DNA from: Pseudomonadota bacterium
GTDB lineage: Bacteria > Pseudomonadota > Alphaproteobacteria > SP197
DNA length: 64,000 bases
Assembly: GCA_039028155.1 (NCBI GenBank)
Contig: JBCCIS010000002.1
Location: 62,001-126,000 of the forward strand
Reading direction: 5' to 3'
The position numbers and the translations under genes are program-made. Numbering within the stretch: the first letter of the stretch is position 1; the number at the start of each line of letters is the position of its first letter. This document shows positions 1 through 64,000 of the stretch, one piece after another. Below the pieces are notes generated by a model. It worked only from the letters and a program-made list of their open reading frames with translations. It was not told where the DNA came from and made no database searches.

Positions 1-933
1 GACGCCGCGACAGGCGAACAGCGCCGACAGGCCCTCTCCCAGTTCTCTGGATCCTTGGACGTACTCTACAGCGGCTGGAGCGAGCGCCTGAAGCGCGTCC
101 TGGCCCATGTCGAGGCGGCGATCGATTTTCCCGATGAAGACCTACCCGACGACGTGGTGGCGCTCGTCGATTGTGATCTCGCCGAATTGATCACCGCCAT
201 GGATGACCATCTGGACGACCACCAGCGCGCCGAGCGCCTGCGTGAAGGGATCAGTGTGGCGATCGTCGGCGCGCCGAATGTCGGCAAATCCAGTTTGATG
301 AACCGGTTGGCGCAGCGTGACGCCGTTATCGTCTCAGAACAGGCCGGCACGACCCGCGACATCGTTGAAATCGACATGGAGGTCGGCGGCTTCGAGGTCC
401 TGCTGGCCGATACGGCGGGATTGAGAGAAAGCGACCAGGCGGTCGAGGCCGAGGGTATTCGCCGCGCCCGCGAGCGGGCCGTCGAGGCGGACCTGAGGCT
501 TGTCGTCGTCGACGCCACCCGGCTGGCGGAGACCACAGTCGATGTGGAGGACTTGGTCGATGCGCGGAGCCTTGTGGTCGCCAACAAGTGCGATCTCGCC
601 CCTATCGCACCGGATAAGAGGATTCTGGATCAGGCGGCTTGGCCGATTTCCTGCGCGACCGGTGAGGGGCTGGATCCCCTGATCGGCGGGCTCAAGGAGA
701 CGTTATGGGCGCTTTGGCCCAACCGCGACCAGCCCGGACCGTCCCGGGCGCGCCACCGAGCTGGCGTTGCCGCCGCCATCGAGGCGCTGCGGCGGGCACG
801 TGACGCAGGGGATGCGGAGCTGCGTGGCGAGGATCTAAGGATGGCGTTGCGGGCCATCGATCGCCTGACCGGACACACCGATGTCGAGGCGCTGCTTGAC
901 GTGATCTTCCGGGATTTCTGCATCGGAAAATGA
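1..933 (+). CDS. mnmE: tRNA uridine-5-carboxymethylaminomethyl(34) synthesis GTPase MnmE (5'-truncated by window edge)
   Basis: The frame is open from base 1 and reads MnmE sequence from the first codon, so only the C-terminal two thirds is present. It contains the helical domain with the inserted G domain: P-loop GAPNVGKSS, the G2 TTRD, the G3 DTAG and the G4 NKCD. It ends in the family hallmark FCIGK, whose Cys belongs to the C-terminal CxGK motif. MnmE works with MnmG, encoded 75 bp downstream, to add the cmnm5/nm5 group at the wobble uridine of certain tRNAs. The TGA stop is at 931-933 and a parS site lies between the two genes. Identification is secure; only the start is missing. Confidence 0.97.
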   Translation, partial: DAATGEQRRQALSQFSGSLDVLYSGWSERLKRVLAHVEAAIDFPDEDLPDDVVALVDCDLAELITAMDDHLDDHQRAERLREGISVAIVGAPNVGKSSLMNRLAQRDAVIVSEQAGTTRDIVEIDMEVGGFEVLLADTAGLRESDQAVEAEGIRRARERAVEADLRLVVVDATRLAETTVDVEDLVDARSLVVANKCDLAPIAPDKRILDQAAWPISCATGEGLDPLIGGLKETLWALWPNRDQPGPSRARHRAGVAAAIEALRRARDAGDAELRGEDLRMALRAIDRLTGHTDVEALLDVIFRDFCIGK

Positions 934-941
934 GGCCGGTG

Positions 942-957
942 TGTTTCACGTGAAACA
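942..957. promoter_or_regulatory. parS centromere site (ParB binding)
   Basis: Perfect 16-bp palindrome TGTTTCACGTGAAACA, identical to the widely conserved bacterial parS consensus. It lies in the short gap between mnmE and mnmG, about 3.6 kb from parB, which is the usual position for ParABS centromere sites. Confidence 0.95.
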
Positions 958-1008
958 TCGGCCCCAGGCACTTTGACTTGGCGGTGTCCGATCCCTACAT
1001 TCCGCGCC

Positions 1009-2871
1009 ATGGCAGAGGTGACGGCATATGACGTGATCGTGGTCGGCGGCGGCCACGCCGGCAGCGAGGCGGCGGCCGCCGCCGCGCGTCTTGGCGCGTC
1101 GACTCTGTTGGTCACCCACAAGGCCTCGACCATCGGCGCCATGTCCTGCAACCCCGCGATCGGTGGTCTTGGGAAGGGCCACCTTGTCAGAGAGATCGAC
1201 GCGCTGGACGGCATCATGGGCCGCGCCATCGATGCCGCCGGCATTCAGTTCCGGGTGCTCAACCGCAGCAAGGGTCCCGCGGTTCGCGGTCCACGTGCGC
1301 AGGCTGACCGGAAGCTCTACGCGGCGGCCATTCAGGCGATCCTAGCCGAATACGAGAACCTCACCATACGCGAGGCTGGTGTCGATGATATCGCGCTGGA
1401 TGACCAAGGCCGGGTCGCGGGTGTCGTCCTGGATGACGGAAGTCTAGTCAGCGCCGGGGCCGTCGTGATCACCAGCGGGACGTTTCTGCGTGGCAAGATA
1501 CATCTGGGCGAGGAGACCTGGCCCGCGGGCCGCATCGGTGATGGACCGGCGATCGGTCTGGCGCTGACCCTGGAACGCCTGGGCTTTCGCATGGGCCGGC
1601 TCAAGACCGGCACGCCGCCGCGGTTGGATGGCCGCACCATCGACTGGCGGGCGGCCGAGGTCCAGCCGGGCGACGATCCGCCGGTGCCCTTCTCGTGGAT
1701 GACCGATGTCATTCGGGTCCCGCAGGTGCCCTGCCACATCACCGAAACGGGCGCATTGGCCCACGAGATCATTCGCGGCAATCTCGACCGGGCGCCGGTG
1801 TTTTCCGGTCAAATCGACGGCACGGGGCCGCGCTACTGCCCGTCGATCGAGGACAAGGTCGTGCGCTTTGCCGACAAGACGCGCCATCAGATCTTCCTGG
1901 AACCCGAGGGCCTCGACACCCACACGGTCTATCCGAACGGGATTTCGACCTCCCTGCCCCGTGACGTCCAGGACGCCGTCGTGGCCAGCATTCCGGGCCT
2001 GGAGCATGCGAAGATAGAGCAGCACGGGTATGCCATCGAGTATGATTTCGTCGATCCCCGTGAACTGTCAAAGACCCTTGAAACCCGCAGAATCCCTGGA
2101 CTTTTTCTGGCTGGCCAGATCAACGGGACGACCGGTTACGAGGAGGCGGCCGGCCAGGGCCTGGTGGCCGGCGCCAACGCGGCGCTACAGGCGTCGGACC
2201 GCGCGTGGTTTACCCTTGACCGCGCGGAGGCTTACATCGGGGTCATGATCGACGACCTGATCGGCCGCGGCACGAGCGAGCCCTACAGGATGTTTACATC
2301 GCGCGCCGAGTATCGCCTGATCTTGCGTGCCGACAACGCCGATCTGCGACTGACACCAAAAGGCGTTCATGCCGGCCTGGTGGGTACGACCCGTGTCCGA
2401 CAGTTTGAGGCACGCCGGACGCGTGTCGAGGCCGGGCTCGATCTTGCGCGCCGTTGTCGTCTGACACCCGACGAAGCCCATCGCCACGGGCTGACCGTGA
2501 ACCGCGACGGCCGTCACCGCAGCGTGCTTGACTTGCTGGCGCTGAAGGACGTGACCTACGAGCGTCTGACAGGGATCTGGCCGGACCTTGGCGCGTTGGC
2601 GCCGGACGTCCGCGAGCAGGTCGAGATCGAAGGTCGGTATGCCGGCTATCTCGGCCGCATGGAGTCTGATGTGGCGGCGTTTCGCCGTGACGAAGGTCTG
2701 GCTCTGCCAGCCAATCTCGATTATCGGCAGATCGGCGGCCTTTCGGCCGAACTTTGCGAAAAGCTGGAAACGGCAAAGCCCGAGACACTTGGCCAGGCGT
2801 CGCGCCTGTCGGGTATGACACCAGCCGCGCTGACGGCGCTGTTGGGTCACGTGCGCCGGCGCGCGGCGTAA
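1009..2871 (+). CDS. mnmG: tRNA uridine-5-carboxymethylaminomethyl(34) synthesis enzyme MnmG (GidA)
   Basis: FAD-dependent partner of MnmE in wobble-uridine modification. The N-terminus shows the Rossmann dinucleotide fold [16 protein letters not shown], followed by the GidA signature region [23 protein letters not shown]. Around residue 370 is the second conserved stretch, [21 protein letters not shown]. From ATG 1009 the protein has 620 residues, the normal family length. An in-frame ATG at 973 would add twelve residues that do not look like family sequence, so 1009 is preferred. The stop lies 8 bp before rsmG, and the two are probably co-transcribed. Confidence 0.97.
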
Positions 2872-2879
2872 GACGCGCC

Positions 2880-3512
2880 ATGGCCGACACCACGCCGTTG
2901 GGTCCCGACGGGTTCCAGGCGGCGATGGCGGTTTCACGTGAAACGCTCGATCGGCTTCAGATCTATGCCGATCTTCTGGTGAAATGGCAGAAATCGCTAA
3001 ATTTGGTGGGGCCGTCGACCCTCGACGACCTGTGGCGTCGCCACATGCAGGATTCGGCACAATTGCTCCGCTTTATCCCTGAGGAGACTCGGAGTCTGCT
3101 GGATCTGGGCAGCGGGGCGGGCTTTCCGGGGCTGGTGCTGGCCATCCTGGGTGTGAGGGGCGTAGAACTGGTCGAGAGTGACCAGAAAAAGGCGGTCTTT
3201 TTGCGTGAGGTTTCACGTGAAACAGGGGCGGGCGTCGTGGTCCACGCCTGCCGCATCGAGGAACTGGCGAAAAAATCCGCTGATGTGGTGACCGCGCGTG
3301 CGCTGGCGCCGCTTGATCGGCTCGTACCGATGATGTCCAGGTTCATGGGTGAGGGCAGTATAGGCCTCGTACCAAAGGGTGCGGACGTCGCCGCCGAATT
3401 GGCTAGGGCTAGCTTGGTATGCCACCTGTCCTACACGTGTCATACAAGTATGACAGACAGCTGTAGTACCATACTAGTCATCAACAACGTGTGGTATGGA
3501 GGTCGAAAGTAA
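2880..3512 (+). CDS. rsmG: 16S rRNA (guanine(527)-N(7))-methyltransferase RsmG (GidB)
   Basis: SAM-dependent methyltransferase acting on G527 of 16S rRNA in the 30S subunit. The protein of about 210 residues has the SAM-binding motif LLDLGSGAGFPGLVLAI, a conserved VTARALAPLDRL segment and the LVPKG stretch, then a C-terminal strand region ending TILVINNV. An upstream in-frame ATG at 2754 lies inside mnmG, so 2880 is the start. Two parS palindromes fall in the coding sequence, and each is translated as VSRET. The last 100 bp are much more AT-rich than the rest, with unusual codons, yet the family-like C-terminal residues are retained. I therefore regard the gene as intact. Confidence 0.93.
   Translation: MADTTPLGPDGFQAAMAVSRETLDRLQIYADLLVKWQKSLNLVGPSTLDDLWRRHMQDSAQLLRFIPEETRSLLDLGSGAGFPGLVLAILGVRGVELVESDQKKAVFLREVSRETGAGVVVHACRIEELAKKSADVVTARALAPLDRLVPMMSRFMGEGSIGLVPKGADVAAELARASLVCHLSYTCHTSMTDSCSTILVINNVWYGGRK
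2930..2945. promoter_or_regulatory. parS site inside rsmG
   Basis: The 14-bp palindromic core GTTTCACGTGAAAC (2931-2944) matches the parS core exactly, with both outermost bases altered from the consensus. It is read in frame as VSRET near the RsmG N-terminus. Confidence 0.88.
3209..3224. promoter_or_regulatory. parS site inside rsmG (second)
   Basis: GGTTTCACGTGAAACA: 15 of 16 bases match parS, including the whole palindromic core. It is again translated as VSRET, here in the RsmG Rossmann domain. It is the parS site nearest to parA. Confidence 0.9.
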
Positions 3513-3672
3513 CGCAATATACTGTATTCCCTGGTGTTGACGTTGCAAAAGATACAAGATATGGGTACTACAGAAGAGGCAAATTTAGCGGTCTTTGTCG
3601 GACAGCTGTAGGACACAGACAGACACGCCAGATGGGCCTCAGGGCTTCGTCAACAGGTTGTGGGAAAAGCAC
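3421..3672. other. AT-rich patch across the rsmG 3' end and parA leader
   Basis: I counted 79 G/C in 180 bases at 3421-3600 (44%), against roughly 60-65% by eye in the flanking genes. The patch holds a perfect inverted repeat TGTCATAC-AA-GTATGACA (3438-3455) and an 11-bp direct repeat GACAGCTGTAG (3456-3466 and 3601-3611). The part after the rsmG stop (3513-3672) carries no convincing gene and should contain the parAB leader or promoter. The cause of the composition change is unknown. Confidence 0.6.
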
Positions 3673-4563
3673 ATGTCAGCCTCAAAGTCGGGTAGGACGG
3701 TCGTGAGGCAGGAGAAACAAGGTCTAGATTTTGTGTATGACCGGCCCGGCCGCGTTATCGCCGTCGCCAACCAGAAGGGTGGCGTCGGTAAGACAACCAC
3801 CACCATCAATCTGGCAACCGCCCTGGCTGCCGTCGGCAAGCGGGTCCTGGTCGTCGACATCGATCCCCAGGGAAACGCCAGCACCGGCCTGGGCATCCCG
3901 CCCGACGAACGCCGCATCACCACCTATGACCTTCTGATCGCACCAGAGCGCCATTGGGGAGGTGCTGCCGCCGTCGCAACCGACGTACCACACCTCTATA
4001 TCGTCCCCGCCACAATGGACCTGAGCGGCGCGGAAGTGGAGCTGGTCAACGCTGACCAGCGCGAATCGCGCCTGAAGCGGGTGATCAACACCTTCAAGCG
4101 CGCCTATGATCTGGTCCTGATCGACTGCCCGCCCGCGCTTGGCCTCCTGACCATCAACGCGCTCGTTGCGGCCGACGAGGTCTTGGTGCCTCTGCAATGT
4201 GAATTCTTCGCTTTGGAAGGTTTATCTCAGTTGCTGCACACCATCGAATGCGTGCGTGATGCATATAATGACAAGCTAGAAATGACGGGCATCGTTTTGA
4301 CGATGTTCGATAGACGAAACCGCTTGTCGCGCGAGGTGGTAGCAGACGTTAGAAAGGTGCTTCCGGAACAGGTGTATGATACAATCATCCCAAGAAACGT
4401 GAGAGTGTCCGAAGCGCCTTCCCATGGCAAACCCGTTATGTTCTATGCTTTTAAGAGCGCTGGCGCCCAAGCTTATGTGCATCTAGCCGGCGAAATGTTG
4501 CGGCGCGAACGCCACCGGCCTGGCGACGCGACGCCAACCACGGTCGAAGGAATGGGATCATGA
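3673..4563 (+). CDS. parA: Chromosome-partitioning ATPase ParA (Soj family)
   Basis: Walker-type ATPase that forms gradients on the nucleoid and moves ParB-parS complexes during chromosome segregation. It has the deviant Walker A KGGVGKTTTTINLA, the switch region DIDPQGNASTGLG, Walker B-like LVLIDCPPALG, and the C-terminal RNVRVSEAPSHGKP segment typical of chromosomal ParA. I chose ATG 3673 (296 residues). The frame stays open upstream to 3595, and a GTG at 3733 would give a length closer to many relatives, so the exact start is uncertain. The stretch 4225-4480 has atypical, AT-richer codons although the protein sequence looks normal. The stop overlaps the parB start (ATGA). Confidence 0.95.
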   Translation: MSASKSGRTVVRQEKQGLDFVYDRPGRVIAVANQKGGVGKTTTTINLATALAAVGKRVLVVDIDPQGNASTGLGIPPDERRITTYDLLIAPERHWGGAAAVATDVPHLYIVPATMDLSGAEVELVNADQRESRLKRVINTFKRAYDLVLIDCPPALGLLTINALVAADEVLVPLQCEFFALEGLSQLLHTIECVRDAYNDKLEMTGIVLTMFDRRNRLSREVVADVRKVLPEQVYDTIIPRNVRVSEAPSHGKPVMFYAFKSAGAQAYVHLAGEMLRRERHRPGDATPTTVEGMGS

Positions 4564-5474
4564 GTGAAACACGCGGCCTCGGACGGGGCCTCTCGTCCTT
4601 GATCAGCGAGCCCAACCAGGCTCGTCCCAGAGACGGCTTGCGACAGGTGCCCGTCGGCGATCTTCGGCCCGGACGGTTTCAGCCGCGCACCAACTTCGAC
4701 GACGAGGAGATCGCCCACCTCGCGGACTCCCTGCGCAATCAGGGTATGCTGCAGCCGATCCTCGCCAGACCCGTGCTTGCTGGATCCGACGGCGATCTGG
4801 AGATCGTCGCCGGCGAACGGCGCTGGCGCGCCGCCCAGATCGCCATGCTGCATGACGTCCCGGTCATTGTCCGCGAGTTCTCCGACATCGAGGTCCTGGA
4901 GATCGCGCTGATCGAGAACCTCCAGCGCGCCGATCTCGACCCGTTGGAAGAAGCCGCCGCATACAAGCGCCTGGGCGACGAGTTTGGCCTCAGCCAAAAC
5001 GACATTGCCGAAGCGGTTGGGCGCAGCCGCCCGCATGTTGCCAATATGATAAGGCTTCTCGATCTGCCCGGCGCGGTTCAGGCGATGCTGGACGAGGGCC
5101 GCCTGAGCGCCGGACACGCCAGGGCGCTTCTTGGCGCCGATGAGCCCACGGAACTGGCGGAAATCGTGATCGATAAGGGCCTCAACGTCCGCCAGACCGA
5201 GGCGTTGGTTCGCGCCGGCGGTGTTGAGATAGAGGACGCGGAAGAACCCCCGGCACCCGTCGCAACTCCTGCGGCGCCCCGCGCGAGCGGACCGGTTGAC
5301 CCCAATACGTTGGACTTGGAGCGCCGGCTTAGCGACGCCCTCGGTCTTAAGGTCGAGGTGCGCGGAAGCGGCGAAAAGGGGCGTCTCGTCGTCCACTACA
5401 CGACCGTGGAGCAGCTTGACGACGTGATCACCAAACTCGAAAGCCCGTCTCGCCCAAGACTGGTGGGTTCGTGA
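4560..5474 (+). CDS. parB: Chromosome-partitioning protein ParB (Spo0J family)
   Basis: CTP-dependent DNA clamp that loads at parS and spreads along DNA. The 304-residue protein has the N-terminal GRGLSSLI box (substrate for ParA stimulation) and the FQPRTNF segment. It also has the GERRWRAAQIA motif of the CTP-binding domain, ENLQRADLDPLEEA, and a helix-turn-helix at LSQNDIAEAVGRSRPHVANM that contacts parS. A low-complexity Ala/Pro linker precedes the C-terminal dimerisation domain. It overlaps parA by four bases, indicating translational coupling. Its stop codon forms half of a perfect palindrome shared with the convergent VOC gene. Confidence 0.96.
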   Translation: MSETRGLGRGLSSLISEPNQARPRDGLRQVPVGDLRPGRFQPRTNFDDEEIAHLADSLRNQGMLQPILARPVLAGSDGDLEIVAGERRWRAAQIAMLHDVPVIVREFSDIEVLEIALIENLQRADLDPLEEAAAYKRLGDEFGLSQNDIAEAVGRSRPHVANMIRLLDLPGAVQAMLDEGRLSAGHARALLGADEPTELAEIVIDKGLNVRQTEALVRAGGVEIEDAEEPPAPVATPAAPRASGPVDPNTLDLERRLSDALGLKVEVRGSGEKGRLVVHYTTVEQLDDVITKLESPSRPRLVGS

Positions 5475-5493
5475 CGGCCGGCGCCGGCCGTCA
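5472..5493. terminator. Perfect 22-bp palindrome spanning two convergent stop codons
   Basis: TGACGGCCGGCGCCGGCCGTCA is perfectly self-complementary. Its first three bases are the parB stop and its last three are the stop of the opposite-strand VOC gene. It could act as a bidirectional hairpin between converging transcripts. No T-tract follows on either side, so a classical intrinsic terminator is not proven. Confidence 0.5.
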
Positions 5494-5859
5494 GTCAGAC
5501 ATCGCTTCGATAAACTCCAGCCGATTGCCGAACGGGTCCCTCGCGTAAGCCCTGGCTCGACCCAAGTGGTCGACCCCGCGCTCTGTTGCGACTTCCGCCG
5601 CTTCGAGCCGTGCCAGAAACGCGCCAAGGCCCTTGATCAGGAAGGCGACATGGGCCTTTGCGCCCGCCTTGAATTCGTCATCGACACCGAGATGAACCCC
5701 AACCGGACCGACGACAAACCAAACACCGCCCCGCTTGGCGAGCGCAGCCGGTTTGGCGATCTCATCGAAACCAAGGATCCGGCCATAGAAATCGCGCGCT
5801 TGCGTCTCGCAGCCCGGGGGCATGGCGATCTGCACGTGATCGATGCCCAGCATCGTCAT
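5491..5859 (-). CDS. VOC (glyoxalase/bleomycin-resistance fold) family protein
   Basis: A protein of 122 residues with the single-module VOC pattern. It begins MTMLGIDHVQIAMPPG, in which His is the first predicted metal ligand, followed by ARDFYGRILGFDE. It ends with the ARAYARDPFGNRLEFIE strand carrying the terminal Glu ligand. The start at 5859 overlaps the holA stop by the ATGA arrangement; longer in-frame sequence upstream lies inside holA. VOC proteins are usually metal-dependent lyases, isomerases or dioxygenases, or binding proteins. Nothing here fixes the substrate. Confidence 0.85.
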   Translation of the reverse strand: MTMLGIDHVQIAMPPGCETQARDFYGRILGFDEIAKPAALAKRGGVWFVVGPVGVHLGVDDEFKAGAKAHVAFLIKGLGAFLARLEAAEVATERGVDHLGRARAYARDPFGNRLEFIEAMSD

Positions 5860-6896
5860 GCGAAGACGTGCGTCTCTTTCAGGCCGCTGGTCATGCGCAT
5901 CAGGACCTCCCGGCAGATCGTGACATCGGGAAATCCGGTCGACTTGCAATGAAGATCCGCTTCGGCAAGCCACGTTAACGCCATCGCCACATCGTCGGGG
6001 CGCCAACGCCTGGCTGCGCCACGTAGCGGTTCGACAATGCGGAAGTGACGACGGGGATCCAGGCGCATCGCCTTCAAGGCGGCATCGGGCGAGCCGTTCT
6101 CAGACACAAGCGCAACAAACAGCGCCAAGCGTTGCATCTCACGACGAACCGCGCCGAGAACGGCGACCGGGCTCTCGCGCTCTGCGAATGCACGATCGAG
6201 ACCCCGGCCCAAAGCCATCGTATCGCCGGCCATGACGGCTCGCGCTATGGTTTCAAAAGTCAGATAGGAACTGTCAGCGACCACCGCGAGCACATCCTCG
6301 ACGCGGACGTCCTTATCGTCGCCCATGTAAACGGCGAGCTTGGCGATTTCCGAACGCGTCAAAAGGCGGTCGCCACCCAAGAGCTCCGCCAGTAAGCCGA
6401 CCGCGTCTGACGACGCCCGCAGGCCCTGATCAGCCAGAGCGGCGCCCACAAACCGCTCGAGATCCCGGCCTTCGTCGCGGTAGCAGGGCAGGGCGGCGCC
6501 CAGACCGGCGGCCTCGAACACCTTGCGAAGTTTAGATGACGCGCTCAGGTCGCCACCCTCGACGATGACCAGCGCATCACCCGGCGGGTCGGCCAGAAAC
6601 GTCTTCATCACACCGGCCAGACGGTCGCCGGCGTCCTTCAAACGAATGACGCGCCGCCCGCCGGTCAAGGCGATCGCCGCGGCCTCGTCATTCAGCATGG
6701 CAGCATCCTTGGCGACCGCGGCAGGGTCGAGCTCGGCCACCCGGAAGGGATCGGAGAGATCGTCGACCACACCGCGCGCCAGTGTCTCGGCACGCTCACG
6801 CGCCAGACCGCTATCGGGACCGAAGACCAGAACCGCGCGTACCTTTGGGTCGGGACTCTTGACGAAGCCGTCCGCCTGGCGCGCCGAGATCTTCAC
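5856..6896 (-). CDS. holA: DNA polymerase III subunit delta (HolA)
   Basis: Clamp-loader delta subunit, which opens the beta sliding clamp. The 346-residue length is normal. The N-terminal half contains AVLVFGPDSGLARERAETLA, a degenerate nucleotide-binding fold without a functional Walker A, as expected for delta. The middle contains GGDRLLTRSEIAKLAVYMG, the conserved delta segment linking domains 2 and 3. Placement next to lptE and leuS is the common proteobacterial order leuS-lptE-holA, read here on the minus strand. Fifteen bases separate it from lptE. Confidence 0.95.
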   Translation of the reverse strand: MKISARQADGFVKSPDPKVRAVLVFGPDSGLARERAETLARGVVDDLSDPFRVAELDPAAVAKDAAMLNDEAAAIALTGGRRVIRLKDAGDRLAGVMKTFLADPPGDALVIVEGGDLSASSKLRKVFEAAGLGAALPCYRDEGRDLERFVGAALADQGLRASSDAVGLLAELLGGDRLLTRSEIAKLAVYMGDDKDVRVEDVLAVVADSSYLTFETIARAVMAGDTMALGRGLDRAFAERESPVAVLGAVRREMQRLALFVALVSENGSPDAALKAMRLDPRRHFRIVEPLRGAARRWRPDDVAMALTWLAEADLHCKSTGFPDVTICREVLMRMTSGLKETHVFA

Positions 6897-6911
6897 GGTT
6901 CGCCCAAATCC

Positions 6912-7436
6912 CTAACCTGTGTCACGAGAGAAATAGAGCGCCAGCAATGCGGCGATTGAGGAGGAGAGATCGCGCGCAGCTTCGCGGCCAGTCTCCTGTT
7001 CGGCGACGAGCGTCGCGAACTCGGATTCTACAACGTCATAACTGCCGACCGCGCGCGCACTGTCGTCATAGACGACATTCCCGGTCGTGCTGTCGAGCAA
7101 TTGAAAACTCGCCGAAAGAGTAAAGTTGTAGCGGGTGATGGTATCCGTCGTTTGGATCTGCAGCGGTGCCGTCGACTCCTCAATCTCGACGAACAGTCTG
7201 TAACGCGTCGGCTGCGGACCGACGCCCGCGGTCAAGCGGTCGGTCAGTTCGTTGCGCAAGATCTGCCCAATCCGGTCCGGGATGGGATCGACCCGCACGG
7301 ATGCCATCTCAAGCGACGCACCCGCGCCATTCTCCGGTGTACCGTAGAGCGGCTTAAAGCCGCAGCCGGTCACGACCAGTCCGACGGTACCCAATACCCC
7401 GGTGACAAGTCCGCGTCGGTCGAATGCCGTCTTCAT
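6912..7436 (-). CDS. lptE: LPS-assembly lipoprotein LptE
   Basis: A protein of 174 residues with a lipoprotein signal: a positively charged start, then a hydrophobic stretch ending in the lipobox VVTGC near residue 25, followed by GFKPLYG, the typical LptE opening. In Gram-negative bacteria LptE plugs the LptD barrel and helps place lipopolysaccharide in the outer leaflet. Sequence conservation is low, so the call rests on the lipobox, the FKPLYG start, the size and the leuS-lptE-holA order. The start codon overlaps the leuS stop (ATGA). Confidence 0.92.
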
Positions 7437-10006
7437 GCGACGACGATGTTGACGATCTTGTCGGGCACGACGATGACCTTGCGCACGGCCTTGCCGTCGA
7501 TCGCCCGCTGAACGTTGTCGTCGGCCAGGGCGGCGGCCTCCATGTCATCGTTGGCGACACCGCGCGGCATGGTCACCTTGGCGCGCAGCTTGCCGTTCAC
7601 CTGAACCGGAATGGTGACACTGTCGCGGATCAAAAGCGACGGATCCGCGACCGGCCACGGCGCATCCGCCAACAGCGTGTCATGGCCCAACGCCTGCCAC
7701 ATCTCCTCGCCCAGATGCGGCATCATCGGGCCGACCAACGTGATCATGACGTCCAAGGCCTCGCGCAGCGCCCACATGTCGGCGTCGTCGGTCGCCTTGA
7801 AGTCGGCAATCGCGTTCGTCAGCTCGTGAATGCGCGCGACCGCTCGGTTGAAGTGAAACGCCTCGATATCCGTCGTGATGCCATCGATCGCGCCGTGGGT
7901 CGCCTGCCTTAGTGCCGTCGCCGCATCGCTCATGGTTTCCGGACGTGCCGTGGTCGGGTCCGGCAAGTCGGGCGCGGCCAATAACACCAGACGTGCGATG
8001 CGCTGCACAAATCGATAGGCGCCGGCGACGCCTTCCGATGTCCACTCGAGATCGCGGGCGGGCGGCGAATCGGACAGCATGAACCAGCGCGCCGTGTCGG
8101 CACCGTATTCGGCGATGATGTCGTCGGGATCGATGACGTTCTTCTTCGACTTCGACATCTTTTCCGAACGGCCGATGGTGACCGGCGCGCCGGTGGCGGC
8201 GACCTTGGCCGTGCCGTCGGCGCTCTTCACGATCTCGGCCGGCTCCAGATAGGTGCCGTCTTCGGCCTGATAAATTTCGTGGCCGACCATGCCCTGGGTG
8301 AACAGGCCGGCGAACGGCTCGTCAAAATCGACATAGCCGCAACGCCTGAGCGCGCGGGCGAAGAAGCGCGAATAAAGCAGATGCAACACCGCGTGTTCGA
8401 CGCCGCCGATGTACTGGTCAACCGGCATCCAATAGGCCGTCGCCGCTCTGTCCATCGGTGTATCGTCGCGTGGCGAACAAAACCGCATGAAGTACCAGGA
8501 GCTGTCGACGAAGGTGTCGAGCGTATCGGTGTCGCGAACGGCCTCACCACCACAGCGCGGACAGGTCGTGTGTTTCCAAGTCGGATGGTGTTCCAGCAGA
8601 TTGCCGGGCTTATCGAGCTCGACATCATCGGGCAGACGCACCGGCAGTTCGGCCTTTGGCACGGGCACGATGCCGCAATCCGGACAATGCACGACGGGGA
8701 TCGGACACCCCCAATAACGCTGCCGGGACACCCCCCAATCACGCAACCGATAGTTGATTTCTCGTTTGCCGCGATTGGTCTGTTCCATGCGATCGGCGAC
8801 CGCTCGTTTGGCATCCTCGACGCTCATCCCGTCCAGGAAGGCCGAATTGGCGATCAGCCCGTCGCCCTTATAGGCCTCGTCACCGACCTCGAATGTCGCG
8901 GCGTCGGCATCGGCGGGCACCACGACGGGAATAACCTTCAAACCGTACTTGCGCGCGAAGTCCAGGTCGCGCTGATCATGGGCCGGACAGCCGAAGATCG
9001 CGCCGGTGCCGTACTCCATCAGGACAAAATTGGCGACGTAGACGGGGAGTTCGACGCCTTGGACGAATGGATGGCGCGCTCTGAGGCCGGTATCGTAGCC
9101 TTTCTTCTCGGCCCGCTCGATCGCTTCCTCGCTGGTGCCCAATCGGCCGCATTCGGCGATGAAGGCGCTGAGACCCTCATCATCCTGGGCCAGGGCGCCG
9201 GCCAGCGGGTGCTCCGGCGAAATCGCCATGAAACTGGCGCCAAAGATCGTGTCGTGGCGGGTGGTGAAGACCTCCAGCAGATCGTCGCGGCCGACCAGCG
9301 CGAAGGCCATGCGCAAGCCCTCGGATCGGCCGATCCAGTTGCGTTGCATCAGCTTGACCTTGTCGGGCCAGCGATCGAGCCCCTCCAGCGCGTCCGCCAG
9401 CTCGTCGGCGAACGATGTGATCTTGAAAACCCATTGATTCAATTGGCGTTTTTCGACTGGGGCACCGGAACGCCAACCGCGTCCTTCGATTACCTGCTCG
9501 TTCGCCAGCACCGTCTGATCGACCGGATCCCAGTTGACCCAGGCTTCGCGCCGGTCGACCAGGCCAGCGTCCATCATGTCCAGAAACAGATGCTGCTGAT
9601 GACGGTAGTACTCGGGGTGACAGGTCGCGATCTCCCGGCTCCAGTCAAGCGACAGCCCCATCTTTTTGAGCTGGCCGCGCATGGTCGCGATGTTCTGGTA
9701 GGTCCAGTCGCGCGGGTGAACGCCCTTGGCCATGGCGGCGTTTTCCGCCGGCAGGCCGAACGCATCCCAACCCATGGGATGCAGGACGTTGAAGCCCTGG
9801 GCGCGGCGGTAGCGCGCCACCAGATCGCCCATCGTGTAGTTGCGCACGTGGCCCATGTGGATGCGGCCCGACGGATAGGGAAACATCTCAAGAACATAGG
9901 CTTTCGGCCGATCGTCGTCGTTATCGGGGCGAAACGTGCCGCGTTCGTCCCAAATGCGCTGCCATCGCGGCTCGGCATCGCGAAAATTGTACCGTTGCTG
10001 GGCCAT
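7433..10006 (-). CDS. leuS: Leucyl-tRNA synthetase
   Basis: A class I aminoacyl-tRNA synthetase of 857 residues, full length for the bacterial enzyme. The HIGH-type motif appears in [15 protein letters not shown] near residue 50 and the KMSKS loop in [10 protein letters not shown] near residue 620. Between them lie the CP1 editing domain, with [12 protein letters not shown] at the editing threonine-rich site, and a CPDCG...CPRCGG zinc-binding knuckle pair in the ZN1-type insertion. Long open frames on the opposite strand here are codon-bias shadows. Confidence 0.98.
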
Positions 10007-10061
10007 GTATCTCGTTTTCTATCGGGCCGAGAACCGTGGTTCCGGCCGGTGGCGCACGCTA

Positions 10062-10118
10062 GAGCAGATCCTGTTTTGATGGAATCGCTTTGCGGTTCCG
10101 TCAAGCCATGATCCGCTC
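10062..10118. repeat. Imperfect palindromic intergenic element
   Basis: Two arms of about 27 bases (10062-10088 and 10092-10118) pair with roughly eight mismatches, starting GAGCAGATCC and ending ATCCGCTC. It sits between the leuS start and the upstream lipoprotein gene. It resembles the short GAGC-bounded palindromes scattered in alphaproteobacterial genomes. No second copy was recognised in this window. Confidence 0.55.
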
Positions 10119-10177
10119 CAAGGCAGACCGCCGGGGTTTCTAAAGGCTCCCGTTCGCCACCAAGCGATGGCGCAAGG

Positions 10178-10741
10178 CTATTGCCCGAGCTGGGCGATCC
10201 TGATCTGGCGGGCGCGCGTCAGTACAGCGTTTTCCAGCTGAGTTTCCATCGACGGGTCGACCTGGGCCTCGACCCACTCGCCATAGACATCGCGAACCTG
10301 GCGGAAAACGGCGACTTTTATGCCGTCGGCGCGAAGTCGCGTGTCGAGGATATAGACCGTGACCTTGAAACGCTCACCCGGTGTTTCCGGCGGTGAATAC
10401 CAGTCGTAGATGATCACGCCGCCAATCGGATCGGCGGAAAACGGCGGCAGGAACGCGAACGTGTCGAGCGACGCGCGCCACAGAAACGCGTTGACCCCGA
10501 TGCCGCCGCCGCTGGTGTCGCTGGTACCGCCGGCATCGTCAAACAGCGCCGCGCTAAGGCCGCCCGGACCGAAAATGGTCTCGCGGGTCGGGTCGTCGAC
10601 GTCCTTTTCGAACCGGCCCTGGGGGGTCTCCACGGTGTCGGCCACGCCGACACCCTCGGACGGACCACAGGCCACCAGCGTGGCGCCGGCCAGCATCAGC
10701 AGGACTACTCTAAAGTGGTAGAGATTGGTCGTTTTTCTCAT
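10178..10741 (-). CDS. DUF3576 domain lipoprotein
   Basis: The gene encodes about 187 residues. The N-terminus has a basic start, a hydrophobic core LLMLAGATLVA and then a Cys, matching a lipobox (LVAC) around residue 22, so it is probably an outer-membrane or periplasmic lipoprotein. The C-terminal half, from LWRASLDTFAFLPP through GGVIIYDWYSPPETPGERFK to RTRARQIRIAQLG, matches what I recall of DUF3576, found almost only in alphaproteobacteria. The ATG at 10741 is preferred because the 66 upstream in-frame residues would bury the signal peptide. Function is unknown. It precedes leuS on the same strand, and an envelope role is suggested by the nearby lptE. Confidence 0.85.
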   Translation of the reverse strand: MRKTTNLYHFRVVLLMLAGATLVACGPSEGVGVADTVETPQGRFEKDVDDPTRETIFGPGGLSAALFDDAGGTSDTSGGGIGVNAFLWRASLDTFAFLPPFSADPIGGVIIYDWYSPPETPGERFKVTVYILDTRLRADGIKVAVFRQVRDVYGEWVEAQVDPSMETQLENAVLTRARQIRIAQLGQ

Positions 10742-11073
10742 TGTCACGCGCAACGAAAACACCCGTTTGTGACCTTTGTAAGATGGCGCACATTGGCTTA
10801 TTGGCCGGGCCTCGGCAAGCGGGGATTGCCTGTTGTTTCCAATACCTACTGCGGCATTCTTGTCACACTGGGTTGGAAAAGCCACAAGCGGTACCCCAAA
10901 AGGCTTGGGTTTGCTTCTTAGCTCCAGTAATTTTGCCACCGTAGATCGGGCGCGGTCCCTTGGCCGGCGTTGAGGCCCTGGCGAAAGTCAGGTGCCGGTC
11001 AAACCAGAACCTGATTTTTCTTTCCGTTCCGGAAAGGCGTTTTGAAGAGTTAGTCCCTTAGGAGGTTTGCGCA
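10742..11073. promoter_or_regulatory. Intergenic promoter region between DUF3576 lipoprotein and porin
   Basis: This is a divergent spacer of 332 bp without a credible gene. It must hold the leftward promoter of the DUF3576-leuS-lptE-holA group and the rightward porin promoter. A strong ribosome binding site AGGAGG lies at 11060-11065, a few bases before the porin ATG. A short inverted repeat TTTCCGTTCCGGAAA lies about 45 bp upstream of that ATG. I could not assign -35/-10 boxes with confidence. Confidence 0.5.
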
Positions 11074-12285
11074 ATGAAGAAAGTGCTGCTTGGGACCACC
11101 GCGATGGTCTCGGTTGGCCTGGTAGCCGGACAGGCGTCCGCTGCCGAGCCGATCGAGCTGAGCTTCGGTGGTTACCACAACTGGGCGGTGTTCCTTGCCA
11201 GTAACGACGATTCGGCAGGTAACGGCGTTTCGATTCCGAACGAGCCCGGTTTCAACAAAGGCGACCACGACATCAAGTTTGATGGCGAGTTGCAGGTTCG
11301 CGGTAAGACCGTTCTGGATAACGGCCTTGAAGTCGGTGTTCGCATCGAGATCGAGGGTGAGACCCAGGGCGATCAGCTGGACGAGAACTATGCCTACATC
11401 GAAGGTTCGTTCGGCCAGTTCCGCATCGGTAACGATGACCCGGCGTCCTACATCATGGCGACGGCTGCTCCGTACATTAACTACGTGTTCGGCGCCAACA
11501 CCCCGACGGTGTGGGCGAACGGTCTGTCGCAGTTCTTTGGTCAGACGACCGGTCTTGCCCGTTCGCGTTTCGCGGCCGGTGCCAGCGTTACGTTCGCCAC
11601 GTTCCCCAATCAGACGGGTGACGATGCGCGCGTGATGTACTTCTCGCCGGTGTTCAACGGCTTCCAGTTCGGCGCCTCTTATGCCCCGGACAACAAGGAA
11701 GCGCTGCCTGGCGGTACGTACACGCTGCCGGTCCAGATCGGTCCTACGGCCACGACGCCGGCCGGTACGCATGGTGAGACCTGGTCGGTCGGCGCGCGTT
11801 ACGACGGCGAGATCGGCGATGTCGGTCTGACCGTGGCTGGTGGCTATTTGGATGTGTCCAGCAAGGCCATCCAGAACTTGCCTGCCAACATCGGCACCAC
11901 GGACTCCAACTCCTGGAACGCTGGTCTTGTGCTCTACTACGGCAACTGGGGTCTCGGTGGTTCGTACATGAACACAACCGATAACGCCAACGTCGCCGGT
12001 ACCGACATCGAAACCTTCGATCTCGGTCTGTCGTACTACGCGGACGGTCCCTGGAGCGCTGGTATCTACTGGCTGCATTCAGAAACCGACTTCGCTCCCG
12101 GCACACTTTCTGCCGCTGGTGGTGTAACCGACGAGTTCGACGCCTACCGTCTCATGGGTCAGTACGACCTGGGTCCGGGCATCGCCGTTACCGGCGCTGT
12201 CGGCTTCGATCAGTTCGAAGACGGTGTGGTCAACCGCGACTACGACACCTACTTCGGTGGTGCCGGTCTGTTGATCAGCTTCTGA
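11074..12285 (+). CDS. Outer-membrane general porin (Gram-negative porin_4 type)
   Basis: The product has 403 residues with a clear Sec signal peptide of about 23 residues cut after GQASA. The mature part alternates polar and aromatic residues as in a beta-barrel. It has the typical opening 'ELSFGGYHNWAV', a strand pair GLEVGVRIEIEGE, the FGQFRIGNDDP segment of alphaproteobacterial porins, and a C-terminal aromatic residue (LLISF) that acts as the BAM recognition signal. It should form trimeric diffusion channels. It has a strong AGGAGG ribosome binding site, relatively T-rich optimal codons and an efficient terminator, all consistent with high expression. It is transcribed separately from the sulfotransferase genes that follow. 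Confidence 0.93.
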   Translation: MKKVLLGTTAMVSVGLVAGQASAAEPIELSFGGYHNWAVFLASNDDSAGNGVSIPNEPGFNKGDHDIKFDGELQVRGKTVLDNGLEVGVRIEIEGETQGDQLDENYAYIEGSFGQFRIGNDDPASYIMATAAPYINYVFGANTPTVWANGLSQFFGQTTGLARSRFAAGASVTFATFPNQTGDDARVMYFSPVFNGFQFGASYAPDNKEALPGGTYTLPVQIGPTATTPAGTHGETWSVGARYDGEIGDVGLTVAGGYLDVSSKAIQNLPANIGTTDSNSWNAGLVLYYGNWGLGGSYMNTTDNANVAGTDIETFDLGLSYYADGPWSAGIYWLHSETDFAPGTLSAAGGVTDEFDAYRLMGQYDLGPGIAVTGAVGFDQFEDGVVNRDYDTYFGGAGLLISF

Positions 12286-12312
12286 TCTGTCCTCAGTTCA
12301 GGACATGTCGAG

Positions 12313-12341
12313 AAGGGGCGGCTTCGGCCGCCCCTTTTTTT
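12313..12341 (+). terminator. Rho-independent terminator of the porin gene
   Basis: GGGGCGGC-TTCG-GCCGCCCC stem-loop (12315-12334) with a UUCG-type tetraloop, followed directly by seven T. It is the clearest intrinsic terminator in the window. Confidence 0.95.
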
Positions 12342-12413
12342 GTCCGTTGTTCTTATGCTAGACCCGGCCAGCAATGGTAATCGCTTCTGCAGCGAGCATG
12401 TCGGCGACAAAAA

Positions 12414-13250
12414 ATGGGAAACCTGATCTGGCTTGCCAGTTATCCAAAGTCCGGCAACACCTGGATGCGCGCCTTTCTGCACAACGTGATGCTCAAGAAC
12501 CAGCGCCCCCATGGCATCAACCGCCTGGATGACCTGACGACCGGTGATGTCACGCCGGAGCACTACGCGGCGATCGCGGGGCGACCTCTCGACGGGATGA
12601 CGGCCAGCGACATCGCCGCCCTCAGAGCGCCGGTCCAGGCGGCGCTTGCCGATCAAGCGAATGGCACGCGATTCATCAAAACGCACAGCGCGGTGCTCGA
12701 GTTCGCCGGTCATCCGACGATCAACGTGGCGGTGACGGCCGGTGCCATTTACATCATCCGCAACCCGCTTGACGTTGTGGTCTCGTTCAGCCATCACCTC
12801 GGTCGCCCGGTTGATGACGTCATTGATCTGATGGCGACCCAAAACAGCCATACATCGATGTCCGAGACCTTGATGATCGACTTTATCGGCAGTTGGTCCC
12901 AGCACGTCGAGAGCTGGACGGGCAGACCCAACCCCGGCCTTCACGTGGTCCGCTATGAAGACATGCTTGATGAGACCCATCGGACCTTCGCCGGCGTTGT
13001 GAAGTTCCTCGGTCTTGATGTTCCGCGTCAGCACATCGAACGCGCCGTGCGCCACGCTTCGTTCAAGGTCTTGCGCAAACAGGAAGAAACGGACGGCTTT
13101 GTCGAGCGCAGTGAGCATGCCGAACGCTTCTTTCGTGTCGGAGAGAAAGGCCAATGGTGCGACGTGCTCTCTGATGACCAGGTGGCGCGTGTGGTAGAAA
13201 GCCATCGTGCGGACATGGAACGCTTTGGCTATGTGCCGCGGGGTCACTGA
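12414..13250 (+). CDS. Sulfotransferase domain protein, array copy 1
   Basis: A product of 278 residues from the PAPS-dependent sulfotransferase fold (Sulfotransfer_1). The 5'-phosphosulfate loop YPKSGNTW is at residues 10-17, KTHSA (predicted catalytic His) at 89-93, the 3'-phosphate motif IYIIRNPLDVVVS at 112-124, and the C-terminal FFRVGEKGQW segment corresponds to the RKGxxGxW PAPS loop. It should move sulfonate from PAPS to a hydroxyl or amine; the acceptor is unknown. No signal peptide is visible, so it is cytosolic or peripheral. It is the first of eight paralogues and starts 72 bp after the porin terminator, so a promoter probably lies at 12342-12413. No good Shine-Dalgarno is visible. 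Confidence 0.9.
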   Translation: MGNLIWLASYPKSGNTWMRAFLHNVMLKNQRPHGINRLDDLTTGDVTPEHYAAIAGRPLDGMTASDIAALRAPVQAALADQANGTRFIKTHSAVLEFAGHPTINVAVTAGAIYIIRNPLDVVVSFSHHLGRPVDDVIDLMATQNSHTSMSETLMIDFIGSWSQHVESWTGRPNPGLHVVRYEDMLDETHRTFAGVVKFLGLDVPRQHIERAVRHASFKVLRKQEETDGFVERSEHAERFFRVGEKGQWCDVLSDDQVARVVESHRADMERFGYVPRGH

Positions 13251-13253
13251 CGC

Positions 13254-14096
13254 GTGACGAAAGGCAAGATCATCTGGCTCGCTTCCTATCCGAAGTCCGG
13301 CAACACCTGGACGCGCGCGTTTCTCTTGCACCTCTTCATGAACCCAAAAGAACCGTTCTCACCCGACGACATAAGCGCGATGTCGCCTCACGACACGGCG
13401 CGCTACTGGTTTGAAAAGGCAGCAGGCGAGGCGCCGGCAACATGGGACGAGAAACGGGTGGCCAGTCTACGACCAGGCATCCAGGAAGAAATCGCCAAGT
13501 ACGCGCCAGACAACATATTCGTCAAAACACACTGCGCCCTTATGCAGTGGCACGGCTACGCGGTGATCGATTTTGCGCTGACCGCCGGCGCCATCTACAT
13601 CGTGCGCAATCCGCTCGACATCGTCGCATCCTATGCCGCGCACTCCGGCTCGGGCCCCGATCACATCATCAACGTCATGAACGATTCCGGCCACGTGCTG
13701 CCGGAGCAACCCGACCAGGTTGCGCACCTCATTGGTAGCTGGAGCGAGCATGTCCAAAGCTGGACCGCGCGCCCCAATCCTGCCTTGCACATCATGCGCT
13801 ATGAGGATCTGGTGGAACGGCCCGACGAAACGTTTGGTGGCCTGGTCCGGTTTCTGGGTCTCAATCCACCACCTGACCGACTGGAGCGCGCCCTCTCGTT
13901 TTCGTCGTTCGACACGTTAAAGACGATGGAGCAAAAACACGGTTTCGCCGAACGCGCCATCAACCAGAAACGTTTTTTTCGTGCCGGCAAGGTCGGCGGA
14001 TGGCGAGATGAACTGAACGACGACCAAGCTCGATCGATCATCCAGGTCCATCGTGAGCAGATGGCCCGGTTTGATTACATTCCTCAGGGCTACTAG
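13254..14096 (+). CDS. Sulfotransferase domain protein, array copy 2
   Basis: A 280-residue protein starting at a GTG three bases after copy 1. It shares the invariant YPKSGNTW, FVKTHCAL, IYIVRNPLDIVAS and FFRAGKVGGWRDEL blocks. Its region 28-80, expected to help form the acceptor pocket, differs from its neighbours (MNPKEPFSPDDISAMSPH, WFEKAAGEAP). It is the most diverged of the first five copies in residues 130-155 (SGSGPDHIINVMNDSGHVLP). Coupled translation with copy 1 is likely from the spacing. The acceptor is unknown. Confidence 0.9.
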   Translation: MTKGKIIWLASYPKSGNTWTRAFLLHLFMNPKEPFSPDDISAMSPHDTARYWFEKAAGEAPATWDEKRVASLRPGIQEEIAKYAPDNIFVKTHCALMQWHGYAVIDFALTAGAIYIVRNPLDIVASYAAHSGSGPDHIINVMNDSGHVLPEQPDQVAHLIGSWSEHVQSWTARPNPALHIMRYEDLVERPDETFGGLVRFLGLNPPPDRLERALSFSSFDTLKTMEQKHGFAERAINQKRFFRAGKVGGWRDELNDDQARSIIQVHREQMARFDYIPQGY

Positions 14097-14113
14097 CGGA
14101 ACGGGTGTAGGGC

Positions 14114-14956
14114 GTGGGCAATATCATCTGGCTGGCAAGCTATCCCAAGTCCGGCAATACCTGGATGCGCGCTTTCTTGCACAACCTGTTTCGCAATCCA
14201 GGCGAGCCGCTCGACATAAACGAGATTGGCGGTGGGCTGATCTCGACCGGCGAGGCCGTCATGAAGTGGTACAAGATGCTCGACTCCCGACCGCCGGAGG
14301 AATGGACCCGCCCCGACATCGACGCCATGCGGCCCAAGGTCCATCAGCTCATCGCCGATAACTATCCCGGTACGATCTTCTGCAAGACGCATTGCGCATT
14401 GCTCGAGCTGCGCGGCCACTCGACGGTGAACCTGGACGTCACGGTCGGTGCCATCTACATCGTGCGCAATCCGTTGGATGTCGCCCTGTCGTTCGCTGAC
14501 TTTCAAGGCGTCGACGTCGACAGGGCCATCACAGTCCTGGGCACGACAAACTGCGAGTTGCCGAACGATCGCGAAAGCGTCTCCGAACCGCTGGGCTCCT
14601 GGACACAGAATGTCGAAACCTGGACCGGCAAGCCAAATCCCCGTCTTCTCATCGTGCGCTATGAGGACATGTTGAAAGCGCCAGTGAAAACATTCTCTGG
14701 TGTCGCAAAGTTCCTGAACGTCAATGCACCGCGCGACCGGATCGAGCGGGCCGTGAAGAGCTCGTCGTTCAAGGTCTTGCGCGCACAAGAAGACAAGCAC
14801 GGTTTCGCCGAACGCTCGCCAGCCCAGGATCGCTTCTTCCGCAAGGGTACGGCCGGGCACTGGAAGGACGAACTCGACGACGAGCAGATCGCAAAGGTGG
14901 TTAGCGACCATCGTGAACAGATGCAGCGTTTCGACTACGTGCCGGCCGGCTTTTAG
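14114..14956 (+). CDS. Sulfotransferase domain protein, array copy 3
   Basis: A 280-residue protein with a GTG start, 17 bp after copy 2. YPKSGNTW, FCKTHCALLELRG, IYIVRNPLDVALS and FFRKGTAGHWKDEL are all present. The last resembles the RKGxxGDWK cofactor loop of characterised sulfotransferases more closely than the other copies do. Copies 3 and 4 look like the closest pair in the array: both have the SRPPEEW segment, FCKTHCALL and SFADF-GVD, which suggests a recent duplication. The PAPS site appears complete, so activity is expected. Confidence 0.9.
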   Translation: MGNIIWLASYPKSGNTWMRAFLHNLFRNPGEPLDINEIGGGLISTGEAVMKWYKMLDSRPPEEWTRPDIDAMRPKVHQLIADNYPGTIFCKTHCALLELRGHSTVNLDVTVGAIYIVRNPLDVALSFADFQGVDVDRAITVLGTTNCELPNDRESVSEPLGSWTQNVETWTGKPNPRLLIVRYEDMLKAPVKTFSGVAKFLNVNAPRDRIERAVKSSSFKVLRAQEDKHGFAERSPAQDRFFRKGTAGHWKDELDDEQIAKVVSDHREQMQRFDYVPAGF

Positions 14957-14973
14957 GCGGCGGAGACAATCCC

Positions 14974-15813
14974 ATGGGAAACATTGTTTGGCTCGCCAGC
15001 TATCCGAAATCCGGCAACACCTGGATGCGTGCCTTCCTCCACAATCTATTCCGCGATCCCAAACAGGCGATGAACATCAATCAGATGACCGGCAGCCTGA
15101 GCCAGGGCGAGTCATCGACGGGCTGGTATCGGCTGATTGATTCACGGCCTCCTGAAGAGTGGACGCACGACGACATCGCGCGCATGCGCCCGCGGGCCCA
15201 CGAGATGATTGCCCAGTCGCAACCCGGATCCGTGTTCTGCAAGACTCACTGTGCGTTGTTGTCGGTTCGTGGTTTTCCGACAGTAAACATGCAGGTGTCG
15301 GCCGGCGCCATCTACATCATCCGCAATCCTTTGGATGTCGTGATTTCGTTTGCCGACTTTTTGGGCGTCGATATCGACATGGCGACCAAGATGATGGCGA
15401 CGGAGAATTTTGAAACGCCGGTCGGCGGCTCAAACGTGACGGAGTCACTGGGAAGTTGGAGCCAGCATGTGGCCAGCTGGACTGCCACCCAGGGACACAT
15501 GCTGACGACTGTCCGCTATGAGGATCTCAAGTCGTCTCCGGTCAAGACCTTCGGTGCGGTGACCAAGTTCCTGCAGCTTGATGTGCCGCGAGGCCGGCTT
15601 GAACGCGCGATCAAAAATTCGTCGTTCAAGGTGTTGAAGGCGCAAGAGGATAAGTTCGGTTTTGTCGAGCGCTCGCCCCATCAGGAGCGCTTCTTCCGTA
15701 GCGGCAAGTCCGGCGGCTGGCGGGAGACGCTGACCGACGATCAAATCGCGGCGATTGTCGAGACGAACCGGGTGCAAATGGAACGCTTCGGTTACGTCCC
15801 CGACGGCTTCTAG
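14974..15813 (+). CDS. Sulfotransferase domain protein, array copy 4
   Basis: A 279-residue protein with an ATG start preceded by GGCGGAGAC, one of the few visible ribosome binding sites in the array. Conserved blocks are YPKSGNTW (10-17), FCKTHCALLSVRG, IYIIRNPLDVVIS and FFRSGKSGGWRETL, with the C-terminal FGYVPDGF also seen in other copies. It is most similar to copy 3. The gap to copy 3 is 17 bp and to copy 5 only 8 bp, consistent with one polycistronic message. Confidence 0.9.
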   Translation: MGNIVWLASYPKSGNTWMRAFLHNLFRDPKQAMNINQMTGSLSQGESSTGWYRLIDSRPPEEWTHDDIARMRPRAHEMIAQSQPGSVFCKTHCALLSVRGFPTVNMQVSAGAIYIIRNPLDVVISFADFLGVDIDMATKMMATENFETPVGGSNVTESLGSWSQHVASWTATQGHMLTTVRYEDLKSSPVKTFGAVTKFLQLDVPRGRLERAIKNSSFKVLKAQEDKFGFVERSPHQERFFRSGKSGGWRETLTDDQIAAIVETNRVQMERFGYVPDGF

Positions 15814-15821
15814 ATCAGACG

Positions 15822-16658
15822 ATGGGCGGCATCATATGGCTTGCGAGCTATCCAAAATCGGGCAACACGTGGGTCCGGGCTTTTTTGCACAACCTGTTCC
15901 GAGATCCCAAATCACCGTTTGATATCAATAAGATGGATGCGTTGACTGGCAACGAAGCGGCACTGCCGAACTTCACGGCAGCCGACGGTCGACCGTGGCA
16001 GGAATGGACACCCGACGATGTCGCGGCCATGCGGCCGGCTGTGCAGAAACGACTAAGCGACCGTCAACAGCACATGACGTTCTGCAAGACACATATGTCG
16101 GTTCTCCAGGTGCGCGGTCATCCGACGATCAACATGTCCGTCACCGCCGGCGCGGTCTATATCGTGCGAAACCCGCTGGATATCGTTTCCTCACTGGCGG
16201 ATCATCAAGGCCTGACGACGGCCAAGGCGATCGAGATGATGAACCTCACCAACTACGAGACGCCAACAACGCAGACGATGGCGGGTGAGCCCTGGGGCAG
16301 CTGGTCGCAGAACGTTGAGAGCTGGACGGGACACGCCAATTCCGCACTGCACGTCATGGGTTATGAAGACATGCTGGCGGATCCACTGAAGGTGTTCTCC
16401 GGCCTCGTCGGGTTTCTTCGCTTGGATGCAACGCCGGAACGCATCGAACGCGCCGTCGAGAACGCGTCCTTCAATGTTCTTCGCGCACTGGAGGAACGGG
16501 ATGGCTTTCGCGAACGAACGATGGCGCAGCGTCGTTTCTTTCGGTCGGGCAAGTCCGGGTCGTGGCGCGACGAACTGACCGATGACGAGGCACGCACGGT
16601 GGTAGCTGCGCACCGCCAGCAGATGGAGCGGTTCAATTATGTACCCGACGGTTTCTAG
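15822..16658 (+). CDS. Sulfotransferase domain protein, array copy 5
   Basis: A 278-residue protein with all cofactor motifs: YPKSGNTW, FCKTHMSVLQVRG, VYIVRNPLDIVSS and FFRSGKSGSWRDEL. The residue after the KTH motif changes from Cys/Ser/Ala to Met (KTHMS), and the usual VRYEDM becomes MGYEDM, both near the expected acceptor site. It ends in FNYVPDGF. A 182-bp gap with a dispersed palindrome follows, the only sizeable break in the array. Confidence 0.9.
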   Translation: MGGIIWLASYPKSGNTWVRAFLHNLFRDPKSPFDINKMDALTGNEAALPNFTAADGRPWQEWTPDDVAAMRPAVQKRLSDRQQHMTFCKTHMSVLQVRGHPTINMSVTAGAVYIVRNPLDIVSSLADHQGLTTAKAIEMMNLTNYETPTTQTMAGEPWGSWSQNVESWTGHANSALHVMGYEDMLADPLKVFSGLVGFLRLDATPERIERAVENASFNVLRALEERDGFRERTMAQRRFFRSGKSGSWRDELTDDEARTVVAAHRQQMERFNYVPDGF

Positions 16659-16683
16659 GGTGCTTTCCGTTCGAACGGCATCT

Positions 16684-16752
16684 CCAGTCCACTCCGCCAC
16701 CCGACCACCCATGGCAGCATACTCGGGATGGCCGGGTGGGCGAGTGGGCCGG
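16684..16752. repeat. Dispersed palindromic repeat, copy A (short form, diverged)
   Basis: The arms CCAGTCCACTCCGCCACCCG... and ...CGGGTGGGCGAGTGGGCCGG enclose the CATGGCAGCAT-type centre, with CCACCC/GGATGG boundaries. It lacks the inner GCGAAAACGCC hairpin of copies B-D and has more mismatches. A related left flank (GTGCTTTCCGTTCGAACGGCATC) begins just after the stop of sulfotransferase copy 5. It splits the array between copies 5 and 6, so it could act as a transcript stabiliser, processing site or partial terminator. Confidence 0.75.
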
Positions 16753-16840
16753 CACAGAGTCCGAGAGAACGGGAACTTCTCTAGCGTCTTTGACGTAGTG
16801 TCCGTCGGATTGGTTCGGTCTTAGGAGCGGCCGGGTACCC

Positions 16841-17674
16841 GTGGGCAACATCGTCTGGCTCGCCAGCTATCCGAAGTCCGGCAACACCTGGCTCAGGATG
16901 TTTCTGTTGAACCTCTTTTCCGGATCGGACGATCCGGCTCGCTTGAATGATGTCAGCCGTATGTCGACCAGCGACACCGTAATGCGCTGGTTCCGCGAGG
17001 TTGACGATCGGCCGCCCAAGTCGTGGTCGACCGACGACATCGCCCATTTGCGGCTCAAGGTGCAACGCCATCTGGCGGGGCTGCGTGATGACAGCATTTT
17101 TGTCAAAACACATGCCGCACTGATGCCCATGTGTGGTCAGCCGGCTTTCGACATGTCGGTCAGCGCCGGTGCCATCTACATCGTTCGCAATCCACTCGAC
17201 ATCGTCGACTCTTACGCTCGACATGCGGGCCTTGATCACGACGAGACCATCACTTTGATGTCGACGCCCGGCCACATGCTGCCGCGGACCGATGACCTGA
17301 CGGAGTTCGTGCAAGGCGGTTGGTCGCAGAACGTGGCGAGCTGGACGCAACCCAACCCGGCAGTCCATGTCCTGCGCTACGAAGACATGATCGAGGATAC
17401 GGAGGGGACGTTCGGCAAGGTATGCCAATACCTGACGCTTGACGTGACGCCGGAGCATCTGTCGCGCGCTGTCTCACACTCGCAAATCGCTGTTTTGCGC
17501 CGTCTTGAAGACGAGGACGGCTTTCATGAGCGCACGAAGAACCAGGAGCGTTTCTTCGGTGAAGGCCGCAGCGGTGGGTGGCGTGACGTTCTCAGTGATG
17601 ACCAGGTCGCGCGGTTCGTCGAACGGCACCGTGTGCAGATGGCGCGTTTCGGCTACGTGCCCGACGGCATGTAA
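16841..17674 (+). CDS. Sulfotransferase domain protein, array copy 6
   Basis: A 277-residue protein with a GTG start, the first gene after the repeat-containing gap. The blocks YPKSGNTW, FVKTHAALMPMCG and IYIVRNPLDIVDS are intact. The C-terminal loop reads FFGEGRSGGWRDVL, in which the usual Arg after FF is Gly. If this Arg contacts the 3'-phosphate, as in RKG loops, PAPS affinity may be altered. An AGGAGC sequence lies 12-17 bases before the GTG. A separate promoter at 16753-16840 is possible but not recognised. Confidence 0.88.
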   Translation: MGNIVWLASYPKSGNTWLRMFLLNLFSGSDDPARLNDVSRMSTSDTVMRWFREVDDRPPKSWSTDDIAHLRLKVQRHLAGLRDDSIFVKTHAALMPMCGQPAFDMSVSAGAIYIVRNPLDIVDSYARHAGLDHDETITLMSTPGHMLPRTDDLTEFVQGGWSQNVASWTQPNPAVHVLRYEDMIEDTEGTFGKVCQYLTLDVTPEHLSRAVSHSQIAVLRRLEDEDGFHERTKNQERFFGEGRSGGWRDVLSDDQVARFVERHRVQMARFGYVPDGM

Positions 17675-17683
17675 GGTCGTCCT

Positions 17684-18520
17684 ATGGGCAAGATTCTGTG
17701 GCTCGCCAGCTATCCGAAATCCGGCAACACGTGGCTGCGTCTATTCATCAGCAATCTCCTGGCCGATAGCGCGACACCGTTCGACATCAATCGGATCGGT
17801 GAGGTAACGCTGGCCGAACCGGGTACCGCGGGATTTGCGCTGTTTGATCAACGGCCGTGGCAGGAATGGTCGGATGCCGACATCGCGCGTCTAAGGCCTC
17901 AAGTCCAGGAACGCATCAGTCAGACGCGTGAGGGTGTCATTCCCGCCAAGACACATAGCGCCTTTGTCAAAGTGGGCGGTGTGCCGACGATCAACATGGC
18001 TGTGACCCATGGCGCGGTCTATGTCGTCAGGAATCCGCTCGACGTCGTCATTTCCTACGCTCATCACCAGGGCATCGATATCGACGCGATGATCGACATC
18101 ATGGCGACCGACATGTTCCGCACGCCGACCAATGCGACCAATGTCTATGAAGTCATGGGCAGTTGGTCACAGCATGTGGCGAGCTGGACGGCGTCAGAGA
18201 GTCCCATGGTCCATGTCATGCGTTACGAAGACATGGTCGCCGATGCGGGCTCTGCCTTCAGCGACCTCGCGGCTTTCATGCGTGTCCAGACGACGCCGGA
18301 GAAGATCGAACGCTCGGTACAGCACGCGGCGTTCGACACGGCCAGAAAGATGGAAGCGAAGACGGGCTTCGTCGAACGCACGCCGGTGCAGGATCACTTC
18401 TTCCGGTCGGGCCGCGTAGCGGAATGGCGCGAGGTGTTGAGCGAGTCTCAGGTGCAGAGGATCGTCGAGGCACATCACCAGCAGATGGCGCGCTTCGGCT
18501 ATCTACCGGACGGGCCATAG
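17684..18520 (+). CDS. Sulfotransferase domain protein, array copy 7
   Basis: A 278-residue protein starting 9 bp after copy 6. YPKSGNTW, PAKTHSAFVKVGG and VYVVRNPLDVVIS are present. The C-terminal loop is FFRSGRVAEWREVL, with AEW replacing the usual GGW/GxW, a departure from the RKGxxGxW pattern. Residues 130-150 (MIDIMATDMFRTPTNAT) resemble those of copies 1, 4 and 8 (MATxx). An in-frame overlap with other large open frames is coincidental. Confidence 0.88.
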   Translation: MGKILWLASYPKSGNTWLRLFISNLLADSATPFDINRIGEVTLAEPGTAGFALFDQRPWQEWSDADIARLRPQVQERISQTREGVIPAKTHSAFVKVGGVPTINMAVTHGAVYVVRNPLDVVISYAHHQGIDIDAMIDIMATDMFRTPTNATNVYEVMGSWSQHVASWTASESPMVHVMRYEDMVADAGSAFSDLAAFMRVQTTPEKIERSVQHAAFDTARKMEAKTGFVERTPVQDHFFRSGRVAEWREVLSESQVQRIVEAHHQQMARFGYLPDGP

Positions 18521-18528
18521 GCTGCGCG

Positions 18529-19371
18529 ATGGGTTCCATTGTCTGGATTGCCAGCTATCCGAAATCCGGCAACACGTGGCTGCGTGCCTTCCTGCACAAC
18601 GTGTTGCACGACAAGGGCGGACCGCTTGATCTTAATGCCCTGTCGAAGTCGTCGCGCAGCGATGCATGGCGTCCCGATTTCGAACGGGTTGCCGACCAGC
18701 CGCTCGACGAATTGGGCGATGCGGGTATCGCCGCGCTCAGGGCACCGGTGCAGCGCTCGCTTGCCGGATCAGGCGCTGCCACCATGCTGGTCAAGACCCA
18801 TTCGGCGCTAACCCGCGTCGGTGGCAAGCCAAGCCACGCGACCGACGTCACGGCGGGCGCCGTCTATCTGGTGCGCGATCCGCGCGACGTCGCCGTTTCC
18901 TATGCCGATCATCTGGCGGTGACCATTGATCGGATCATCGAGATCATGGCGACCGAACATGCCCACACCCGGCTCGATGACACCCATGTTACGGAGTTCC
19001 CCGGCAGCTGGTCGCAGAACGTCGCGACGTGGACGGCATCGGGCAACGACCGTGTCCATGCCGTTCGCTACGAGGACCTGCTTGGCGACCCCGAGACGAC
19101 CTTTGCGGGCATCATGCAGTTTCTCGGCATCAAATCCGACGATCAGGTGTTTCGCCACGCGCTCGCCAACACGTCCTTTGACCAGCTCAGCCGCCAGGAA
19201 AGGGATAGCGGCTTCATCGAACGCTCGCATCGCCAGGACCAGTTCTTTCGCGCCGGACAATCCGGCGCGTGGCGTCAAGTGCTGACCGATGAACAGTCTG
19301 CCCGTATTGTGGCGGATCACGGCGCGCAGATGGCACGGTTCGGTTATGGAAACGGCGGACATGACGGGTGA
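18529..19371 (+). CDS. Sulfotransferase domain protein, array copy 8
   Basis: A 280-residue protein. The frame is open from 18163, but the family start MGSIVWIASYPKSGNTW fixes the ATG at 18529, eight bases after copy 7. The 3'-phosphate motif reads VYLVRDPRDVAVSYADH, closer to the classic RxPRDxxxS of other sulfotransferases than the RNPLD of copies 1-7, so this copy may be the oldest branch or separately acquired. KTHSAL and FFRAGQSGAWRQVL are intact. The C-terminus (FGYGNGGHDG) departs from the FGYVPDGF ending and overlaps the start of the PLP-protein gene by 11 bases. Confidence 0.9.
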   Translation: MGSIVWIASYPKSGNTWLRAFLHNVLHDKGGPLDLNALSKSSRSDAWRPDFERVADQPLDELGDAGIAALRAPVQRSLAGSGAATMLVKTHSALTRVGGKPSHATDVTAGAVYLVRDPRDVAVSYADHLAVTIDRIIEIMATEHAHTRLDDTHVTEFPGSWSQNVATWTASGNDRVHAVRYEDLLGDPETTFAGIMQFLGIKSDDQVFRHALANTSFDQLSRQERDSGFIERSHRQDQFFRAGQSGAWRQVLTDEQSARIVADHGAQMARFGYGNGGHDG

Positions 19372-20050
19372 TGAGATAGACGTTGCGGCAAACCTTGCGG
19401 ACGTGCACGCGGCGATCGCGGTTGCCGCGCGCGATGCCGGAAGAGAGGGCGGCGACATAACCTTGATCGCGGTCAGCAAGACCCACGACGCCGATCACAT
19501 TCTCCCGGTCATCGAAGCCGGTCATCGTGTGTTCGGCGAGAACCGCGTGCAGGAGGCGGAGACAAAGTGGCCGGCCCTGAAGCAACAATTCACCGATATC
19601 GAACTGCATCTGATAGGCCCGCTGCAGACCAACAAGGCCAAGAACGCCGTCGCCCTGTTCGATGTCATCCAGACCATCGACCGCGAAAAGCTGGTCCATG
19701 CGCTCGTCAAGGAGATGACCAAGCAGGATCGCCATCCCGCCTGCTTTGTGCAGGTCAACACCGGCGAAGAACCGCAGAAGGCCGGCGTGCTGCCCGATGA
19801 TACCGACGGGCTGGTCACCGTCGCCCGCGATGCCGGGCTGAACGTGGTCGGCCTGATGTGCATTCCGCCGTTCGACGAGGAGCCATCCATGCACTTCGCG
19901 CTGCTGCGCGAGATCGCGGTGCGCAACGGACTTGACCGGCTCTCGATGGGGATGAGCGGCGACTATCCGGTCGCCGTCACCTTTGGCGCGACCCATGTGC
20001 GCGTCGGAACGGCGATCTTCGGCCATCGACCGCCGTTGCCGTCCGCCTGA
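19361..20050 (+). CDS. YggS/PLPBP-family pyridoxal phosphate homeostasis protein
   Basis: A protein of 229 residues from ATG 19361 with the alanine-racemase-like TIM barrel of the YggS family. ITLIAVSKTHDAD contains the PLP-binding Lys. The segments VFGENRVQEAETKW, LHLIGPLQTNKAKNA, and LSMGMSGDYPVAVTFGATHVRVGTAIFG (the PLP phosphate-binding region) are all hallmarks. These proteins buffer free PLP and are not known to catalyse a reaction. An ATG at 19346 is a possible alternative start. It overlaps sulfotransferase copy 8 by 11 bases, so it is probably translated from the end of the array transcript, although no functional link is known. Confidence 0.95.
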   Translation: MTGDEIDVAANLADVHAAIAVAARDAGREGGDITLIAVSKTHDADHILPVIEAGHRVFGENRVQEAETKWPALKQQFTDIELHLIGPLQTNKAKNAVALFDVIQTIDREKLVHALVKEMTKQDRHPACFVQVNTGEEPQKAGVLPDDTDGLVTVARDAGLNVVGLMCIPPFDEEPSMHFALLREIAVRNGLDRLSMGMSGDYPVAVTFGATHVRVGTAIFGHRPPLPSA

Positions 20051-20058
20051 CGGTCAGG

Positions 20059-20568
20059 TCACCGGGGTTCGACCACCAGGCGTGACTGCGGTGTCAGCCG
20101 CGACAGGATCCAAAGGAAGTCGTCGCGCGAAAAGGCGACGCAGCCTTCCGTCGCGCTGTAGTCGGGGCGCGCCAGATGCAGAAAAATCGCGCTGCCCCGT
20201 CCTGGGACTGGCGGGTTGTCGTTGTAGCCGACATCGACGACGAGATCGTAGAGATGATCGCCGCGCCACATGACCTCATGACCCTTCCAGAACGGCCGTT
20301 TGACCGGACGGTTGTAGTCGGGGTCGCTCGGGTCGTCGCACCAGCCGTCGGCCGGCGTCAGGGTGATGCGGGGCAGGCCGGTCTGCGGATCGCGGATGCG
20401 GTCGGGGCGGTAGTAAAGACGGCGCAACGGGAAATCACCCGCCGGTGTCGCGCCGTCTCCTTCCAGCTTGAAACGCCGAACGCCGCCGCGGCCGACGGCA
20501 CAGCGAAATCGGCGCCGTCCGAGCTTGGCGTGGCCGTCCGGCGAGACAACCAGGTCACCCGTCGCCAT
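20059..20568 (-). CDS. L,D-transpeptidase (YkuD) family protein
   Basis: A protein of 169 residues. The YkuD signature is near the C-terminus: the conserved His in IFLHLARPDYSATEGCVAFS and the catalytic Cys in TEGCVAFS. Members crosslink peptidoglycan 3-3 or attach lipoproteins to it, using a Cys acyl-enzyme. Here no signal peptide or LysM domain is present, so this short form matches the L,D-transpeptidase-like proteins of alphaproteobacteria whose location is unclear. The start overlaps the stop of the upstream Lon-like gene (TGATG), implying coupling. It converges with yggS, 8 bp apart. Confidence 0.88.
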   Translation of the reverse strand: MATGDLVVSPDGHAKLGRRRFRCAVGRGGVRRFKLEGDGATPAGDFPLRRLYYRPDRIRDPQTGLPRITLTPADGWCDDPSDPDYNRPVKRPFWKGHEVMWRGDHLYDLVVDVGYNDNPPVPGRGSAIFLHLARPDYSATEGCVAFSRDDFLWILSRLTPQSRLVVEPR

Positions 20569-22955
20569 CAGCGCCCGGCCAGGCGCACGGCGCCGCGTTC
20601 GGTCAGCGCTTGGTCGAACGCCTCAAGCTGCGCCATGGCAAGACCGAACACGCTGTCTGGCAGGTAGTTGCCGTCGGCATCCGGTTCGCCGGCGGGCCGG
20701 CCGGTCAAAATCTCTATGGCGTCGCTCACCCGTGTCGCGCTCCAGATATGGAACCGGCCTTCGGACACCGCATCGACGATCTCCGGTTTCAGTATCAGGT
20801 TGCGTTCGTTGGCCGCCGGTACCAGCGCACCCTGGTTACCGGTCAAGCCACGTTCCGAACAGATCCTGTAGAAACCTTCGATCTTTTCGATGGCACCACC
20901 GATCGTCTGAACGTCGCCGGCCTGGTTGATCGATCCGGTCATGGCGATGTCCTGGCGCAACGGCAGGCCCGAGAGCGCCGACAGGATCGCGCAGACCTCG
21001 GCAAGCGACGCGCTGTCGCCCTCGACGCCGCCATAGGACTGCTCGAACGTGATGGAGCACGAAAAGGAGAGAGGGAAGCGCCGGGCGAACAGGCCCGACA
21101 AAAAACCCTCGACGATCAACGCGCCCTTCTGCTGGATTGGCCCGCCCATGTTGACCATGCGTTCGATGTTCACGACGCCGTAGGAGCCGACCGAGGCGCG
21201 CGCGGTTATGCGTGACGGCAGACCGAAGGTGTGATCGCCCACGTCCAGATAGACCAGGCCGTTGACCTGGCCCGGCGTGGCGCCGTCGGTATCGATCATG
21301 ACCGAGCCTTTTTCGATCTGCTCCTGGCTGCGGTCTTCGGGCCGGCTATTGCGCCTGAGGCGCTCGTTGAGCGCCTTTTCGACCTGCTCGGCGGTCAAGG
21401 GCTGGTCTTTGCCGCACAACAGGCAGGCCTCGGTCAGGACGTCTTCGACCAGTTCGAACCGTGCCGAGAGTTTGTCCCGGTCGGACGCCCAGCGCGCGGC
21501 GTGGCCCATCAGGTTATCGATGGCGCCGGCGTCGCAGACCTTCCCGGCTCTTCTGGCCGCCCTTTGGATCAGGCGCGCGAACGTCTGAATGTTGACGTTG
21601 TCGCTATCGGCTTCGACCTCGCCGTCGATCTCGGCCTTGATCTTGAAAAAGGTTCGGAAGTCCGAATCAAGGGTCAGGAAACGCCGATACCATATCGGCG
21701 CGCCGATCAAGATGACCTTCACGTCCAACGGTATCGGCTTGGGTTGCGGTGTGCCGGTCATAGGCACGCCGCCGAAACGATAGAGCTCCTCGATCCGAAT
21801 CTCGTTGTCGCGAAGCGCGCCTTTCAAGAAGTGCCACGTCGCCGCTTCGGCGGCGATCGCCTCGGCGCGCAGGACAAGAATGCCGCCATTGGCGCGGTGC
21901 AGGGCGCCGCCGCGGATCATCGTGAAATCGGTCTGCAGCGTGCCGCTGACCGGCCGGTACTCGATCGAGCCGAAAATGTTCTGATAGGTCGGGTTGGCTT
22001 CCAGCACGACGTTTGGATGTTTGGTGTCGCCGTTGTCGACCAACAGGTTGACCGCATAGCGCGTCATCGGGTCCTGCTGGACCTGGCTTTCCGGCGCTTC
22101 GTGCACCTGAAACAGATGCAGGTTGTCCAGGATGTCGTTCCTCAGCTCGACCAGCCAACGGCGCAGACCGGGATGGGCGGCATATTCCTCTTCCAAGTCG
22201 GTCAGCAGCGTGCCCGTCGTCTCATCGGCGATGCGGCGGTTTATCTCGCGGATGTTGCGCGCCAGGTCGACCTCGGCGCGCCGGGCCGTCGCGCGCATCT
22301 CTACCATGGCCGGATTCAGCCGATCGATCGCCTGCTCCAGGCGCTTGCGCTCGTCATCCGGCAACGCCATCAGCTCTTCCTGACTGCGCGGCTTGCCGTC
22401 TTCGCCCAAGACGACCAGCGACAGACCCTGTTGGCTGGACCACACATCCAGTCCCTCGGCCCGCGCCTGTTCACGCAGCCCGCCATAGGCCTCGTCCAAG
22501 TGTTTTTTGGTGCGTTCCTGCTCGGTACGCACCTCGTCGGCATAGGCATCGCCGGTGAATGCCTTGCGAAGCGCCTCGGTGATGGCCGGCACCAGCTCGC
22601 TCATGTCGTCGCGGAAGCGGCGGCCCTTACCGGCGGGCAGGCGGATCGGGCGCGGTTTGTGAGGGCGACGGAAGTTGTTCAGATAGATCCAGTCGTCTGA
22701 CGGATCCTGGCCTTCGATGTGGTCCTTCACATAGGTCAGCGTTGCATCCATGCGGCCGGTACGGTCCTCGCCCAGCACGAAGATGTTGTAACCGATGTCC
22801 TTGATCGGCAGGGCGAAGTCCAGGGCTTCGCGGGCGCGCTTGTGACTCGGCAGATCGAACAGGCGGATATCGTCGTCATCGGCTTCGGGCAAGGTGAAGC
22901 GGTCAGCGAACGACGGTTTGCCGACCTGGTCGGCGCGCAGGGCTTTTGCGGTCAT
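20568..22955 (-). CDS. Lon-like ATP-dependent protease (AAA_32 / LonB-type architecture)
   Basis: A 795-residue protein. The C-terminal Lon protease domain has the Ser-Lys dyad: Ser in GVEGDSASLAEV and Lys in GGAIEKIEGF, exactly 43 residues apart as in E. coli Lon. The N-terminal half matches the AAA_32 type. Where the Walker A would be there is NIFVLGEDRTGRMDA, with neither the usual Lys nor Ser/Thr, and a helical middle (residues about 170-300) replaces the Lon N-domain. The start at 22955 (MTAKALRADQ) is chosen because 66 further upstream in-frame codons run through a dispersed repeat. Substrates are unknown. It is translationally coupled to the L,D-transpeptidase. Confidence 0.9.
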   Translation of the reverse strand: MTAKALRADQVGKPSFADRFTLPEADDDDIRLFDLPSHKRAREALDFALPIKDIGYNIFVLGEDRTGRMDATLTYVKDHIEGQDPSDDWIYLNNFRRPHKPRPIRLPAGKGRRFRDDMSELVPAITEALRKAFTGDAYADEVRTEQERTKKHLDEAYGGLREQARAEGLDVWSSQQGLSLVVLGEDGKPRSQEELMALPDDERKRLEQAIDRLNPAMVEMRATARRAEVDLARNIREINRRIADETTGTLLTDLEEEYAAHPGLRRWLVELRNDILDNLHLFQVHEAPESQVQQDPMTRYAVNLLVDNGDTKHPNVVLEANPTYQNIFGSIEYRPVSGTLQTDFTMIRGGALHRANGGILVLRAEAIAAEAATWHFLKGALRDNEIRIEELYRFGGVPMTGTPQPKPIPLDVKVILIGAPIWYRRFLTLDSDFRTFFKIKAEIDGEVEADSDNVNIQTFARLIQRAARRAGKVCDAGAIDNLMGHAARWASDRDKLSARFELVEDVLTEACLLCGKDQPLTAEQVEKALNERLRRNSRPEDRSQEQIEKGSVMIDTDGATPGQVNGLVYLDVGDHTFGLPSRITARASVGSYGVVNIERMVNMGGPIQQKGALIVEGFLSGLFARRFPLSFSCSITFEQSYGGVEGDSASLAEVCAILSALSGLPLRQDIAMTGSINQAGDVQTIGGAIEKIEGFYRICSERGLTGNQGALVPAANERNLILKPEIVDAVSEGRFHIWSATRVSDAIEILTGRPAGEPDADGNYLPDSVFGLAMAQLEAFDQALTERGAVRLAGR

Positions 22956-23354
22956 GATGGGCGCGTTTCTCCGTGGCGAGAGGCCGGCAAGACGATGCGG
23001 CGACCTGACAGTATGTAAGCTAGAGCATTTCCCATTCAAACGGCATCGCCGGCCCGCTCCCCCGCCCGGCCACCCATGGCAGCATCCTCGGGGTGGCCTC
23101 AGCGAAAACGCCTCTCGGCGTTTTGCCCCAGAGGGCGGGGAGGGGGCCGGCAACGGTTCCGGGAAAACGACAAAGCCCTTGGCGAGGCGGCGTCCAAGGC
23201 CGTTGATGGCCGGGCTGCCAGACAGCGCGCGCCTTCACATGTCCGTCAGGCCGCTGTGAGCGGCCCGCCATGGATTGCCTCCGCATGGCCCCTTGCGGCG
23301 CGAGGGGCGCCCACCCTAACCTCGCTCCCACCAACTCGGGGATAGAAGGCGCCT
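22956..23354. other. Divergent intergenic region containing a dispersed repeat
   Basis: This 399-bp spacer separates the leftward Lon-like gene and the rightward esterase gene. About 145 bp is repeat copy B. The rest (23166-23354) shows no gene with family-like sequence; open frames in it are readings of the repeat. Promoters for both flanking genes should lie here but were not recognised. Confidence 0.5.
23021..23165. repeat. Dispersed palindromic repeat, copy B (long form)
   Basis: The outer arms are GCCGGCCCGCTCCCCCGCCC (23048-23067) and the near-complement GGGCGGGGAGGGGGCCGGC (23133-23151). A second palindrome with arms GGCCACCC/GGGTGGCC (23068-23075 and 23091-23098) surrounds the centre ATGGCAGCATCCTCG. 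A third hairpin GCGAAAACGCC-TCTC-GGCGTTTTGC is at 23102-23126. The left flank is TAGAGCATTTCCCATTCAAACGGCATC. This copy is the best reference for the family. Confidence 0.88.
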
Positions 23355-24260
23355 ATGCCATCAGACACGTTCCGCGGCCTCAGCCGCGAGGAGCTTGACG
23401 CACAATACGATCTGCGTGGCCGGGTCACTGACCACCAAGCTTTCTTTGACAGCTACGACGCCTTGAGCGAGCAGACGCGCAATGGCTTTCGCGGCAACTA
23501 CAATGTGTCTTATGGCCCCGATTCCGGCCAGAAACTGGATATCTTCCCAGCGTCCGAACCCGGCGCGCCCGTTGTCATGTTCATCCACGGCGGTTACTGG
23601 CGTTCACTCGACAAGGGCAATTTCAGCTTTGTCGCCATGGGTCTGGCGCCCGCCAGCGCGACGGTGGCGGTCATCAACTACGATTTGGCGCCATCTGTCG
23701 ACATGGATGTCATTGTCCGCCAGTGCCGCGAGGCCGCCGTTTGGCTGCACGACAACGCGTCCAACTGGAACGGTGACGGCCAGCGGCTCTATCTCAGCGG
23801 ACACTCGGCCGGCGGGCATCTGGCAGCCATGATCCTGGCGACCGACTGGTCGGGTTTCACGGAAAACCGGATCCATCCGGGATTTGTGCGCGGCATGGTG
23901 GCGATCAGCGGCCTGTACGATCTGGACGTCCTGCGTTCGACATTCTTAAACGCCGATCTGCGGCTGGATGCGCATGCGGCCGCGCGCAACAGCCCGGTCC
24001 GATTGGCGCCCTTCATGCCCAGACCGCATGTACCGGTGCACCTTGCCGTCGGTATCGACGAAACCGACGAGTTTCACCGTAATCTCGCGCAATATGCGGA
24101 TGCCCTGGACAGCGCGGGCGTGCCGGTTACGGCGCAAACCATGCCCGGACATCATCACTTTTCTATTATCGAGGAGCTCGCGGAGCCGAATAGCGCGCTT
24201 TCCAGCCGTTTCATTCAAATGATCCAGGCTGATGCACAGCGCGAAAACGACACTATATAG
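23355..24260 (+). CDS. Alpha/beta-hydrolase (carboxylesterase / kynurenine-formamidase-like)
   Basis: A protein of 301 residues. The oxyanion-hole motif HGGYW (in VMFIHGGYWRSLDKG) and the nucleophile elbow GHSAGGH place it in the hormone-sensitive-lipase-like group. HGGYW in particular is shared with arylformamidases and many bacterial esterases. The catalytic His is probably in PGHHHFSIIEEL near the C-terminus, with Asp in GIDETDEF. It probably hydrolyses small acyl esters or formamides in the cytoplasm. No tryptophan-degradation genes lie nearby, so kynurenine formamidase activity is only one option. A GC hairpin follows the gene. Confidence 0.88.
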   Translation: MPSDTFRGLSREELDAQYDLRGRVTDHQAFFDSYDALSEQTRNGFRGNYNVSYGPDSGQKLDIFPASEPGAPVVMFIHGGYWRSLDKGNFSFVAMGLAPASATVAVINYDLAPSVDMDVIVRQCREAAVWLHDNASNWNGDGQRLYLSGHSAGGHLAAMILATDWSGFTENRIHPGFVRGMVAISGLYDLDVLRSTFLNADLRLDAHAAARNSPVRLAPFMPRPHVPVHLAVGIDETDEFHRNLAQYADALDSAGVPVTAQTMPGHHHFSIIEELAEPNSALSSRFIQMIQADAQRENDTI

Positions 24261-24272
24261 AGCAGCATATGA

Positions 24273-24290
24273 CGAAGCCTTCGGGCTTCG
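24273..24290 (+). terminator. Hairpin after the esterase gene
   Basis: CGAAGCC-TTCG-GGCTTCG, a perfect 7-bp stem with a UUCG-type loop, 13 bp after the esterase stop and 37 bp before the response-regulator start. It lacks a T-run, so it may be a weak terminator or a transcript-end stabiliser. Confidence 0.45.
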
Positions 24291-24326
24291 ATCCCGATTT
24301 GTTCATGCCCGAAGGGGAACTCGCCC

Positions 24327-25016
24327 ATGTCCACTGGCCGATCCATTCTGATCGTCGACGACGACGACGCGTTGCGCCATTCGCTCGCCGAGCAGCTCCA
24401 TTTGCACGAAGAATTCGACGTCGAGGAGGTCGGCAGCGGATCGGAGGCGATGGATATCGTCAAGGACGACCGTTTCGACCTGCTGCTGCTGGATGTCGGC
24501 CTACCCGACATGGACGGGCGCGAGTTGTGCCGTCTGATGCGCCGGTCCGGCCACAAGATGCCGATCATCATGCTGACCGCCGCGGACGGCGAGGCCGACA
24601 CTATTCTGGGCCTGGAATCGGGCGCCAACGACTATGTCACCAAGCCGTTCAAGCTGGGTGTCCTCATGGCGCGGGTGCGCGCGCAACTTCGCCAGCACGA
24701 GCAAAGCGAAGACGCCGTCTTCACCATCGGCCCCTACACGTTCCGTCCGGCAGCCAAGCTCCTGGTCCATGACGAGAAGAACCAGAAGATCCGCCTGACC
24801 GAAAAGGAAGCGGCGATCCTGAAGTTCCTCTACCGCTCCGGCGCCAAGGCGGTCGGGCGTGAGGAACTGCTCGACAAGGTCTGGGGCTATAACGCCGGTG
24901 TCGCGACACATACGCTGGAGACGCACATCTACCGCCTGCGCCAGAAGATCGAGGAAGATCCGTCCCAGGCCCGGCTCTTGATCACAGAGCCCGGCGGCTA
25001 CCGCCTCAATCCCTAA
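24327..25016 (+). CDS. OmpR/PhoB-family response regulator
   Basis: A protein of 229 residues. The receiver domain begins ILIVDDDDALRHSL with the acidic pocket. The phosphoacceptor Asp is in LLLLDVGLPDMDG, the conserved Thr in IIMLTAADGE, and Lys in YVTKPFKL. The C-terminal winged helix runs from about residue 130, with LTEKEAAILKFLYR and a recognition region THTLETHIYRLRQKIEED ending in GGYRLNP. No histidine kinase gene is adjacent, so it is an orphan regulator in this window. A GAAGGGGA sequence 8-15 bases before the ATG could serve as ribosome binding site. Confidence 0.94.
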   Translation: MSTGRSILIVDDDDALRHSLAEQLHLHEEFDVEEVGSGSEAMDIVKDDRFDLLLLDVGLPDMDGRELCRLMRRSGHKMPIIMLTAADGEADTILGLESGANDYVTKPFKLGVLMARVRAQLRQHEQSEDAVFTIGPYTFRPAAKLLVHDEKNQKIRLTEKEAAILKFLYRSGAKAVGREELLDKVWGYNAGVATHTLETHIYRLRQKIEEDPSQARLLITEPGGYRLNP

Positions 25017-25022
25017 CGCGCG

Positions 25023-26234
25023 TCACGTCGCGTTCCGCTCGGCGCGCGCCAGCGTCAGGCCGATCCATAACGCGCCCAACGCCGAAGCCGCGGTGATTGC
25101 CGCGAAGACCGGCCACACAGCGGTCCAGTCGTCGTTACCAATCAGCGCGCCCAGAAGGACCGGCGCGGCAAGGCTGCCGATATTGCGGCCCGACATGATG
25201 GGCGCAAAGGCCCACGGGCTGACCCGATCGCCGCCCAACAACCGGCCGGGAACGGCGAAGAGGCAGGCTGGCGTGATCCCGCAGGCAATGCCGTAAACGG
25301 CGATCGCGACCAGCGCCGGAACGGGATCAAGGGCGTGCGCATAGAGCCAGATCGGCACCTGTAGCGCGGTCGCGCCGAAGAACAGCGCCGTATACGAAAG
25401 GCCGGCGCGCAACAAAAATCCGGACAAGATGCTCGTCGCGAGAACGCCCAGCACCGGTATCAGGTTGATCAGCGCAGCCGTATCGGGATCCAGCCCGTGT
25501 TCGCTGACCAGGTTCTTGGGCAGCCAGGTCATGAAGGCGAGATACTGGCCCGCCCATATTCCGAACACGCCGGCCGCCGTCATCAGGACGATCCATTCGC
25601 TGCGGTTGGGGGGCGTCTGATTGGGATTGTCCGGTGACCGGCTGATCAGTGGCAGTGTCGCGTCGCGCCGCATCCAGACGCAGACGGCGACTAGGCCCGT
25701 TAGCACCAGGGCGGCCCACCAGATCGCCTGCCAATGGCCGGCGTCCAGAAACGGCCAGGCGATGGCGAGCGCGACGATCTGACCAGCCGGCACCCAGGCC
25801 GCGACCAGGCCGGCGACGATCGGCAGGTGATCGGTGCTGGCGCTGCGGTTGGTGATGACCGGACCGGCCAACGCCAGGACGGCGTAACCGACACCGCCAA
25901 AACCGCGTCCTACAAGCGCGACCGCGCCCTGTTCCGCGTCCGCCAGCAGGATCAGGTTGCCCAGCGCCATGGTGGCGAAACCGACGCCCAGGATCAGCCC
26001 CGGCCAACGCTCCATCAGCCGCCCCAGCGGCGCCGTCAGCACCAGTCCGGCAGCCGCGAAGATCGCCATCAGCGCGCCCGACAGGATGTAGGAATAGTCA
26101 TAGGCGGCGATCATCAGCGGCAGTGCCGGCGCCAGCTTCAACATCTGAAACGCCGACAGAACGGCCAGCGCCAGACCCAGCGCGACCCCGGTCCAATCGG
26201 TTCCGGTGTGCTCAGCCGGCGTTGATGTCGTCAA
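25023..26234 (-). CDS. Major facilitator superfamily transporter
   Basis: A very hydrophobic protein of 403 residues with about twelve predicted membrane segments. It has an MFS loop 2-3 signature in APLGRLMERWPGLILG and a repeat-like pattern in the second half (FLLRAGLSYTALFFG). The overall pattern, with an N-terminal ALPLMIAAYDYSYILSGALMAIFAAAG segment, resembles cyanate/nitrate-type or drug-type MFS permeases. The substrate cannot be told. The only in-frame early start is a TTG at 26234, which overlaps the pyrE end by 23 bases. The true start is uncertain, but co-transcription with pyrE is likely. Confidence 0.85.
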   Translation of the reverse strand: MTTSTPAEHTGTDWTGVALGLALAVLSAFQMLKLAPALPLMIAAYDYSYILSGALMAIFAAAGLVLTAPLGRLMERWPGLILGVGFATMALGNLILLADAEQGAVALVGRGFGGVGYAVLALAGPVITNRSASTDHLPIVAGLVAAWVPAGQIVALAIAWPFLDAGHWQAIWWAALVLTGLVAVCVWMRRDATLPLISRSPDNPNQTPPNRSEWIVLMTAAGVFGIWAGQYLAFMTWLPKNLVSEHGLDPDTAALINLIPVLGVLATSILSGFLLRAGLSYTALFFGATALQVPIWLYAHALDPVPALVAIAVYGIACGITPACLFAVPGRLLGGDRVSPWAFAPIMSGRNIGSLAAPVLLGALIGNDDWTAVWPVFAAITAASALGALWIGLTLARAERNAT

Positions 26235-26778
26235 GGGTGATCAGGGCGTCGAACGGGATACCGGCGTCGCGATAGAGGTCGGCGCCGCCTTGCTGGCGGT
26301 CGACCACGGTGATGACCTGGGCAACGGTCGAGCCGGCTTCGCGCACCGCCTCGACCGCTGTCATGGTCGAGCCGCCGGTGGTCATGGTGTCTTCCAATAG
26401 CGCGACCGTGTCGCCGGTCTCAAGCTGGCCTTCGATCTGGCGCTGCGTACCCCGGGTCTTCGCCTTGTCGCGGACATAGAATCCGCGGATCGGATGGTCG
26501 CTCTCGGCGCTTGCCATGACGACGGCACTGACCACGGGGATCGCCGCCGTCGCCATGCCGCCGACCGCCGTGACGCCGGCCTCGGCCAGGCGCGGCGCCA
26601 GCATCCGGCCGATCAGCCGGGCGCCCTCGGGATGCATGGTGACCCGGCGCAGATCGACATAGGTCGAGGCATGGGCGCCCGATGCCAAGACAAAATCGCC
26701 GCCTTTCAGAAGCGCATGCTCACGGATCAGCTCGAGAAGCCGCGCTTTGGCGGCATCCGGGGTCTTCAAGTCGTTCAA
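26212..26778 (-). CDS. pyrE: Orotate phosphoribosyltransferase
   Basis: Converts orotate and PRPP to OMP in pyrimidine synthesis. The PRPP-binding loop VALLEDTMTTGGST is present, with FVLASGAHASTYVDLR and GGMATAAIPVVSAV upstream of it. I place the start at TTG 26778 (LNDLKTPDAAK): an AAGGAG ribosome binding site lies seven bases upstream, and the frame above it (to 26871) has no ribosome site or family-like sequence. That gives 188 residues, within the family range. It is transcribed away from the metallo-hydrolase gene and ahead of the MFS permease. Confidence 0.93.
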   Translation of the reverse strand: MNDLKTPDAAKARLLELIREHALLKGGDFVLASGAHASTYVDLRRVTMHPEGARLIGRMLAPRLAEAGVTAVGGMATAAIPVVSAVVMASAESDHPIRGFYVRDKAKTRGTQRQIEGQLETGDTVALLEDTMTTGGSTMTAVEAVREAGSTVAQVITVVDRQQGGADLYRDAGIPFDALITLDDINAG

Positions 26779-26924
26779 ACCGGCACTCCTTGTACGTGAA
26801 TCGACAGATGGCGGCGTTTCGCCTATGAGCGGTGTTCCCCCGGCCATTGACGCCTGCGGACCGTGGGGCACACTTGGGACCGACCGGGCGCATCGCCGGC
26901 GGCAGATTGTGAGGCTAACGTCTT

Positions 26925-27758
26925 TTGAGTGGTCACGGCGAGTTTTACGTCCGTTTTTGGGGCGTCAGGGGCAGCATAGCCAGTCCCGGACCGGCCACGG
27001 TGCGTTATGGCGGTAACACGAGCTGCTTGGAAGTGCGTTGTGGCGACCGGCTGCTGATCATGGATGCCGGAACCGGCCTTCGCCTGCTTGATGAATCGCT
27101 TGATGACAGTGTCCCGCTTCACGCGGACCTGCTGATGACCCACACCCATCTCGACCATGTCTGCGGCTGGCCCTACTTTCGCGCGCTTGCGGTACCGACC
27201 ACAGAGCTCATTGCCTGGTCCGGCCATCTGAAGCCGCCGCACACGCTTGAAACGGTGATGGGCCGTTTCCTGGAAGACGAGGCAACGCCGGTCCATGACG
27301 GCAATGTGCGCGCGTCCATCGACTGGCGCCCGTTCGCCCAGGGCGACACGCTTGATCTGGGCGACGGCATCACGGTCGACACCGCGCCGCTCAATCATCC
27401 CAATGGCGCGACCGGCTATCGCATCAACTATGGCGGCCAGACGATCTGCTATGTCACCGATACCGAACATGTGCCCGACCAACCGGACACCAACGTGCTC
27501 GGGTTGATCGACGGCGCGGATATCGTGATCTATGACGCCACCTACACGGATGAGGAGTTTCCGAATTTCATTACATGGGGCCACTCGACGTGGCAGGAGG
27601 GTATTCGCTTGTGCGACAGCGCCGGCGCCAAGACCTTGGTGCTCTTTCACCACGACCCCAGCCACGACGATGACTTCATGGACGCAGTAGCCGGCGACGC
27701 CGAGGCGGCGCGTCCCGGCACGATTGTGGCGCGCGAAGGTCTGGTGCTGCGGCCGTGA
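26925..27758 (+). CDS. MBL-fold metallo-hydrolase
   Basis: A protein of 277 residues, apparently starting at TTG 26925 just before the conserved FYVRFWGVRGSI. Metal ligands are visible: THTHLDHVCG (HxHxDH), His in APLNHPNGATGYRI, Asp in VTDTEH and a late His in FHHDPSHDD. The FWGVRGSIASPGP opening and YGGNTSCLEV mark the branch of MBL proteins near RNase Z and cyclic-nucleotide phosphodiesterases, so a phosphodiester substrate is possible. It overlaps the following methyltransferase gene by 4 bases (GTGA), so the two are probably co-translated. Confidence 0.9.
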   Translation: MSGHGEFYVRFWGVRGSIASPGPATVRYGGNTSCLEVRCGDRLLIMDAGTGLRLLDESLDDSVPLHADLLMTHTHLDHVCGWPYFRALAVPTTELIAWSGHLKPPHTLETVMGRFLEDEATPVHDGNVRASIDWRPFAQGDTLDLGDGITVDTAPLNHPNGATGYRINYGGQTICYVTDTEHVPDQPDTNVLGLIDGADIVIYDATYTDEEFPNFITWGHSTWQEGIRLCDSAGAKTLVLFHHDPSHDDDFMDAVAGDAEAARPGTIVAREGLVLRP

Positions 27759-28606
27759 ACCTCAAAACGCGCTTGCGGCGTTTGTGGTTCGCCCTGTCGA
27801 CCGTGCTTGGCCTGAAGCCGCGCGGCTACTTCGTGCCCTACCGCTATGCCGATCAATTGCCGGGCCCGGGTCACCGGCCTGTCTACGACACGGTCGAGCG
27901 CTTGTTTGCCGCCCACGAGGCGTTGTTTCAGGCGACGCTTGACCGGGTCGACGATCAGGCCGCGGCGTTGGAAGCAATCGGCGCTGACGATCCCGCGCCC
28001 GGTCCGCGCTGGCACCAGGACTGGTTCCCACGGCTCGACGCCGCGGTCGCCTACGCCATGGTGCGCGCCGCCGAGCCGTCGCGCATCCTGGAGGTGGGGT
28101 CCGGTCACTCGACCCGGTTCATGGCCCGCGCCATCGCCGATGGTGGCCTCAGCACGCGGTTGGCGGCAATCGACCCGGCGCCGCGCGCGGTAATCCGCGA
28201 CCTCGACGTCGAATGGATCGCTGAGCCCGTACACCGCGCCGATCAGGCGTTGTTCCGGCAGCTGGGCGACGGCGACATCCTGTTCATCGATTCCAGCCAC
28301 ATCCTGATGCCGGGCAGCGACGTGGACTATCTCTTCAATCATGTGCTGCCGGAGCTGCCCCAGGGCGTCCTGGTTCACATCCACGACATCTTCCTGCCGG
28401 ACGACTATCCAACGGCCTGGGCCTGGCGGGGCTATGGCGAGCAGCTGGCGTTGGTCGGGCCGATCACCAGCGGTGCGTGGCAGCCCCTGTTTGCCAGCCG
28501 TTACATGGTAACGCGCCGGGCCGATTTGCTGAGCCGTTCCGTGATATCGCGGCTTCCGTTACCCGACGGCGCGTTCGAGACCAGCCTGTGGCTACGCCGA
28601 CGCTGA
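27755..28606 (+). CDS. Class I SAM-dependent methyltransferase (Methyltransf_24-like)
   Basis: A protein of 283 residues with a GTG start overlapping the metallo-hydrolase stop. The SAM motif I is ILEVGSGHSTRFMARAI (about residues 112-128), followed by the acidic strand AAIDPAPR. Motif IV is DILFIDSSHILMPGSDV and the final strands include GVLVHIHDIFLPDDYP. This is the pattern of class I methyltransferases with the FIDSxH motif often found beside glycan or secondary-metabolite genes. The substrate is unknown. A long repeat follows, 27 bp after the stop. Confidence 0.85.
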   Translation: MNLKTRLRRLWFALSTVLGLKPRGYFVPYRYADQLPGPGHRPVYDTVERLFAAHEALFQATLDRVDDQAAALEAIGADDPAPGPRWHQDWFPRLDAAVAYAMVRAAEPSRILEVGSGHSTRFMARAIADGGLSTRLAAIDPAPRAVIRDLDVEWIAEPVHRADQALFRQLGDGDILFIDSSHILMPGSDVDYLFNHVLPELPQGVLVHIHDIFLPDDYPTAWAWRGYGEQLALVGPITSGAWQPLFASRYMVTRRADLLSRSVISRLPLPDGAFETSLWLRRR

Positions 28607-28633
28607 ACACACTGCTTGCTTGTGCGAAACCGT

Positions 28634-28738
28634 GGCCGGCCCACTCCCCCTCCCGGCCACCCCGAGGATGCTGCCATGGGTGGTCTCGGCGAAAACGCCT
28701 CTCGGCGTTTTGCCCCGGAGGAGGGGGAGTGGGCCGGT
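28634..28738. repeat. Dispersed palindromic repeat, copy C (long form, centre inverted)
   Basis: Outer arms GGCCGGCCCACTCCCCCTCCCGG.../...GGAGGGGGAGTGGGCCGG and the GCGAAAACGCC-TCTC-GGCGTTTTGC hairpin are as in copies B and D. The central module (28655-28683) reads GGATGCTGCCATGG, the exact reverse complement of the CCATGGCAGCATCC in B and D. It separates the methyltransferase and cyclase genes and fills most of that gap. Confidence 0.88.
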
Positions 28739-28849
28739 AATGCCAGCGATGTCGCGAACGCGCAGCCTCACGAGCCCGACACGGGCGTTTGACGGCGCGC
28801 TATCGCGCGGCCTGCGTATAATGACCATGGCAGGGTTTTGGAGGATCGG

Positions 28850-30223
28850 GTGCTGAAACGTCTGGCAAGGCTCTTGTTCGGCGCGCCTGTTGAAGGTCGC
28901 TTGCCGGAACGCGTGCAGGCGCAGATCGCCCGCGACCAGGCCGATAGCGAAATCCTGATCGGCTGGGTGCAGATCTGCGGCATCGCCTTTTTCGCCGTGC
29001 TCTATAGCCTGACCCGCAAGACCTTTCCCGCCGATGCCATGCTGGAGCCGGTACCCTGGGCGCTCGGCGCCTATACGGTCTTCACGGTCATCAGGCTGCT
29101 GCTGGCCCATCTCCGGCGGCTGCCGTCATGGATGATCGTGCTGTCGATCGTGGTCGACGTCTGCGTGCTGCTGGTGACGATCTGGAGTTTTCACATCCAG
29201 TACATGCAGCCGCCGGGTTTCTCGCTCAAAGGCCCGACCATGCTCTACCTGTTCGGTCTGATCGCGCTCAGGACGCTCAGATTTGATCCTCGCTATGTCG
29301 CCATGGCTGGTATCGCCGCGGTGATCGGTTGGACCGCGCTGCTGCTCTATGCCGTCGTCTTCTCCGAGCAGACCAGCCCGATCACCCAGGACTATATCCA
29401 CTATCTGCAGTCCAGCGACGTGCTGCTCGGCGGCGAGATCGACAAGATCATCTCGATCCTGTTGGTCACCGGTGTCTTGTTCATCGCGCTGACCCGTGCG
29501 CGGCGCCAGCTGATCCGCTCGGTCGCCGAAAGCCAGGCGGCCGCCGATCTCTCGCGCTTTTTCGCGCCGGAGATCGCCGAGCAGATCGTGCGCGCCGACG
29601 ACATGGTGAACCCGGGCGAAGGCGTGGTGCGCGACGCGGCCATTCTGTTTGTCGACATCCGCGGCTTCACGCCGATGTCGCGGACCGTCGGGCCGACCGA
29701 GACCGTGGCGATGCTGTCTGAGTATCAGGCGATTGTTGTGCCGGCGGTGCAGGAGAACGGCGGCTCCATCGACAAGTTCCTGGGCGACGGAGTCATGGCG
29801 ACATTCGGCGCCGCGGCGCCCAGCGAGACCTATGCGCGCGACGCCATGGCCGCCGTCGTGCGCATCGACGCCGGCATGGCGGCTTGGAACGAACGCCGCC
29901 GAACCGAAGGCTTGGCGCCTCTGGGCTACGGCATGGGGCTTGCCACCGGCCAGGTCGTGTTCGGCGCCGTCGGCGACGACAGTCGGCTGGAATACACGGT
30001 CATCGGCGATGCGGTGAACCTGGCGGCCAAGCTCGAGAAGCACTGCAAGACAGAAGGCGTGCGCGCCACCGCCTCTGCGGCCGCCCTGGCGCTTGCGGCC
30101 CAGCAGGGTGCGCCGGCGCCGGCATTCGCGCAGCTCACGGCACGCGCAATCGACGGCGTCGCCGAACCGCTGGCGGTCGCCGTCTTGAAGGACAACTCTT
30201 GCGATGCGGATAAGCCGGCGTAG
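28850..30223 (+). CDS. Membrane-anchored class III adenylate/guanylate cyclase
   Basis: From GTG 28850 (GGAGG ribosome site at 28839-28843) this encodes 457 residues. The first about 220 hold roughly six hydrophobic segments in the inner membrane. The C-terminal catalytic domain has both metal-binding Asp residues (LFVDIRGFTPMS and FLGDGVMATFG). It also has Lys in SIDKFLGD and EYTVIGDAVNLAAKLE with Thr-Val before IGD, a combination favouring ATP over GTP, and Asn/Lys (NLAAKLE) for transition-state binding. It should form cAMP as a homodimer. A cyclic-nucleotide-binding protein is encoded in the same window at 47479-47934. Confidence 0.93.
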   Translation: MLKRLARLLFGAPVEGRLPERVQAQIARDQADSEILIGWVQICGIAFFAVLYSLTRKTFPADAMLEPVPWALGAYTVFTVIRLLLAHLRRLPSWMIVLSIVVDVCVLLVTIWSFHIQYMQPPGFSLKGPTMLYLFGLIALRTLRFDPRYVAMAGIAAVIGWTALLLYAVVFSEQTSPITQDYIHYLQSSDVLLGGEIDKIISILLVTGVLFIALTRARRQLIRSVAESQAAADLSRFFAPEIAEQIVRADDMVNPGEGVVRDAAILFVDIRGFTPMSRTVGPTETVAMLSEYQAIVVPAVQENGGSIDKFLGDGVMATFGAAAPSETYARDAMAAVVRIDAGMAAWNERRRTEGLAPLGYGMGLATGQVVFGAVGDDSRLEYTVIGDAVNLAAKLEKHCKTEGVRATASAAALALAAQQGAPAPAFAQLTARAIDGVAEPLAVAVLKDNSCDADKPA

Positions 30224-30267
30224 GCTGTTGTTTCCTACCGAACGGCTTGCGGCAAAGGGCAGGGGCC

Positions 30268-31080
30268 ATGCGTTTCAAGGACAAGGTGGTGCTCGTCACC
30301 GGCGGCAACTCTGGCATCGGCCGCGGCATGGTCCACCGGCTGATCGAAGAGGGCGCCCGGGTGCCGTTTGTCGGCCGCGACACCGCGAAGGGCGCGAATG
30401 TCGAGGCAGAGATAAATGAACGTGGCGGCGAAGGCGGTTTCTACCCGGTCGAGCTGGCTAACGAGGACGCGGTCGCCGACCTGATCGATCGCGTCGTCGC
30501 CGACTACGGCCGGCTCGACGTGGTGATCAACAACGCCGGTGTCGGCGGCCGGCGTGCCGGCGTTCAGGATGCGGATGGGCCTGGCGTGCGGTGGAGCAAG
30601 CTGCGCGGCCCCAATCTCGACGCGCCCTACTTCGTCTCGGCCTACGCGCTACCTCACCTGGCCAAGACCAAAGGCGCCATGGTCAACATCTCCTCGACCG
30701 CGACCTGGCACGGCAACTGGGGTCTCTACGGAATCGCCAAGGCGGCGGTGGAGGGCCTGACGCGCTCGTTCGCCGCTGAAGGTGGGCCCATGGGCGTGCG
30801 CGTCAACGGCGTCAGCCCGGGCTGGATCGCCACCGAGAACGATGCCGCGGCACCGCCCTCGGGCACCACGGACGGCAGCTGGGCGATGCCGCCGTCCTTG
30901 ATGAACCGCATGGGCACACCCCAGGAAATCGCCGCCGCCGTGCTGTTCCTGGCCTCCGACGAGGCAAGCTTCATCACCGGCCAGACCCTGATTGTCGACG
31001 GCGGCCTGATGATCCTGGACTACCCCTCCATGCCGCTGCTCGAGGACGTCGCGCGCGACGCCTATTCGCAGCCGGTGTAG
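30268..31080 (+). CDS. Short-chain dehydrogenase/reductase
   Basis: A classical SDR of 270 residues. The cofactor motif is VTGGNSGIGRGM, the structural motif VINNAGVGG, the catalytic Ser in VNISSTATW and the YxxxK pair in YGIAK. VNGVSPGWIATE and the C-terminal ASFITGQTLIVDGGL are standard. Arg/Asp placement after the second strand (FVGRDTAKG) suggests NADP(H). ATG 30268 is chosen, seven codons inside the open frame, with AGGGG just upstream. The substrate is unknown. No partner genes of a single pathway are adjacent. Confidence 0.93.
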   Translation: MRFKDKVVLVTGGNSGIGRGMVHRLIEEGARVPFVGRDTAKGANVEAEINERGGEGGFYPVELANEDAVADLIDRVVADYGRLDVVINNAGVGGRRAGVQDADGPGVRWSKLRGPNLDAPYFVSAYALPHLAKTKGAMVNISSTATWHGNWGLYGIAKAAVEGLTRSFAAEGGPMGVRVNGVSPGWIATENDAAAPPSGTTDGSWAMPPSLMNRMGTPQEIAAAVLFLASDEASFITGQTLIVDGGLMILDYPSMPLLEDVARDAYSQPV

Positions 31081-31089
31081 GACAAAAGC

Positions 31090-31413
31090 ATGCCCGGCGG
31101 CGATATCACCTCGGTCTTCCTTCTCGGCTTGCTCGCTTTCTGGATTGGTGTCCTGGTTTGTTTGCGCCGCTACCTGGCCGTCAAGCCGATGCCCCAGCCG
31201 ACATGGCCGGGCATGCCAACCACCAGAGCGCGCAAGGCTCGGCAAGGTGATGATGACCTCGACGGGATGACGCTTCTGGGCGTCAGCCTCGTCATCGTCG
31301 GCTACATGATCATGGCCTACGTGCTGACGTTTTGGGAGGTTGGGCTGGGCGCCGTTGCCTTTTTCGCTGGGTTTGTTCTGATTCCCGTCGTTGCGGCGTG
31401 GCGAACACGCTGA
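31090..31413 (+). CDS. Small membrane protein of unknown function
   Basis: A protein of 107 residues with one hydrophobic segment near the N-terminus (SVFLLGLLAFWIGVLVCL), a polar middle rich in Arg, Lys and Asp, and two closely spaced hydrophobic segments at the C-terminus (LLGVSLVIVGYMIMAYVL, VGLGAVAFFAGFVLI). I do not recognise a family. It starts 9 bp after the SDR stop and is probably in the same transcript. The hydrophobic periodicity and normal codon use support a real gene. Confidence 0.65.
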   Translation: MPGGDITSVFLLGLLAFWIGVLVCLRRYLAVKPMPQPTWPGMPTTRARKARQGDDDLDGMTLLGVSLVIVGYMIMAYVLTFWEVGLGAVAFFAGFVLIPVVAAWRTR

Positions 31414-31487
31414 TGTGACGGCTCGACCGCGCTATCGCGGGGTTTCGCGGGGCCCCTGATGTTGCAAACTGCGCTTCTTGGCCCAAA

Positions 31488-31808
31488 ATGGTGCCCATGA
31501 TCGACTTTTTCACTACCGGGGCGGGCCACGTCTTCGCCATATCCGTCGCGATGATCGTCGGCAGCGTCTGGATGCTGTTTTTCCGCGCCCGGCTGCCGAT
31601 TCCGGCCGGATTGCCTCGCGGTGTCACCCGCGCGACGCTCGAAGTCTTCAATCAGTGGCTCAAGGATTACGGCGGCTGGGCCGGCTGTTTTTTCCTGCCG
31701 ATCGGCTCGATGCTGGCGCTCGGCGTGATGGAAGGCGGCATGTCCTTCTACCACTGGCCGATCGCGCTCCTGATCTTCGCCGTCCTCGCCGTCTGGAAGA
31801 TGCGCTAA
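31488..31808 (+). CDS. Small membrane protein of unknown function
   Basis: A protein of 106 residues with three hydrophobic stretches (HVFAISVAMIVGSVWMLFF, GWAGCFFLPIGSMLALGV, WPIALLIFAVLAVW). The start could be ATG 31488 or the ATG at 31497. Family unknown. It follows 31090-31413 by 74 bp on the same strand and ends 28 bp before repeat copy D, which probably marks the end of the transcript. Confidence 0.65.
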   Translation: MVPMIDFFTTGAGHVFAISVAMIVGSVWMLFFRARLPIPAGLPRGVTRATLEVFNQWLKDYGGWAGCFFLPIGSMLALGVMEGGMSFYHWPIALLIFAVLAVWKMR

Positions 31809-31835
31809 GAGATTTTCCGCTCACGCGGAGACGGC

Positions 31836-31940
31836 ACCGGCCCACTCCCCCGCCCGGCCACCCATGGCAGCATCCTCGGGGTGGCCTCGGCGAAAACGCC
31901 TCTCGGCGTTTTGCCCCGGAGGGCGGGGGAGTGGGCCGGT
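31836..31940. repeat. Dispersed palindromic repeat, copy D (long form)
   Basis: The arms ACCGGCCCACTCCCCCGCCCGG.../...GGGCGGGGGAGTGGGCCGGT are almost perfectly complementary. The centre CCATGGCAGCATCC has the same orientation as copy B, and GCGAAAACGCC-TCTC-GGCGTTTTGC is retained. It lies between two converging transcription units. Confidence 0.88.
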
Positions 31941-31955
31941 AATGCCGACTAAACC

Positions 31956-31976
31956 GTGAACGTGCTTAACGTTCAC
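31956..31976 (-). terminator. Hairpin at the end of the ABC-importer operon
   Basis: Perfect 8-bp stem GTGAACGT / ACGTTCAC with a 5-base loop, immediately after the leftward permease stop at 31977. Only a weak U-rich stretch follows on the minus strand (GGTTTAG), so terminator strength is uncertain. Confidence 0.5.
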
Positions 31977-33152
31977 CTACTTGTAGGGATCGGCGGCGTC
32001 GCGCAGGCCGTCGCCCAGGAAGTTGAAGGCGAGCACCACGATAATCACCGGCACCACCGGCAGCATCAGCCACGGGTAGAGCGCGACGACGTTGATGTTC
32101 TGCGCTTCGTTCAGCAGCACGCCCCAACTGGTGATCGGCGGGCGCAGGCCCAGGCCCAGGAACGACAGCGCCGTCTCGCCCAGGATCATGGCCGGGATCG
32201 ACAGCGTGGCGCTGGCGATCAGGTGACTGGTGAAGCTGGGCAGCAGATGCCGGAAGATGACGCGCTTCGGCGTCGCGCCCATCAAGACGGCGGCGGTGGC
32301 GAAATCCTCCTCGCGCAAAGACAGGAGTTTTGAGCGCACGGCGCGCGCCAGGCCTGTCCAGTCGAACAGGCCCAGAATGATGGTGATGCCGAAATAGATC
32401 AGCAGGGGACTCCACGTCACCGGGAGCGCGGCGGATAACGCCATCCACAACGGCAGCTCCGGGAAACTGCGGATGATCTCGATCAGCCGCTGGACCATGG
32501 TGTCGATCCAGCCGCCGTAGTAACCGGACAGGCCGCCCAGGATGACACCCAGCACGAAGCTGATGGTAATGCCGATCAAGCCGACGGTGAGCGAGATGCG
32601 CGCGCCATAGATGATGCGCGACAGCATGTCGCGGCCCAGCCGGTCGGTGCCGAACAGAAACATCTGGCCGTCCTCGGCCGGACAGATGATGTGGAAGCGC
32701 ATGGGAATGGCGCCCCAGAACTCATACTCATCACCCAGGCAGAAGAAGCGGATCGGCTGCACATCGTCGGTGTTGGGCGTGTAGACGCGCTGCAGCGTAT
32801 CCATGTCGAGCTCGTAGTTGAGGCCGTAGACGAAGGGCCCGACGAACTCGCCGTCGTGGAAGAAGTTGACTGCCTGGGGTGGCGCATAGATGAAGTCGGT
32901 GTGGCGTGTCGCCAGATTGTAGGGCGCCAGAATTTCGGAGATTAGGATCGAAATGAAGGTCGCGAGCAGCAGGGCGCCTGAAATCACCGCAAGCTGATGG
33001 CGGCGGAACTTCCACCACATCAGCTTCCACTGGGACGCCATATAGAAGCGTTCCTGTTCCGGCGTCAGCTGCTCGACGGAATAGGGATCGAAGGGTTTGT
33101 CGGAGACAAACCGCTCGATCGTATCGTCGTCCCTGCGGGTCGTGTCGGTCAT
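31977..33152 (-). CDS. Oligopeptide-type ABC transporter permease (DppC/OppC family)
   Basis: A protein of 391 residues. It has an N-terminal cytoplasmic extension, one early membrane segment, a periplasmic loop of about 120 residues, then the permease core with the EAA motif region AAVLMGATPKRVIFRHLLPS that docks on the ATPase. FGTDRLGRDMLSRIIYGARISLTVG is the standard DppC segment. It starts at the stop of the partner permease (TGATG overlap). The long periplasmic insertion recalls YejE-type permeases, but I would not assign that symbol without alignment. It is the last gene of the leftward operon. Confidence 0.9.
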   Translation of the reverse strand: MTDTTRRDDDTIERFVSDKPFDPYSVEQLTPEQERFYMASQWKLMWWKFRRHQLAVISGALLLATFISILISEILAPYNLATRHTDFIYAPPQAVNFFHDGEFVGPFVYGLNYELDMDTLQRVYTPNTDDVQPIRFFCLGDEYEFWGAIPMRFHIICPAEDGQMFLFGTDRLGRDMLSRIIYGARISLTVGLIGITISFVLGVILGGLSGYYGGWIDTMVQRLIEIIRSFPELPLWMALSAALPVTWSPLLIYFGITIILGLFDWTGLARAVRSKLLSLREEDFATAAVLMGATPKRVIFRHLLPSFTSHLIASATLSIPAMILGETALSFLGLGLRPPITSWGVLLNEAQNINVVALYPWLMLPVVPVIIVVLAFNFLGDGLRDAADPYK

Positions 33153-34150
33153 CAGTGACCGGCCCCCCCGGCCAAGCGGATACGCGGATCAAGCACGGCG
33201 AGCAGAAGATCGGAGACCAGAACACCGATTACGGTCAAAAGCGCCAGGCACATCAGGAACGAGCCGGCCAGGTACATGTCTTGGGTCTGCAAAGCGCGCA
33301 ACAGGATCGGGCCGGTGGTCGGCAACGACAACACGACCGAGACGATGACCGCGCCGGAGATAACCTGGGGCAGCAGGTTGCCGATATCGGCGATGAACGG
33401 ATTCAGCGCCATCCTGAGCGGATACTTCAACAACGCCTTGCCCGGCGACAGGCCCTTGGCGCGCGCGGTGACGACGTATTGTTTTTGCAACTCGTCCAGC
33501 AGGTTGGCGCGCAGGCGCCGGATCAGCCCGGCTGTGCCGGAGGTGCCGATGACGACGACCGGGATCCAGAGATGTTCGAGCACGGACAGGAACTTCCCCC
33601 AGCTCCATGGCTGGTCGAGATACTCCGGATCCATCAGGCCGCCGATCGAGGTGCCGAACCAGACATTGGCCAGGAATAAGAGGACCAGCGCCAACAGGAA
33701 GTTCGGCGTCGCCAGGCCCAGAAAGCCGATGAAGGTCAGGCCGTGATCGCCCCAGGAATACTGGTGCGTCGCCGAATAAACACCGATCGGAAACGCGACG
33801 ACCCAGGTGAAGATGATGGTCGCGGCCGACACGATGATGGTCAGCAGCAGGCTTTCGCCGATGACCTGATTGACCGGCTTGTTGTACTCGAAGCTAAGCC
33901 CCAGATCGCCTTGCAGCAGACCACCGACCCAGAACAGGTACTGCTGCCAGACCGGCTTATCCAGGCCGAACTCCTGGCGGTAGATCTCGATCTGATCGGC
34001 ACACGAGCTTTCGCCCTGGGCCTCGCATTCCGCGATCATGGTCGACAGGAAATCGCCCGGCGGCAGCTGAATGATGATGAAGGTGATCAGGCTGATGCCG
34101 ATCAGCGTCGGCACCATGATCAACAGGCGCTGGGCGATGTAGTTGATCAT
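33152..34150 (-). CDS. Oligopeptide-type ABC transporter permease (DppB/OppB family)
   Basis: A protein of 332 residues beginning MINYIAQRLLIMVPTLIGIS, the typical DppB opening, followed by a short periplasmic stretch (DFLSTMIAECEAQGESSCADQ, a Cys pair). The coupling motif is in TARAKGLSPGKALLKYPLRMAL and RRLRANLLDELQKQYV. It forms the transmembrane channel with the downstream permease. It lies 3 bases after the binding-protein gene and overlaps the next permease by 1 base. The inserted Cys-containing loop is unusual but seen in YejB-like proteins. Confidence 0.9.
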   Translation of the reverse strand: MINYIAQRLLIMVPTLIGISLITFIIIQLPPGDFLSTMIAECEAQGESSCADQIEIYRQEFGLDKPVWQQYLFWVGGLLQGDLGLSFEYNKPVNQVIGESLLLTIIVSAATIIFTWVVAFPIGVYSATHQYSWGDHGLTFIGFLGLATPNFLLALVLLFLANVWFGTSIGGLMDPEYLDQPWSWGKFLSVLEHLWIPVVVIGTSGTAGLIRRLRANLLDELQKQYVVTARAKGLSPGKALLKYPLRMALNPFIADIGNLLPQVISGAVIVSVVLSLPTTGPILLRALQTQDMYLAGSFLMCLALLTVIGVLVSDLLLAVLDPRIRLAGGAGH

Positions 34151-34153
34151 GCC

Positions 34154-36061
34154 CTACCGCCCGTTGCTGCCGTCGGTGAACCAGAAAGTCTCGGGTTCAT
34201 AGATGCCGAACTGACTGCCGGGATCCCAGTTGAACATCGCCTCTTCGGGCACGTTGTGCAGCCGGTCGGAGACGACGACCGGCTGGAAGATCCCGGCGAT
34301 CAAGCCGATCGAAAAAACGCCGTCGGCATAGGTTTCCAGAATCTCTTCCCAGATCTGTTCCTGCTCGGCTTCGCTGCCGGCGCCTTGCCACCTGTGCGCC
34401 AGTTCCATCAGCCGTTCGGCATCGGCCATGTCGATGGGCTCGCCGCTGGCGCCGGAGGTCTCGTAGTACTGGCCCCACTTGGGCCACTGCAATAGCTGCT
34501 GGCTGGTCGGCGCGAACTCGGCCGGGGTCATCTTCGGCGTCGGGACACCGTTCTCCAGCCCGAACCAGATCGACATGACGGTCTCGCCGGCGAACACACG
34601 GTTGCGCAAGACCTCGCGCTGCATGGGCTTGGTGAAAAGCTTGATGCCGGCGTCGCGCCAACTGTCGTGGATCAGTTCCAGAATGTCCGACTCCTGGGGG
34701 TCCTCGCCCGCGGTCTCGACGATGATCTGGAGCGGCCTGCCGTCGGGCAACAGCCGGTAGCCCTGACTGTCGCGTTCGGTAAGCCCGATCTCGTCGAGCA
34801 GGCGGTTTGCCTCGGCAAGATCAAAGTTGGCCCATTGGCTGCGATAGGCCTCGTCATAGAGCGGGCTTAGCGGCAGGACCGTGTTGTTGCCCTCGATGCC
34901 GAGGCCATAATAGATGACCTGGTTGATCTCGTGCCGGTTAACGGCGAGCGACAGGGCGCGGCGGAACCGGACATCGCGCAAGAGGTCCCGCCAAACCGGA
35001 TCGTTGACATTCAGGTTCGGATAAAGCGCCAGTTGCGAGCCGCGCACGGTGCGCCACAGGCGAACTTGATAACTGTTGTGGCCTTCGCCTTCTTTCAGGA
35101 ACGTGTAGTCGTTGAACGACAGGCCGCGCGCCTGCAGATCAGACTCGCCTGCCCAGGTCTTCAGCGGTATCAGCTTGCTGTCAACCACGTTCATGATGAC
35201 GCGATCGATGTAGGGCAGCTGGTGGCCGGCCTGATCGACCTTGTGGAAAAAGGGATTGCGCACGCCGATAAAGCGCTGCGCCGGCGCCGCGTTGGTGATC
35301 ATCCACGGCTGCAACGTCGGCAGCTCCGGATTGTCGAACTTGTAGAGATTGTCCATCCCGTTGTGCAGCGACGCCCAGCTTGACTTGCCGGCCTCGTCGA
35401 CCTGGGCGTTAATCCAGTCGATGTCGCCGTAGTCGGGATGGTACTGCTTCATGTATTCGGCAGGCCGGTAGATGAAGAGCGGCGCGGCGCTGGCCAGGGC
35501 TGGCAGAAAGTCGGGATTAGGCTTCGACCACGTGTAGCGCACGGTGAGCTCGTCGATCACCTCGAACACCGGCAGCTCGTCGTCGACGGTCAGGATCTTC
35601 GGCGGGCCGGCGGGCGACAGATCGGGATGGGTGGCGACATCCTGCCACCAGTAACGAAAGTCCTCGGCGGTGAACGGATCGCCGTTCGACCAGTGATGGT
35701 TGGGCCGCAGGTGGAAGGTGAAGATGCGGCCGTCCTCGACCTCGAAGCTCTCCAGGATATCCGGCACGAGCTCAAGGTCGGTGTTGTAGACGATCAGCCG
35801 CGCGTAGCCGAACACGACCAAGAGGCGCGTGTCCTTGACCCGGTTGACCAACATCTGCCAGTCACCGCCATAGGTGCCGACACTGCGCTCGCCGTCCAGG
35901 GTGACGACCAGCGGCGTGTCGGTGACCCGCTCGGCGACCGGCGGCAGGTCGCCGGCCTCGACGGCTTCAGCCCAATAGGGCGGCTCGATCAGGGTCTCGG
36001 CGACCGCCGGTGACACGGCGAACGACACGAGACAGAGAAGGGCGGCCAGGCAGCGGATCAC
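34154..36061 (-). CDS. Periplasmic substrate-binding protein of a peptide-type ABC importer (SBP_bac_5)
   Basis: A 635-residue protein with a Sec signal peptide of about 21 residues (cut after AVA). The family pattern is present: a LVVTLDGERSVGTYGGDW opening, LVPDILESFEVEDGRIFTFHLRPNHHWSNGDPFTAEDF (the cluster-5 signature, split here by position), and ALSLAVNRHEINQVIYYG. Its length of more than 600 residues is larger than DppA and similar to YejA-like proteins that bind larger peptides or peptide conjugates. GTG start 36061 overlaps the ATPase stop. In this operon, next to glycan genes, the ligand might be a muropeptide or glycopeptide; this is inference. Confidence 0.88.
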   Translation of the reverse strand: MIRCLAALLCLVSFAVSPAVAETLIEPPYWAEAVEAGDLPPVAERVTDTPLVVTLDGERSVGTYGGDWQMLVNRVKDTRLLVVFGYARLIVYNTDLELVPDILESFEVEDGRIFTFHLRPNHHWSNGDPFTAEDFRYWWQDVATHPDLSPAGPPKILTVDDELPVFEVIDELTVRYTWSKPNPDFLPALASAAPLFIYRPAEYMKQYHPDYGDIDWINAQVDEAGKSSWASLHNGMDNLYKFDNPELPTLQPWMITNAAPAQRFIGVRNPFFHKVDQAGHQLPYIDRVIMNVVDSKLIPLKTWAGESDLQARGLSFNDYTFLKEGEGHNSYQVRLWRTVRGSQLALYPNLNVNDPVWRDLLRDVRFRRALSLAVNRHEINQVIYYGLGIEGNNTVLPLSPLYDEAYRSQWANFDLAEANRLLDEIGLTERDSQGYRLLPDGRPLQIIVETAGEDPQESDILELIHDSWRDAGIKLFTKPMQREVLRNRVFAGETVMSIWFGLENGVPTPKMTPAEFAPTSQQLLQWPKWGQYYETSGASGEPIDMADAERLMELAHRWQGAGSEAEQEQIWEEILETYADGVFSIGLIAGIFQPVVVSDRLHNVPEEAMFNWDPGSQFGIYEPETFWFTDGSNGR

Positions 36062-37938
36062 GCGGCAAGCTCCGCGGCATTCGGCGCGCGGCTGGCGCGC
36101 ACCAGATGACCGTTGCCCAGATCGATCATGTCGAGCTTGGCATCGGGTGAGACGGTGAACGGCTCCGGCCAGGCGTCAGGTTTGCTGGCGCGCCCGGCCA
36201 TCAGCGCTGTCAGGTTCAGTTTGTGATCGGGATCGGGTTTTGGCACGGCGGCCAGAAGCGCGCGGGTGTAGGGGTGCACGGGGTTCTCGAAGAGCTCGCG
36301 CCGGTCCGCCTGTTCGACCAGCCGGCCAGCGCACATCACGGCGATGCGGTCAGCCATGTAGTCGATCACCGCCAGATTGTGCGAAATGAAGAGGTAGGTC
36401 AGGCCCAGTTCGTCCTGCAGGTCCTTCAACAGATTCAGGATCTGCGCTTGGATCGACACATCCAGTGCCGACACGGGCTCGTCGCAGATCAGAAGATCCG
36501 GCTCCAGCGCCAGCGCGCGCGCGATCCCGATGCGCTGCCGCTGCCCGCCGGAAAAACTGTGCGGATAACGGCGCAGATGGCGTACGTCCAGGCCGACCAG
36601 GCGCATCAGCTCCATCACCCGGTCCGCGCGTTCCTGACCGCTGCAGACATTATGGATCATCAGTGGTTCGGAGATGATATCCATGACGGTCATGCGCGGG
36701 TTCAACGACCCAAAGGGATCCTGGAAGATGAACTGAACGTCGCGTCGGAAGTCGAAGAGAGCGGGTCCGGACAACGTCCGGATGTCGATCTCGCTGCCAC
36801 GATTGTTATAGATCAGTTCACCGCTGTCGGGCGTCAGCGCCTTCATGATCATCTTGCTGGTGGTCGTCTTGCCGCAGCCGGACTCGCCGACCAGCCCCAG
36901 GCATTCGCCGCGGCGTACATCGAAGCTGATGTCGTCGACCGCCAGATGATCGATCTTCTTGCCGCCCAACCATTCCGACTTGCGGATGCTGAAGGTCTTG
37001 GTCAGGTGACGCACCTTCAACAGAGGCCGGTCATCGTTCTCCGGCCAGGGTTTGCGATGTTGATGGCGTTCGGCGTGCGCATGCTTGACCTCGCGCAGCG
37101 GCACCAGGCGTTCGCCCGGCTTCATGTCAAAGCGCGGCACGGCCCGTAAGAGGGCCTTGAGGTAGGGGTGCTCTGCGTGGCGGAAAATGTCGTCCAGCGA
37201 GCCCTTCTCCATCACTTCGCCGTGGTACATGACGACCACTTCCTCGGCGACGTTCGCCACAACGCCCAGATCATGGGTGATCATCAGGACCGCCATGCCG
37301 AGTTCGTCCTGCAGATCGTCCAACAGTTTCAAAATCTGCGCCTGGATCGTGACATCCAAAGCCGTGGTCGGCTCGTCGGCGACCAGGAGCGCGGGCCGGC
37401 ACACCAGGGCCATGGCGATCATGGCGCGTTGGCGCAGTCCGCCGGAGAGTTCGAATGGGTAGCTGCGCCACGCCTTCTCGGCATCGGGAAAACCGACCAG
37501 ACGCAGCATCGATATGGTCAGCTCCTTGCCTTCCTGGCGATCGCAGTTGCGATGGAGATGCAGGGCCTCGGAGACCTGGTCGCCGACCGTGTGGAGCGGC
37601 GACAGCGAGGTCATCGGCTCCTGGAAGATGATCGAGATGCGGCCGCCGCGAATACCGCGCATGCGTTTGCCGTCGGGTGGCAGGGCGGCGATGTCGGTGA
37701 CCTGGCCGTCCAAGTTCGGGTCATTGAACAGGATCTGTCCGCGGGTGATGTGGGCGTTCTGCGGCAGGATGCGCATGATCGCCTGCGAGATCACCGTCTT
37801 GCCGGAACCGGACTCGCCGACCAGCGCCAGGGTCCGGCCCTGTCGGATGGTGAAGCTGGCGCCGCGGACCGCTTGGACTCGGCCATCGCCGACCTCGAAC
37901 TCGATTCCCAGGTTAAGGATGTCGACCAGGCTGTTCAC
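36058..37938 (-). CDS. Fused dual ATP-binding subunit of a peptide-type ABC importer
   Basis: A protein of 626 residues made of two complete nucleotide-binding domains. The first has Walker A GESGSGKT, signature [12 protein letters not shown] and Walker [13 protein letters not shown]. The second has [24 protein letters not shown] and [12 protein letters not shown]. Each is followed by an oligopeptide_HTH-type C-terminal region ([24 protein letters not shown]). The GTG at 37938 is chosen as start: it overlaps the upstream stop (GTGA), and the 65 codons above it belong to the previous gene's shadow. It powers the permease pair downstream in the same operon. Confidence 0.93.
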
Positions 37939-38441
37939 AGGTGGTCGTCCGGCAAGCCGTGGGGATCGGGTGTCAGGCCCAGGGCGTCGAAGTTCGCGCG
38001 CGTGACCTCCGACAGGGTCAGCCGTCGCGCTGTGGCGGCCTGTAGCGCGGCGCTGGCAATCGTATCGAAATCGCTGATCGATGAATCGACGCCGAGCTTC
38101 TTCGCACCGTCCTTGACGGTCAGGTGCATCCAACCTCGCTGTCGATCTCGCCGGGTGGAGTAGTAAGCGAGCTTCATACTGTTCAAGTCATCCCACGACA
38201 CAGATTTCCCGGCAGGACCTCTGGCACGGATCCCGTCCTCGGAAACTTCAATGGTGGTCATCTGACGGATCAGGGTTCTGATCCCGAAGACCGCAAATAC
38301 GCCCCCCAGCGCACCAAGGATGTAAACCATGATGGGCGCGGCCTCAACGATCAACAGTGGCCCCCAGGTCAGGAGCACGCCGGCGCCGGATCGGATGTAA
38401 TCGCCTGTCAACACACTGGTTTCGTAGTGATGCTCGCTCAT
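37935..38441 (-). CDS. Membrane protein of unknown function with PH-like C-terminal half
   Basis: A protein of 168 residues from ATG 38441. Two hydrophobic segments (AGVLLTWGPLLIVEAAPIMVYILGALGGVFAVFG, one reading) form a hairpin. The cytoplasmic part has short strands (TIEVSEDGIRARGPAGKSVSWDDLNSMKL) that resemble a small PH-like beta domain. I do not recognise a named family. It overlaps the deacetylase-like gene before it and the ATPase gene after it by 4 bases on each side, so it belongs to this operon and bridges the glycan and importer halves. Confidence 0.7.
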   Translation of the reverse strand: MSEHHYETSVLTGDYIRSGAGVLLTWGPLLIVEAAPIMVYILGALGGVFAVFGIRTLIRQMTTIEVSEDGIRARGPAGKSVSWDDLNSMKLAYYSTRRDRQRGWMHLTVKDGAKKLGVDSSISDFDTIASAALQAATARRLTLSEVTRANFDALGLTPDPHGLPDDHL

Positions 38442-39202
38442 GCCGCCTCCTGGCGCGCGCCAAACAGGCTGCGCGCGTCCAGCCAATGGCCGGCTTCGTG
38501 GTCCTTGATGGCCGTGACAAAACGGTCGACAAAGTGCTCGCAGGCGGCGTCGTGGTCACGGTGGTGGGTCATCAGCCCGGTTGGCTCCAGGGCGTCGGCC
38601 TGGCCGGTCCGGCGGGCCTGCAGGTGGCTGATGGCTTGCGCCAGCGCCACCGTATCGCCGCAGAAGGCGCGGGCGCGCCAATCGATGATGTCGATGTGAA
38701 CATTGACCGTGTGAACGCGGGCTTCGGGCGTTGCTGCACGCGGGCCGTGTGTGCTGAGGCCTGAATACCCCAATGTCGCGAGCCGCGTCTCGATCTTGGG
38801 TCCGATTCGGTTCCACGGCGGTACCATGACCAGCTGAAACTGCCCGTCAAAGGCCTCCTGCAGCGTCTCACGGCCCCTCTGGAGGTCCTTTTCGAGGTTT
38901 TCTGTCCCATCGACCAGCTCGGTCTTTTTGGCCGGTGGCCGGGCGTTGTTGCGGTGCGCCCAGCCGTGCTGCAGCACGCTTGTGCCGGAATCGGCCCGTA
39001 CCCGCCGAATGGTCGGCGCGGCAAGCCACGCCGGTACCGTAGCGAGCGCCAGGGGCGCCTCAAGCCGCCGCCGTTGATCCAGGAAGTCCTTCAGCCGCTC
39101 ATCATCGGAACCAGCGTCGTCGTCGCGCCACCAGAATGTCGCGCGTTGGTCTGCCCTAGCCCAGCGATCGAGTTCCGTGGTCAGGTCGGTCCAATCAGCC
39201 AC
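38438..39202 (-). CDS. Polysaccharide deacetylase-like (NodB-fold) protein
   Basis: A protein of 254 residues with a GTG start. It begins with a WWRDDDAGSDD acidic pair (NodB motif 1), has LQHGWAHRN (motif 2, HxxxH-like with the two metal His residues), then MVPPWNRI (motif 3). This is the divergent deacetylase branch often found beside glycosyltransferases. Members remove N- or O-acetyl groups from glycans. No signal peptide is evident, so it probably acts on a cytoplasmic precursor. It overlaps both neighbours in the operon. Confidence 0.85.
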   Translation of the reverse strand: MADWTDLTTELDRWARADQRATFWWRDDDAGSDDERLKDFLDQRRRLEAPLALATVPAWLAAPTIRRVRADSGTSVLQHGWAHRNNARPPAKKTELVDGTENLEKDLQRGRETLQEAFDGQFQLVMVPPWNRIGPKIETRLATLGYSGLSTHGPRAATPEARVHTVNVHIDIIDWRARAFCGDTVALAQAISHLQARRTGQADALEPTGLMTHHRDHDAACEHFVDRFVTAIKDHEAGHWLDARSLFGARQEAA

Positions 39203-40340
39203 GGCTGGCCCACTCGGTTATCAACGCGGCACTCTTGGCGGCGCCGTCCAGATCAAAACCGGCGGGGTCCGGCGGCGCACCGGCCAAGGCGTCATCGACC
39301 GCTGCGGCCAACCGTTCAGGCGACAGCGCCGCTTCTTCAACCATGATGGCCACTCCCAGATCGGCAAGCCGCTCTGCCCGGTCCCGTTGTTCTGTTTCGC
39401 CGCCACGCGCGAAGGGCACGAGAACCGAGCGCGCGCCGGCAGCCAGGATGTCGACGGCCGTATTATAGCCGGCCTGAGAGACGGAGACAGCGCAGTTGGC
39501 CAACAGCGCGGCAAAATCGGGCCGCGCTTCCTCGACGACGACACCGGACGGCGGATCGGTCAGGCGCGACGCCAGGTCGCCGGCCATAAGATCGTGGCCG
39601 ACCAGAAGCCGCCACACCCGATTGCCAGCCGCCGCTGCGGCGGCCCTGGCGTCGAGCGCGGCGGCCAGCAGCGGCGCGCCGGTCGCACCGCCACCGACCG
39701 AGACAATGATCTCGCCATCACCCGGTCCGCCCGCTTCGCGCCGCGCGGTTTTCCCGGCGATGTAGCCGGTGTAGCGGAGACGTTCGCCCAGCTGTCCGGC
39801 CAGCGGAAAAGTGAGGTCAAAGGGGACCAGGCGGGGGTCGCCGTGCACCATGACGTGGTCGATGTGTCTGAGGGCCAGGGCCAGCATCTCCTCATAGCGG
39901 CCGGGCTTTGTTTGACGTTGCAGGATGTCGCGCACCGAGACGGCGGTCGTTGCGCCTCCGGCGCGCGCCCGCTCGATCAGCGCCAGGGCTTCGTCGCGCA
40001 GCTGGCGGCGGCCGAACGGAAACGTCTCAGTGATCAAGAGATCAGGCTTGGTTGTCTCCATCAGGGCGCGTGCTTCATCGCGGCGCGTGTCCAAGTCACG
40101 CGGCGTTGCCGCGTCGCCGGAAGCCAGCGCCAGGCCCGAGAAGCTCTCGTCGATCGCGCGCAGCGGCGTCAGCTGCACCAGCCGGGCCGCGCCAAGGTCC
40201 AGATGGGGTACCGGCATGCCGCCGGAAAGCAGGGTGACATCCAACCCCTGGGCCGCCGTCGCCCGCGCTATCGCGGCGCTGCGGCGCAGATGACCGGTGC
40301 CGAGCAGGTGCTGGACCCAAAGGACGACGCGGCCGGTCAA
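39195..40340 (-). CDS. MurG-like glycosyltransferase (GT28-type C-terminal domain)
   Basis: A protein of 381 residues, apparently TTG start (TTGA overlap with the phosphatase stop). It opens VVLWVQHLLGTGHLRRSAAIA, a GxGHxxR motif as in MurG and MGDG synthases. Its C-terminal domain carries the donor-binding region SVSQAGYNTAVDILAAGARSVLVPF (S-x-GGxNT-like). It probably transfers a sugar from a nucleotide donor. A related protein, with the same SxGLGHLRR opening, is encoded first in the operon at 43287-44546. Confidence 0.88.
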   Translation of the reverse strand: MTGRVVLWVQHLLGTGHLRRSAAIARATAAQGLDVTLLSGGMPVPHLDLGAARLVQLTPLRAIDESFSGLALASGDAATPRDLDTRRDEARALMETTKPDLLITETFPFGRRQLRDEALALIERARAGGATTAVSVRDILQRQTKPGRYEEMLALALRHIDHVMVHGDPRLVPFDLTFPLAGQLGERLRYTGYIAGKTARREAGGPGDGEIIVSVGGGATGAPLLAAALDARAAAAAAGNRVWRLLVGHDLMAGDLASRLTDPPSGVVVEEARPDFAALLANCAVSVSQAGYNTAVDILAAGARSVLVPFARGGETEQRDRAERLADLGVAIMVEEAALSPERLAAAVDDALAGAPPDPAGFDLDGAAKSAALITEWASRG

Positions 40341-40927
40341 GGGCCGTCCAGGCTCAAGTCGGAGCGCTCCAGCCTCGGTCGTCCGAATTCATCGAGCGCC
40401 AGCAGAAGTATGGCGCTGCGGCCAAGCTTCACGGGCGGTTTGTCCAGAAAATCCCAACCGGTCGCCAAGCCGATTGCCGCGCGCTGCACGCCGCGATGGG
40501 TGATGGCGCCGATATCGGCACCGGCTTCGGCGATATCCTTCAGCCAGGCGCCCAGCCTTCGCTGCACCTCGCGCGGTGTCTCGCCGCCGGATGGGCGAAA
40601 GTCGAGGCCGAGCGCTTCATTCTCGGCCATCGCCGCGCCGTGCTCGGCGCGCAAATCGGCCAAGCTGCGGCCGGCCCAGTGTCCCCAATCCATCTCGTCC
40701 AGACGTGGCTCGGTGGTCAGCGGTTCGAGCCCCATATGGCGCGCGGTGTCGCGGGTGCGGCTGAGTGTGCTGGTGACCCATGGCATGCCGGTCAAGGTTT
40801 CCGGCACACGCCAGGAACGGGCGAGGGCAATGCCCGCCTTCGACAACGCGGTGTCGCTGCGTCCCTGGATCAGTTTTTCGTCATTCCAGGTCGTCGGGGC
40901 GTGGCGGATCAAGGCGACGAGGGTCAT
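40337..40927 (-). CDS. Histidine phosphatase family protein (phosphoglycerate-mutase-like)
   Basis: A protein of 196 residues. The catalytic phospho-His is in LIRHAPTTWN and the second His in GAITHRGVQRAA, with Arg in STLSRTRDTA and an acid in DEMDWGHWAG. The alternative TTG two codons earlier is less likely, because the ATG at 40927 gives the ATGA overlap with the preceding glycosyltransferase. Within a glycan operon it may remove phosphate from a sugar phosphate or lipid-linked intermediate, as GmhB/CobC-type enzymes do elsewhere; this is inference. Confidence 0.9.
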   Translation of the reverse strand: MTLVALIRHAPTTWNDEKLIQGRSDTALSKAGIALARSWRVPETLTGMPWVTSTLSRTRDTARHMGLEPLTTEPRLDEMDWGHWAGRSLADLRAEHGAAMAENEALGLDFRPSGGETPREVQRRLGAWLKDIAEAGADIGAITHRGVQRAAIGLATGWDFLDKPPVKLGRSAILLLALDEFGRPRLERSDLSLDGP

Positions 40928-42039
40928 GAACAACTGACCTTATCGATGACGTGCGACAGGATCGTGCCGGCGCTTTCCAGGCTGTGATCGCGGCGTACGG
41001 TCGCGGTCGCCAGGGATGCCATCGCGGACCGGCGTTCCGTATCCGCGATCAGGCCAGCCATCGCATCGGCAAAGGCCTGATCGTCGCCCGGCGTGGTCAA
41101 GATGCCGGTCGCGCCGTCTGAGACGACCTCCGGCACGCCCCGCTCGCGTCCGGCAACGACCGGCACGCCGGCGGCCTGGGCTGACAAGAGCGCCATGCCA
41201 TAGGCTTCGTTAACCGCCGGCCAGACGAACAGATCGGCCGCCGCATAGTGGAGCGGCAGCGATCGCTCCGGCAGCGCACCGACGAACATCGCGCGGCCCG
41301 CGAACAAGGCCTCGACCTCGGCGCGGCATGATCCGTCGCCAACGATCAGCAGGCTCCAATCGTCGTCCTTCAGCAGGTCGACAGCCGCCGCAAGCCGCCT
41401 GTAACTGGCAAGCTTGTCGCCCGGCCGCATCATGGCGACAGCCAATAGCCAGGTCTTGCGCGGATCAAGACCGTAGCGTCGCGCCAACTCGCGCCGCGCG
41501 GCCTTGTGCCGCTGCACGTCGAAGGGCCGGATGTCGAGAAACGGTGGCAGGCGATGACAACGTGCGGGATCGATCTCGATATCGGCCAACCCCGCCTCGT
41601 CCTCCGGCGTCATGGTGTAGAGGCCGTCGGCGCGGCGCAAGGCGGCGGCGGCAACCGCAAAGCCCAGCGACCACGGTCCATTCTGTTGCTTCATCGCGAC
41701 CGAGGGTTCGGCGACCAGGTAGGGCACGCCGAAGGCGTCGGCGATGCGCGGCCCCAGATAGTCCGGTGCCTTGTGATAGAGGTGATAGGTGAACCACAGG
41801 TCGGGCGGCGCATCACGCCAATCGGCAATCAGGCCCTGAGCACGCGCGGCGCCACGCTTGGCGAGACTCAACTGGCGCCGGTGGTCACCGGTGCCGTCAT
41901 AGGCGCGAAAGGATGAGGCCAGAAAGACATCGTGCCCCTGTTGTTTGAGGGCGCGGATCAGCAGGCGCGCCACCGCCCGGTCACCCGACGGCACGCGATG
42001 GGTCGGCGATTTCATCGGGGCGTAAAAGGCGATGCGCAT
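40924..42039 (-). CDS. Glycosyltransferase family 4 protein
   Basis: A GT-B fold protein of 371 residues. The N-terminal Rossmann part opens MRIAFYAPMKSPTHRVPSGDR with the acceptor loop. The C-terminal domain has LLAVAMMRPGDKLASYRRL, LLIVGDGSCRAEVEAL and the E-x7-E-type motif NEAYGMALLSAQAAGVPVVA with donor-binding glutamate. It lies 9 bp after the next glycosyltransferase upstream and overlaps the phosphatase downstream. Donor and acceptor sugars are unknown. Confidence 0.92.
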   Translation of the reverse strand: MRIAFYAPMKSPTHRVPSGDRAVARLLIRALKQQGHDVFLASSFRAYDGTGDHRRQLSLAKRGAARAQGLIADWRDAPPDLWFTYHLYHKAPDYLGPRIADAFGVPYLVAEPSVAMKQQNGPWSLGFAVAAAALRRADGLYTMTPEDEAGLADIEIDPARCHRLPPFLDIRPFDVQRHKAARRELARRYGLDPRKTWLLAVAMMRPGDKLASYRRLAAAVDLLKDDDWSLLIVGDGSCRAEVEALFAGRAMFVGALPERSLPLHYAAADLFVWPAVNEAYGMALLSAQAAGVPVVAGRERGVPEVVSDGATGILTTPGDDQAFADAMAGLIADTERRSAMASLATATVRRDHSLESAGTILSHVIDKVSCS

Positions 42040-42048
42040 GGCGCGATC

Positions 42049-43290
42049 CTACCGATCCAGACCAAAGCGGACAGCCAGATCGTCGATGCCGCGTTCCATC
42101 GCGAAGTCATGAAGTACCCGTTCGCGGCCGGCGTCCCCCATGCGTCGCCGCATCGCGGGATCGCTGATCAAACGCGCCAACGACGCGGCCAGCGCCGCGG
42201 GATCGCCGGGTGGGTTCAAGATCCCATTGACACCGTCGCTGATCAGTTCGGGTACCGCCGAGACAGCGGTCGTGACAATGGCGAGCCCCTGGCTCTGCGC
42301 CTCCATCATCACGTTGGGCAGCCCGTCACGGTCACCGTCGGCGGCGATCTTTGGCGCCAGGACGAACATATCGGCGTCCTGGTAGGCGCGCCGGACGGCG
42401 TCTTGCGCCTGGGCGCCATGCCAGGTGATGCGGTCTTGAAGACCACTCTGCTCGGCCTGGTGTTTGAGCTTGTCGCGCAGCGGTCCGCCGCCGATGTGAT
42501 CGAGGTGCCAGGCAAGATCCTTCGGCAGTTGGGCCAGTGCGGCCAACAGGTCGTCGTAACCCTTCTTCTCGACCGCCCGTCCGACCGACACCAAGCGGAC
42601 GGGATCGGCGGTATCGGTTCCGTCACGCATACCGTTGCGGTCCCCCGGTTCCGGCCAGCGTGTGAGGTCAAGCCCGTGATAGACCAGCGCCACCTTGTCG
42701 GGATCGGGCGCCAGGTTTCGCAGATGATCGCAGTTCGCCGCGGTGCAGGTGACCAGCCAGCCGCAGTCGTTAAGCTTCTCGCTGATCTCCCAGTCGGGGC
42801 TCGTGTAGATATCCTTGGCGTGCGCCGAGCAGGTCCAGGGCAGACTGGTCATCATGGCGGCGTAGCGCGCGACCGAAGCGGGCGTATGCAGAAAGTGGGC
42901 ATGCAGGTGACTGACCCCTGGCGCGACCTCGGCGGCGACGACGCATGCCTGGCCAAAGCGCCGGATCCGGTTCGGTGTCCTGTCGCGCCGGAGGTCACGG
43001 ATCCAGGTGCGGAACGCCCGGCGGTACCCGGGCAGGCGTCGCGCCCTCAGCCAAGCCGCGAAAACCCGCCGCGGTTCCTGATAGAGGTATTCGGGCAGGT
43101 AGGTGACGGGCGCGCTGATCTCGTCATGCACCGGATGGGTGCTGGTGTCGGTCGGATGACGCAGCGACACGATCTCGATATCGAGGCCGCGCTGCTCCAG
43201 CGCCAGGATCTCCTGGGCGATAAACGTCTCGCTGAGCCTGGGGTAGCCCTTCAGCAAAAAGGCAACTCGGCCGTTGCCGGCACCACTCAC
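42049..43290 (-). CDS. Glycosyltransferase family 4 protein (exopolysaccharide type)
   Basis: A protein of 413 residues. It begins VAFLLKGYPRLSETFIAQEI, the common N-terminus of GT4 enzymes in exopolysaccharide clusters, followed by HLHAHFLHTPASVARY and the C-terminal donor domain: LVSVGRAVEKKGYDDLL, HIGGGPLRDKLKH and GLPNVMMEAQSQGLAIVTTAVSAVPEL. The GLPNVMMEA glutamate corresponds to the E-x7-E position. GTG start with GTGA overlap to the upstream gene. It probably elongates a lipid-linked or protein-linked glycan at the inner membrane. Confidence 0.92.
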   Translation of the reverse strand: MSGAGNGRVAFLLKGYPRLSETFIAQEILALEQRGLDIEIVSLRHPTDTSTHPVHDEISAPVTYLPEYLYQEPRRVFAAWLRARRLPGYRRAFRTWIRDLRRDRTPNRIRRFGQACVVAAEVAPGVSHLHAHFLHTPASVARYAAMMTSLPWTCSAHAKDIYTSPDWEISEKLNDCGWLVTCTAANCDHLRNLAPDPDKVALVYHGLDLTRWPEPGDRNGMRDGTDTADPVRLVSVGRAVEKKGYDDLLAALAQLPKDLAWHLDHIGGGPLRDKLKHQAEQSGLQDRITWHGAQAQDAVRRAYQDADMFVLAPKIAADGDRDGLPNVMMEAQSQGLAIVTTAVSAVPELISDGVNGILNPPGDPAALAASLARLISDPAMRRRMGDAGRERVLHDFAMERGIDDLAVRFGLDR

Positions 43291-44546
43291 GAAACGGCGC
43301 TGTCCTGTGCGACGGTCAGTTTGCGCTGGCGCGCGACATTGGTCTTGCGCGCAGCGTGCCGGCCCTCGGCCAGGTGCATCTTGACCAGGCGGTTGACGTT
43401 CTCCAGCCCGTCGAGCAGGCCCGGAACGACGACCTTGCTGGGGCGGCGCTGCTGCGTCAGCTGCCGCATGGCGGTCGCCATGACCGACGGGTTTTCGGCA
43501 CTGTCCTCGGTCAGCATGGAAACCAGGCCCAGCTCCTGCGCGCGCGAGGCGCGGATCAGCTGCTCGCGGCGCGGCACCTGTCGCGGCACGATCAGCGCCG
43601 GTTTGTCGAACGACAGGATCTCGCAGAACGTGTTGTAGCCACCCATGGCAACGACACCGGAGGCTTGCGCCATCAGCGTCTCCAGATGAGCGTCAAAGGT
43701 AATCGCCGTGACGTTATCCAGCTTGTCGACGCGGTCCTGGAAGTCCGACTTCAGCTCCGGCTGCATGAAGGGACCAAAGACGATCAGCGCGTGGGTCGGC
43801 GGCGCCATCTCACTCTCGTAGGCCTTCAGCACCCAATCGACCAGTTGGTCGCCGTCGCCACCGCCGCCGGTGGTGACCAGGATGAATGGCTCCTCGACAC
43901 CGTCGGGCAGGCCAGGGTCGGGCAGCGCCTGGGGCACCGAGCGTTCGAGATAGCCGGTATAGACCATCTTGTGACGCACCGATTGCGGGACGCTGAGGTG
44001 TTCCAGGGGATCGTGGATCTGGGGCAGGCCATAGACCCAGATCTCGTCGTAGATATCACGCAGTGCCGGCATGGCGCCTTTGCGCTCCCATTCCGGCGCC
44101 AGCAGGGTGGCATCGTCCATGACGTCGCGCAGGCCCAGAATCAGCTTTGTGCCGCGCGCCTTCAGCATCTCCATCGTCTCTTTGACCTCGCCGCGCAGGC
44201 CCAGCGGTTCCTTGTCGACCAGCAGGATGTCGGGATCGAAGATATCGGCGGTGTGCTTGATGATCGATGCGCGCATCGCCATGGTCTGCTCGGTGTCGAG
44301 CAGCAGGTTCAGCGCCGTGTACTCGCCATTGCGCAGCTTAATGACACCGGGCACGCGCACGAAGTCGACGCGGGCGCGGAAGTCGAAGCTGCCGATGATG
44401 GGCGAGCCTGAGAGGATCAAGACCGTCAGGTTGTCGATATCGCCGACCATCGCGTGGGCCAGCGCGCGGCAACGCCGCAGATGACCGAGACCAAAGCTGT
44501 CGTGACTATAGATCAGGACACGCGGCCTGTTGGCTGCCCTCGTCAT
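43287..44546 (-). CDS. MurG-like glycosyltransferase, first gene of the glycan/importer operon
   Basis: A protein of 419 residues from ATG 44546 (the open frame continues 19 codons upstream without a ribosome site). It starts RVLIYSHDSFGLGHLRRCRALA, again a GLGHLRR acceptor motif. The C-terminal donor half has FILVTTGGGGDGDQLVDW and GVVAMGGYNTFCEILSFDKPALIVPR, the MurG-type GGxNT donor loop. It diverges from the 901-residue ABC exporter gene 201 bp away, so both units are probably controlled from the shared spacer. Confidence 0.9.
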   Translation of the reverse strand: MTRAANRPRVLIYSHDSFGLGHLRRCRALAHAMVGDIDNLTVLILSGSPIIGSFDFRARVDFVRVPGVIKLRNGEYTALNLLLDTEQTMAMRASIIKHTADIFDPDILLVDKEPLGLRGEVKETMEMLKARGTKLILGLRDVMDDATLLAPEWERKGAMPALRDIYDEIWVYGLPQIHDPLEHLSVPQSVRHKMVYTGYLERSVPQALPDPGLPDGVEEPFILVTTGGGGDGDQLVDWVLKAYESEMAPPTHALIVFGPFMQPELKSDFQDRVDKLDNVTAITFDAHLETLMAQASGVVAMGGYNTFCEILSFDKPALIVPRQVPRREQLIRASRAQELGLVSMLTEDSAENPSVMATAMRQLTQQRRPSKVVVPGLLDGLENVNRLVKMHLAEGRHAARKTNVARQRKLTVAQDSAVS

Positions 44547-44747
44547 GGCGCCTCCCGAATCACCCCATCCCCAGTTGCGTGGAACTATGGCACAGGGGGG
44601 CAAGCGCCGAAAAGCCTGAGATTTGACCGGCTTGCGGCCCCGAGGACGTGGCGTTGGGAACCCGTTTACCGGCCCACGTCGCTTCTATAGTCTTTCTGGC
44701 CGCCAAATATGGCCAAATTGGGGGGCAAGGCCGCTTAGTGCCGTTTC
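44547..44747. promoter_or_regulatory. Shared divergent control region of glycan operon and exporter
   Basis: A spacer of 201 bp between divergent genes, without a gene. A TTGACC (44622-44627) and other AT-richer stretches occur, but I cannot define a promoter pair with confidence. Its position suggests coordinated expression of the two units. Confidence 0.45.
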
Positions 44748-47453
44748 ATGGAACGTACAATTTACAAGTTCATCTTTCGCTATTCGAAGCGGCAACAGAT
44801 TTTCATTCTGTGTTTCACGCTGCTTTCGCTGCCGTTTTATTATGCCTCGCTCGATATCCCCAAGTTAATCGTCAACAACGTCCTTACCGATATTCCCGAA
44901 TACGTGCCAGTCGACATGCGGGAAGCGGCAACGGCGGAGTCGGTGCCGCGTTATCTGGAGGTCATGGGCATCCAGCTCGGCGATGTCGACCGGTTGCACC
45001 TGCTGGCGGTCTATTGCGGCCTCTTCCTGTTCCTGGTGCTCGTCAACGGCGGCTTCAAGTGGTTCATCAACGTCTATAAGGGCCTCCTTGGCGAGCGCAT
45101 GCTGCGCCGCCTGCGTTATCAGCTCTTCAGCCGCGTCTTGCGCTTCCCGCTGCCCCATTTCCGCCGGGTCGGTTCGGGCGAGATCATTCCGATGATCACC
45201 CAGGAGGTCGAGCCATTGGGCGGCTTTATCGGTGATTCGATCGCCCTGCCGCTCTATCAGGGCGGCCTTTTGATCACCGCGCTGGTCTTCATCTTCATGC
45301 AGGACCCCTGGATGGGCGCGGCGGCCATCTCGCTCTATCCGATCCAGGGCTGGATCATTCCGAAGCTGCAGCGCCAGGTGAACCTGCTCGGCAAGGCGCG
45401 GGTGAAGGAGGTGCGCAAGCTCTCCGAGCGCATCTCCGAGACCGTCCAGTCGAGCCAGGAGATGCATGCCAACGATACCATGCGTTTCGAGCTGGCCGAC
45501 TTCGCGTGGCGCATGCAGCGCATCTTCGAGATCCGCTACGACATCTTCAGGAAGAAGTTCTTCATCAAGTTCCTGAACAACTTCCTGGCCCAGCTGACGC
45601 CGTTCTTCTTTTACGCGGTCGGCGGCTATCTGGTGATTCAGGGCGATCTGTCGTTGGGCGGCCTGGTCGCGGTTCTGGCAGCCTACAAGGACCTGCAGCC
45701 GCCATGGAAAGAGCTGTTGAACTTCTATCAGATCAAGGAAGATTCGAAGATCAAGTACGACCAGGTCGTCACCCAGTTCGCGCCGCCCGGCATGCGCGAC
45801 GAAGACATCGTTTTCGGCAACGACCATCAGGTCAAACCGTTCACCCAGGGGCTTTCCGCCAGCAATCTGCAATACGCCGAAGACGGTGATTCGATCATCG
45901 ATGGGCTGACGCTTGAGGTCGGCGCCACCAGCCACATCGCCATCGTCGGCGACGCCTCAAGCGGCAAGACGGAAACCGCGCTCTTGTTGGCGCACCTGAT
46001 CGACAGCACCGGTGGCACCTTGCGCGTGAGCGGCGAGGATGCCACGCATTTGCCTGAGGCCTCGACCGGCCAGCGGGTCGGCTTTGTCGGCGGCTCGACC
46101 CATCTGATCTCCGCCAGCCTGGCTGATAACCTGCTCTATGGCCTTAAGCACGCCGAACTCGCGCCGCGCGAGCCCGACGATCCCGATGAGAAACGTGCGA
46201 TGGCGCGCTCTAAGGCAGAGGCCGAGCGCACCGGCAACACCACCGAAGACCGTCATGGCGAGTGGATCGACTATGCGGCGGCCGGCGTCAGCGATGCCCA
46301 AGGCTTGAACCAGGCGGTGCTGCGCGCGCTCGAGGTCGCCGACATGACCGAGGATGTCTATGGCCTTGGCTTGCGCGGGACGCTTGACCCGGAAGCACGC
46401 CCGGAAGCAGCCGAGATGCTGCTGGAGGCGCGCCGTATGCTGCAGCAGCGCCTGGACGATCCGGCTTATCGCGGCCTGGTCGAGCCGTTCGACGCCCTGA
46501 AGTACAACACCAACGCGACGTTGGCCGAAAACCTGCTGTTCGGCACGCCGGTCGGTGACGCGTTCGATCTGGAGCGCCTGGCCGAGAACCCCTATGTCAT
46601 GGAGACGCTGGGCAAGGTCGGGCTGGAAGACGAGCTGCTCGACATGGGTTTCGAAGTCGCCCAGACCATGATCGAGCTGTTCGCCGATCTGCCGCCCGAG
46701 CACGAGTTTTTCGCCCAGTTCGCCTTCATCTCGCTCGACGATCTGCCGGACTATCAGGCGATCGTGCGGCGCGCCGAACGCGATGGCGTCAAGGCGCTGG
46801 AAGGCGACGAGCGGCTGAAGCTCTTGTCGCTGCCGTTCAAGCTGATTCCGTCACGTCATCGCCTGGGCCTGATCGACGACGACATCCAGTCGCGCATCCT
46901 CAAAGCCCGCGCGCTGTTCGCCGAGAACCTGCCGGACGACCTGAAGGGCTCGGTCGAGTTCTTCGAGCGCACGCTCTACAACGCCGCGTCCTCGCTGCAG
47001 GACAACATCCTGTTCGGCAAGCTCGCCTATGGCCGCGCCCAGGCGCAGACCAAGGTCGGCGAGCTGATGTCCGAGGTGATCGCCCAACTTAACCTCAGAC
47101 CGACGGTCATCGAGGTCGGGCTCGACTTTGAGGTCGGCGTCGGCGGCTCGCGGCTGTCGCCGGCCCAGCGCCAGAAGGTCGCGATTGCGCGCGCGATCCT
47201 GAAACGCCCGGACATCATGATTCTATCCGAAGCCACCGCCGCGTTGGACGGCGCCGCCCAAAGCACCATATTGAGAAACATTCGCAAGGAGTGCGAGGGC
47301 CGGGCGTTGATCTGGATCCTGCACCGGCCAAGCCAGGCGCGCGAATTCGACCAGGTTGTCGTCATGAAGGGCGGCAAGATCGTCGAGAGAGGTCGTTTTG
47401 AGGATCTGGCCGAGGGCCAGTCAACCTTGGCCGACCTGATGGCGGCTGAATGA
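44748..47453 (+). CDS. ABC exporter with an interrupted nucleotide-binding domain
   Basis: The product has 901 residues. The first about 340 form a type-1 exporter membrane domain: hydrophobic stretches at 18-36 and 85-103, then GLLGERMLRRLRYQLFSRVLRFP and the intracellular-loop segment GSGEIIPMITQEVEPLGGFIGD. The ATPase domain has Walker A GDASSGKT near 401-408, but the signature LSPAQRQKVAIARA is near 803, about 400 residues later instead of about 100. The insertion contains three related segments: SASLADNLLYG (about 456), ATLAENLLFG (about 590) and SSLQDNILFG (about 748). Walker B reads IMILSEATAALD, with Ser for the usual Asp but the catalytic Glu kept. The H-loop His is in ILHRPSQ. I infer export of a glycan-linked molecule. 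Confidence 0.88.
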   Translation: MERTIYKFIFRYSKRQQIFILCFTLLSLPFYYASLDIPKLIVNNVLTDIPEYVPVDMREAATAESVPRYLEVMGIQLGDVDRLHLLAVYCGLFLFLVLVNGGFKWFINVYKGLLGERMLRRLRYQLFSRVLRFPLPHFRRVGSGEIIPMITQEVEPLGGFIGDSIALPLYQGGLLITALVFIFMQDPWMGAAAISLYPIQGWIIPKLQRQVNLLGKARVKEVRKLSERISETVQSSQEMHANDTMRFELADFAWRMQRIFEIRYDIFRKKFFIKFLNNFLAQLTPFFFYAVGGYLVIQGDLSLGGLVAVLAAYKDLQPPWKELLNFYQIKEDSKIKYDQVVTQFAPPGMRDEDIVFGNDHQVKPFTQGLSASNLQYAEDGDSIIDGLTLEVGATSHIAIVGDASSGKTETALLLAHLIDSTGGTLRVSGEDATHLPEASTGQRVGFVGGSTHLISASLADNLLYGLKHAELAPREPDDPDEKRAMARSKAEAERTGNTTEDRHGEWIDYAAAGVSDAQGLNQAVLRALEVADMTEDVYGLGLRGTLDPEARPEAAEMLLEARRMLQQRLDDPAYRGLVEPFDALKYNTNATLAENLLFGTPVGDAFDLERLAENPYVMETLGKVGLEDELLDMGFEVAQTMIELFADLPPEHEFFAQFAFISLDDLPDYQAIVRRAERDGVKALEGDERLKLLSLPFKLIPSRHRLGLIDDDIQSRILKARALFAENLPDDLKGSVEFFERTLYNAASSLQDNILFGKLAYGRAQAQTKVGELMSEVIAQLNLRPTVIEVGLDFEVGVGGSRLSPAQRQKVAIARAILKRPDIMILSEATAALDGAAQSTILRNIRKECEGRALIWILHRPSQAREFDQVVVMKGGKIVERGRFEDLAEGQSTLADLMAAE

Positions 47454-47478
47454 AGAAGGACGAAGGGAGCACCTGACC

Positions 47479-47934
47479 ATGAGTCTTCAGCAAGATGTCG
47501 ATCTGCTGCGCAACATCCCGTTGTTCGCCAAGATCGAGCCGAGCAAACTCAAGCTCCTGGCCTTTACCGCCGAACGCCTGAGCTTCACGTCCGGCGACGT
47601 GCTCTGCCACCAAGGCGAGCAGGGCGATTCAGCCTATATCATCATCGACGGCGAAGCCGACGTCATCGTCGATACCGAAACCGGCCCGGTCACCGTCGCG
47701 ACGCTGAAGACGAACGACTTCCTGGGCGAAACGGCGATCCTGTGCGATGTGCCGCGTACCGCGACGGTCAAGGCGAAGTCGGACCTGACGGCGCTGATGA
47801 TTTCGAAGGATCTGTTCTTCCAGCTGGTGACCCAGTTCCCATCGATGTCAATCGAGATCATGCGTGAGCTGGCGCGCCGCGTCGAACGCACGACCGCGCA
47901 ACTGCGCGAAGCCGTCTCGCAACAAAAACACTAG
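47479..47934 (+). CDS. Cyclic-nucleotide-binding domain protein
   Basis: A single CRP-type beta-barrel domain of 151 residues. It has SFTSGDVLCHQGEQGDSAYIIIDGEADV (glycine-rich strands) and the phosphate-binding cassette FLGETAILCDVPRTATV, in which Glu and Arg are the residues that hold cNMP. There is no DNA-binding domain after the barrel, only a C-terminal helix (MSIEIMRELARRVERTTAQLREA). It could therefore act as a regulatory partner of the exporter encoded 25 bp upstream. A cyclase is present elsewhere in the window. Confidence 0.9.
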   Translation: MSLQQDVDLLRNIPLFAKIEPSKLKLLAFTAERLSFTSGDVLCHQGEQGDSAYIIIDGEADVIVDTETGPVTVATLKTNDFLGETAILCDVPRTATVKAKSDLTALMISKDLFFQLVTQFPSMSIEIMRELARRVERTTAQLREAVSQQKH

Positions 47935-47948
47935 ATCGACCGACATCG

Positions 47949-48434
47949 ATGAGTCGTCTCGATAGCGCAATCCGCCGCCTTGAAGCCCAGCGCACCTGTT
48001 TGGAAACCGCCGCTGCCATGATCGCGGAAGTACCAGGACCTGTCCTGGAGTTCGGTCTGGGCAATGGGCGCACGTTTGATCACCTGCGGCAGATTCTGCC
48101 GGACCGCGAGATCTTCGAGTTCGACCGCCAGGTAGCCGCGCATCCCGACTGCATTCCCGACGACGATCACATGATCCTCGGCGATTTCCGCGACACCGTG
48201 CCGCAGGCGCTTGAGCGCGTTGGCGCGCCCGCGGCGATGATCCACTTCGATATCGGCTCCGGTGACGCGGCGGCCAACGCTGAACTGGCGTCGTGGATGG
48301 CCGGCGCGACGAAAGACCTGCTCGCCACGAACGGCGTCGCATTGGCCGATCAGGAACTCATCGGATCGCCGTGGCGGACGCTTGCTCTGCCCGATGGCGT
48401 GGCGCCCGGGCGCTACTTCATGTACCGGGCCTGA
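47949..48434 (+). CDS. Small class I SAM-dependent methyltransferase (Methyltransf_17-like)
   Basis: A protein of 161 residues. The SAM motif is PVLEFGLGNGRTFDHLRQI, with EIFEFDRQVAAHPDC for the second strand and AAMIHFDIGSGDAAANAELASW for motif IV. Its length and the LEFGLGNGRTFDHLR pattern match a small family of alphaproteobacterial methyltransferases, Methyltransf_17 as I recall it. It follows the cyclic-nucleotide-binding gene by 14 bp. It converges with the enoyl-CoA hydratase-like gene 9 bp away. The substrate is unknown. Confidence 0.82.
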   Translation: MSRLDSAIRRLEAQRTCLETAAAMIAEVPGPVLEFGLGNGRTFDHLRQILPDREIFEFDRQVAAHPDCIPDDDHMILGDFRDTVPQALERVGAPAAMIHFDIGSGDAAANAELASWMAGATKDLLATNGVALADQELIGSPWRTLALPDGVAPGRYFMYRA

Positions 48435-48443
48435 CGTTCCCGA

Positions 48444-49208
48444 TCAGCTGCCGCGAAAGTCCGGCTTGCGTTTCTGCCTGCTGGCGGCAAGCCCTTCGGC
48501 AAGATCGTCGGAGGCGAAGCAGGCGAGCGTCTCTTCCTTCAGGCGCGCCGCATCGAGTGTGCCGCGGCTGATCTCGTTGATCGCCCGTTTCATGCCGCGC
48601 ACGGCCAACGGCGACATACCGGCGAGTTCGTCGACAAAGGTCTCGACGGTCCGCGCGAGATCGCCGCGCGCGACGACACGATCAAGAAAGCCGATTTGGA
48701 GGAGTTCGTCCGACGGCATGACTTCGCTGGCCAGGAACAGGCGGCGCGCGACCTGGGGTCCCAGGCGCTCGACAAAACGTCTAAGGCCGGTCTCGTGATA
48801 GATGACGCCCAGGCGCGCCGGCGGCATGACCAGCTTCATGCCATCGACGCCGATGCGGAAGTCGCAAGCCAGTGCCAGATCACAGGCGCCGCCATAGACG
48901 CTGCCGTTAAGCGCGCAGACCGTGGGTAATGCCATCGCTTCCATGCGATCGCACAGGCGCTCCAAGGGATTGTTCGACCAGTCGGTTTCCTGCACCGCGC
49001 CCAGGTCGACACCGGCGCAGAAACTGCGTTCGCCGGCACCTGTCAGCAAAAGGACGCGCAGATCGTCGCGGCTATCGATATCCTCGAGCAGGGTGGTGAA
49101 CGCGCCCATGTCGGAGATTTCCAACAGATTGTGCTTGGCCGGCCGGCTCAAGGTGATCGTCGCGATAACGCCGTCGACGTCGAGCTTCAGGACGTCGCTG
49201 GCGCTCAC
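48444..49208 (-). CDS. Enoyl-CoA hydratase/isomerase (crotonase) family protein
   Basis: A protein of 254 residues with the crotonase oxyanion-hole pattern GERSFCAGVDLGA and SVYGGACDLALACDFRIG. The first catalytic Glu position (GGxCEL in hydratases) is GGACDL. The second, normally in PEARLG, is PPARLGVIYHETG. Both Glu residues of the hydratase mechanism are therefore replaced, and a hydratase reaction is unlikely. A decarboxylase, isomerase or other CoA chemistry is possible. It overlaps the exonuclease gene by 4 bases. Confidence 0.88.
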   Translation of the reverse strand: MSASDVLKLDVDGVIATITLSRPAKHNLLEISDMGAFTTLLEDIDSRDDLRVLLLTGAGERSFCAGVDLGAVQETDWSNNPLERLCDRMEAMALPTVCALNGSVYGGACDLALACDFRIGVDGMKLVMPPARLGVIYHETGLRRFVERLGPQVARRLFLASEVMPSDELLQIGFLDRVVARGDLARTVETFVDELAGMSPLAVRGMKRAINEISRGTLDAARLKEETLACFASDDLAEGLAASRQKRKPDFRGS

Positions 49209-50011
49209 GAGGGCACGTCCAGGGTCACGCTGACCGGTGCGTGGTCGCTGGGCAGATCCCAGCCGCGCACATGCTTCTGCACCTCCGCGCCTTTCAGATG
49301 TCGCCGCAGCGGCGGCGTCACCCAGACGTGATCAAGCCGCCGCCCCTTGTCGGCGGCTTCCCAATCCTTCGCGCGGTAACTCCACCACGAATAGAGCTTT
49401 TCGTCCTCGGGGACGAAGTAGCGGACCGCGTCGACCCAGTCGTGCGCCTTGCGCAGCCGTTCCATGGCGGCGACCTCGACCGGCGTGTGGCTGACCACCT
49501 TCAGGAGCTGCTTGTGCGACCAGACATCGGTCTCGAGCGGCGCGATGTTCAGATCGCCGACCATGACAAAGCGGTTCCTTGGTTTCTTGCGCGCGGCGAA
49601 CCACGATGTCATGTCATCGACGAACTGCAGCTTATGGGCAAACTTCGGGTTCAGGTCGGGATCCGGTACGTCACCGCCGGCGGGCACATAGAAGTTGTTG
49701 AGTTCGATCTTGCCGGGCAGCACGGCCCAGACGTGGCGCCCGTCGGTCTTGCCGCACCAGTCCTTCTTGCCGCTATCGGAGAACGGCACGCGGCTGACGA
49801 TCGCGACGCCGTTGTATCCCTTGAAACCGTTGACGGCTATGTGTTCCCAGCCGACATCGCGAATGGCGTCGGCGGGGAACTGTTCGTCGGTCGCCTTGAT
49901 TTCCTGCAGCGCCAGGACGTCCGGCTGGTGTTCCTTCAAATAGGCGATCACCGTGTCGATCCTGAGACGCACCGAGTTGATGTTCCACGTAGCCAACGTC
50001 AGCGACGTCAC
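49205..50011 (-). CDS. xth: Exodeoxyribonuclease III (AP endonuclease)
   Basis: A protein of 268 residues of the exonuclease-endonuclease-phosphatase superfamily. It has the TLATWNINSVRLR start, the metal-binding Glu in DVLALQEIKATDEQFP, GYNGVAIVSR, MVGDLNIAP with its Asp-x-Asn pair, RRLDHVWVTP and the catalytic DLPSDHAPVSV. It removes 3' blocking groups and cleaves at abasic sites in base-excision repair. The start overlaps the stop of the preceding Dabb gene. Confidence 0.95.
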   Translation of the reverse strand: MTSLTLATWNINSVRLRIDTVIAYLKEHQPDVLALQEIKATDEQFPADAIRDVGWEHIAVNGFKGYNGVAIVSRVPFSDSGKKDWCGKTDGRHVWAVLPGKIELNNFYVPAGGDVPDPDLNPKFAHKLQFVDDMTSWFAARKKPRNRFVMVGDLNIAPLETDVWSHKQLLKVVSHTPVEVAAMERLRKAHDWVDAVRYFVPEDEKLYSWWSYRAKDWEAADKGRRLDHVWVTPPLRRHLKGAEVQKHVRGWDLPSDHAPVSVTLDVPS

Positions 50012-50334
50012 GCAGCGTCTCCGTCGCGCAGCGAACCGGGCGCTTTCGACGGCGACTCGAAATCGACGGCAATGCGCAGATCGCGCATCGGCCGGACCAC
50101 CTGGATGGTCTCGTGATAGATCGGATGCGCCTTGAACGCCTCGAGCGCTGCCTCATCCTCGAACTCGCCATAGACGACGACATCGATCTCGTCGGACAGC
50201 GCATCCTTGCGGCTGTTCAATTCGACCTCCAGGACAGTTGCCGCCGGGATCTCGCACAGGCGCCTGAGCCCGTTCTTGACCGCCTCGACGTTGGCCGGGT
50301 CCTCGGCGCGGAACAGAACGATATGACGGATCAT
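50008..50334 (-). CDS. Dabb (stress-responsive alpha/beta barrel) domain protein
   Basis: A protein of 108 residues starting MIRHIVLFRAEDPANVEAV, the typical Dabb opening with the HIVLF strand, and containing EIDVVVYGEFEDEAALEAFKAHPIYHE. These dimeric ferredoxin-like proteins include stress-induced plant proteins and bacterial enzymes of unclear function. It overlaps pabB upstream and xth downstream by four bases each. Confidence 0.85.
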   Translation of the reverse strand: MIRHIVLFRAEDPANVEAVKNGLRRLCEIPAATVLEVELNSRKDALSDEIDVVVYGEFEDEAALEAFKAHPIYHETIQVVRPMRDLRIAVDFESPSKAPGSLRDGDAA

Positions 50335-51485
50335 GCCGACAACGCTCCGACCGTGACCGATGGTTCAAGCGTGCTTGTCATGACTCTCGCTTTCAGCAGA
50401 CATTCCTCGTACTCCGATTGCGGGCGCGAATCCGACACGATCGCGCTGCCCACGTTGTAGACGATCTGATCGTTACCAAAGAGACTTAGGGTTCGGATCG
50501 CGACATTAAAACATGCCGCGCCGCCGGGCTCGATGTATCCGATGGCGCCGCAATAGGCGCCTCGCGGTCCACTCTCGATCTCGCGGATGATTTCCATGGC
50601 CCGGATCTTCGGCGCGCCCGTGACCGAGCCGCATGGAAACAGGCTTCGAAAGATCTGCGGCACATCGATGCCCTCGCATAACCGGGCCTCGATGCCCGAG
50701 GTCATTTGGTGCAGCGTTGGAAACGTCTCTACCGTGAAAAGGTCGGTGACCTCGACCGACCCGATCTCGCTGACCCGGCCGACATCGTTGCGCAAGAGGT
50801 CGACGATCATCAGGTTCTCGGCTCGTGACTTGTCGTCGGCCTGCATGGCGCGCGCGATCGCGTCGTCGTCGGCCTGGGTCGCGCCGCGTCCGGCCGTGCC
50901 CTTCATCGGCCGCACGCGAATGCGGCGTCCGTCCAACTGAAAGAACAGTTCCGGCGACACGGTCACGACCGTCGGTTCGCCCAGGCTGACCACGCCGCCG
51001 TAACGCACCGGCTGGCGCTGCCGCAGATCGCCATAAAGGCCCATCGCGTTGCCATCGACGGTGCCCGTCATCGGGAAGGTCAGATTGATCTGATAGACAT
51101 CGCCCGACCGGATGTAATCCATTACGCGATCGAAGCGGCTGACATAGTCTTGCAGCGACCATGCCGGATCGAGGCCGCCTAAATTGCAGCCGGTGTCGAA
51201 CGTCAACGGCGGCTGGTGCTGGACCGTTTCGAAGGCGCCGAAGGCAAGCAGCGGCGTCATCCGGCCCGCCGGCAACAGCGCCGTCAACTTCGGCTCCAGG
51301 CCATAGCCGAGCTCGTAGCTGGCATACCCGGCCAGATGCAGGCCCTGGTCCAGGCACTCGGCCATGGCCGCGAAGCAGGGCTCGACATCCTCAAGGCGAT
51401 CGGCCGTTAGGCAGCGCACCGGCGCGCCGTAGAAGCGCTCGCGGCCGGCGACCTGATCCTCCAGATAGACGTAAGGCTCTGTCAT
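50331..51485 (-). CDS. pabB: Aminodeoxychorismate synthase component I
   Basis: A protein of 384 residues. It carries the chorismate-binding domain with SGDVYQINLTFPM, RVRPMKGTAGRGAT, ENLMIVDLLRNDVGRVSEIGSVEV and SVTGAPKIRAMEIIREIE. The VYQIN and KGTA sequences fit PabB better than TrpE. It aminates chorismate for folate synthesis; a glutamine amidotransferase subunit is required but not adjacent. ATG 51485 is preferred over the start of the longer frame at 51629. The gene is first in the pabB-Dabb-xth-crotonase group. Confidence 0.93.
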   Translation of the reverse strand: MTEPYVYLEDQVAGRERFYGAPVRCLTADRLEDVEPCFAAMAECLDQGLHLAGYASYELGYGLEPKLTALLPAGRMTPLLAFGAFETVQHQPPLTFDTGCNLGGLDPAWSLQDYVSRFDRVMDYIRSGDVYQINLTFPMTGTVDGNAMGLYGDLRQRQPVRYGGVVSLGEPTVVTVSPELFFQLDGRRIRVRPMKGTAGRGATQADDDAIARAMQADDKSRAENLMIVDLLRNDVGRVSEIGSVEVTDLFTVETFPTLHQMTSGIEARLCEGIDVPQIFRSLFPCGSVTGAPKIRAMEIIREIESGPRGAYCGAIGYIEPGGAACFNVAIRTLSLFGNDQIVYNVGSAIVSDSRPQSEYEECLLKARVMTSTLEPSVTVGALSA

Positions 51486-51579
51486 CGCACCCAATCTGGC
51501 GCCGCTTGCGCCATGTTCCGGCGGTGGCGGCGCGTCTGTCCCCAACACCCTGCGACGGGTTATGCGGCGCTGTAGCCCG

Positions 51580-52209
51580 TCATCGACCGCCCGGCAAGCT
51601 TTCCATGCCCACCGGCGCCGTCGGCACATCGTTCGCTACCTCGTCGACGATCTTCAGCCATGGCCAGCGCGCCTGATAGGAAAGCGCTTTGGCGCGAAAG
51701 TTGCCACTGGGCTGAAGCGGGTTGGGCGCCAACCGTCCATCGAAGAGTTCCTGAAGACCATGTGGTGCGCACAGCTCCAGGCCTTCCGGCCCGGTACGCA
51801 AGCCGACGCAGGTGCAGGCGACCAGGAACCGTTCAATGCCGTCACGGCTTGACGTCAGGACCGTGCCCGGTTCGCCGAACTTCTTTTCGTACCAAAGATG
51901 GACGCGCGCCTGGTTCCTGACCTCGTGCTCGATACCGAGATCGGCGAACAGGCTGTCGGCGCGCTTGATGACAGCGTCTTCGGCGTCCCAGCCCAGGTCG
52001 GACCGGTCGCAATAGAAGATGTCGTAGTCCTTGACGTTTTCGTCCGGCGCACGCCCGGCTTTGTCGTTCCACACCGCCTGGTAAAGGCACCCGGCGACGA
52101 GCCAGGCATCAGGCGCGCCCAGCGCGGGCAGCCGTTCCAGAATGGCGGCGTTGGCGGGATTGGCGAGCGCCAGGTCGATGAAACGCTCACGCAGATCGGC
52201 ATTTGTCAT
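51580..52209 (-). CDS. Nucleotidyltransferase family protein (NTP_transf_6 / DUF925 type)
   Basis: A protein of 209 residues with the motif WLVAGCLYQAVWN and VKDYDIFYCDRSDLGWDAED. The DYDIFY acidic pair matches the metal-binding site of this nucleotidyltransferase family, followed by ARVHLWYEKKFG and the helical C-terminal region GIERFLVACTCVGLR. No substrate is established. It is separated from pabB by 94 bp on the same strand and lies 30 bp after the RND pump gene. Confidence 0.85.
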   Translation of the reverse strand: MTNADLRERFIDLALANPANAAILERLPALGAPDAWLVAGCLYQAVWNDKAGRAPDENVKDYDIFYCDRSDLGWDAEDAVIKRADSLFADLGIEHEVRNQARVHLWYEKKFGEPGTVLTSSRDGIERFLVACTCVGLRTGPEGLELCAPHGLQELFDGRLAPNPLQPSGNFRAKALSYQARWPWLKIVDEVANDVPTAPVGMESLPGGR

Positions 52210-52239
52210 AAACCGATACTAGCGCAACTTTGCCGCTGG

Positions 52240-55200
52240 CTACTCGGCAGGTGTGGCCGCCGCCTCTTTCTCGGCGCGGCGCGCGGCGCGGCGGTCGCGG
52301 CGGCGCTGGCGCCAGGCGCGCACGTTGGCGCGCGCCATCAAGGCGCTGGGTGTCACGATCAGCGTCAGCATGGTGGCGAACGCCAGGCCGAAGACGATGG
52401 CGGTCGCCAGCTGGGTCCACCACTGGGTCGACGGCGCGCCGACCGAGACCTGGCGCGAGAAGAAGTCGATGTTTGTCGACAGCACCATGGGCATCAAGCC
52501 CAGGATCGTCGTTATCGTGGTCAACAGCACCGGGCGGAAGCGCTGTGCGCCTGTCTTCAGGATCGCCTCCATGACATCCGGCGTCGTCTTGGCGAGCCGA
52601 TCGAACGTGTCGATCAAGACGATGTTGTTGTTCACCACGATGCCGGCTAGTGCGATGACGCCGATGCCCGACATGACGATGCCGAACGGCTGACCGGTGA
52701 CCAGAAGGCCGATCATGACACCGATGGTCGACATGACGACGGCGGAGAGGATCAGGAAGGCGCTGTAGAAACTGTTGAACTGGGTGACAAGGATGATCGC
52801 CATCATGAAGAGCGCGATGGCGAATGCCTTCATCAAGAATGCCTGCGCGTTCTTCTGATCTTCGTCCTCGCCTTTGAACTCAATGGTGATGTGCGAGTCG
52901 AATTCCTGCTCTTCCATCCAGGCTCGAATCTCGCGCACCTTGGCATCGGCCAGGACGCCGGGTGCGACGTCGGCCTGAACGGTCATGACGCGGCGACTGT
53001 CGATTCGCTCGATGATGCCGATCTTCGGCTGCGGCGAACGGATGACGAAGTTGCTAACCGGTATCAGGCCCTGGTTGGTCTGAATACGCAGGCGGTCCAA
53101 CTGATCGAGCGTGCGCCAGTCGACCGGGAAGCGTGCGCGAATATCGATCTCGTCGCGCGAACCGTCGGGACGGTAGGTGCTGAGCAACAGGCCGTTGGTG
53201 ACGAGTTGCACCATCGATCCCAGAAGCTGCACGTCGGCGCCGAATTTGGCGGCCTGGGCGCGGTCGATTTCGATCTCCCACTCGATGCCCGGCAGCGGGC
53301 GGCTGTCCTCGATATCGATCAAGCCGTTCATCTGTTCCAGATGCGCGCGCACGTCCGCCACCACGGGTGCGATCAGCTCGGGATAGCTGGAGCCGATCTC
53401 GATCTGAATGGCCTTGCCGCCCGGCGGTCCTGACTCCTGCTTGCGTGGTTCGACGACTATGCCGGCCAGATCGGCGGTGCGTTCGCGGATGTCGGCGAAG
53501 ATCTCGTCGGCCGTGCGGCGCTGATCCCAGTCGACGAACTCGATCTGGATCGTGCCGATAACGTCCTCGGCCTGGTCATCGGCGCCTTCCGACGAACCGG
53601 TGCGCGCGTAGATCGTCTCCAGCTCGTCCATGTCCAGGATGCGCCGCTCGACCTCATAGACCAGGGCGTCCTTTTCCCACACCGACAGATTGCCGCGGGC
53701 GTGGATCTGAAGCGCCGCCTGTTCCGGTTCGACCTCCGGGAAAAACTCGATGCCCTTGCCGAACGTGCCATAGAGGACCTGGGCGCCGACAAGGCAGGCG
53801 ACGGCGGCGAACAGGATCCATCCGGGACGGCGCAACGCCCAGCGCAGCACACCGACATAGGTGCCGGTGAATCCTTTGAGATCGTCCAGGCTGCCGGAAT
53901 CGGCGGCCAGCGCCTGCATCTTTTGCGAATCGCCCGAACTCGCCTTGCCGATCAGGCTGCCCAAGGTCGGCACGAACAAGAGCGCCATGAAGAGCGAGGC
54001 GGTCAAGGTCGCGATCAAGGTAATCGGCAGGAACTTCATGAACTCGCCGACGATGTCGGGCCAGAACAGAAGCGGCGCGAAGGCGGCCAGCGTCGTCATG
54101 GTCGACGCGGTGATCGGCCACGCCATGCGCTCGGCCGCCATGCGATAGGCATCGCGCCGGTGCACGCCCTCGATCATCTTGCGGTCGGCGTATTCGGTGA
54201 CCACGATGGCGCCGTCGACCAGCATGCCGACCGCCAGGATCAGGCTGAACAGAACGACGATGTTCATGGTCAGCCCGAACGCGTTCAAGACCAGGATGCC
54301 GGCCAGGAACGAGCCGGGGATGGCAACGCCGACAAGACCCGCCGAGCGCCAACCAAGCGCCCAGACGATGACGATCATGACGAGCAGGACCGCGCTTAAG
54401 ACGTTGTTCTGCAGGTCGCTCAACATGAGCCGGATGTCGGTCGAGCGATCCTGCGAATAGGCGACGTCGACGCCCTCGGGCCACAGGGCGGATGCCTGGG
54501 TCACCACCGCGCGCACCTGCTCAATCGTGTCGATGATGTTTTCGCCGGTGCGTTTCGAGACTTCCAACGTGAACGCGCTTTCGCCACCAACCCGCGCGAA
54601 GCCTTCCGGGTCCTTGAACGTCGAACGGACCTCGGCGATGTCGCGCACGCGCGTCACCGCATCGCCCTCGATCTTCAGCGGCAGCTCCAGGATATCCTGC
54701 AGGCTTTCCAAGAGTCCCGGCACCTTGATCGCGAAACGGCCGGAGCCGGTGTCGAGCGAACCGGCGGCGACCAGCATGTTCGACCGGCTGATGAAGTCGG
54801 CGATCTCGGCGACGTTCAGGCCGTAGCTTTCGACCTTCATCGGGTCGATGATGATCTCGACCAGCTCCTCGCGTTCACCCCCGATCGTCGCTTCCAGGAC
54901 CGCGGGTATGCTCTCGATGTCCTCTTCGAGATCCTGGGCCAGGCCAAGCAATGTCCGTTCCGGCAGATTGCCGGAAAGGGTGACCACCAGGATCGGGAAG
55001 AGCGAGAGGTTCACCTCGCTAACGGTCGGCTCGTCGGTCTCGTCGGGCAATTCCGGGCGCGCCTGATCGACCTGGGTGCGAACGTCTTCCAGGGCGATAT
55101 CCGGATTGAAACCGGCATCGAACTCCAGGATCACGTTGGCGCCACCTTCGTAAGCCGTCGACGTCATCGTCTTGACGCCCTCGATGCTCTTCAGCTCCTG

Positions 55201-55407
55201 CTCCATCGGGCGCACCAACAGGCGTTCGGAGTCGTCGGGCGAGATACCCTCGTGATGCATCGAGACATAGATGATCGGGATGTCGATGTCGGGATCCGAC
55301 TCCTTAGGGATGGTGATATAGGAGACGGTGCCGGCGATCAGGATCAGCACCAGCAGGGACAACATCGTGCGCGGCCGACTGAACGCCGCCTTGATGATGC
55401 CGTTCAT
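52240..55407 (-). CDS. RND-family efflux pump inner-membrane subunit
   Basis: A protein of 1055 residues with twelve membrane helices in two halves. The start MNGIIKAAFSRPRTMLSLLVLIL, the first-half docking region, the proton-relay Asp pair in AVGMLVDGAIVVTEYA, and the second-half NNNIVLIDTFDRL are all typical. The porter domains lie at about 35-330 and 560-860. It resembles the heavy-drug (HAE) branch. The proton-driven pump needs an outer-membrane channel, which is not encoded here. It overlaps the adaptor gene by four bases. Confidence 0.95.
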   Translation of the reverse strand: MNGIIKAAFSRPRTMLSLLVLILIAGTVSYITIPKESDPDIDIPIIYVSMHHEGISPDDSERLLVRPMEQELKSIEGVKTMTSTAYEGGANVILEFDAGFNPDIALEDVRTQVDQARPELPDETDEPTVSEVNLSLFPILVVTLSGNLPERTLLGLAQDLEEDIESIPAVLEATIGGEREELVEIIIDPMKVESYGLNVAEIADFISRSNMLVAAGSLDTGSGRFAIKVPGLLESLQDILELPLKIEGDAVTRVRDIAEVRSTFKDPEGFARVGGESAFTLEVSKRTGENIIDTIEQVRAVVTQASALWPEGVDVAYSQDRSTDIRLMLSDLQNNVLSAVLLVMIVIVWALGWRSAGLVGVAIPGSFLAGILVLNAFGLTMNIVVLFSLILAVGMLVDGAIVVTEYADRKMIEGVHRRDAYRMAAERMAWPITASTMTTLAAFAPLLFWPDIVGEFMKFLPITLIATLTASLFMALLFVPTLGSLIGKASSGDSQKMQALAADSGSLDDLKGFTGTYVGVLRWALRRPGWILFAAVACLVGAQVLYGTFGKGIEFFPEVEPEQAALQIHARGNLSVWEKDALVYEVERRILDMDELETIYARTGSSEGADDQAEDVIGTIQIEFVDWDQRRTADEIFADIRERTADLAGIVVEPRKQESGPPGGKAIQIEIGSSYPELIAPVVADVRAHLEQMNGLIDIEDSRPLPGIEWEIEIDRAQAAKFGADVQLLGSMVQLVTNGLLLSTYRPDGSRDEIDIRARFPVDWRTLDQLDRLRIQTNQGLIPVSNFVIRSPQPKIGIIERIDSRRVMTVQADVAPGVLADAKVREIRAWMEEQEFDSHITIEFKGEDEDQKNAQAFLMKAFAIALFMMAIILVTQFNSFYSAFLILSAVVMSTIGVMIGLLVTGQPFGIVMSGIGVIALAGIVVNNNIVLIDTFDRLAKTTPDVMEAILKTGAQRFRPVLLTTITTILGLMPMVLSTNIDFFSRQVSVGAPSTQWWTQLATAIVFGLAFATMLTLIVTPSALMARANVRAWRQRRRDRRAARRAEKEAAATPAE

Positions 55408-56492
55408 TGTGCCTCGGCGACGGTTACCGGCGTGACCTTCTGACCCGCCGCGACAAACTCCTGGCCGACCGTGATCAAGGTCGCGGTTTGTGGCAGGCCG
55501 GCGACCCAGATGCCGTTTGGCGTATCGGCGACGATGGTGATCGGCACGAACGCGACGGTGTTGTCGGCGTCGACGACCTTGACGCCGATGGTGCCGTCAT
55601 CGGCCAACGCCAGAACCGACGGTGAAATCAGATGCGCTGGCACGGTGTCCAGGGGCAAGACGACATCGGCGGTCAGGCCATCGGGAATGGTGCTGTCGGG
55701 GTTGGCCAATTCCAATTCAACACGGAAGGTCCGCGTCTCGGCCTCGGCGACCTTAGAGACGAACCGAATGACGCCGTCGACCTCCCCGCCGGTGATCAGG
55801 CGGGCACGTCCGGTGTCGCCGACCTCGATATGGCCGATCTCGCGCTCGCTGACCGAGGCCACGACGATCACCGGATCCAGATCGTAAAGCATGCCGATCG
55901 TTTCGTTGATGTCGACGACGTCGCCGACTTCGATCATCAACTCGTCGAGAACGCCGTCGAAGGGCGCGGTGACTTCGGTGCGCGCGATGTCCAGGCGGAT
56001 GGCGGCAAGATCGGCCAGCGCCGCGTCCAGCTCGGCCTTGTCCTGCGCGTTGGTGGTCTTTTCGCGCCAACCGCTTGCCATCAGCTCTTGCGATGCGTCG
56101 TACTGGATCTGGCGCTGTTCGACCAGGGCGCGCGCCTGGGCCAACCGTTCGGGCCGGTCGTCCTGGGCAATGCGCGCGATGACATCGCCCTCGGCCACAC
56201 GGTCGCCTTCCGAAACGGTGATCTCGACGATGCGGCCGGTTGTCTCGACCTCAAGCTCAACGTCGCGGCTTGCCGCGGTGCGGCCGGTCACGACAAGTTC
56301 CAGGTCGTAGGGGGCTGCCGTGACGGTGCTGACGCGCACCTCAGCGGGCGGCGCCGTCTCGGCGGCGTCATCGGTGTTGGCTTCCGTCGTGACGTCAGCC
56401 GTCGCGGGTGTTTCGTCGGCCAGTTGACCCGACAGCACCCATGCGATGACCGCGACCGCCAAAACGACGGCAAGGATATGTGACGACTTCAT
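55404..56492 (-). CDS. RND efflux membrane-fusion (periplasmic adaptor) protein
   Basis: A protein of 362 residues beginning with a membrane anchor or uncleaved signal (ILAVVLAVAVIAWVLSGQ). It has a lipoyl half-motif VETTGRIVEITVSEGDRVAEGDVIARI, a coiled coil at about residues 115-160 (ERLAQARALVEQRQIQYDASQ), then the second lipoyl half VTAPFDGVLDELMIEVGDVVDINE and a beta-barrel. It links the RND pump to an outer-membrane channel. It is first gene of the pair. A small palindrome lies about 50 bp upstream. Confidence 0.93.
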   Translation of the reverse strand: MKSSHILAVVLAVAVIAWVLSGQLADETPATADVTTEANTDDAAETAPPAEVRVSTVTAAPYDLELVVTGRTAASRDVELEVETTGRIVEITVSEGDRVAEGDVIARIAQDDRPERLAQARALVEQRQIQYDASQELMASGWREKTTNAQDKAELDAALADLAAIRLDIARTEVTAPFDGVLDELMIEVGDVVDINETIGMLYDLDPVIVVASVSEREIGHIEVGDTGRARLITGGEVDGVIRFVSKVAEAETRTFRVELELANPDSTIPDGLTADVVLPLDTVPAHLISPSVLALADDGTIGVKVVDADNTVAFVPITIVADTPNGIWVAGLPQTATLITVGQEFVAAGQKVTPVTVAEAQ

Positions 56493-56538
56493 TTAACCAC
56501 CAGGTTCGGACGTCTTTTGGCCAAGAACAGCAGAACGT

Positions 56539-56557
56539 TGGGATCATCACGATCCCA
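56539..56557. promoter_or_regulatory. Inverted repeat upstream of the RND adaptor (possible operator)
   Basis: TGGGATC-ATCAC-GATCCCA: perfect 7-bp arms with a 5-base spacer, 46 bp upstream of the adaptor start. This is a plausible repressor site, but no regulator gene is adjacent, so the assignment is tentative. Confidence 0.35.
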
Positions 56558-56682
56558 TGGTGTCTTCGCAGGTCTCGATAGGGTTCGATCGTGACCCTTT
56601 CGGGCACACTTGCCGACCAAATCCCTAGGCCTCTTACGTTCGTGTGTTGCCGTTACTTACGGTCACCGAAGCCGGGTGGTTT

Positions 56683-56733
56683 ATAGGCCGCGCACCGCTT
56701 TCAGGCAAAGACCCAAAAGTGGTGCGCCCTATA
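56683..56733 (-). other. Stem-loop in the 3' region of the first DUF1127 gene
   Basis: Inverted arms at 56683-56702 and 56715-56733 (ATAGGCCGCGCACCGCTTT versus AAAGTGGTGCGCCCTAT) pair with a few mismatches, just after the small gene's stop. There is no T-run after it, so it may stabilise the transcript end or be part of a small RNA rather than terminate. Confidence 0.4.
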
Positions 56734-56739
56734 TCGTGA

Positions 56740-56895
56740 TCAACCGGCGGTGTGCCGGTAAACGAACCCGGTGTTCGGCACGTCGATACGCTCCATGCCG
56801 ATATCGCGCAGCTGATGGTCGGAAAGCAGGCCCATCTCACGGCGAAGGATGGAACGGTCGCGCAAGCGACGGACGGTTTTTGTAATCTGATTCAT
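56740..56895 (-). CDS. Small DUF1127 (YjiS-like) protein
   Basis: A protein of 51 residues. I translated it by hand: it starts MNQITKTVRRLRDRS and continues ILRREMGLLSDHQLRDIGM, the core of the Arg-rich DUF1127 family (L-S/D-D-x-x-LRDIG), ending VYRHTAG. DUF1127 proteins are abundant in alphaproteobacteria; one (Rhodobacter CcaF1) is an RNA-binding protein, as I recall. A GGCGAGAC sequence precedes the ATG. It is followed by a stem-loop. It lies between the RND adaptor and purC on the same strand. Confidence 0.8.
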   Translation of the reverse strand: MNQITKTVRRLRDRSILRREMGLLSDHQLRDIGMERIDVPNTGFVYRHTAG

Positions 56896-57033
56896 TGTCT
56901 CGCCCTTTCCTATGCAGGCGTTAGACCGATCCTTTGGACCGGCCCTTACTGGCGGAAAAGGTGGGGATTTCGGGAGACGGCGACAATTGGTCGAAGATCA
57001 ATGCTGGCATGCGTCGCCAGCATAGCTCAAACG

Positions 57034-57918
57034 CTAGGAAAACTGCCGGTTTGAGAGCCTTTCATAGGCCTCGACATACTTCGCCCTCGTGCGTTCGACG
57101 ATATCCGCCGGCAGTGCTGGTCCGGGCGGTGTTTTGTCCCAGTCCGACTCGTTCTCCAGCCAGTCGCGCACGAACTGTTTATCGAACGATGGCGGCGAGG
57201 CTCCGGGCATCCAGGAATCTGCCGGCCAGAAGCGCGAACTGTCGGATGTCAGGCATTCGTCGACCAGGGTGAGTTCGCCATCGATCAGGCCAAACTCGAA
57301 CTTGGTATCGGCGATGATGATGCCGCGTTCGGCGGCGTGATCGCGGGCGCGGCCATAAAGCGCAAGCGTGATATCGCGCACCTCGGCCATCAACGCGTCG
57401 CCGGCCTGGGCAGCGGCGGTCTCGAAGCTGATGTTTTCGTCATGGGTGCCGACCTCCGCCTTGGTCGACGGTGTGAAGATCGGCTCCGGCAGGCGATCGG
57501 CCAACCTCAGGCCGTCGGGCAAAGTGACACCGCTGATCGCGCCGGTCGCGCCATAGTCCTTCCAGCCGCTGCCGGCCAGATAACCGCGCGCGATGCATTC
57601 GACGGGCAGAACCTCAGCCTTGCGCACGATGACGGCGCGCCCGTTGAGCCAAGCGCGTTCGTCGTCGCTGACGTCCAGCTCGCTCAGATCGGTGCCGATG
57701 ATGTGGTTGGGGACCACGCCTTTCAGAAAATCGAACCAGAACAGGCTCAACCCAGTCAAAAGCCGCCCCTTGTCCGGGATCGGCGTCGGTAGGACGACGT
57801 CGAACGCGCTCAGCCGGTCGCTGGCGACCAGCAGCAGGCGGGCGTCGTCGAGATCATAGATGTCGCGCACCTTGCCGCGGGCGCGCAAAGGCAGGCGGTC
57901 AAGCGTCATGGTCTCCAT
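57034..57918 (-). CDS. purC: Phosphoribosylaminoimidazole-succinocarboxamide synthase (long, yeast-type)
   Basis: A protein of 294 residues. The conserved blocks are [53 protein letters not shown] and [15 protein letters not shown] with [16 protein letters not shown]. It is of the longer ADE1-like form, not the approximately 240-residue form of most Proteobacteria. It joins CAIR and aspartate in purine synthesis, ATP-dependently. The reading frame and both ends are clean. Confidence 0.95.
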
Positions 57919-57991
57919 GGCGCCTCATCGCCGGGCCGGCTCAAACTGTCAAGCCGGCAGCGGAATTCGACTGTGTATGAAGAAAAGAAAG

Positions 57992-58050
57992 GGCCGGGAC
58001 CGAACACCACTCCCGGCATGCGCGCGGAAGACGGTGGTTCAGTCCCGGCC
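57992..58050 (-). terminator. Long stem-loop and U-rich tail after the second DUF1127 gene
   Basis: Arms of about 19 bases (57992-58010 and 58032-58050) pair with two or three mismatches around GGCCGGGAC-GAAC-CCAC. In the minus-strand direction they are followed by TTTCTTTTCTTC, a U-rich tail. This is a good candidate intrinsic terminator and a possible 3'-end-derived small RNA, 56 bp after the small gene's stop. Confidence 0.6.
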
Positions 58051-58105
58051 TGAAGCGTTGTCACAGCAAGCGGGCTGTTCCATCGCGATCCCTGCCGCCT
58101 CCCGG

Positions 58106-58276
58106 TTAGAACCGGTCGCGCGGCTGGGCGAACCAGCTGGTGCCAACCAGCGTCGGGTCACCCTGATCCGGCAGGCCGATATCGGCCCGCAGGCGAGGAT
58201 CGAGACGGGCCACTTCCCGACGGGTCTGGGCCTGGCGCCGCCAGCTGCGATAGCTGTTCATCACATCTCGCAACAT
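58106..58276 (-). CDS. Small DUF1127-like protein
   Basis: A protein of 56 residues starting MLRDVMNSYRSWRRQAQTRREVARLDPRLRADIGLP (in two parts), matching the arginine-rich helix plus LDxRLRxDIGL core of DUF1127. The ATG at 58276 is chosen because a strong GAGGAGA ribosome site lies just upstream (58282-58290 on the other strand). The final part (PTLVGTSWFAQPRDRF) is longer than in the minimal family. It is likely well expressed. The AT-rich region before it (58360-58430) probably holds its promoter. Confidence 0.85.
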   Translation of the reverse strand: MLRDVMNSYRSWRRQAQTRREVARLDPRLRADIGLPDQGDPTLVGTSWFAQPRDRF

Positions 58277-58523
58277 GGTGTTTCTCCTCAATCAAAGTCG
58301 TCAGCAAGACCATTCGGTGGGATCAAAAGCCCATCGCCCGGTCTTGCTGCAGTGCGAAAGCTTCGTGCTTTCGACAAAGCTAATGTGGTGAATTTATTGA
58401 ATTTTACAATTGCTGCACATGCACAGTGACCATGCGTTTTCTGCATGGCGGGTCATGGTTTCGTCACCCCGGTGCCGCCGCTTTCCATCTTGTCGCCGCG
58501 CGCGGGACACGATAACCAGGGTC
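58277..58523. promoter_or_regulatory. AT-rich divergent promoter region
   Basis: The spacer of 247 bp between the leftward DUF1127 gene and the rightward amidotransferase gene is unusually AT-rich at 58375-58420 (for example AATTTATTGAATTTTACAATT). It includes the inverted pair GAAAGC-TTCGT-GCTTTC (58347-58362). It is a likely promoter/operator area; no specific regulator is identified. Confidence 0.45.
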
Positions 58524-59246
58524 ATGACCGAGATCCTGGTATTGCAGTTCTATCCCGGCTGCCATTTGGGCGTCATCGCTGAGTCCTTCGAGGCGGCGGG
58601 CGTTCGAACCCTGACCGTGCGTCCCGACAAGCGCGAGGCCCTGCCGGCCACCGATGCCGGCTTCGATGGCCTGGTCATGCTGGGCGGCGCCCAGTATGCC
58701 GAGGACGACGGCAACCATCCCTATCTGGCGGATGCCGCGATCTTTGCCCGCGCGGTGCACGAGCACGGCAAGCCGATCCTGGGCGTCTGCCTGGGCTCTC
58801 AGGTGTTGGCGCGCGCGCTCGGCGCCCGGGTCCACAAGCAGGGCTGGACCGAGCTCGGCTTCACCGAGTTGACGGCGACCGAGAGCGCCAAGGACGATCC
58901 GCTGCTGAGCGGACTCGCGCCCTCCCAGCATCTGATGCAGTACCACGAGGACACGTTCGACATTCCGCCTGGCGCCGACGTGCTGATGACCGGCGAGAAA
59001 TGTCCCAACCAGGCTTTCCGCAAGGGCGCCAGCTACGGCTTCCAGTGCCACTTCGAGGTCAGCACTGAACTGTGGCACCAGTGGATGGTCGGCGTGAAGG
59101 CCGATCTGGAGGCCCACCATCCCTGGTACCTCGAGCGCTGGCAGGCCGACTTCGCCGAGAACGAGGCGAACTCGCGCGCCTTCTGCAATGCGGTCTCGTC
59201 GCGCTGGCTCGAACTGGTCGAAAAGCGCGAGCGCGCCGCCGCCTAG
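58524..59246 (+). CDS. Class I glutamine amidotransferase-like protein
   Basis: A protein of 240 residues from ATG 58524. The nucleophile elbow is ILGVCLGSQVLARAL (Cys in GVCLGSQ) and the His-x-Glu pair is in GFQCHFEVSTE near the C-terminus, so the triad is complete. Many such stand-alone proteins are GuaA-like amidotransferases or gamma-glutamyl hydrolases of unclear substrate. VMLGGAQYAEDDGNHPYL forms the oxyanion region. It is followed by repeat copy E immediately after the stop. Confidence 0.88.
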   Translation: MTEILVLQFYPGCHLGVIAESFEAAGVRTLTVRPDKREALPATDAGFDGLVMLGGAQYAEDDGNHPYLADAAIFARAVHEHGKPILGVCLGSQVLARALGARVHKQGWTELGFTELTATESAKDDPLLSGLAPSQHLMQYHEDTFDIPPGADVLMTGEKCPNQAFRKGASYGFQCHFEVSTELWHQWMVGVKADLEAHHPWYLERWQADFAENEANSRAFCNAVSSRWLELVEKRERAAA

Positions 59247-59268
59247 AGCTTTCTGATTTGGCTCCATA

Positions 59269-59339
59269 GCCGGCCCGCTCCCCCTCCCGGCCACCCTTAG
59301 GATGCTGCCATGGGTGGCCGGGAGGGGGAGCGGGCTAGC
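59269..59339. repeat. Dispersed palindromic repeat, copy E (short form)
   Basis: The arms GCCGGCCCGCTCCCCCTCCC + GGCCACCC (59269-59296) and the complement (59312-59339) pair almost perfectly around TTAGGATGCTGCCAT. The centre has the copy C orientation, and the inner GCGAAAACGCC hairpin is absent. A TAGAGC left flank (59244-59249) overlaps the amidotransferase stop. Confidence 0.85.
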
Positions 59340-59643
59340 CTGGAACCTGCGCGGCGGTATCGCCGCCTAATCGAAAATTCGGCGCGTGGCCAACGACACG
59401 TAAACGAGCGGTCCAGGTATCAGCTTGAGGGCCGGCGCGCGTTCCCTTGATGCGCAACTCACATCGCAGCGTCGGGTGTCGGCTACCCTCCGGCGTCGCG
59501 CCGTCGGTTCATCGGTCGTGATGGTCACGGTCTCGAACTCCCGAAGGTGGTCGGTCATCGCTGTGCGGAACCTGCCACCCCTTCGTGACAGTTTCGCGGC
59601 CCTGTGTTAGGCGATTTCGTGACATCCGGCGGAGGCCCAGACC
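59340..59643. other. Intergenic region with a possible small gene
   Basis: About 300 bp between repeat E and the HIT gene. Apart from a leftward open frame (59367-59558) of uncertain reality, I see no RNA gene or recognised regulatory motif. Confidence 0.4.
59367..59558 (-). CDS. Hypothetical small protein (uncertain)
   Basis: An open frame of 63 residues starting MTDHLREFETVTITTDEPTARRRR and ending VYVSLATRRIFD. It has plausible composition, with an acidic start and an Arg-rich middle, and it is not obviously a shadow of another gene. However, no good ribosome site is visible, and I know no family. It may be a genuine small gene or noise. Confidence 0.3.
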   Translation of the reverse strand: MTDHLREFETVTITTDEPTARRRRVADTRRCDVSCASRERAPALKLIPGPLVYVSLATRRIFD

Positions 59644-60024
59644 ATGGCGATCGACTTCGAGACCTATGACGACGACAACATCTTCGCCAAGATTCTGCGC
59701 GGCGAGTTGCCCAACAAGACGGTCTATGAAGACGACTTCGTGCTGGCGTTCCACGACATCGCGCCGCAAGCGCCGGTGCATGTGTTGGTGATCCCGAAGG
59801 GCAAGTACATTGCCCATGACGACTTTCACGCCACGGCGAGCGACGCGGAGATCGTCGGGTTCTGGCGCGCCGTCGCCAAGATTTGCGACGACCTGGGCGT
59901 CACCACTGAAGGCCATCGCCTGATCGCGAACCAGGGTGCCGCCAGCGGTCAGCTGGTGCCCCATTTTCACGTCCACATCATGGCCGGCAAGCCGCTCGGT
60001 CCGCTGATCGCGCCCGACGGCTGA
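59644..60024 (+). CDS. HIT-family (HinT-like) nucleotide hydrolase
   Basis: A protein of 126 residues. The histidine triad is in QLVPHFHVHIMAG (HxHxH-phi), preceded by NIFAKILRGELPNKTVYEDD, a typical HinT opening, and HVLVIPKGKYIAHDDF. HinT proteins hydrolyse adenosine phosphoramidates. A GGAGG lies just upstream of the ATG (59630-59634). The stop is followed by the DUF454 gene at 38 bp. Confidence 0.93.
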   Translation: MAIDFETYDDDNIFAKILRGELPNKTVYEDDFVLAFHDIAPQAPVHVLVIPKGKYIAHDDFHATASDAEIVGFWRAVAKICDDLGVTTEGHRLIANQGAASGQLVPHFHVHIMAGKPLGPLIAPDG

Positions 60025-60061
60025 CGGCGCGCCATGGTCACACCGGCCGCCGGTCGACACC

Positions 60062-60472
60062 ATGCCCGATGAAGTCAACGCAGTCGTCGAGACGCGACGT
60101 CGCCGCCATCGCGACCTCTTGTGGTTGACGCTGGGTTGGGCGGCGCTTGTGCTGGGCGCGGTCGGTATCTTCCTTCCGGTGTTGCCGACCACGCCGTTCG
60201 TCATTCTTGCCGCCTTCGCGTTCGGCAAGGGCTCGCCGCGCCTGCGCCACTGGCTGGTCAGTCACGCCCGGTTCGGTCCCATGATCCACGATTGGGAGAC
60301 CTATGGTGCGATCGCCCGGCCCTACAAGATCATGGCCTGCACGGTCATGGCGCTGACCTTCATCGTCAGTCTTGTTGTCGGCCTCGCCTGGTGGATCCTC
60401 GCCATCCAGGCCGCCTGCATGATCCCCGCGGGGATCTATGTCGCCACCCGGCCGGATGGTCCGAAGGGCTGA
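60062..60472 (+). CDS. DUF454 (YbaN-like) inner-membrane protein
   Basis: A protein of 136 residues with LGWAALVLGAVGIFLPVLPTTPFVILAAFAFGKGSPRLRHWL, the hallmark of DUF454 (G-x-LP-x-LPTTPF), in two hydrophobic segments, then DWETYGAIARPYKIMAC and further hydrophobic stretches. Function is not established. It lies in the same direction and close to the HIT gene. Confidence 0.88.
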   Translation: MPDEVNAVVETRRRRHRDLLWLTLGWAALVLGAVGIFLPVLPTTPFVILAAFAFGKGSPRLRHWLVSHARFGPMIHDWETYGAIARPYKIMACTVMALTFIVSLVVGLAWWILAIQAACMIPAGIYVATRPDGPKG

Positions 60473-60527
60473 CGGTGTGTAAGCGGCGTTGGACGCACAC
60501 CGGTAACGCGGGCTAAAGACCCTCGTC

Positions 60528-61490
60528 ATGAGTGGTCACGATTCCACAACGTCCGCGGATGACACCGCGCAAACGACGCGACGCACCGAGCTGATCGGTA
60601 TCGCGTGTGTCGTCATCTCCGCGCTTGCGCTGTCGCTGAAGGGGATACTGGCGAAGTACATCTATGCCGAGGGCGTCGATGTCGTGACGCTGATGGCGGT
60701 GCGCTATGGCCTGGCGTTTCCGATGATGGTGCTGGCGGCGACGGCGCTGCGCGGCGGATTCCGAAACCTCGCCATGGCGCCGCGGGATTTTCTCTACGCC
60801 ATCGGTGGCGGGCTGATCGGCTACTGGCTTGCCGGTTACCTCGACTTCACCGCTCTGGCGCTGATCGACGTCTCGGTCGAGCGCGTGCTGTTGTTCAGCT
60901 TCCCAATTTTCGTGCTCGCCTTCGATTCGATCCGGCGTCGGCGCTGGCCGCCGGCGCGCCAGCTCATCGCGTTGGTCGGTGCCGAGGCGGGCATCATCCT
61001 CGTCATGGGTGTGGCCAACGGCGAGCTCTTTCACACGAACCTTGTCGGCGGCCTTTGGGCGATCGGTTCGGCGTTCGCCTTTGCCATCTACTTCATGATC
61101 AACCAGGCGCTCGGTCCCAAACTTGGATCGGCGCGCATGGCGATGGGTGCCGTGACCGGCGCGGTCATCGGCACGACGACCCAGTTTCTGGTGTCGACGC
61201 CTGTCGAAGCGCTGGCCATGTCGTGGAGCGCCTTCATCATGATCGCGGCCATGGCGCTGTTCTGCTCGGTCATGCCGTTCCTCTTGATCACCGAGGGTAT
61301 CCGCCGGGTCGGTGCGTCGCGCTCCGCGCTGGTATCGACCATAGGTCCGGTCTCGACACTGGCGCTCGCCGCCTTGTTGTTGGGCGAGGTGATGACGCCG
61401 GCGCAGCTCGCCGGCGCGGCGCTCGTCATCGTTGCCATTCTGGCGCTGGAGGGAAAGCTGCCGCCGGTGCTGCGGCGTCTCTTACGCTGA
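60528..61490 (+). CDS. EamA-family (DMT) transporter
   Basis: A protein of 320 residues with ten hydrophobic segments arranged as two EamA repeats, such as LIGIACVVISALALSLKGILAKYIY in the first half and LVGGLWAIGSAFAFAIYFMINQALGP in the second. These drug/metabolite-superfamily permeases export amino acids, nucleotides or other metabolites. The substrate is unknown. The ATG is about 56 bp after the DUF454 stop, likely the same transcript or nearby. Confidence 0.9.
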   Translation: MSGHDSTTSADDTAQTTRRTELIGIACVVISALALSLKGILAKYIYAEGVDVVTLMAVRYGLAFPMMVLAATALRGGFRNLAMAPRDFLYAIGGGLIGYWLAGYLDFTALALIDVSVERVLLFSFPIFVLAFDSIRRRRWPPARQLIALVGAEAGIILVMGVANGELFHTNLVGGLWAIGSAFAFAIYFMINQALGPKLGSARMAMGAVTGAVIGTTTQFLVSTPVEALAMSWSAFIMIAAMALFCSVMPFLLITEGIRRVGASRSALVSTIGPVSTLALAALLLGEVMTPAQLAGAALVIVAILALEGKLPPVLRRLLR

Positions 61491-61553
61491 TAGGCTGACT
61501 GAGAAGTCGCATCGCCAGCCCACGCCCCGGCATTGTCCGATCGGACGAGGCTG

Positions 61554-62522
61554 CTATTCGATAATTCCGCGTTCCCTGAGGATCGCGTCGAGGCGGTCGT
61601 TCTGGGCGCCGTTAGCGTAGGCGCTCATGAAGTCGTCTTCGGCGCCGAGTTCATCGCCCATGGCGAGCCTGGCCATGCCGCGCATGAAATAGGCATCGCC
61701 CAGTTCCGGCGCGATCTCGATCAGGTGATTGAAGTCGGCAAGCGCCAATTCGTAACTACCCTGCTGGCCATAGACGACGCCGCGCCCGTAGAGCGCGCCG
61801 GCCTGGTCGGGATAGATCGCGAGCACCTTGTTGAAGTCGCTGAGCGCACTTTCATGGTCACCCAGTTCGGCCAGGACTGTGCCGCGTTCGGCCAGAAGAT
61901 CGGGATCGCCGGGCGTGATGTTCAACGCGGCGATATAGTCGACCACGGCGCGCTGGAGATTGCCGACGGAACGCCAGGCGCGCGCACGCCCGACATATGC
62001 GTAAAGCAGCGTGGGGTCGTACTCGAGCACCTCGGTGTAGGCGTCGAGCGCTTCCTTGGGTTGGCCCATGGCCAGCATGGCATCGGCGCGCGAAATGCGC
62101 GCGTCCAGCGCATTGGGCTGCAGCAGGATGACGCGCTCGAAATCGCCGAAGGCGGCTTCCGGCTGACCCAGGACCAGCAGCGTCTCACCCCGGTTATAGA
62201 GTGCGTCCGCGTAAGCCGGCGCAAGCGCGATCGCCTGATCGAAGTCATCCACCGCGTCGCCAAGCTGACCCATCAGCTGGCGGGCGACGCCGCGGTTAAA
62301 GTACATGATCGCGAGGCGCTCGGACGGCAGTTCGCCGGAGCGGATGATCGCCGTCAGTTTTTCGTGGGCGCCGGTGATGTCCCCGGCCTCGGCGGCGGCG
62401 AAGGCCGCGTTGATGTCGGCCTCGATATCGGCGGCGGCCGGCGCCGCCCATGCCAGCCCAACAGCCAAGGCGGCGGCCAAGACCAAGTGATGAAGGTGGC
62501 GTCCTGCGGGGCGCATCGGCAT
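61554..62522 (-). CDS. Secreted or periplasmic tetratricopeptide-repeat protein
   Basis: A protein of 322 residues. It has an N-terminal signal peptide (LVLAAALAVGLAWAAPAAAD) and then about seven TPR units of 34 residues. The recurring pattern is A-x-x-x-R-G-x-x-x-x-x-x-G-x-x-x-x-A-x-x-D-F, for example MYFNRGVARQLMGQLGDAV and ALYNRGETLLVLGQPEAAF. TPR scaffolds hold protein complexes. It converges with the EamA gene and diverges from the MATE gene. Confidence 0.9.
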   Translation of the reverse strand: MPMRPAGRHLHHLVLAAALAVGLAWAAPAAADIEADINAAFAAAEAGDITGAHEKLTAIIRSGELPSERLAIMYFNRGVARQLMGQLGDAVDDFDQAIALAPAYADALYNRGETLLVLGQPEAAFGDFERVILLQPNALDARISRADAMLAMGQPKEALDAYTEVLEYDPTLLYAYVGRARAWRSVGNLQRAVVDYIAALNITPGDPDLLAERGTVLAELGDHESALSDFNKVLAIYPDQAGALYGRGVVYGQQGSYELALADFNHLIEIAPELGDAYFMRGMARLAMGDELGAEDDFMSAYANGAQNDRLDAILRERGIIE

Positions 62523-62727
62523 CCAGTGGACCTAGGTGTTTTTTGCGGTCATCGCAAGTGTCGGACCGCGCCACCCGCCGGACCACTGCCGGCCGGGGCT
62601 TGCCGTGCGTGACGGACAAAGCCCATAATCCGCGCGGCCGCCGCCCGACGGCCAGGGGACCAAAAACCATGCGGATAAAGGCGGAGGCGCCCATCAGGAC
62701 GCCCGTTGTTGGCCAGGCTATCCAGCC

Positions 62728-64000
62728 ATGACGTCATCAACGTCACCGGCACCGGCCAAGCCCACCAAGGGTCGCGAGATCGGCACGCTGATCGCCATCG
62801 CCGCGCCGCTGGCGGCCGCCTATCTGGCGGAGTTCGGCATCTACTTGACCGACATGATGTTCGTCGGGCGGCTGGGCACGGTAGAATTGGCGGCGGTCGG
62901 CCTTTCCGGCAACTTGATGTGGGACGCGCTGTCGATCTCGATCGGCGTCATTTCCATCGTTGGCGTCCTGGTCGCCCAGGCCCACGGCAAAGGCGACAAG
63001 GCCGAGGCGAGCCTATGCGTGCGCCAGGGCATGTGGATGGCGGCCATGATGTCGGTGGTCGGCATCGGCTTTTGCCTGGCGCTGATCCCGGTGCTGACGT
63101 TGACAGGCCAGGATCCCGCGGTGATGGCGTCGGCGGAAGAGTACGTCTACGCGTTCATGTGGTCGTTCCCGCCGACCATGATTTACGCGGTGCTCGCCAA
63201 CTTCCTGGCCGCACTTGGGCGCGCCCACGTCATCATGGTCGTCGCCATCCTGGCGGTCGGCCTGAATATGGTCGTCAATTACACCCTGGTGTTCGGCAAT
63301 TTCGGTTTCCCGGCACTCGGTGTCGCCGGTGCCGGCTATGGCAGCGTCATTGTCAGTTTCTTCACGTTGGCCTGCCTGTCGGGCTATGTCCGGTGGTCGA
63401 CGGCGATCGAGGACTACATGATCTTCCCCGGCCTGCAGCGACCGGAACCCAAGGTGTGGGGCGACATCCTGCGCCACGGGCTGCCAATCGCCGGCATCAC
63501 GCTGGCCGAAAGTGGCATGTTCTCGGTCGTCGCGATCTTGATGGGCCTGTTCGGCGCTGTTGCGCTGGCGGCGAGCCAAATCGTCTTTGGCGTTATCGAT
63601 ATCGGTTTGGTGCTGGCCTTCGCGATCGCCGAGGCGGCGGCGATCCGGGTCGCCTACGGCATCGGCGCGGGCCGGCCGCAGCAGTCGCGCAATGCTGGCT
63701 TCCTGGCGCTCGCCATGGGCTCGGTCATCATCTTGATCGTCGCCACCATCGTCTGGACGGTGCCGGAACCGATCATCGGTTTGTTCCTCGGCGCGCTGGA
63801 GTATGCGGACGCAGACGTCGCCGCGCTCGCCATCAGCTTGTTCGCGGTCGCCGCCATCTTTCAGATCTTCGACGGCCTGCAGATGATCGCCGTCCAATCC
63901 CTGCGTGGCCTAAAGGACACGCTGGTACCCATGCTGCTCGCCTGCTTCGGCCTGTGGGGTTTCGGTGTCACCGGCGGCTACCTTCTGGGCTTCGTCGCCG
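62728..64000 (+). CDS. MATE-family efflux transporter (3'-truncated by window edge)
   Basis: The ATG at 62728 opens a frame that runs off the end of the window, so about 424 residues are present. I translated the start by hand: after a Ser/Pro/Lys-rich N-terminus, GREIGTLIAIAAPLAAAYLAEF leads into ten or so hydrophobic segments with the MATE pattern of two six-helix halves (for example MMFVGRLGTVELAAVGLSGN). MATE proteins export cationic drugs or organic cations with Na+ or H+. The C-terminus is missing from the window. Confidence 0.9.
   Translation, partial: MTSSTSPAPAKPTKGREIGTLIAIAAPLAAAYLAEFGIYLTDMMFVGRLGTVELAAVGLSGNLMWDALSISIGVISIVGVLVAQAHGKGDKAEASLCVRQGMWMAAMMSVVGIGFCLALIPVLTLTGQDPAVMASAEEYVYAFMWSFPPTMIYAVLANFLAALGRAHVIMVVAILAVGLNMVVNYTLVFGNFGFPALGVAGAGYGSVIVSFFTLACLSGYVRWSTAIEDYMIFPGLQRPEPKVWGDILRHGLPIAGITLAESGMFSVVAILMGLFGAVALAASQIVFGVIDIGLVLAFAIAEAAAIRVAYGIGAGRPQQSRNAGFLALAMGSVIILIVATIVWTVPEPIIGLFLGALEYADADVAALAISLFAVAAIFQIFDGLQMIAVQSLRGLKDTLVPMLLACFGLWGFGVTGGYLLGFVA

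Follow-up and report, generated by a model that had tools for sequence, protein, structure and literature searches.

The question raised by this locus is how an ABC exporter whose ATPase domain is split by a long insertion, and whose catalytic motifs are partly lost, could work. The gene lies in the window (the whole stretch of DNA analysed, 64,000 nucleotides), and its features and neighbours are listed in Table 1. Its frame was open, uninterrupted and unambiguous. The product was matched in Pfam by ABC_membrane (PF00664, 70.2 bits, cut-off 28, 3e-19) and by ABC_tran (PF00005, 53.7 bits, cut-off 25, 4e-14, with the ATPase split), giving a membrane domain followed by an ABC ATPase in one chain, as in a half-exporter. 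The NCBIfam model of the MsbA lipid A exporter (TIGR02203) scored 183.8 bits against a cut-off of 602. The N-terminal C39 peptidase of HetC/PCAT was absent, Pfam returning the two ABC domains only. The product is an MsbA-like half-exporter carrying a triplicated piece of its ATPase domain, and it is probably a homodimer.

Table 1. Positions of the exporter gene, its motifs and the surrounding genes in the window.
Feature	Position	Strand	Evidence or remark
Half-exporter gene, 901 aa; membrane domain and ATPase domain with triplicated segment	44748..47453	+	Pfam, AF2
Transmembrane domain, residues 1-345, exporter fold	44748..45782	+	PF00664; structural match to exporters, Z ~29-30
Walker A GDASSGKT, residues 401-408, intact	45948..45971	+	sequence
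Copy 1 of the post-Q-loop segment, residues 444-465, VGFVGGSTHLISASLADNLLYG; lacks the Q-loop Gln	46077..46142	+	
Insertion part R1, residues 468-577; helices after copy 1, terminal helix LLEARRMLQQRL	46149..46478	+	
Copy 2, residues 578-599, VEPFDALKYNTNATLAENLLFG	46479..46544	+	
Insertion part R2, residues 600-735	46545..46952	+	
Copy 3, residues 736-757, VEFFERTLYNAASSLQDNILFG	46953..47018	+	
Signature LSPAQRQK, residues 803-810, 46 residues past copy 3	47154..47177	+	
Walker B / D-loop ILSEATAALD, residues 825-834; Ser for Asp, catalytic Glu kept	47220..47249	+	
H-loop region LHRPS, residues 858-862; His kept	47319..47333	+	
Cyclic-nucleotide-binding protein, 151 aa; phosphate-binding cassette FLGETAILCDVPRTATV intact	47479..47934	+	PF00027 3e-20
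Methyltransf_17 gene	47949..48434	+	PF12692 1.9e-53; third gene in 8/31 loci
Divergent glycosyltransferase-run genes, including histidine phosphatase	39195..44561	-	Pfam
GT28-like gene	43287-44561	-	Pfam
GT4 gene	42049-43290	-	Pfam
GT4 gene	40924-42039	-	Pfam
Histidine phosphatase gene	40337-40933	-	Pfam
GT28-like gene	39195-40340	-	Pfam
Conserved gene of the glycosyltransferase run	38438..39202	-	synteny 16/31
Peptide-type ABC importer: fused two-ATPase protein, binding protein, two permeases	31977..38133	-	ORFs
Class III nucleotide cyclase-like gene (adenylate/guanylate)	28838..30223	+	homologue in 8/31 loci

Between Lys407 of Walker A and Leu803 of the signature lay 396 residues; the Walker A to signature distance was 104-106 in nine ordinary exporters that the genome also encodes, and it is about 100 in type I half-exporters generally. 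The insertion is ~290 residues long. GC3 was 0.84, 0.85 and 0.83 in the membrane domain, the insertion and the C-terminal part of the ATPase. The canonical catalytic set was incomplete: the Q-loop glutamine was missing (VGFVGGST), the signature read LSPAQ and Walker B had Ser-Glu, so that the Q-loop Gln and the Walker B Asp, the Mg ligands besides the Walker A Thr, were both lost. Walker A Lys and Thr, the Glu and the H-loop His were all kept, and the protein may therefore bind ATP and perhaps split it slowly. Since its sequence lacks the full canonical set, it was classed as an exporter-derived variant; it is no new transporter class. A preliminary description of the DNA had put Walker A and the signature about 400 residues apart where about 100 is typical, had noted the Ser of Walker B and the LSPAQ signature, and had held the frame to be continuous, the codon use normal and the gene unbroken. 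All of this agreed with the measurements given here.

An AlphaFold2 model of the protein (22-sequence alignment) had a mean pLDDT of 83, with the ATPase domain and insertion at ~90 and some membrane helices poor. The model had an exporter fold, matching TmrAB, MsbA, Sav1866, IrtAB and Atm1-like exporters with Z ~29-30, and 238 of 239 residues of the ComA ATPase domain superposed on it at 1.6 Å. The ATPase fold is thus predicted to be intact around a compact insertion. The insertion folded alone (residues 466-762) gave a pLDDT of 93 and a pTM of 0.80. An inserted known domain is unlikely as its origin: Pfam found no domain in it, a PDB sequence search gave nothing better than E 0.67, and Foldseek with the isolated insertion returned no significant match (best E 0.46). 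In a second-look structural alignment the best 4 of 671 chains were ABC exporters, with AtAtm3 at Z 4.3 and IrtA at ~3.9, in a weak range (Z 3.8-4.3 over 71-75 residues). All four placed residues 584 to ~727 on the same 71-75-residue stretch. We read this stretch as the helical subdomain, a weak structural match that agrees with the sequence comparisons.

Those comparisons centred on three segments, SASLADNLLYG (copy 1), ATLAENLLFG (copy 2) and SSLQDNILFG (copy 3). Single-sequence Smith-Waterman alignment with 1000 shuffles gave z = 12 for copies 2/3, 6.0 for 1/3 and 5.6 for 1/2. With hhalign the family profiles of the same pairs matched at E = 1.9e-18, 3e-7 and 1.6e-6, and control segments from the membrane domain stayed below 1% probability. 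Aligned with ordinary exporters, each copy fell in register on the segment after the Q-loop (E = 6e-14, 2.6e-5 and 6e-6). The repeat unit was longer than the 11-residue motif: copies 2 and 3 had ~45 residues in common, with the consensus LEAR..L...L....VE.F....YN..A.L..N.LFG, and the helices following the three copies were also related (H1/H3 3.5e-7, H1/H2 1.4e-6, H2/H3 4e-5). The distance from the Walker A Lys to copy 1 was 60 residues and that from copy 3 to the signature 46, and similar distances were found on both sides when ordinary exporters were aligned to the copies; the extra material thus sits inside the helical subdomain. The Q-loop glutamine was missing from all three copies of the window protein.

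The extra material is made of repeats of the entry segment of the helical subdomain and not of complete ATPases. Three full degenerate ATPases were excluded, as the insertion held no second Walker A or Walker B and its parts R1 and R2 were only about 132 and 158 residues long. The preliminary description had proposed an ATPase domain interrupted by an insertion with three related post-Q-loop-like segments and had named three independent degenerate ATPase repeats as the contrary outcome. Its proposal is borne out by the alignments and by the modelled fold, and only the Q-loop/helical part was repeated. The inserted helix LEARxxL was also considered as a copy of the signature helix with a Walker B strand; a weak structural alignment of the isolated insertion pointed that way, and sequence support was absent (hhalign probability below 1%). 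The repeated motif is equivalent to the CFTR segment ENIIFG (TIKENIIFG) that holds the cystic-fibrosis residue F508. In exporters the F508-type segment touches the coupling helix of the other half.

Homologues with the same insertion, which the preliminary description had suggested seeking, were numerous. Full-length relatives were found in 29 of 61 sampled genomes, and all 15 genomes of the window's family and genus carried the exporter, in G013 as two pieces. Across the phylum 31 of 398 genomes had it, all of the window's own class, as did roughly a third of 289 alphaproteobacterial genomes. Named hosts included Rhizobium, Sinorhizobium, Ensifer, Phyllobacterium and Azospirillum, where it lay on plasmids or chromids. 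The spacing 60/131/158/46 varied little in nearly all of 47 aligned relatives, down to 32% identity, and four residues, N595 and F598 in copy 2 and N753 and G757 in copy 3, were invariant in all 39 non-redundant relatives. The insertion is under purifying selection, with a dN/dS of 0.05 beside 0.04 for the membrane domain. No other gene of the family was found in the window genome.

Identity with S. meliloti MsbA2 was excluded by position: msbA2 (SMb21191) lies in an operon near 938 kb of pSymB (PMC3687685), and the homologue of the window gene lies near 843 kb (pSymB, strain 2011). The latter may be SMb20813, which has been termed the msbA homologue (PMC10945364). Several relatives departed from the common form. 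One full-length member (L047, JAJEAD010000019.1) came from a MAG labelled Gammaproteobacteria; as the other sampled matches were from Alphaproteobacteria, this is put down to a misnamed bin or to transfer. Another (L155:346-4503(+)), a candidate fusion, belonged to a 1386-codon open frame in which the usual start is preceded by a long N-terminal extension. In four highly eroded members (L070, L071, L072, L075) R1 was shortened to 85-87 residues between copies 1 and 2; L070, the one of the four that was scanned, had no recognisable ABC_membrane domain but intact copies 2 and 3.

ABC transporters are ATP-driven machines, and no part of them is better conserved than the Walker and H-loop residues. 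In this family the usual pattern is reversed: those residues drift or vanish and the three copies of the coupling segment are fixed. Among the 39 non-redundant relatives the Walker A Lys was kept in 18, the Ser/Thr after it in 5, the Walker B Asp in 10, the Walker B Glu in 20, the H-loop His in 13 and the Q-loop Gln in 5. On a tree of the membrane domain only, the changes numbered 10 for Lys, 7 for Asp, 8 for Glu and 6 for His. Erosion was not universal, several lineages retaining Lys, Glu and His. The homologues of the nodule bacteria R. etli (ACE93383.1) and S. meliloti (WKL29738.1) lacked the Walker A Lys, the Walker B Asp/Glu and the His, and kept all three copies. In relatives without the Walker A Lys, dN/dS was mostly 0.06-0.28 by region (highest 0.36), a constraint that marks them as working genes. 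The preliminary description had suggested that the insertion, or perhaps the cNMP protein, may regulate the ATPase domain. Many relatives have lost their ATPase residues, so the insertion cannot in general serve to regulate hydrolysis, and the picture of a regulated ATPase falls short of what the family shows.

When the membrane domain was used as the query, the closest relatives outside the family were intact ORFs of 313-413 residues without an ATPase. They grouped with the family in a tree (support 99), away from ordinary exporters; the tree was not clean, in that the very divergent members L070-L072 fell elsewhere on long branches. A class-wide search found these membrane-only relatives in 23 genomes, all 23 of which had a full-length member, a count that ignores kinship among the genomes and in which one full-length member is a contig-edge fragment. 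They occurred one or two per genome (L132:4542-5780(-) and L133-L146, e.g. L134:4412-5353(-)), and their intracellular loops look shortened.

The gene for the cyclic-nucleotide-binding (CNBD) protein starts 25 bases downstream of the exporter gene. Its PF00027 domain has the phosphate-binding Glu and Arg (GET...PRTAT), and nucleotide binding is predicted. A CNBD match was present in 29 of 31 loci examined, with the pocket GE..L..RTAT retained in most. The domain was fused to the C-terminus of the exporter in L059, L060 and L077 (by Pfam) and in L156-L158 (visible in the sequence). The link between exporter and CNBD is strongly supported by gene order and by direct fusion in several lineages.

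Other neighbours were less constant; all counts over the 31 loci are limited by flank lengths. Each gene of the glycosyltransferase run was syntenic in 15-22 loci, and glycosyltransferase genes were absent or elsewhere in about a third. The conserved gene at the end of the run had no Pfam, NCBIfam or PADLOC match and is presumably polysaccharide-deacetylase-like. The fused-ATPase importer gene was found near 20 of the 31 loci, and in many Alphaproteobacteria a peptide importer with a fused double ATPase again lies next to the exporter/glycosyltransferase locus; by resemblance we take the window's importer to be YejABEF-like. The R. etli homologue of the cyclase gene is annotated as adenylate cyclase (cyaA), and the gene order there is cyaA-importer-redA-redB-glycosyltransferase-exporter-CNBD. 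A defence system was rejected, as PADLOC over the locus gave generic ATPase or CNBD matches only.

The explanation that we favour, at about an even chance, is a cyclic-nucleotide-linked half-exporter that transports a product of the neighbouring glycosyltransferase genes across the inner membrane, with the coupling platform as the part that is maintained. Going by gene position, the likeliest substrate is a glycoconjugate that the enzymes encoded nearby produce. In exporters the Q-loop/helical-subdomain segment is where the coupling helices of the membrane domain dock; the two extra copies with their helices would make up a compact platform that presumably faces the cytosol and would be the maintained and functional part of the ATPase domain. 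Such a platform could connect the membrane domain with the nucleotide site and with the CNBD protein, whether neighbouring or fused, and relay the conformational signal among them. The state of the transporter would then be set by ATP binding, or in eroded members with no ATP at all, rather than by fast hydrolysis. We infer that hydrolysis is weak or dispensable while the triplicated coupling platform stays.

Four other explanations were weighed against this half-exporter. The protein could be an ordinary ATP-hydrolysing exporter of glycoconjugates or peptides, its insertion a lineage-specific docking module for the CNBD subunit and its degenerate motifs tolerated. The Walker A Lys, catalytic Glu and His are kept in the window protein and its close relatives, one degenerate site is still compatible with transport (PMC7756269), and no other neighbour is as constant as the CNBD protein. 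However, the window protein has neither Mg ligand besides the Walker A Thr, and the Rhizobium/Sinorhizobium members lack the Walker A Lys, Walker B Asp/Glu and His in a would-be homodimer, so this reading is credible but doubtful. It is unlikely that the protein has ceased to be a pump, as in the exporter-derived CFTR and SUR, and now serves as a sensor, a scramblase or a channel gated by nucleotide, with cyclic nucleotide acting as the switch via the CNBD and the triplicate platform. Catalytic residues lost several times in genes that stay under purifying selection, the intact cyclic-nucleotide pocket and a sister group whose proteins consist of just the membrane domain would suit it, but the lineages that keep Lys, Glu and His do not, and the gene remains beside biosynthetic genes, as befits a transporter.

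Very improbably, the eroded members are heterodimers with a competent half-exporter encoded elsewhere, like TmrAB or TM287/288. Heterodimeric exporters of which one site is degenerate are common (PMC7756269), and the membrane-only paralogues are restricted to genomes with a full-length member; yet no second half-exporter gene was found among the mapped genes of the loci, the window genome has no other gene of the family, and a membrane-only partner would supply no ATPase. An assembly or frame artefact, for which the odd spacing alone speaks, has practically no chance: it is refuted by the continuous frame, the unchanged GC3, the dN/dS values given above and the presence of the same insertion in dozens of independent genomes.

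The protein was compared with known systems. It has the membrane-domain and ATPase folds of MsbA/Sav1866-type half-exporters; unlike them it has a 290-residue insertion, two extra post-Q-loop copies and a linked CNBD, and lacks the Q-loop Gln and Walker B Asp. The UvrA and SMC/Rad50 ATPases likewise have large insertions in the interval from Walker A to the signature; they are soluble DNA-repair or structural proteins, unlike this exporter, and their insertions are not known to be helical-subdomain repeats. CFTR/SUR (ABCC) provide a comparison of working principle only, being exporter-derived with a degenerate site and an added regulatory segment; they differ in belonging to another subfamily, in being full-length transporters and in having a phosphorylation-controlled R region instead of a triplicated subdomain segment. 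The tie between exporter and CNBD is shared with HetC and other CNBD-containing peptidase exporters: HetC combines a CNBD at its N-terminus with a C39 peptidase and needs its ATPase residue, and its CNBD binds ppGpp and is required for function (PMC10986499). Unlike HetC, the present family has no peptidase, its CNBD is separate or C-terminal, and its ATPase residues are often lost. Functional exporters in which Walker B and the signature carry substitutions are also known, namely TM287/288, TmrAB and ABCC (PMC7756269). Those transporters keep one canonical site, whereas here both would be degenerate in a homodimer, completely so in some members, and the helical subdomain segment is triplicated.

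Exporters tied to a CNBD (HetC, PMC10986499) and exporters with degenerate sites (PMC7756269) are thus already known, each on its own. A search of the openly accessible literature gave nothing relevant on exporters with such an insertion or on redA/redB with a CNBD. The insertion-exporter family is widespread in Alphaproteobacteria and apparently undescribed, and the combination of a triplicated segment and conserved coupling with lost catalysis appears, as far as found, to be new.

A bolder form of the favoured reading, put forward tentatively, is that the power source has been swapped: the F508-type triplicate platform and the cyclic-nucleotide sensor would set the membrane domain, hydrolysis would be dispensable or lost, and the sister lineage would have discarded the ATPase. 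The family may include an ABC protein that a second messenger drives. Which parts of an ATPase domain serve coupling and which serve fuel is a long-standing question that these proteins make testable in Sinorhizobium meliloti and Rhizobium etli.
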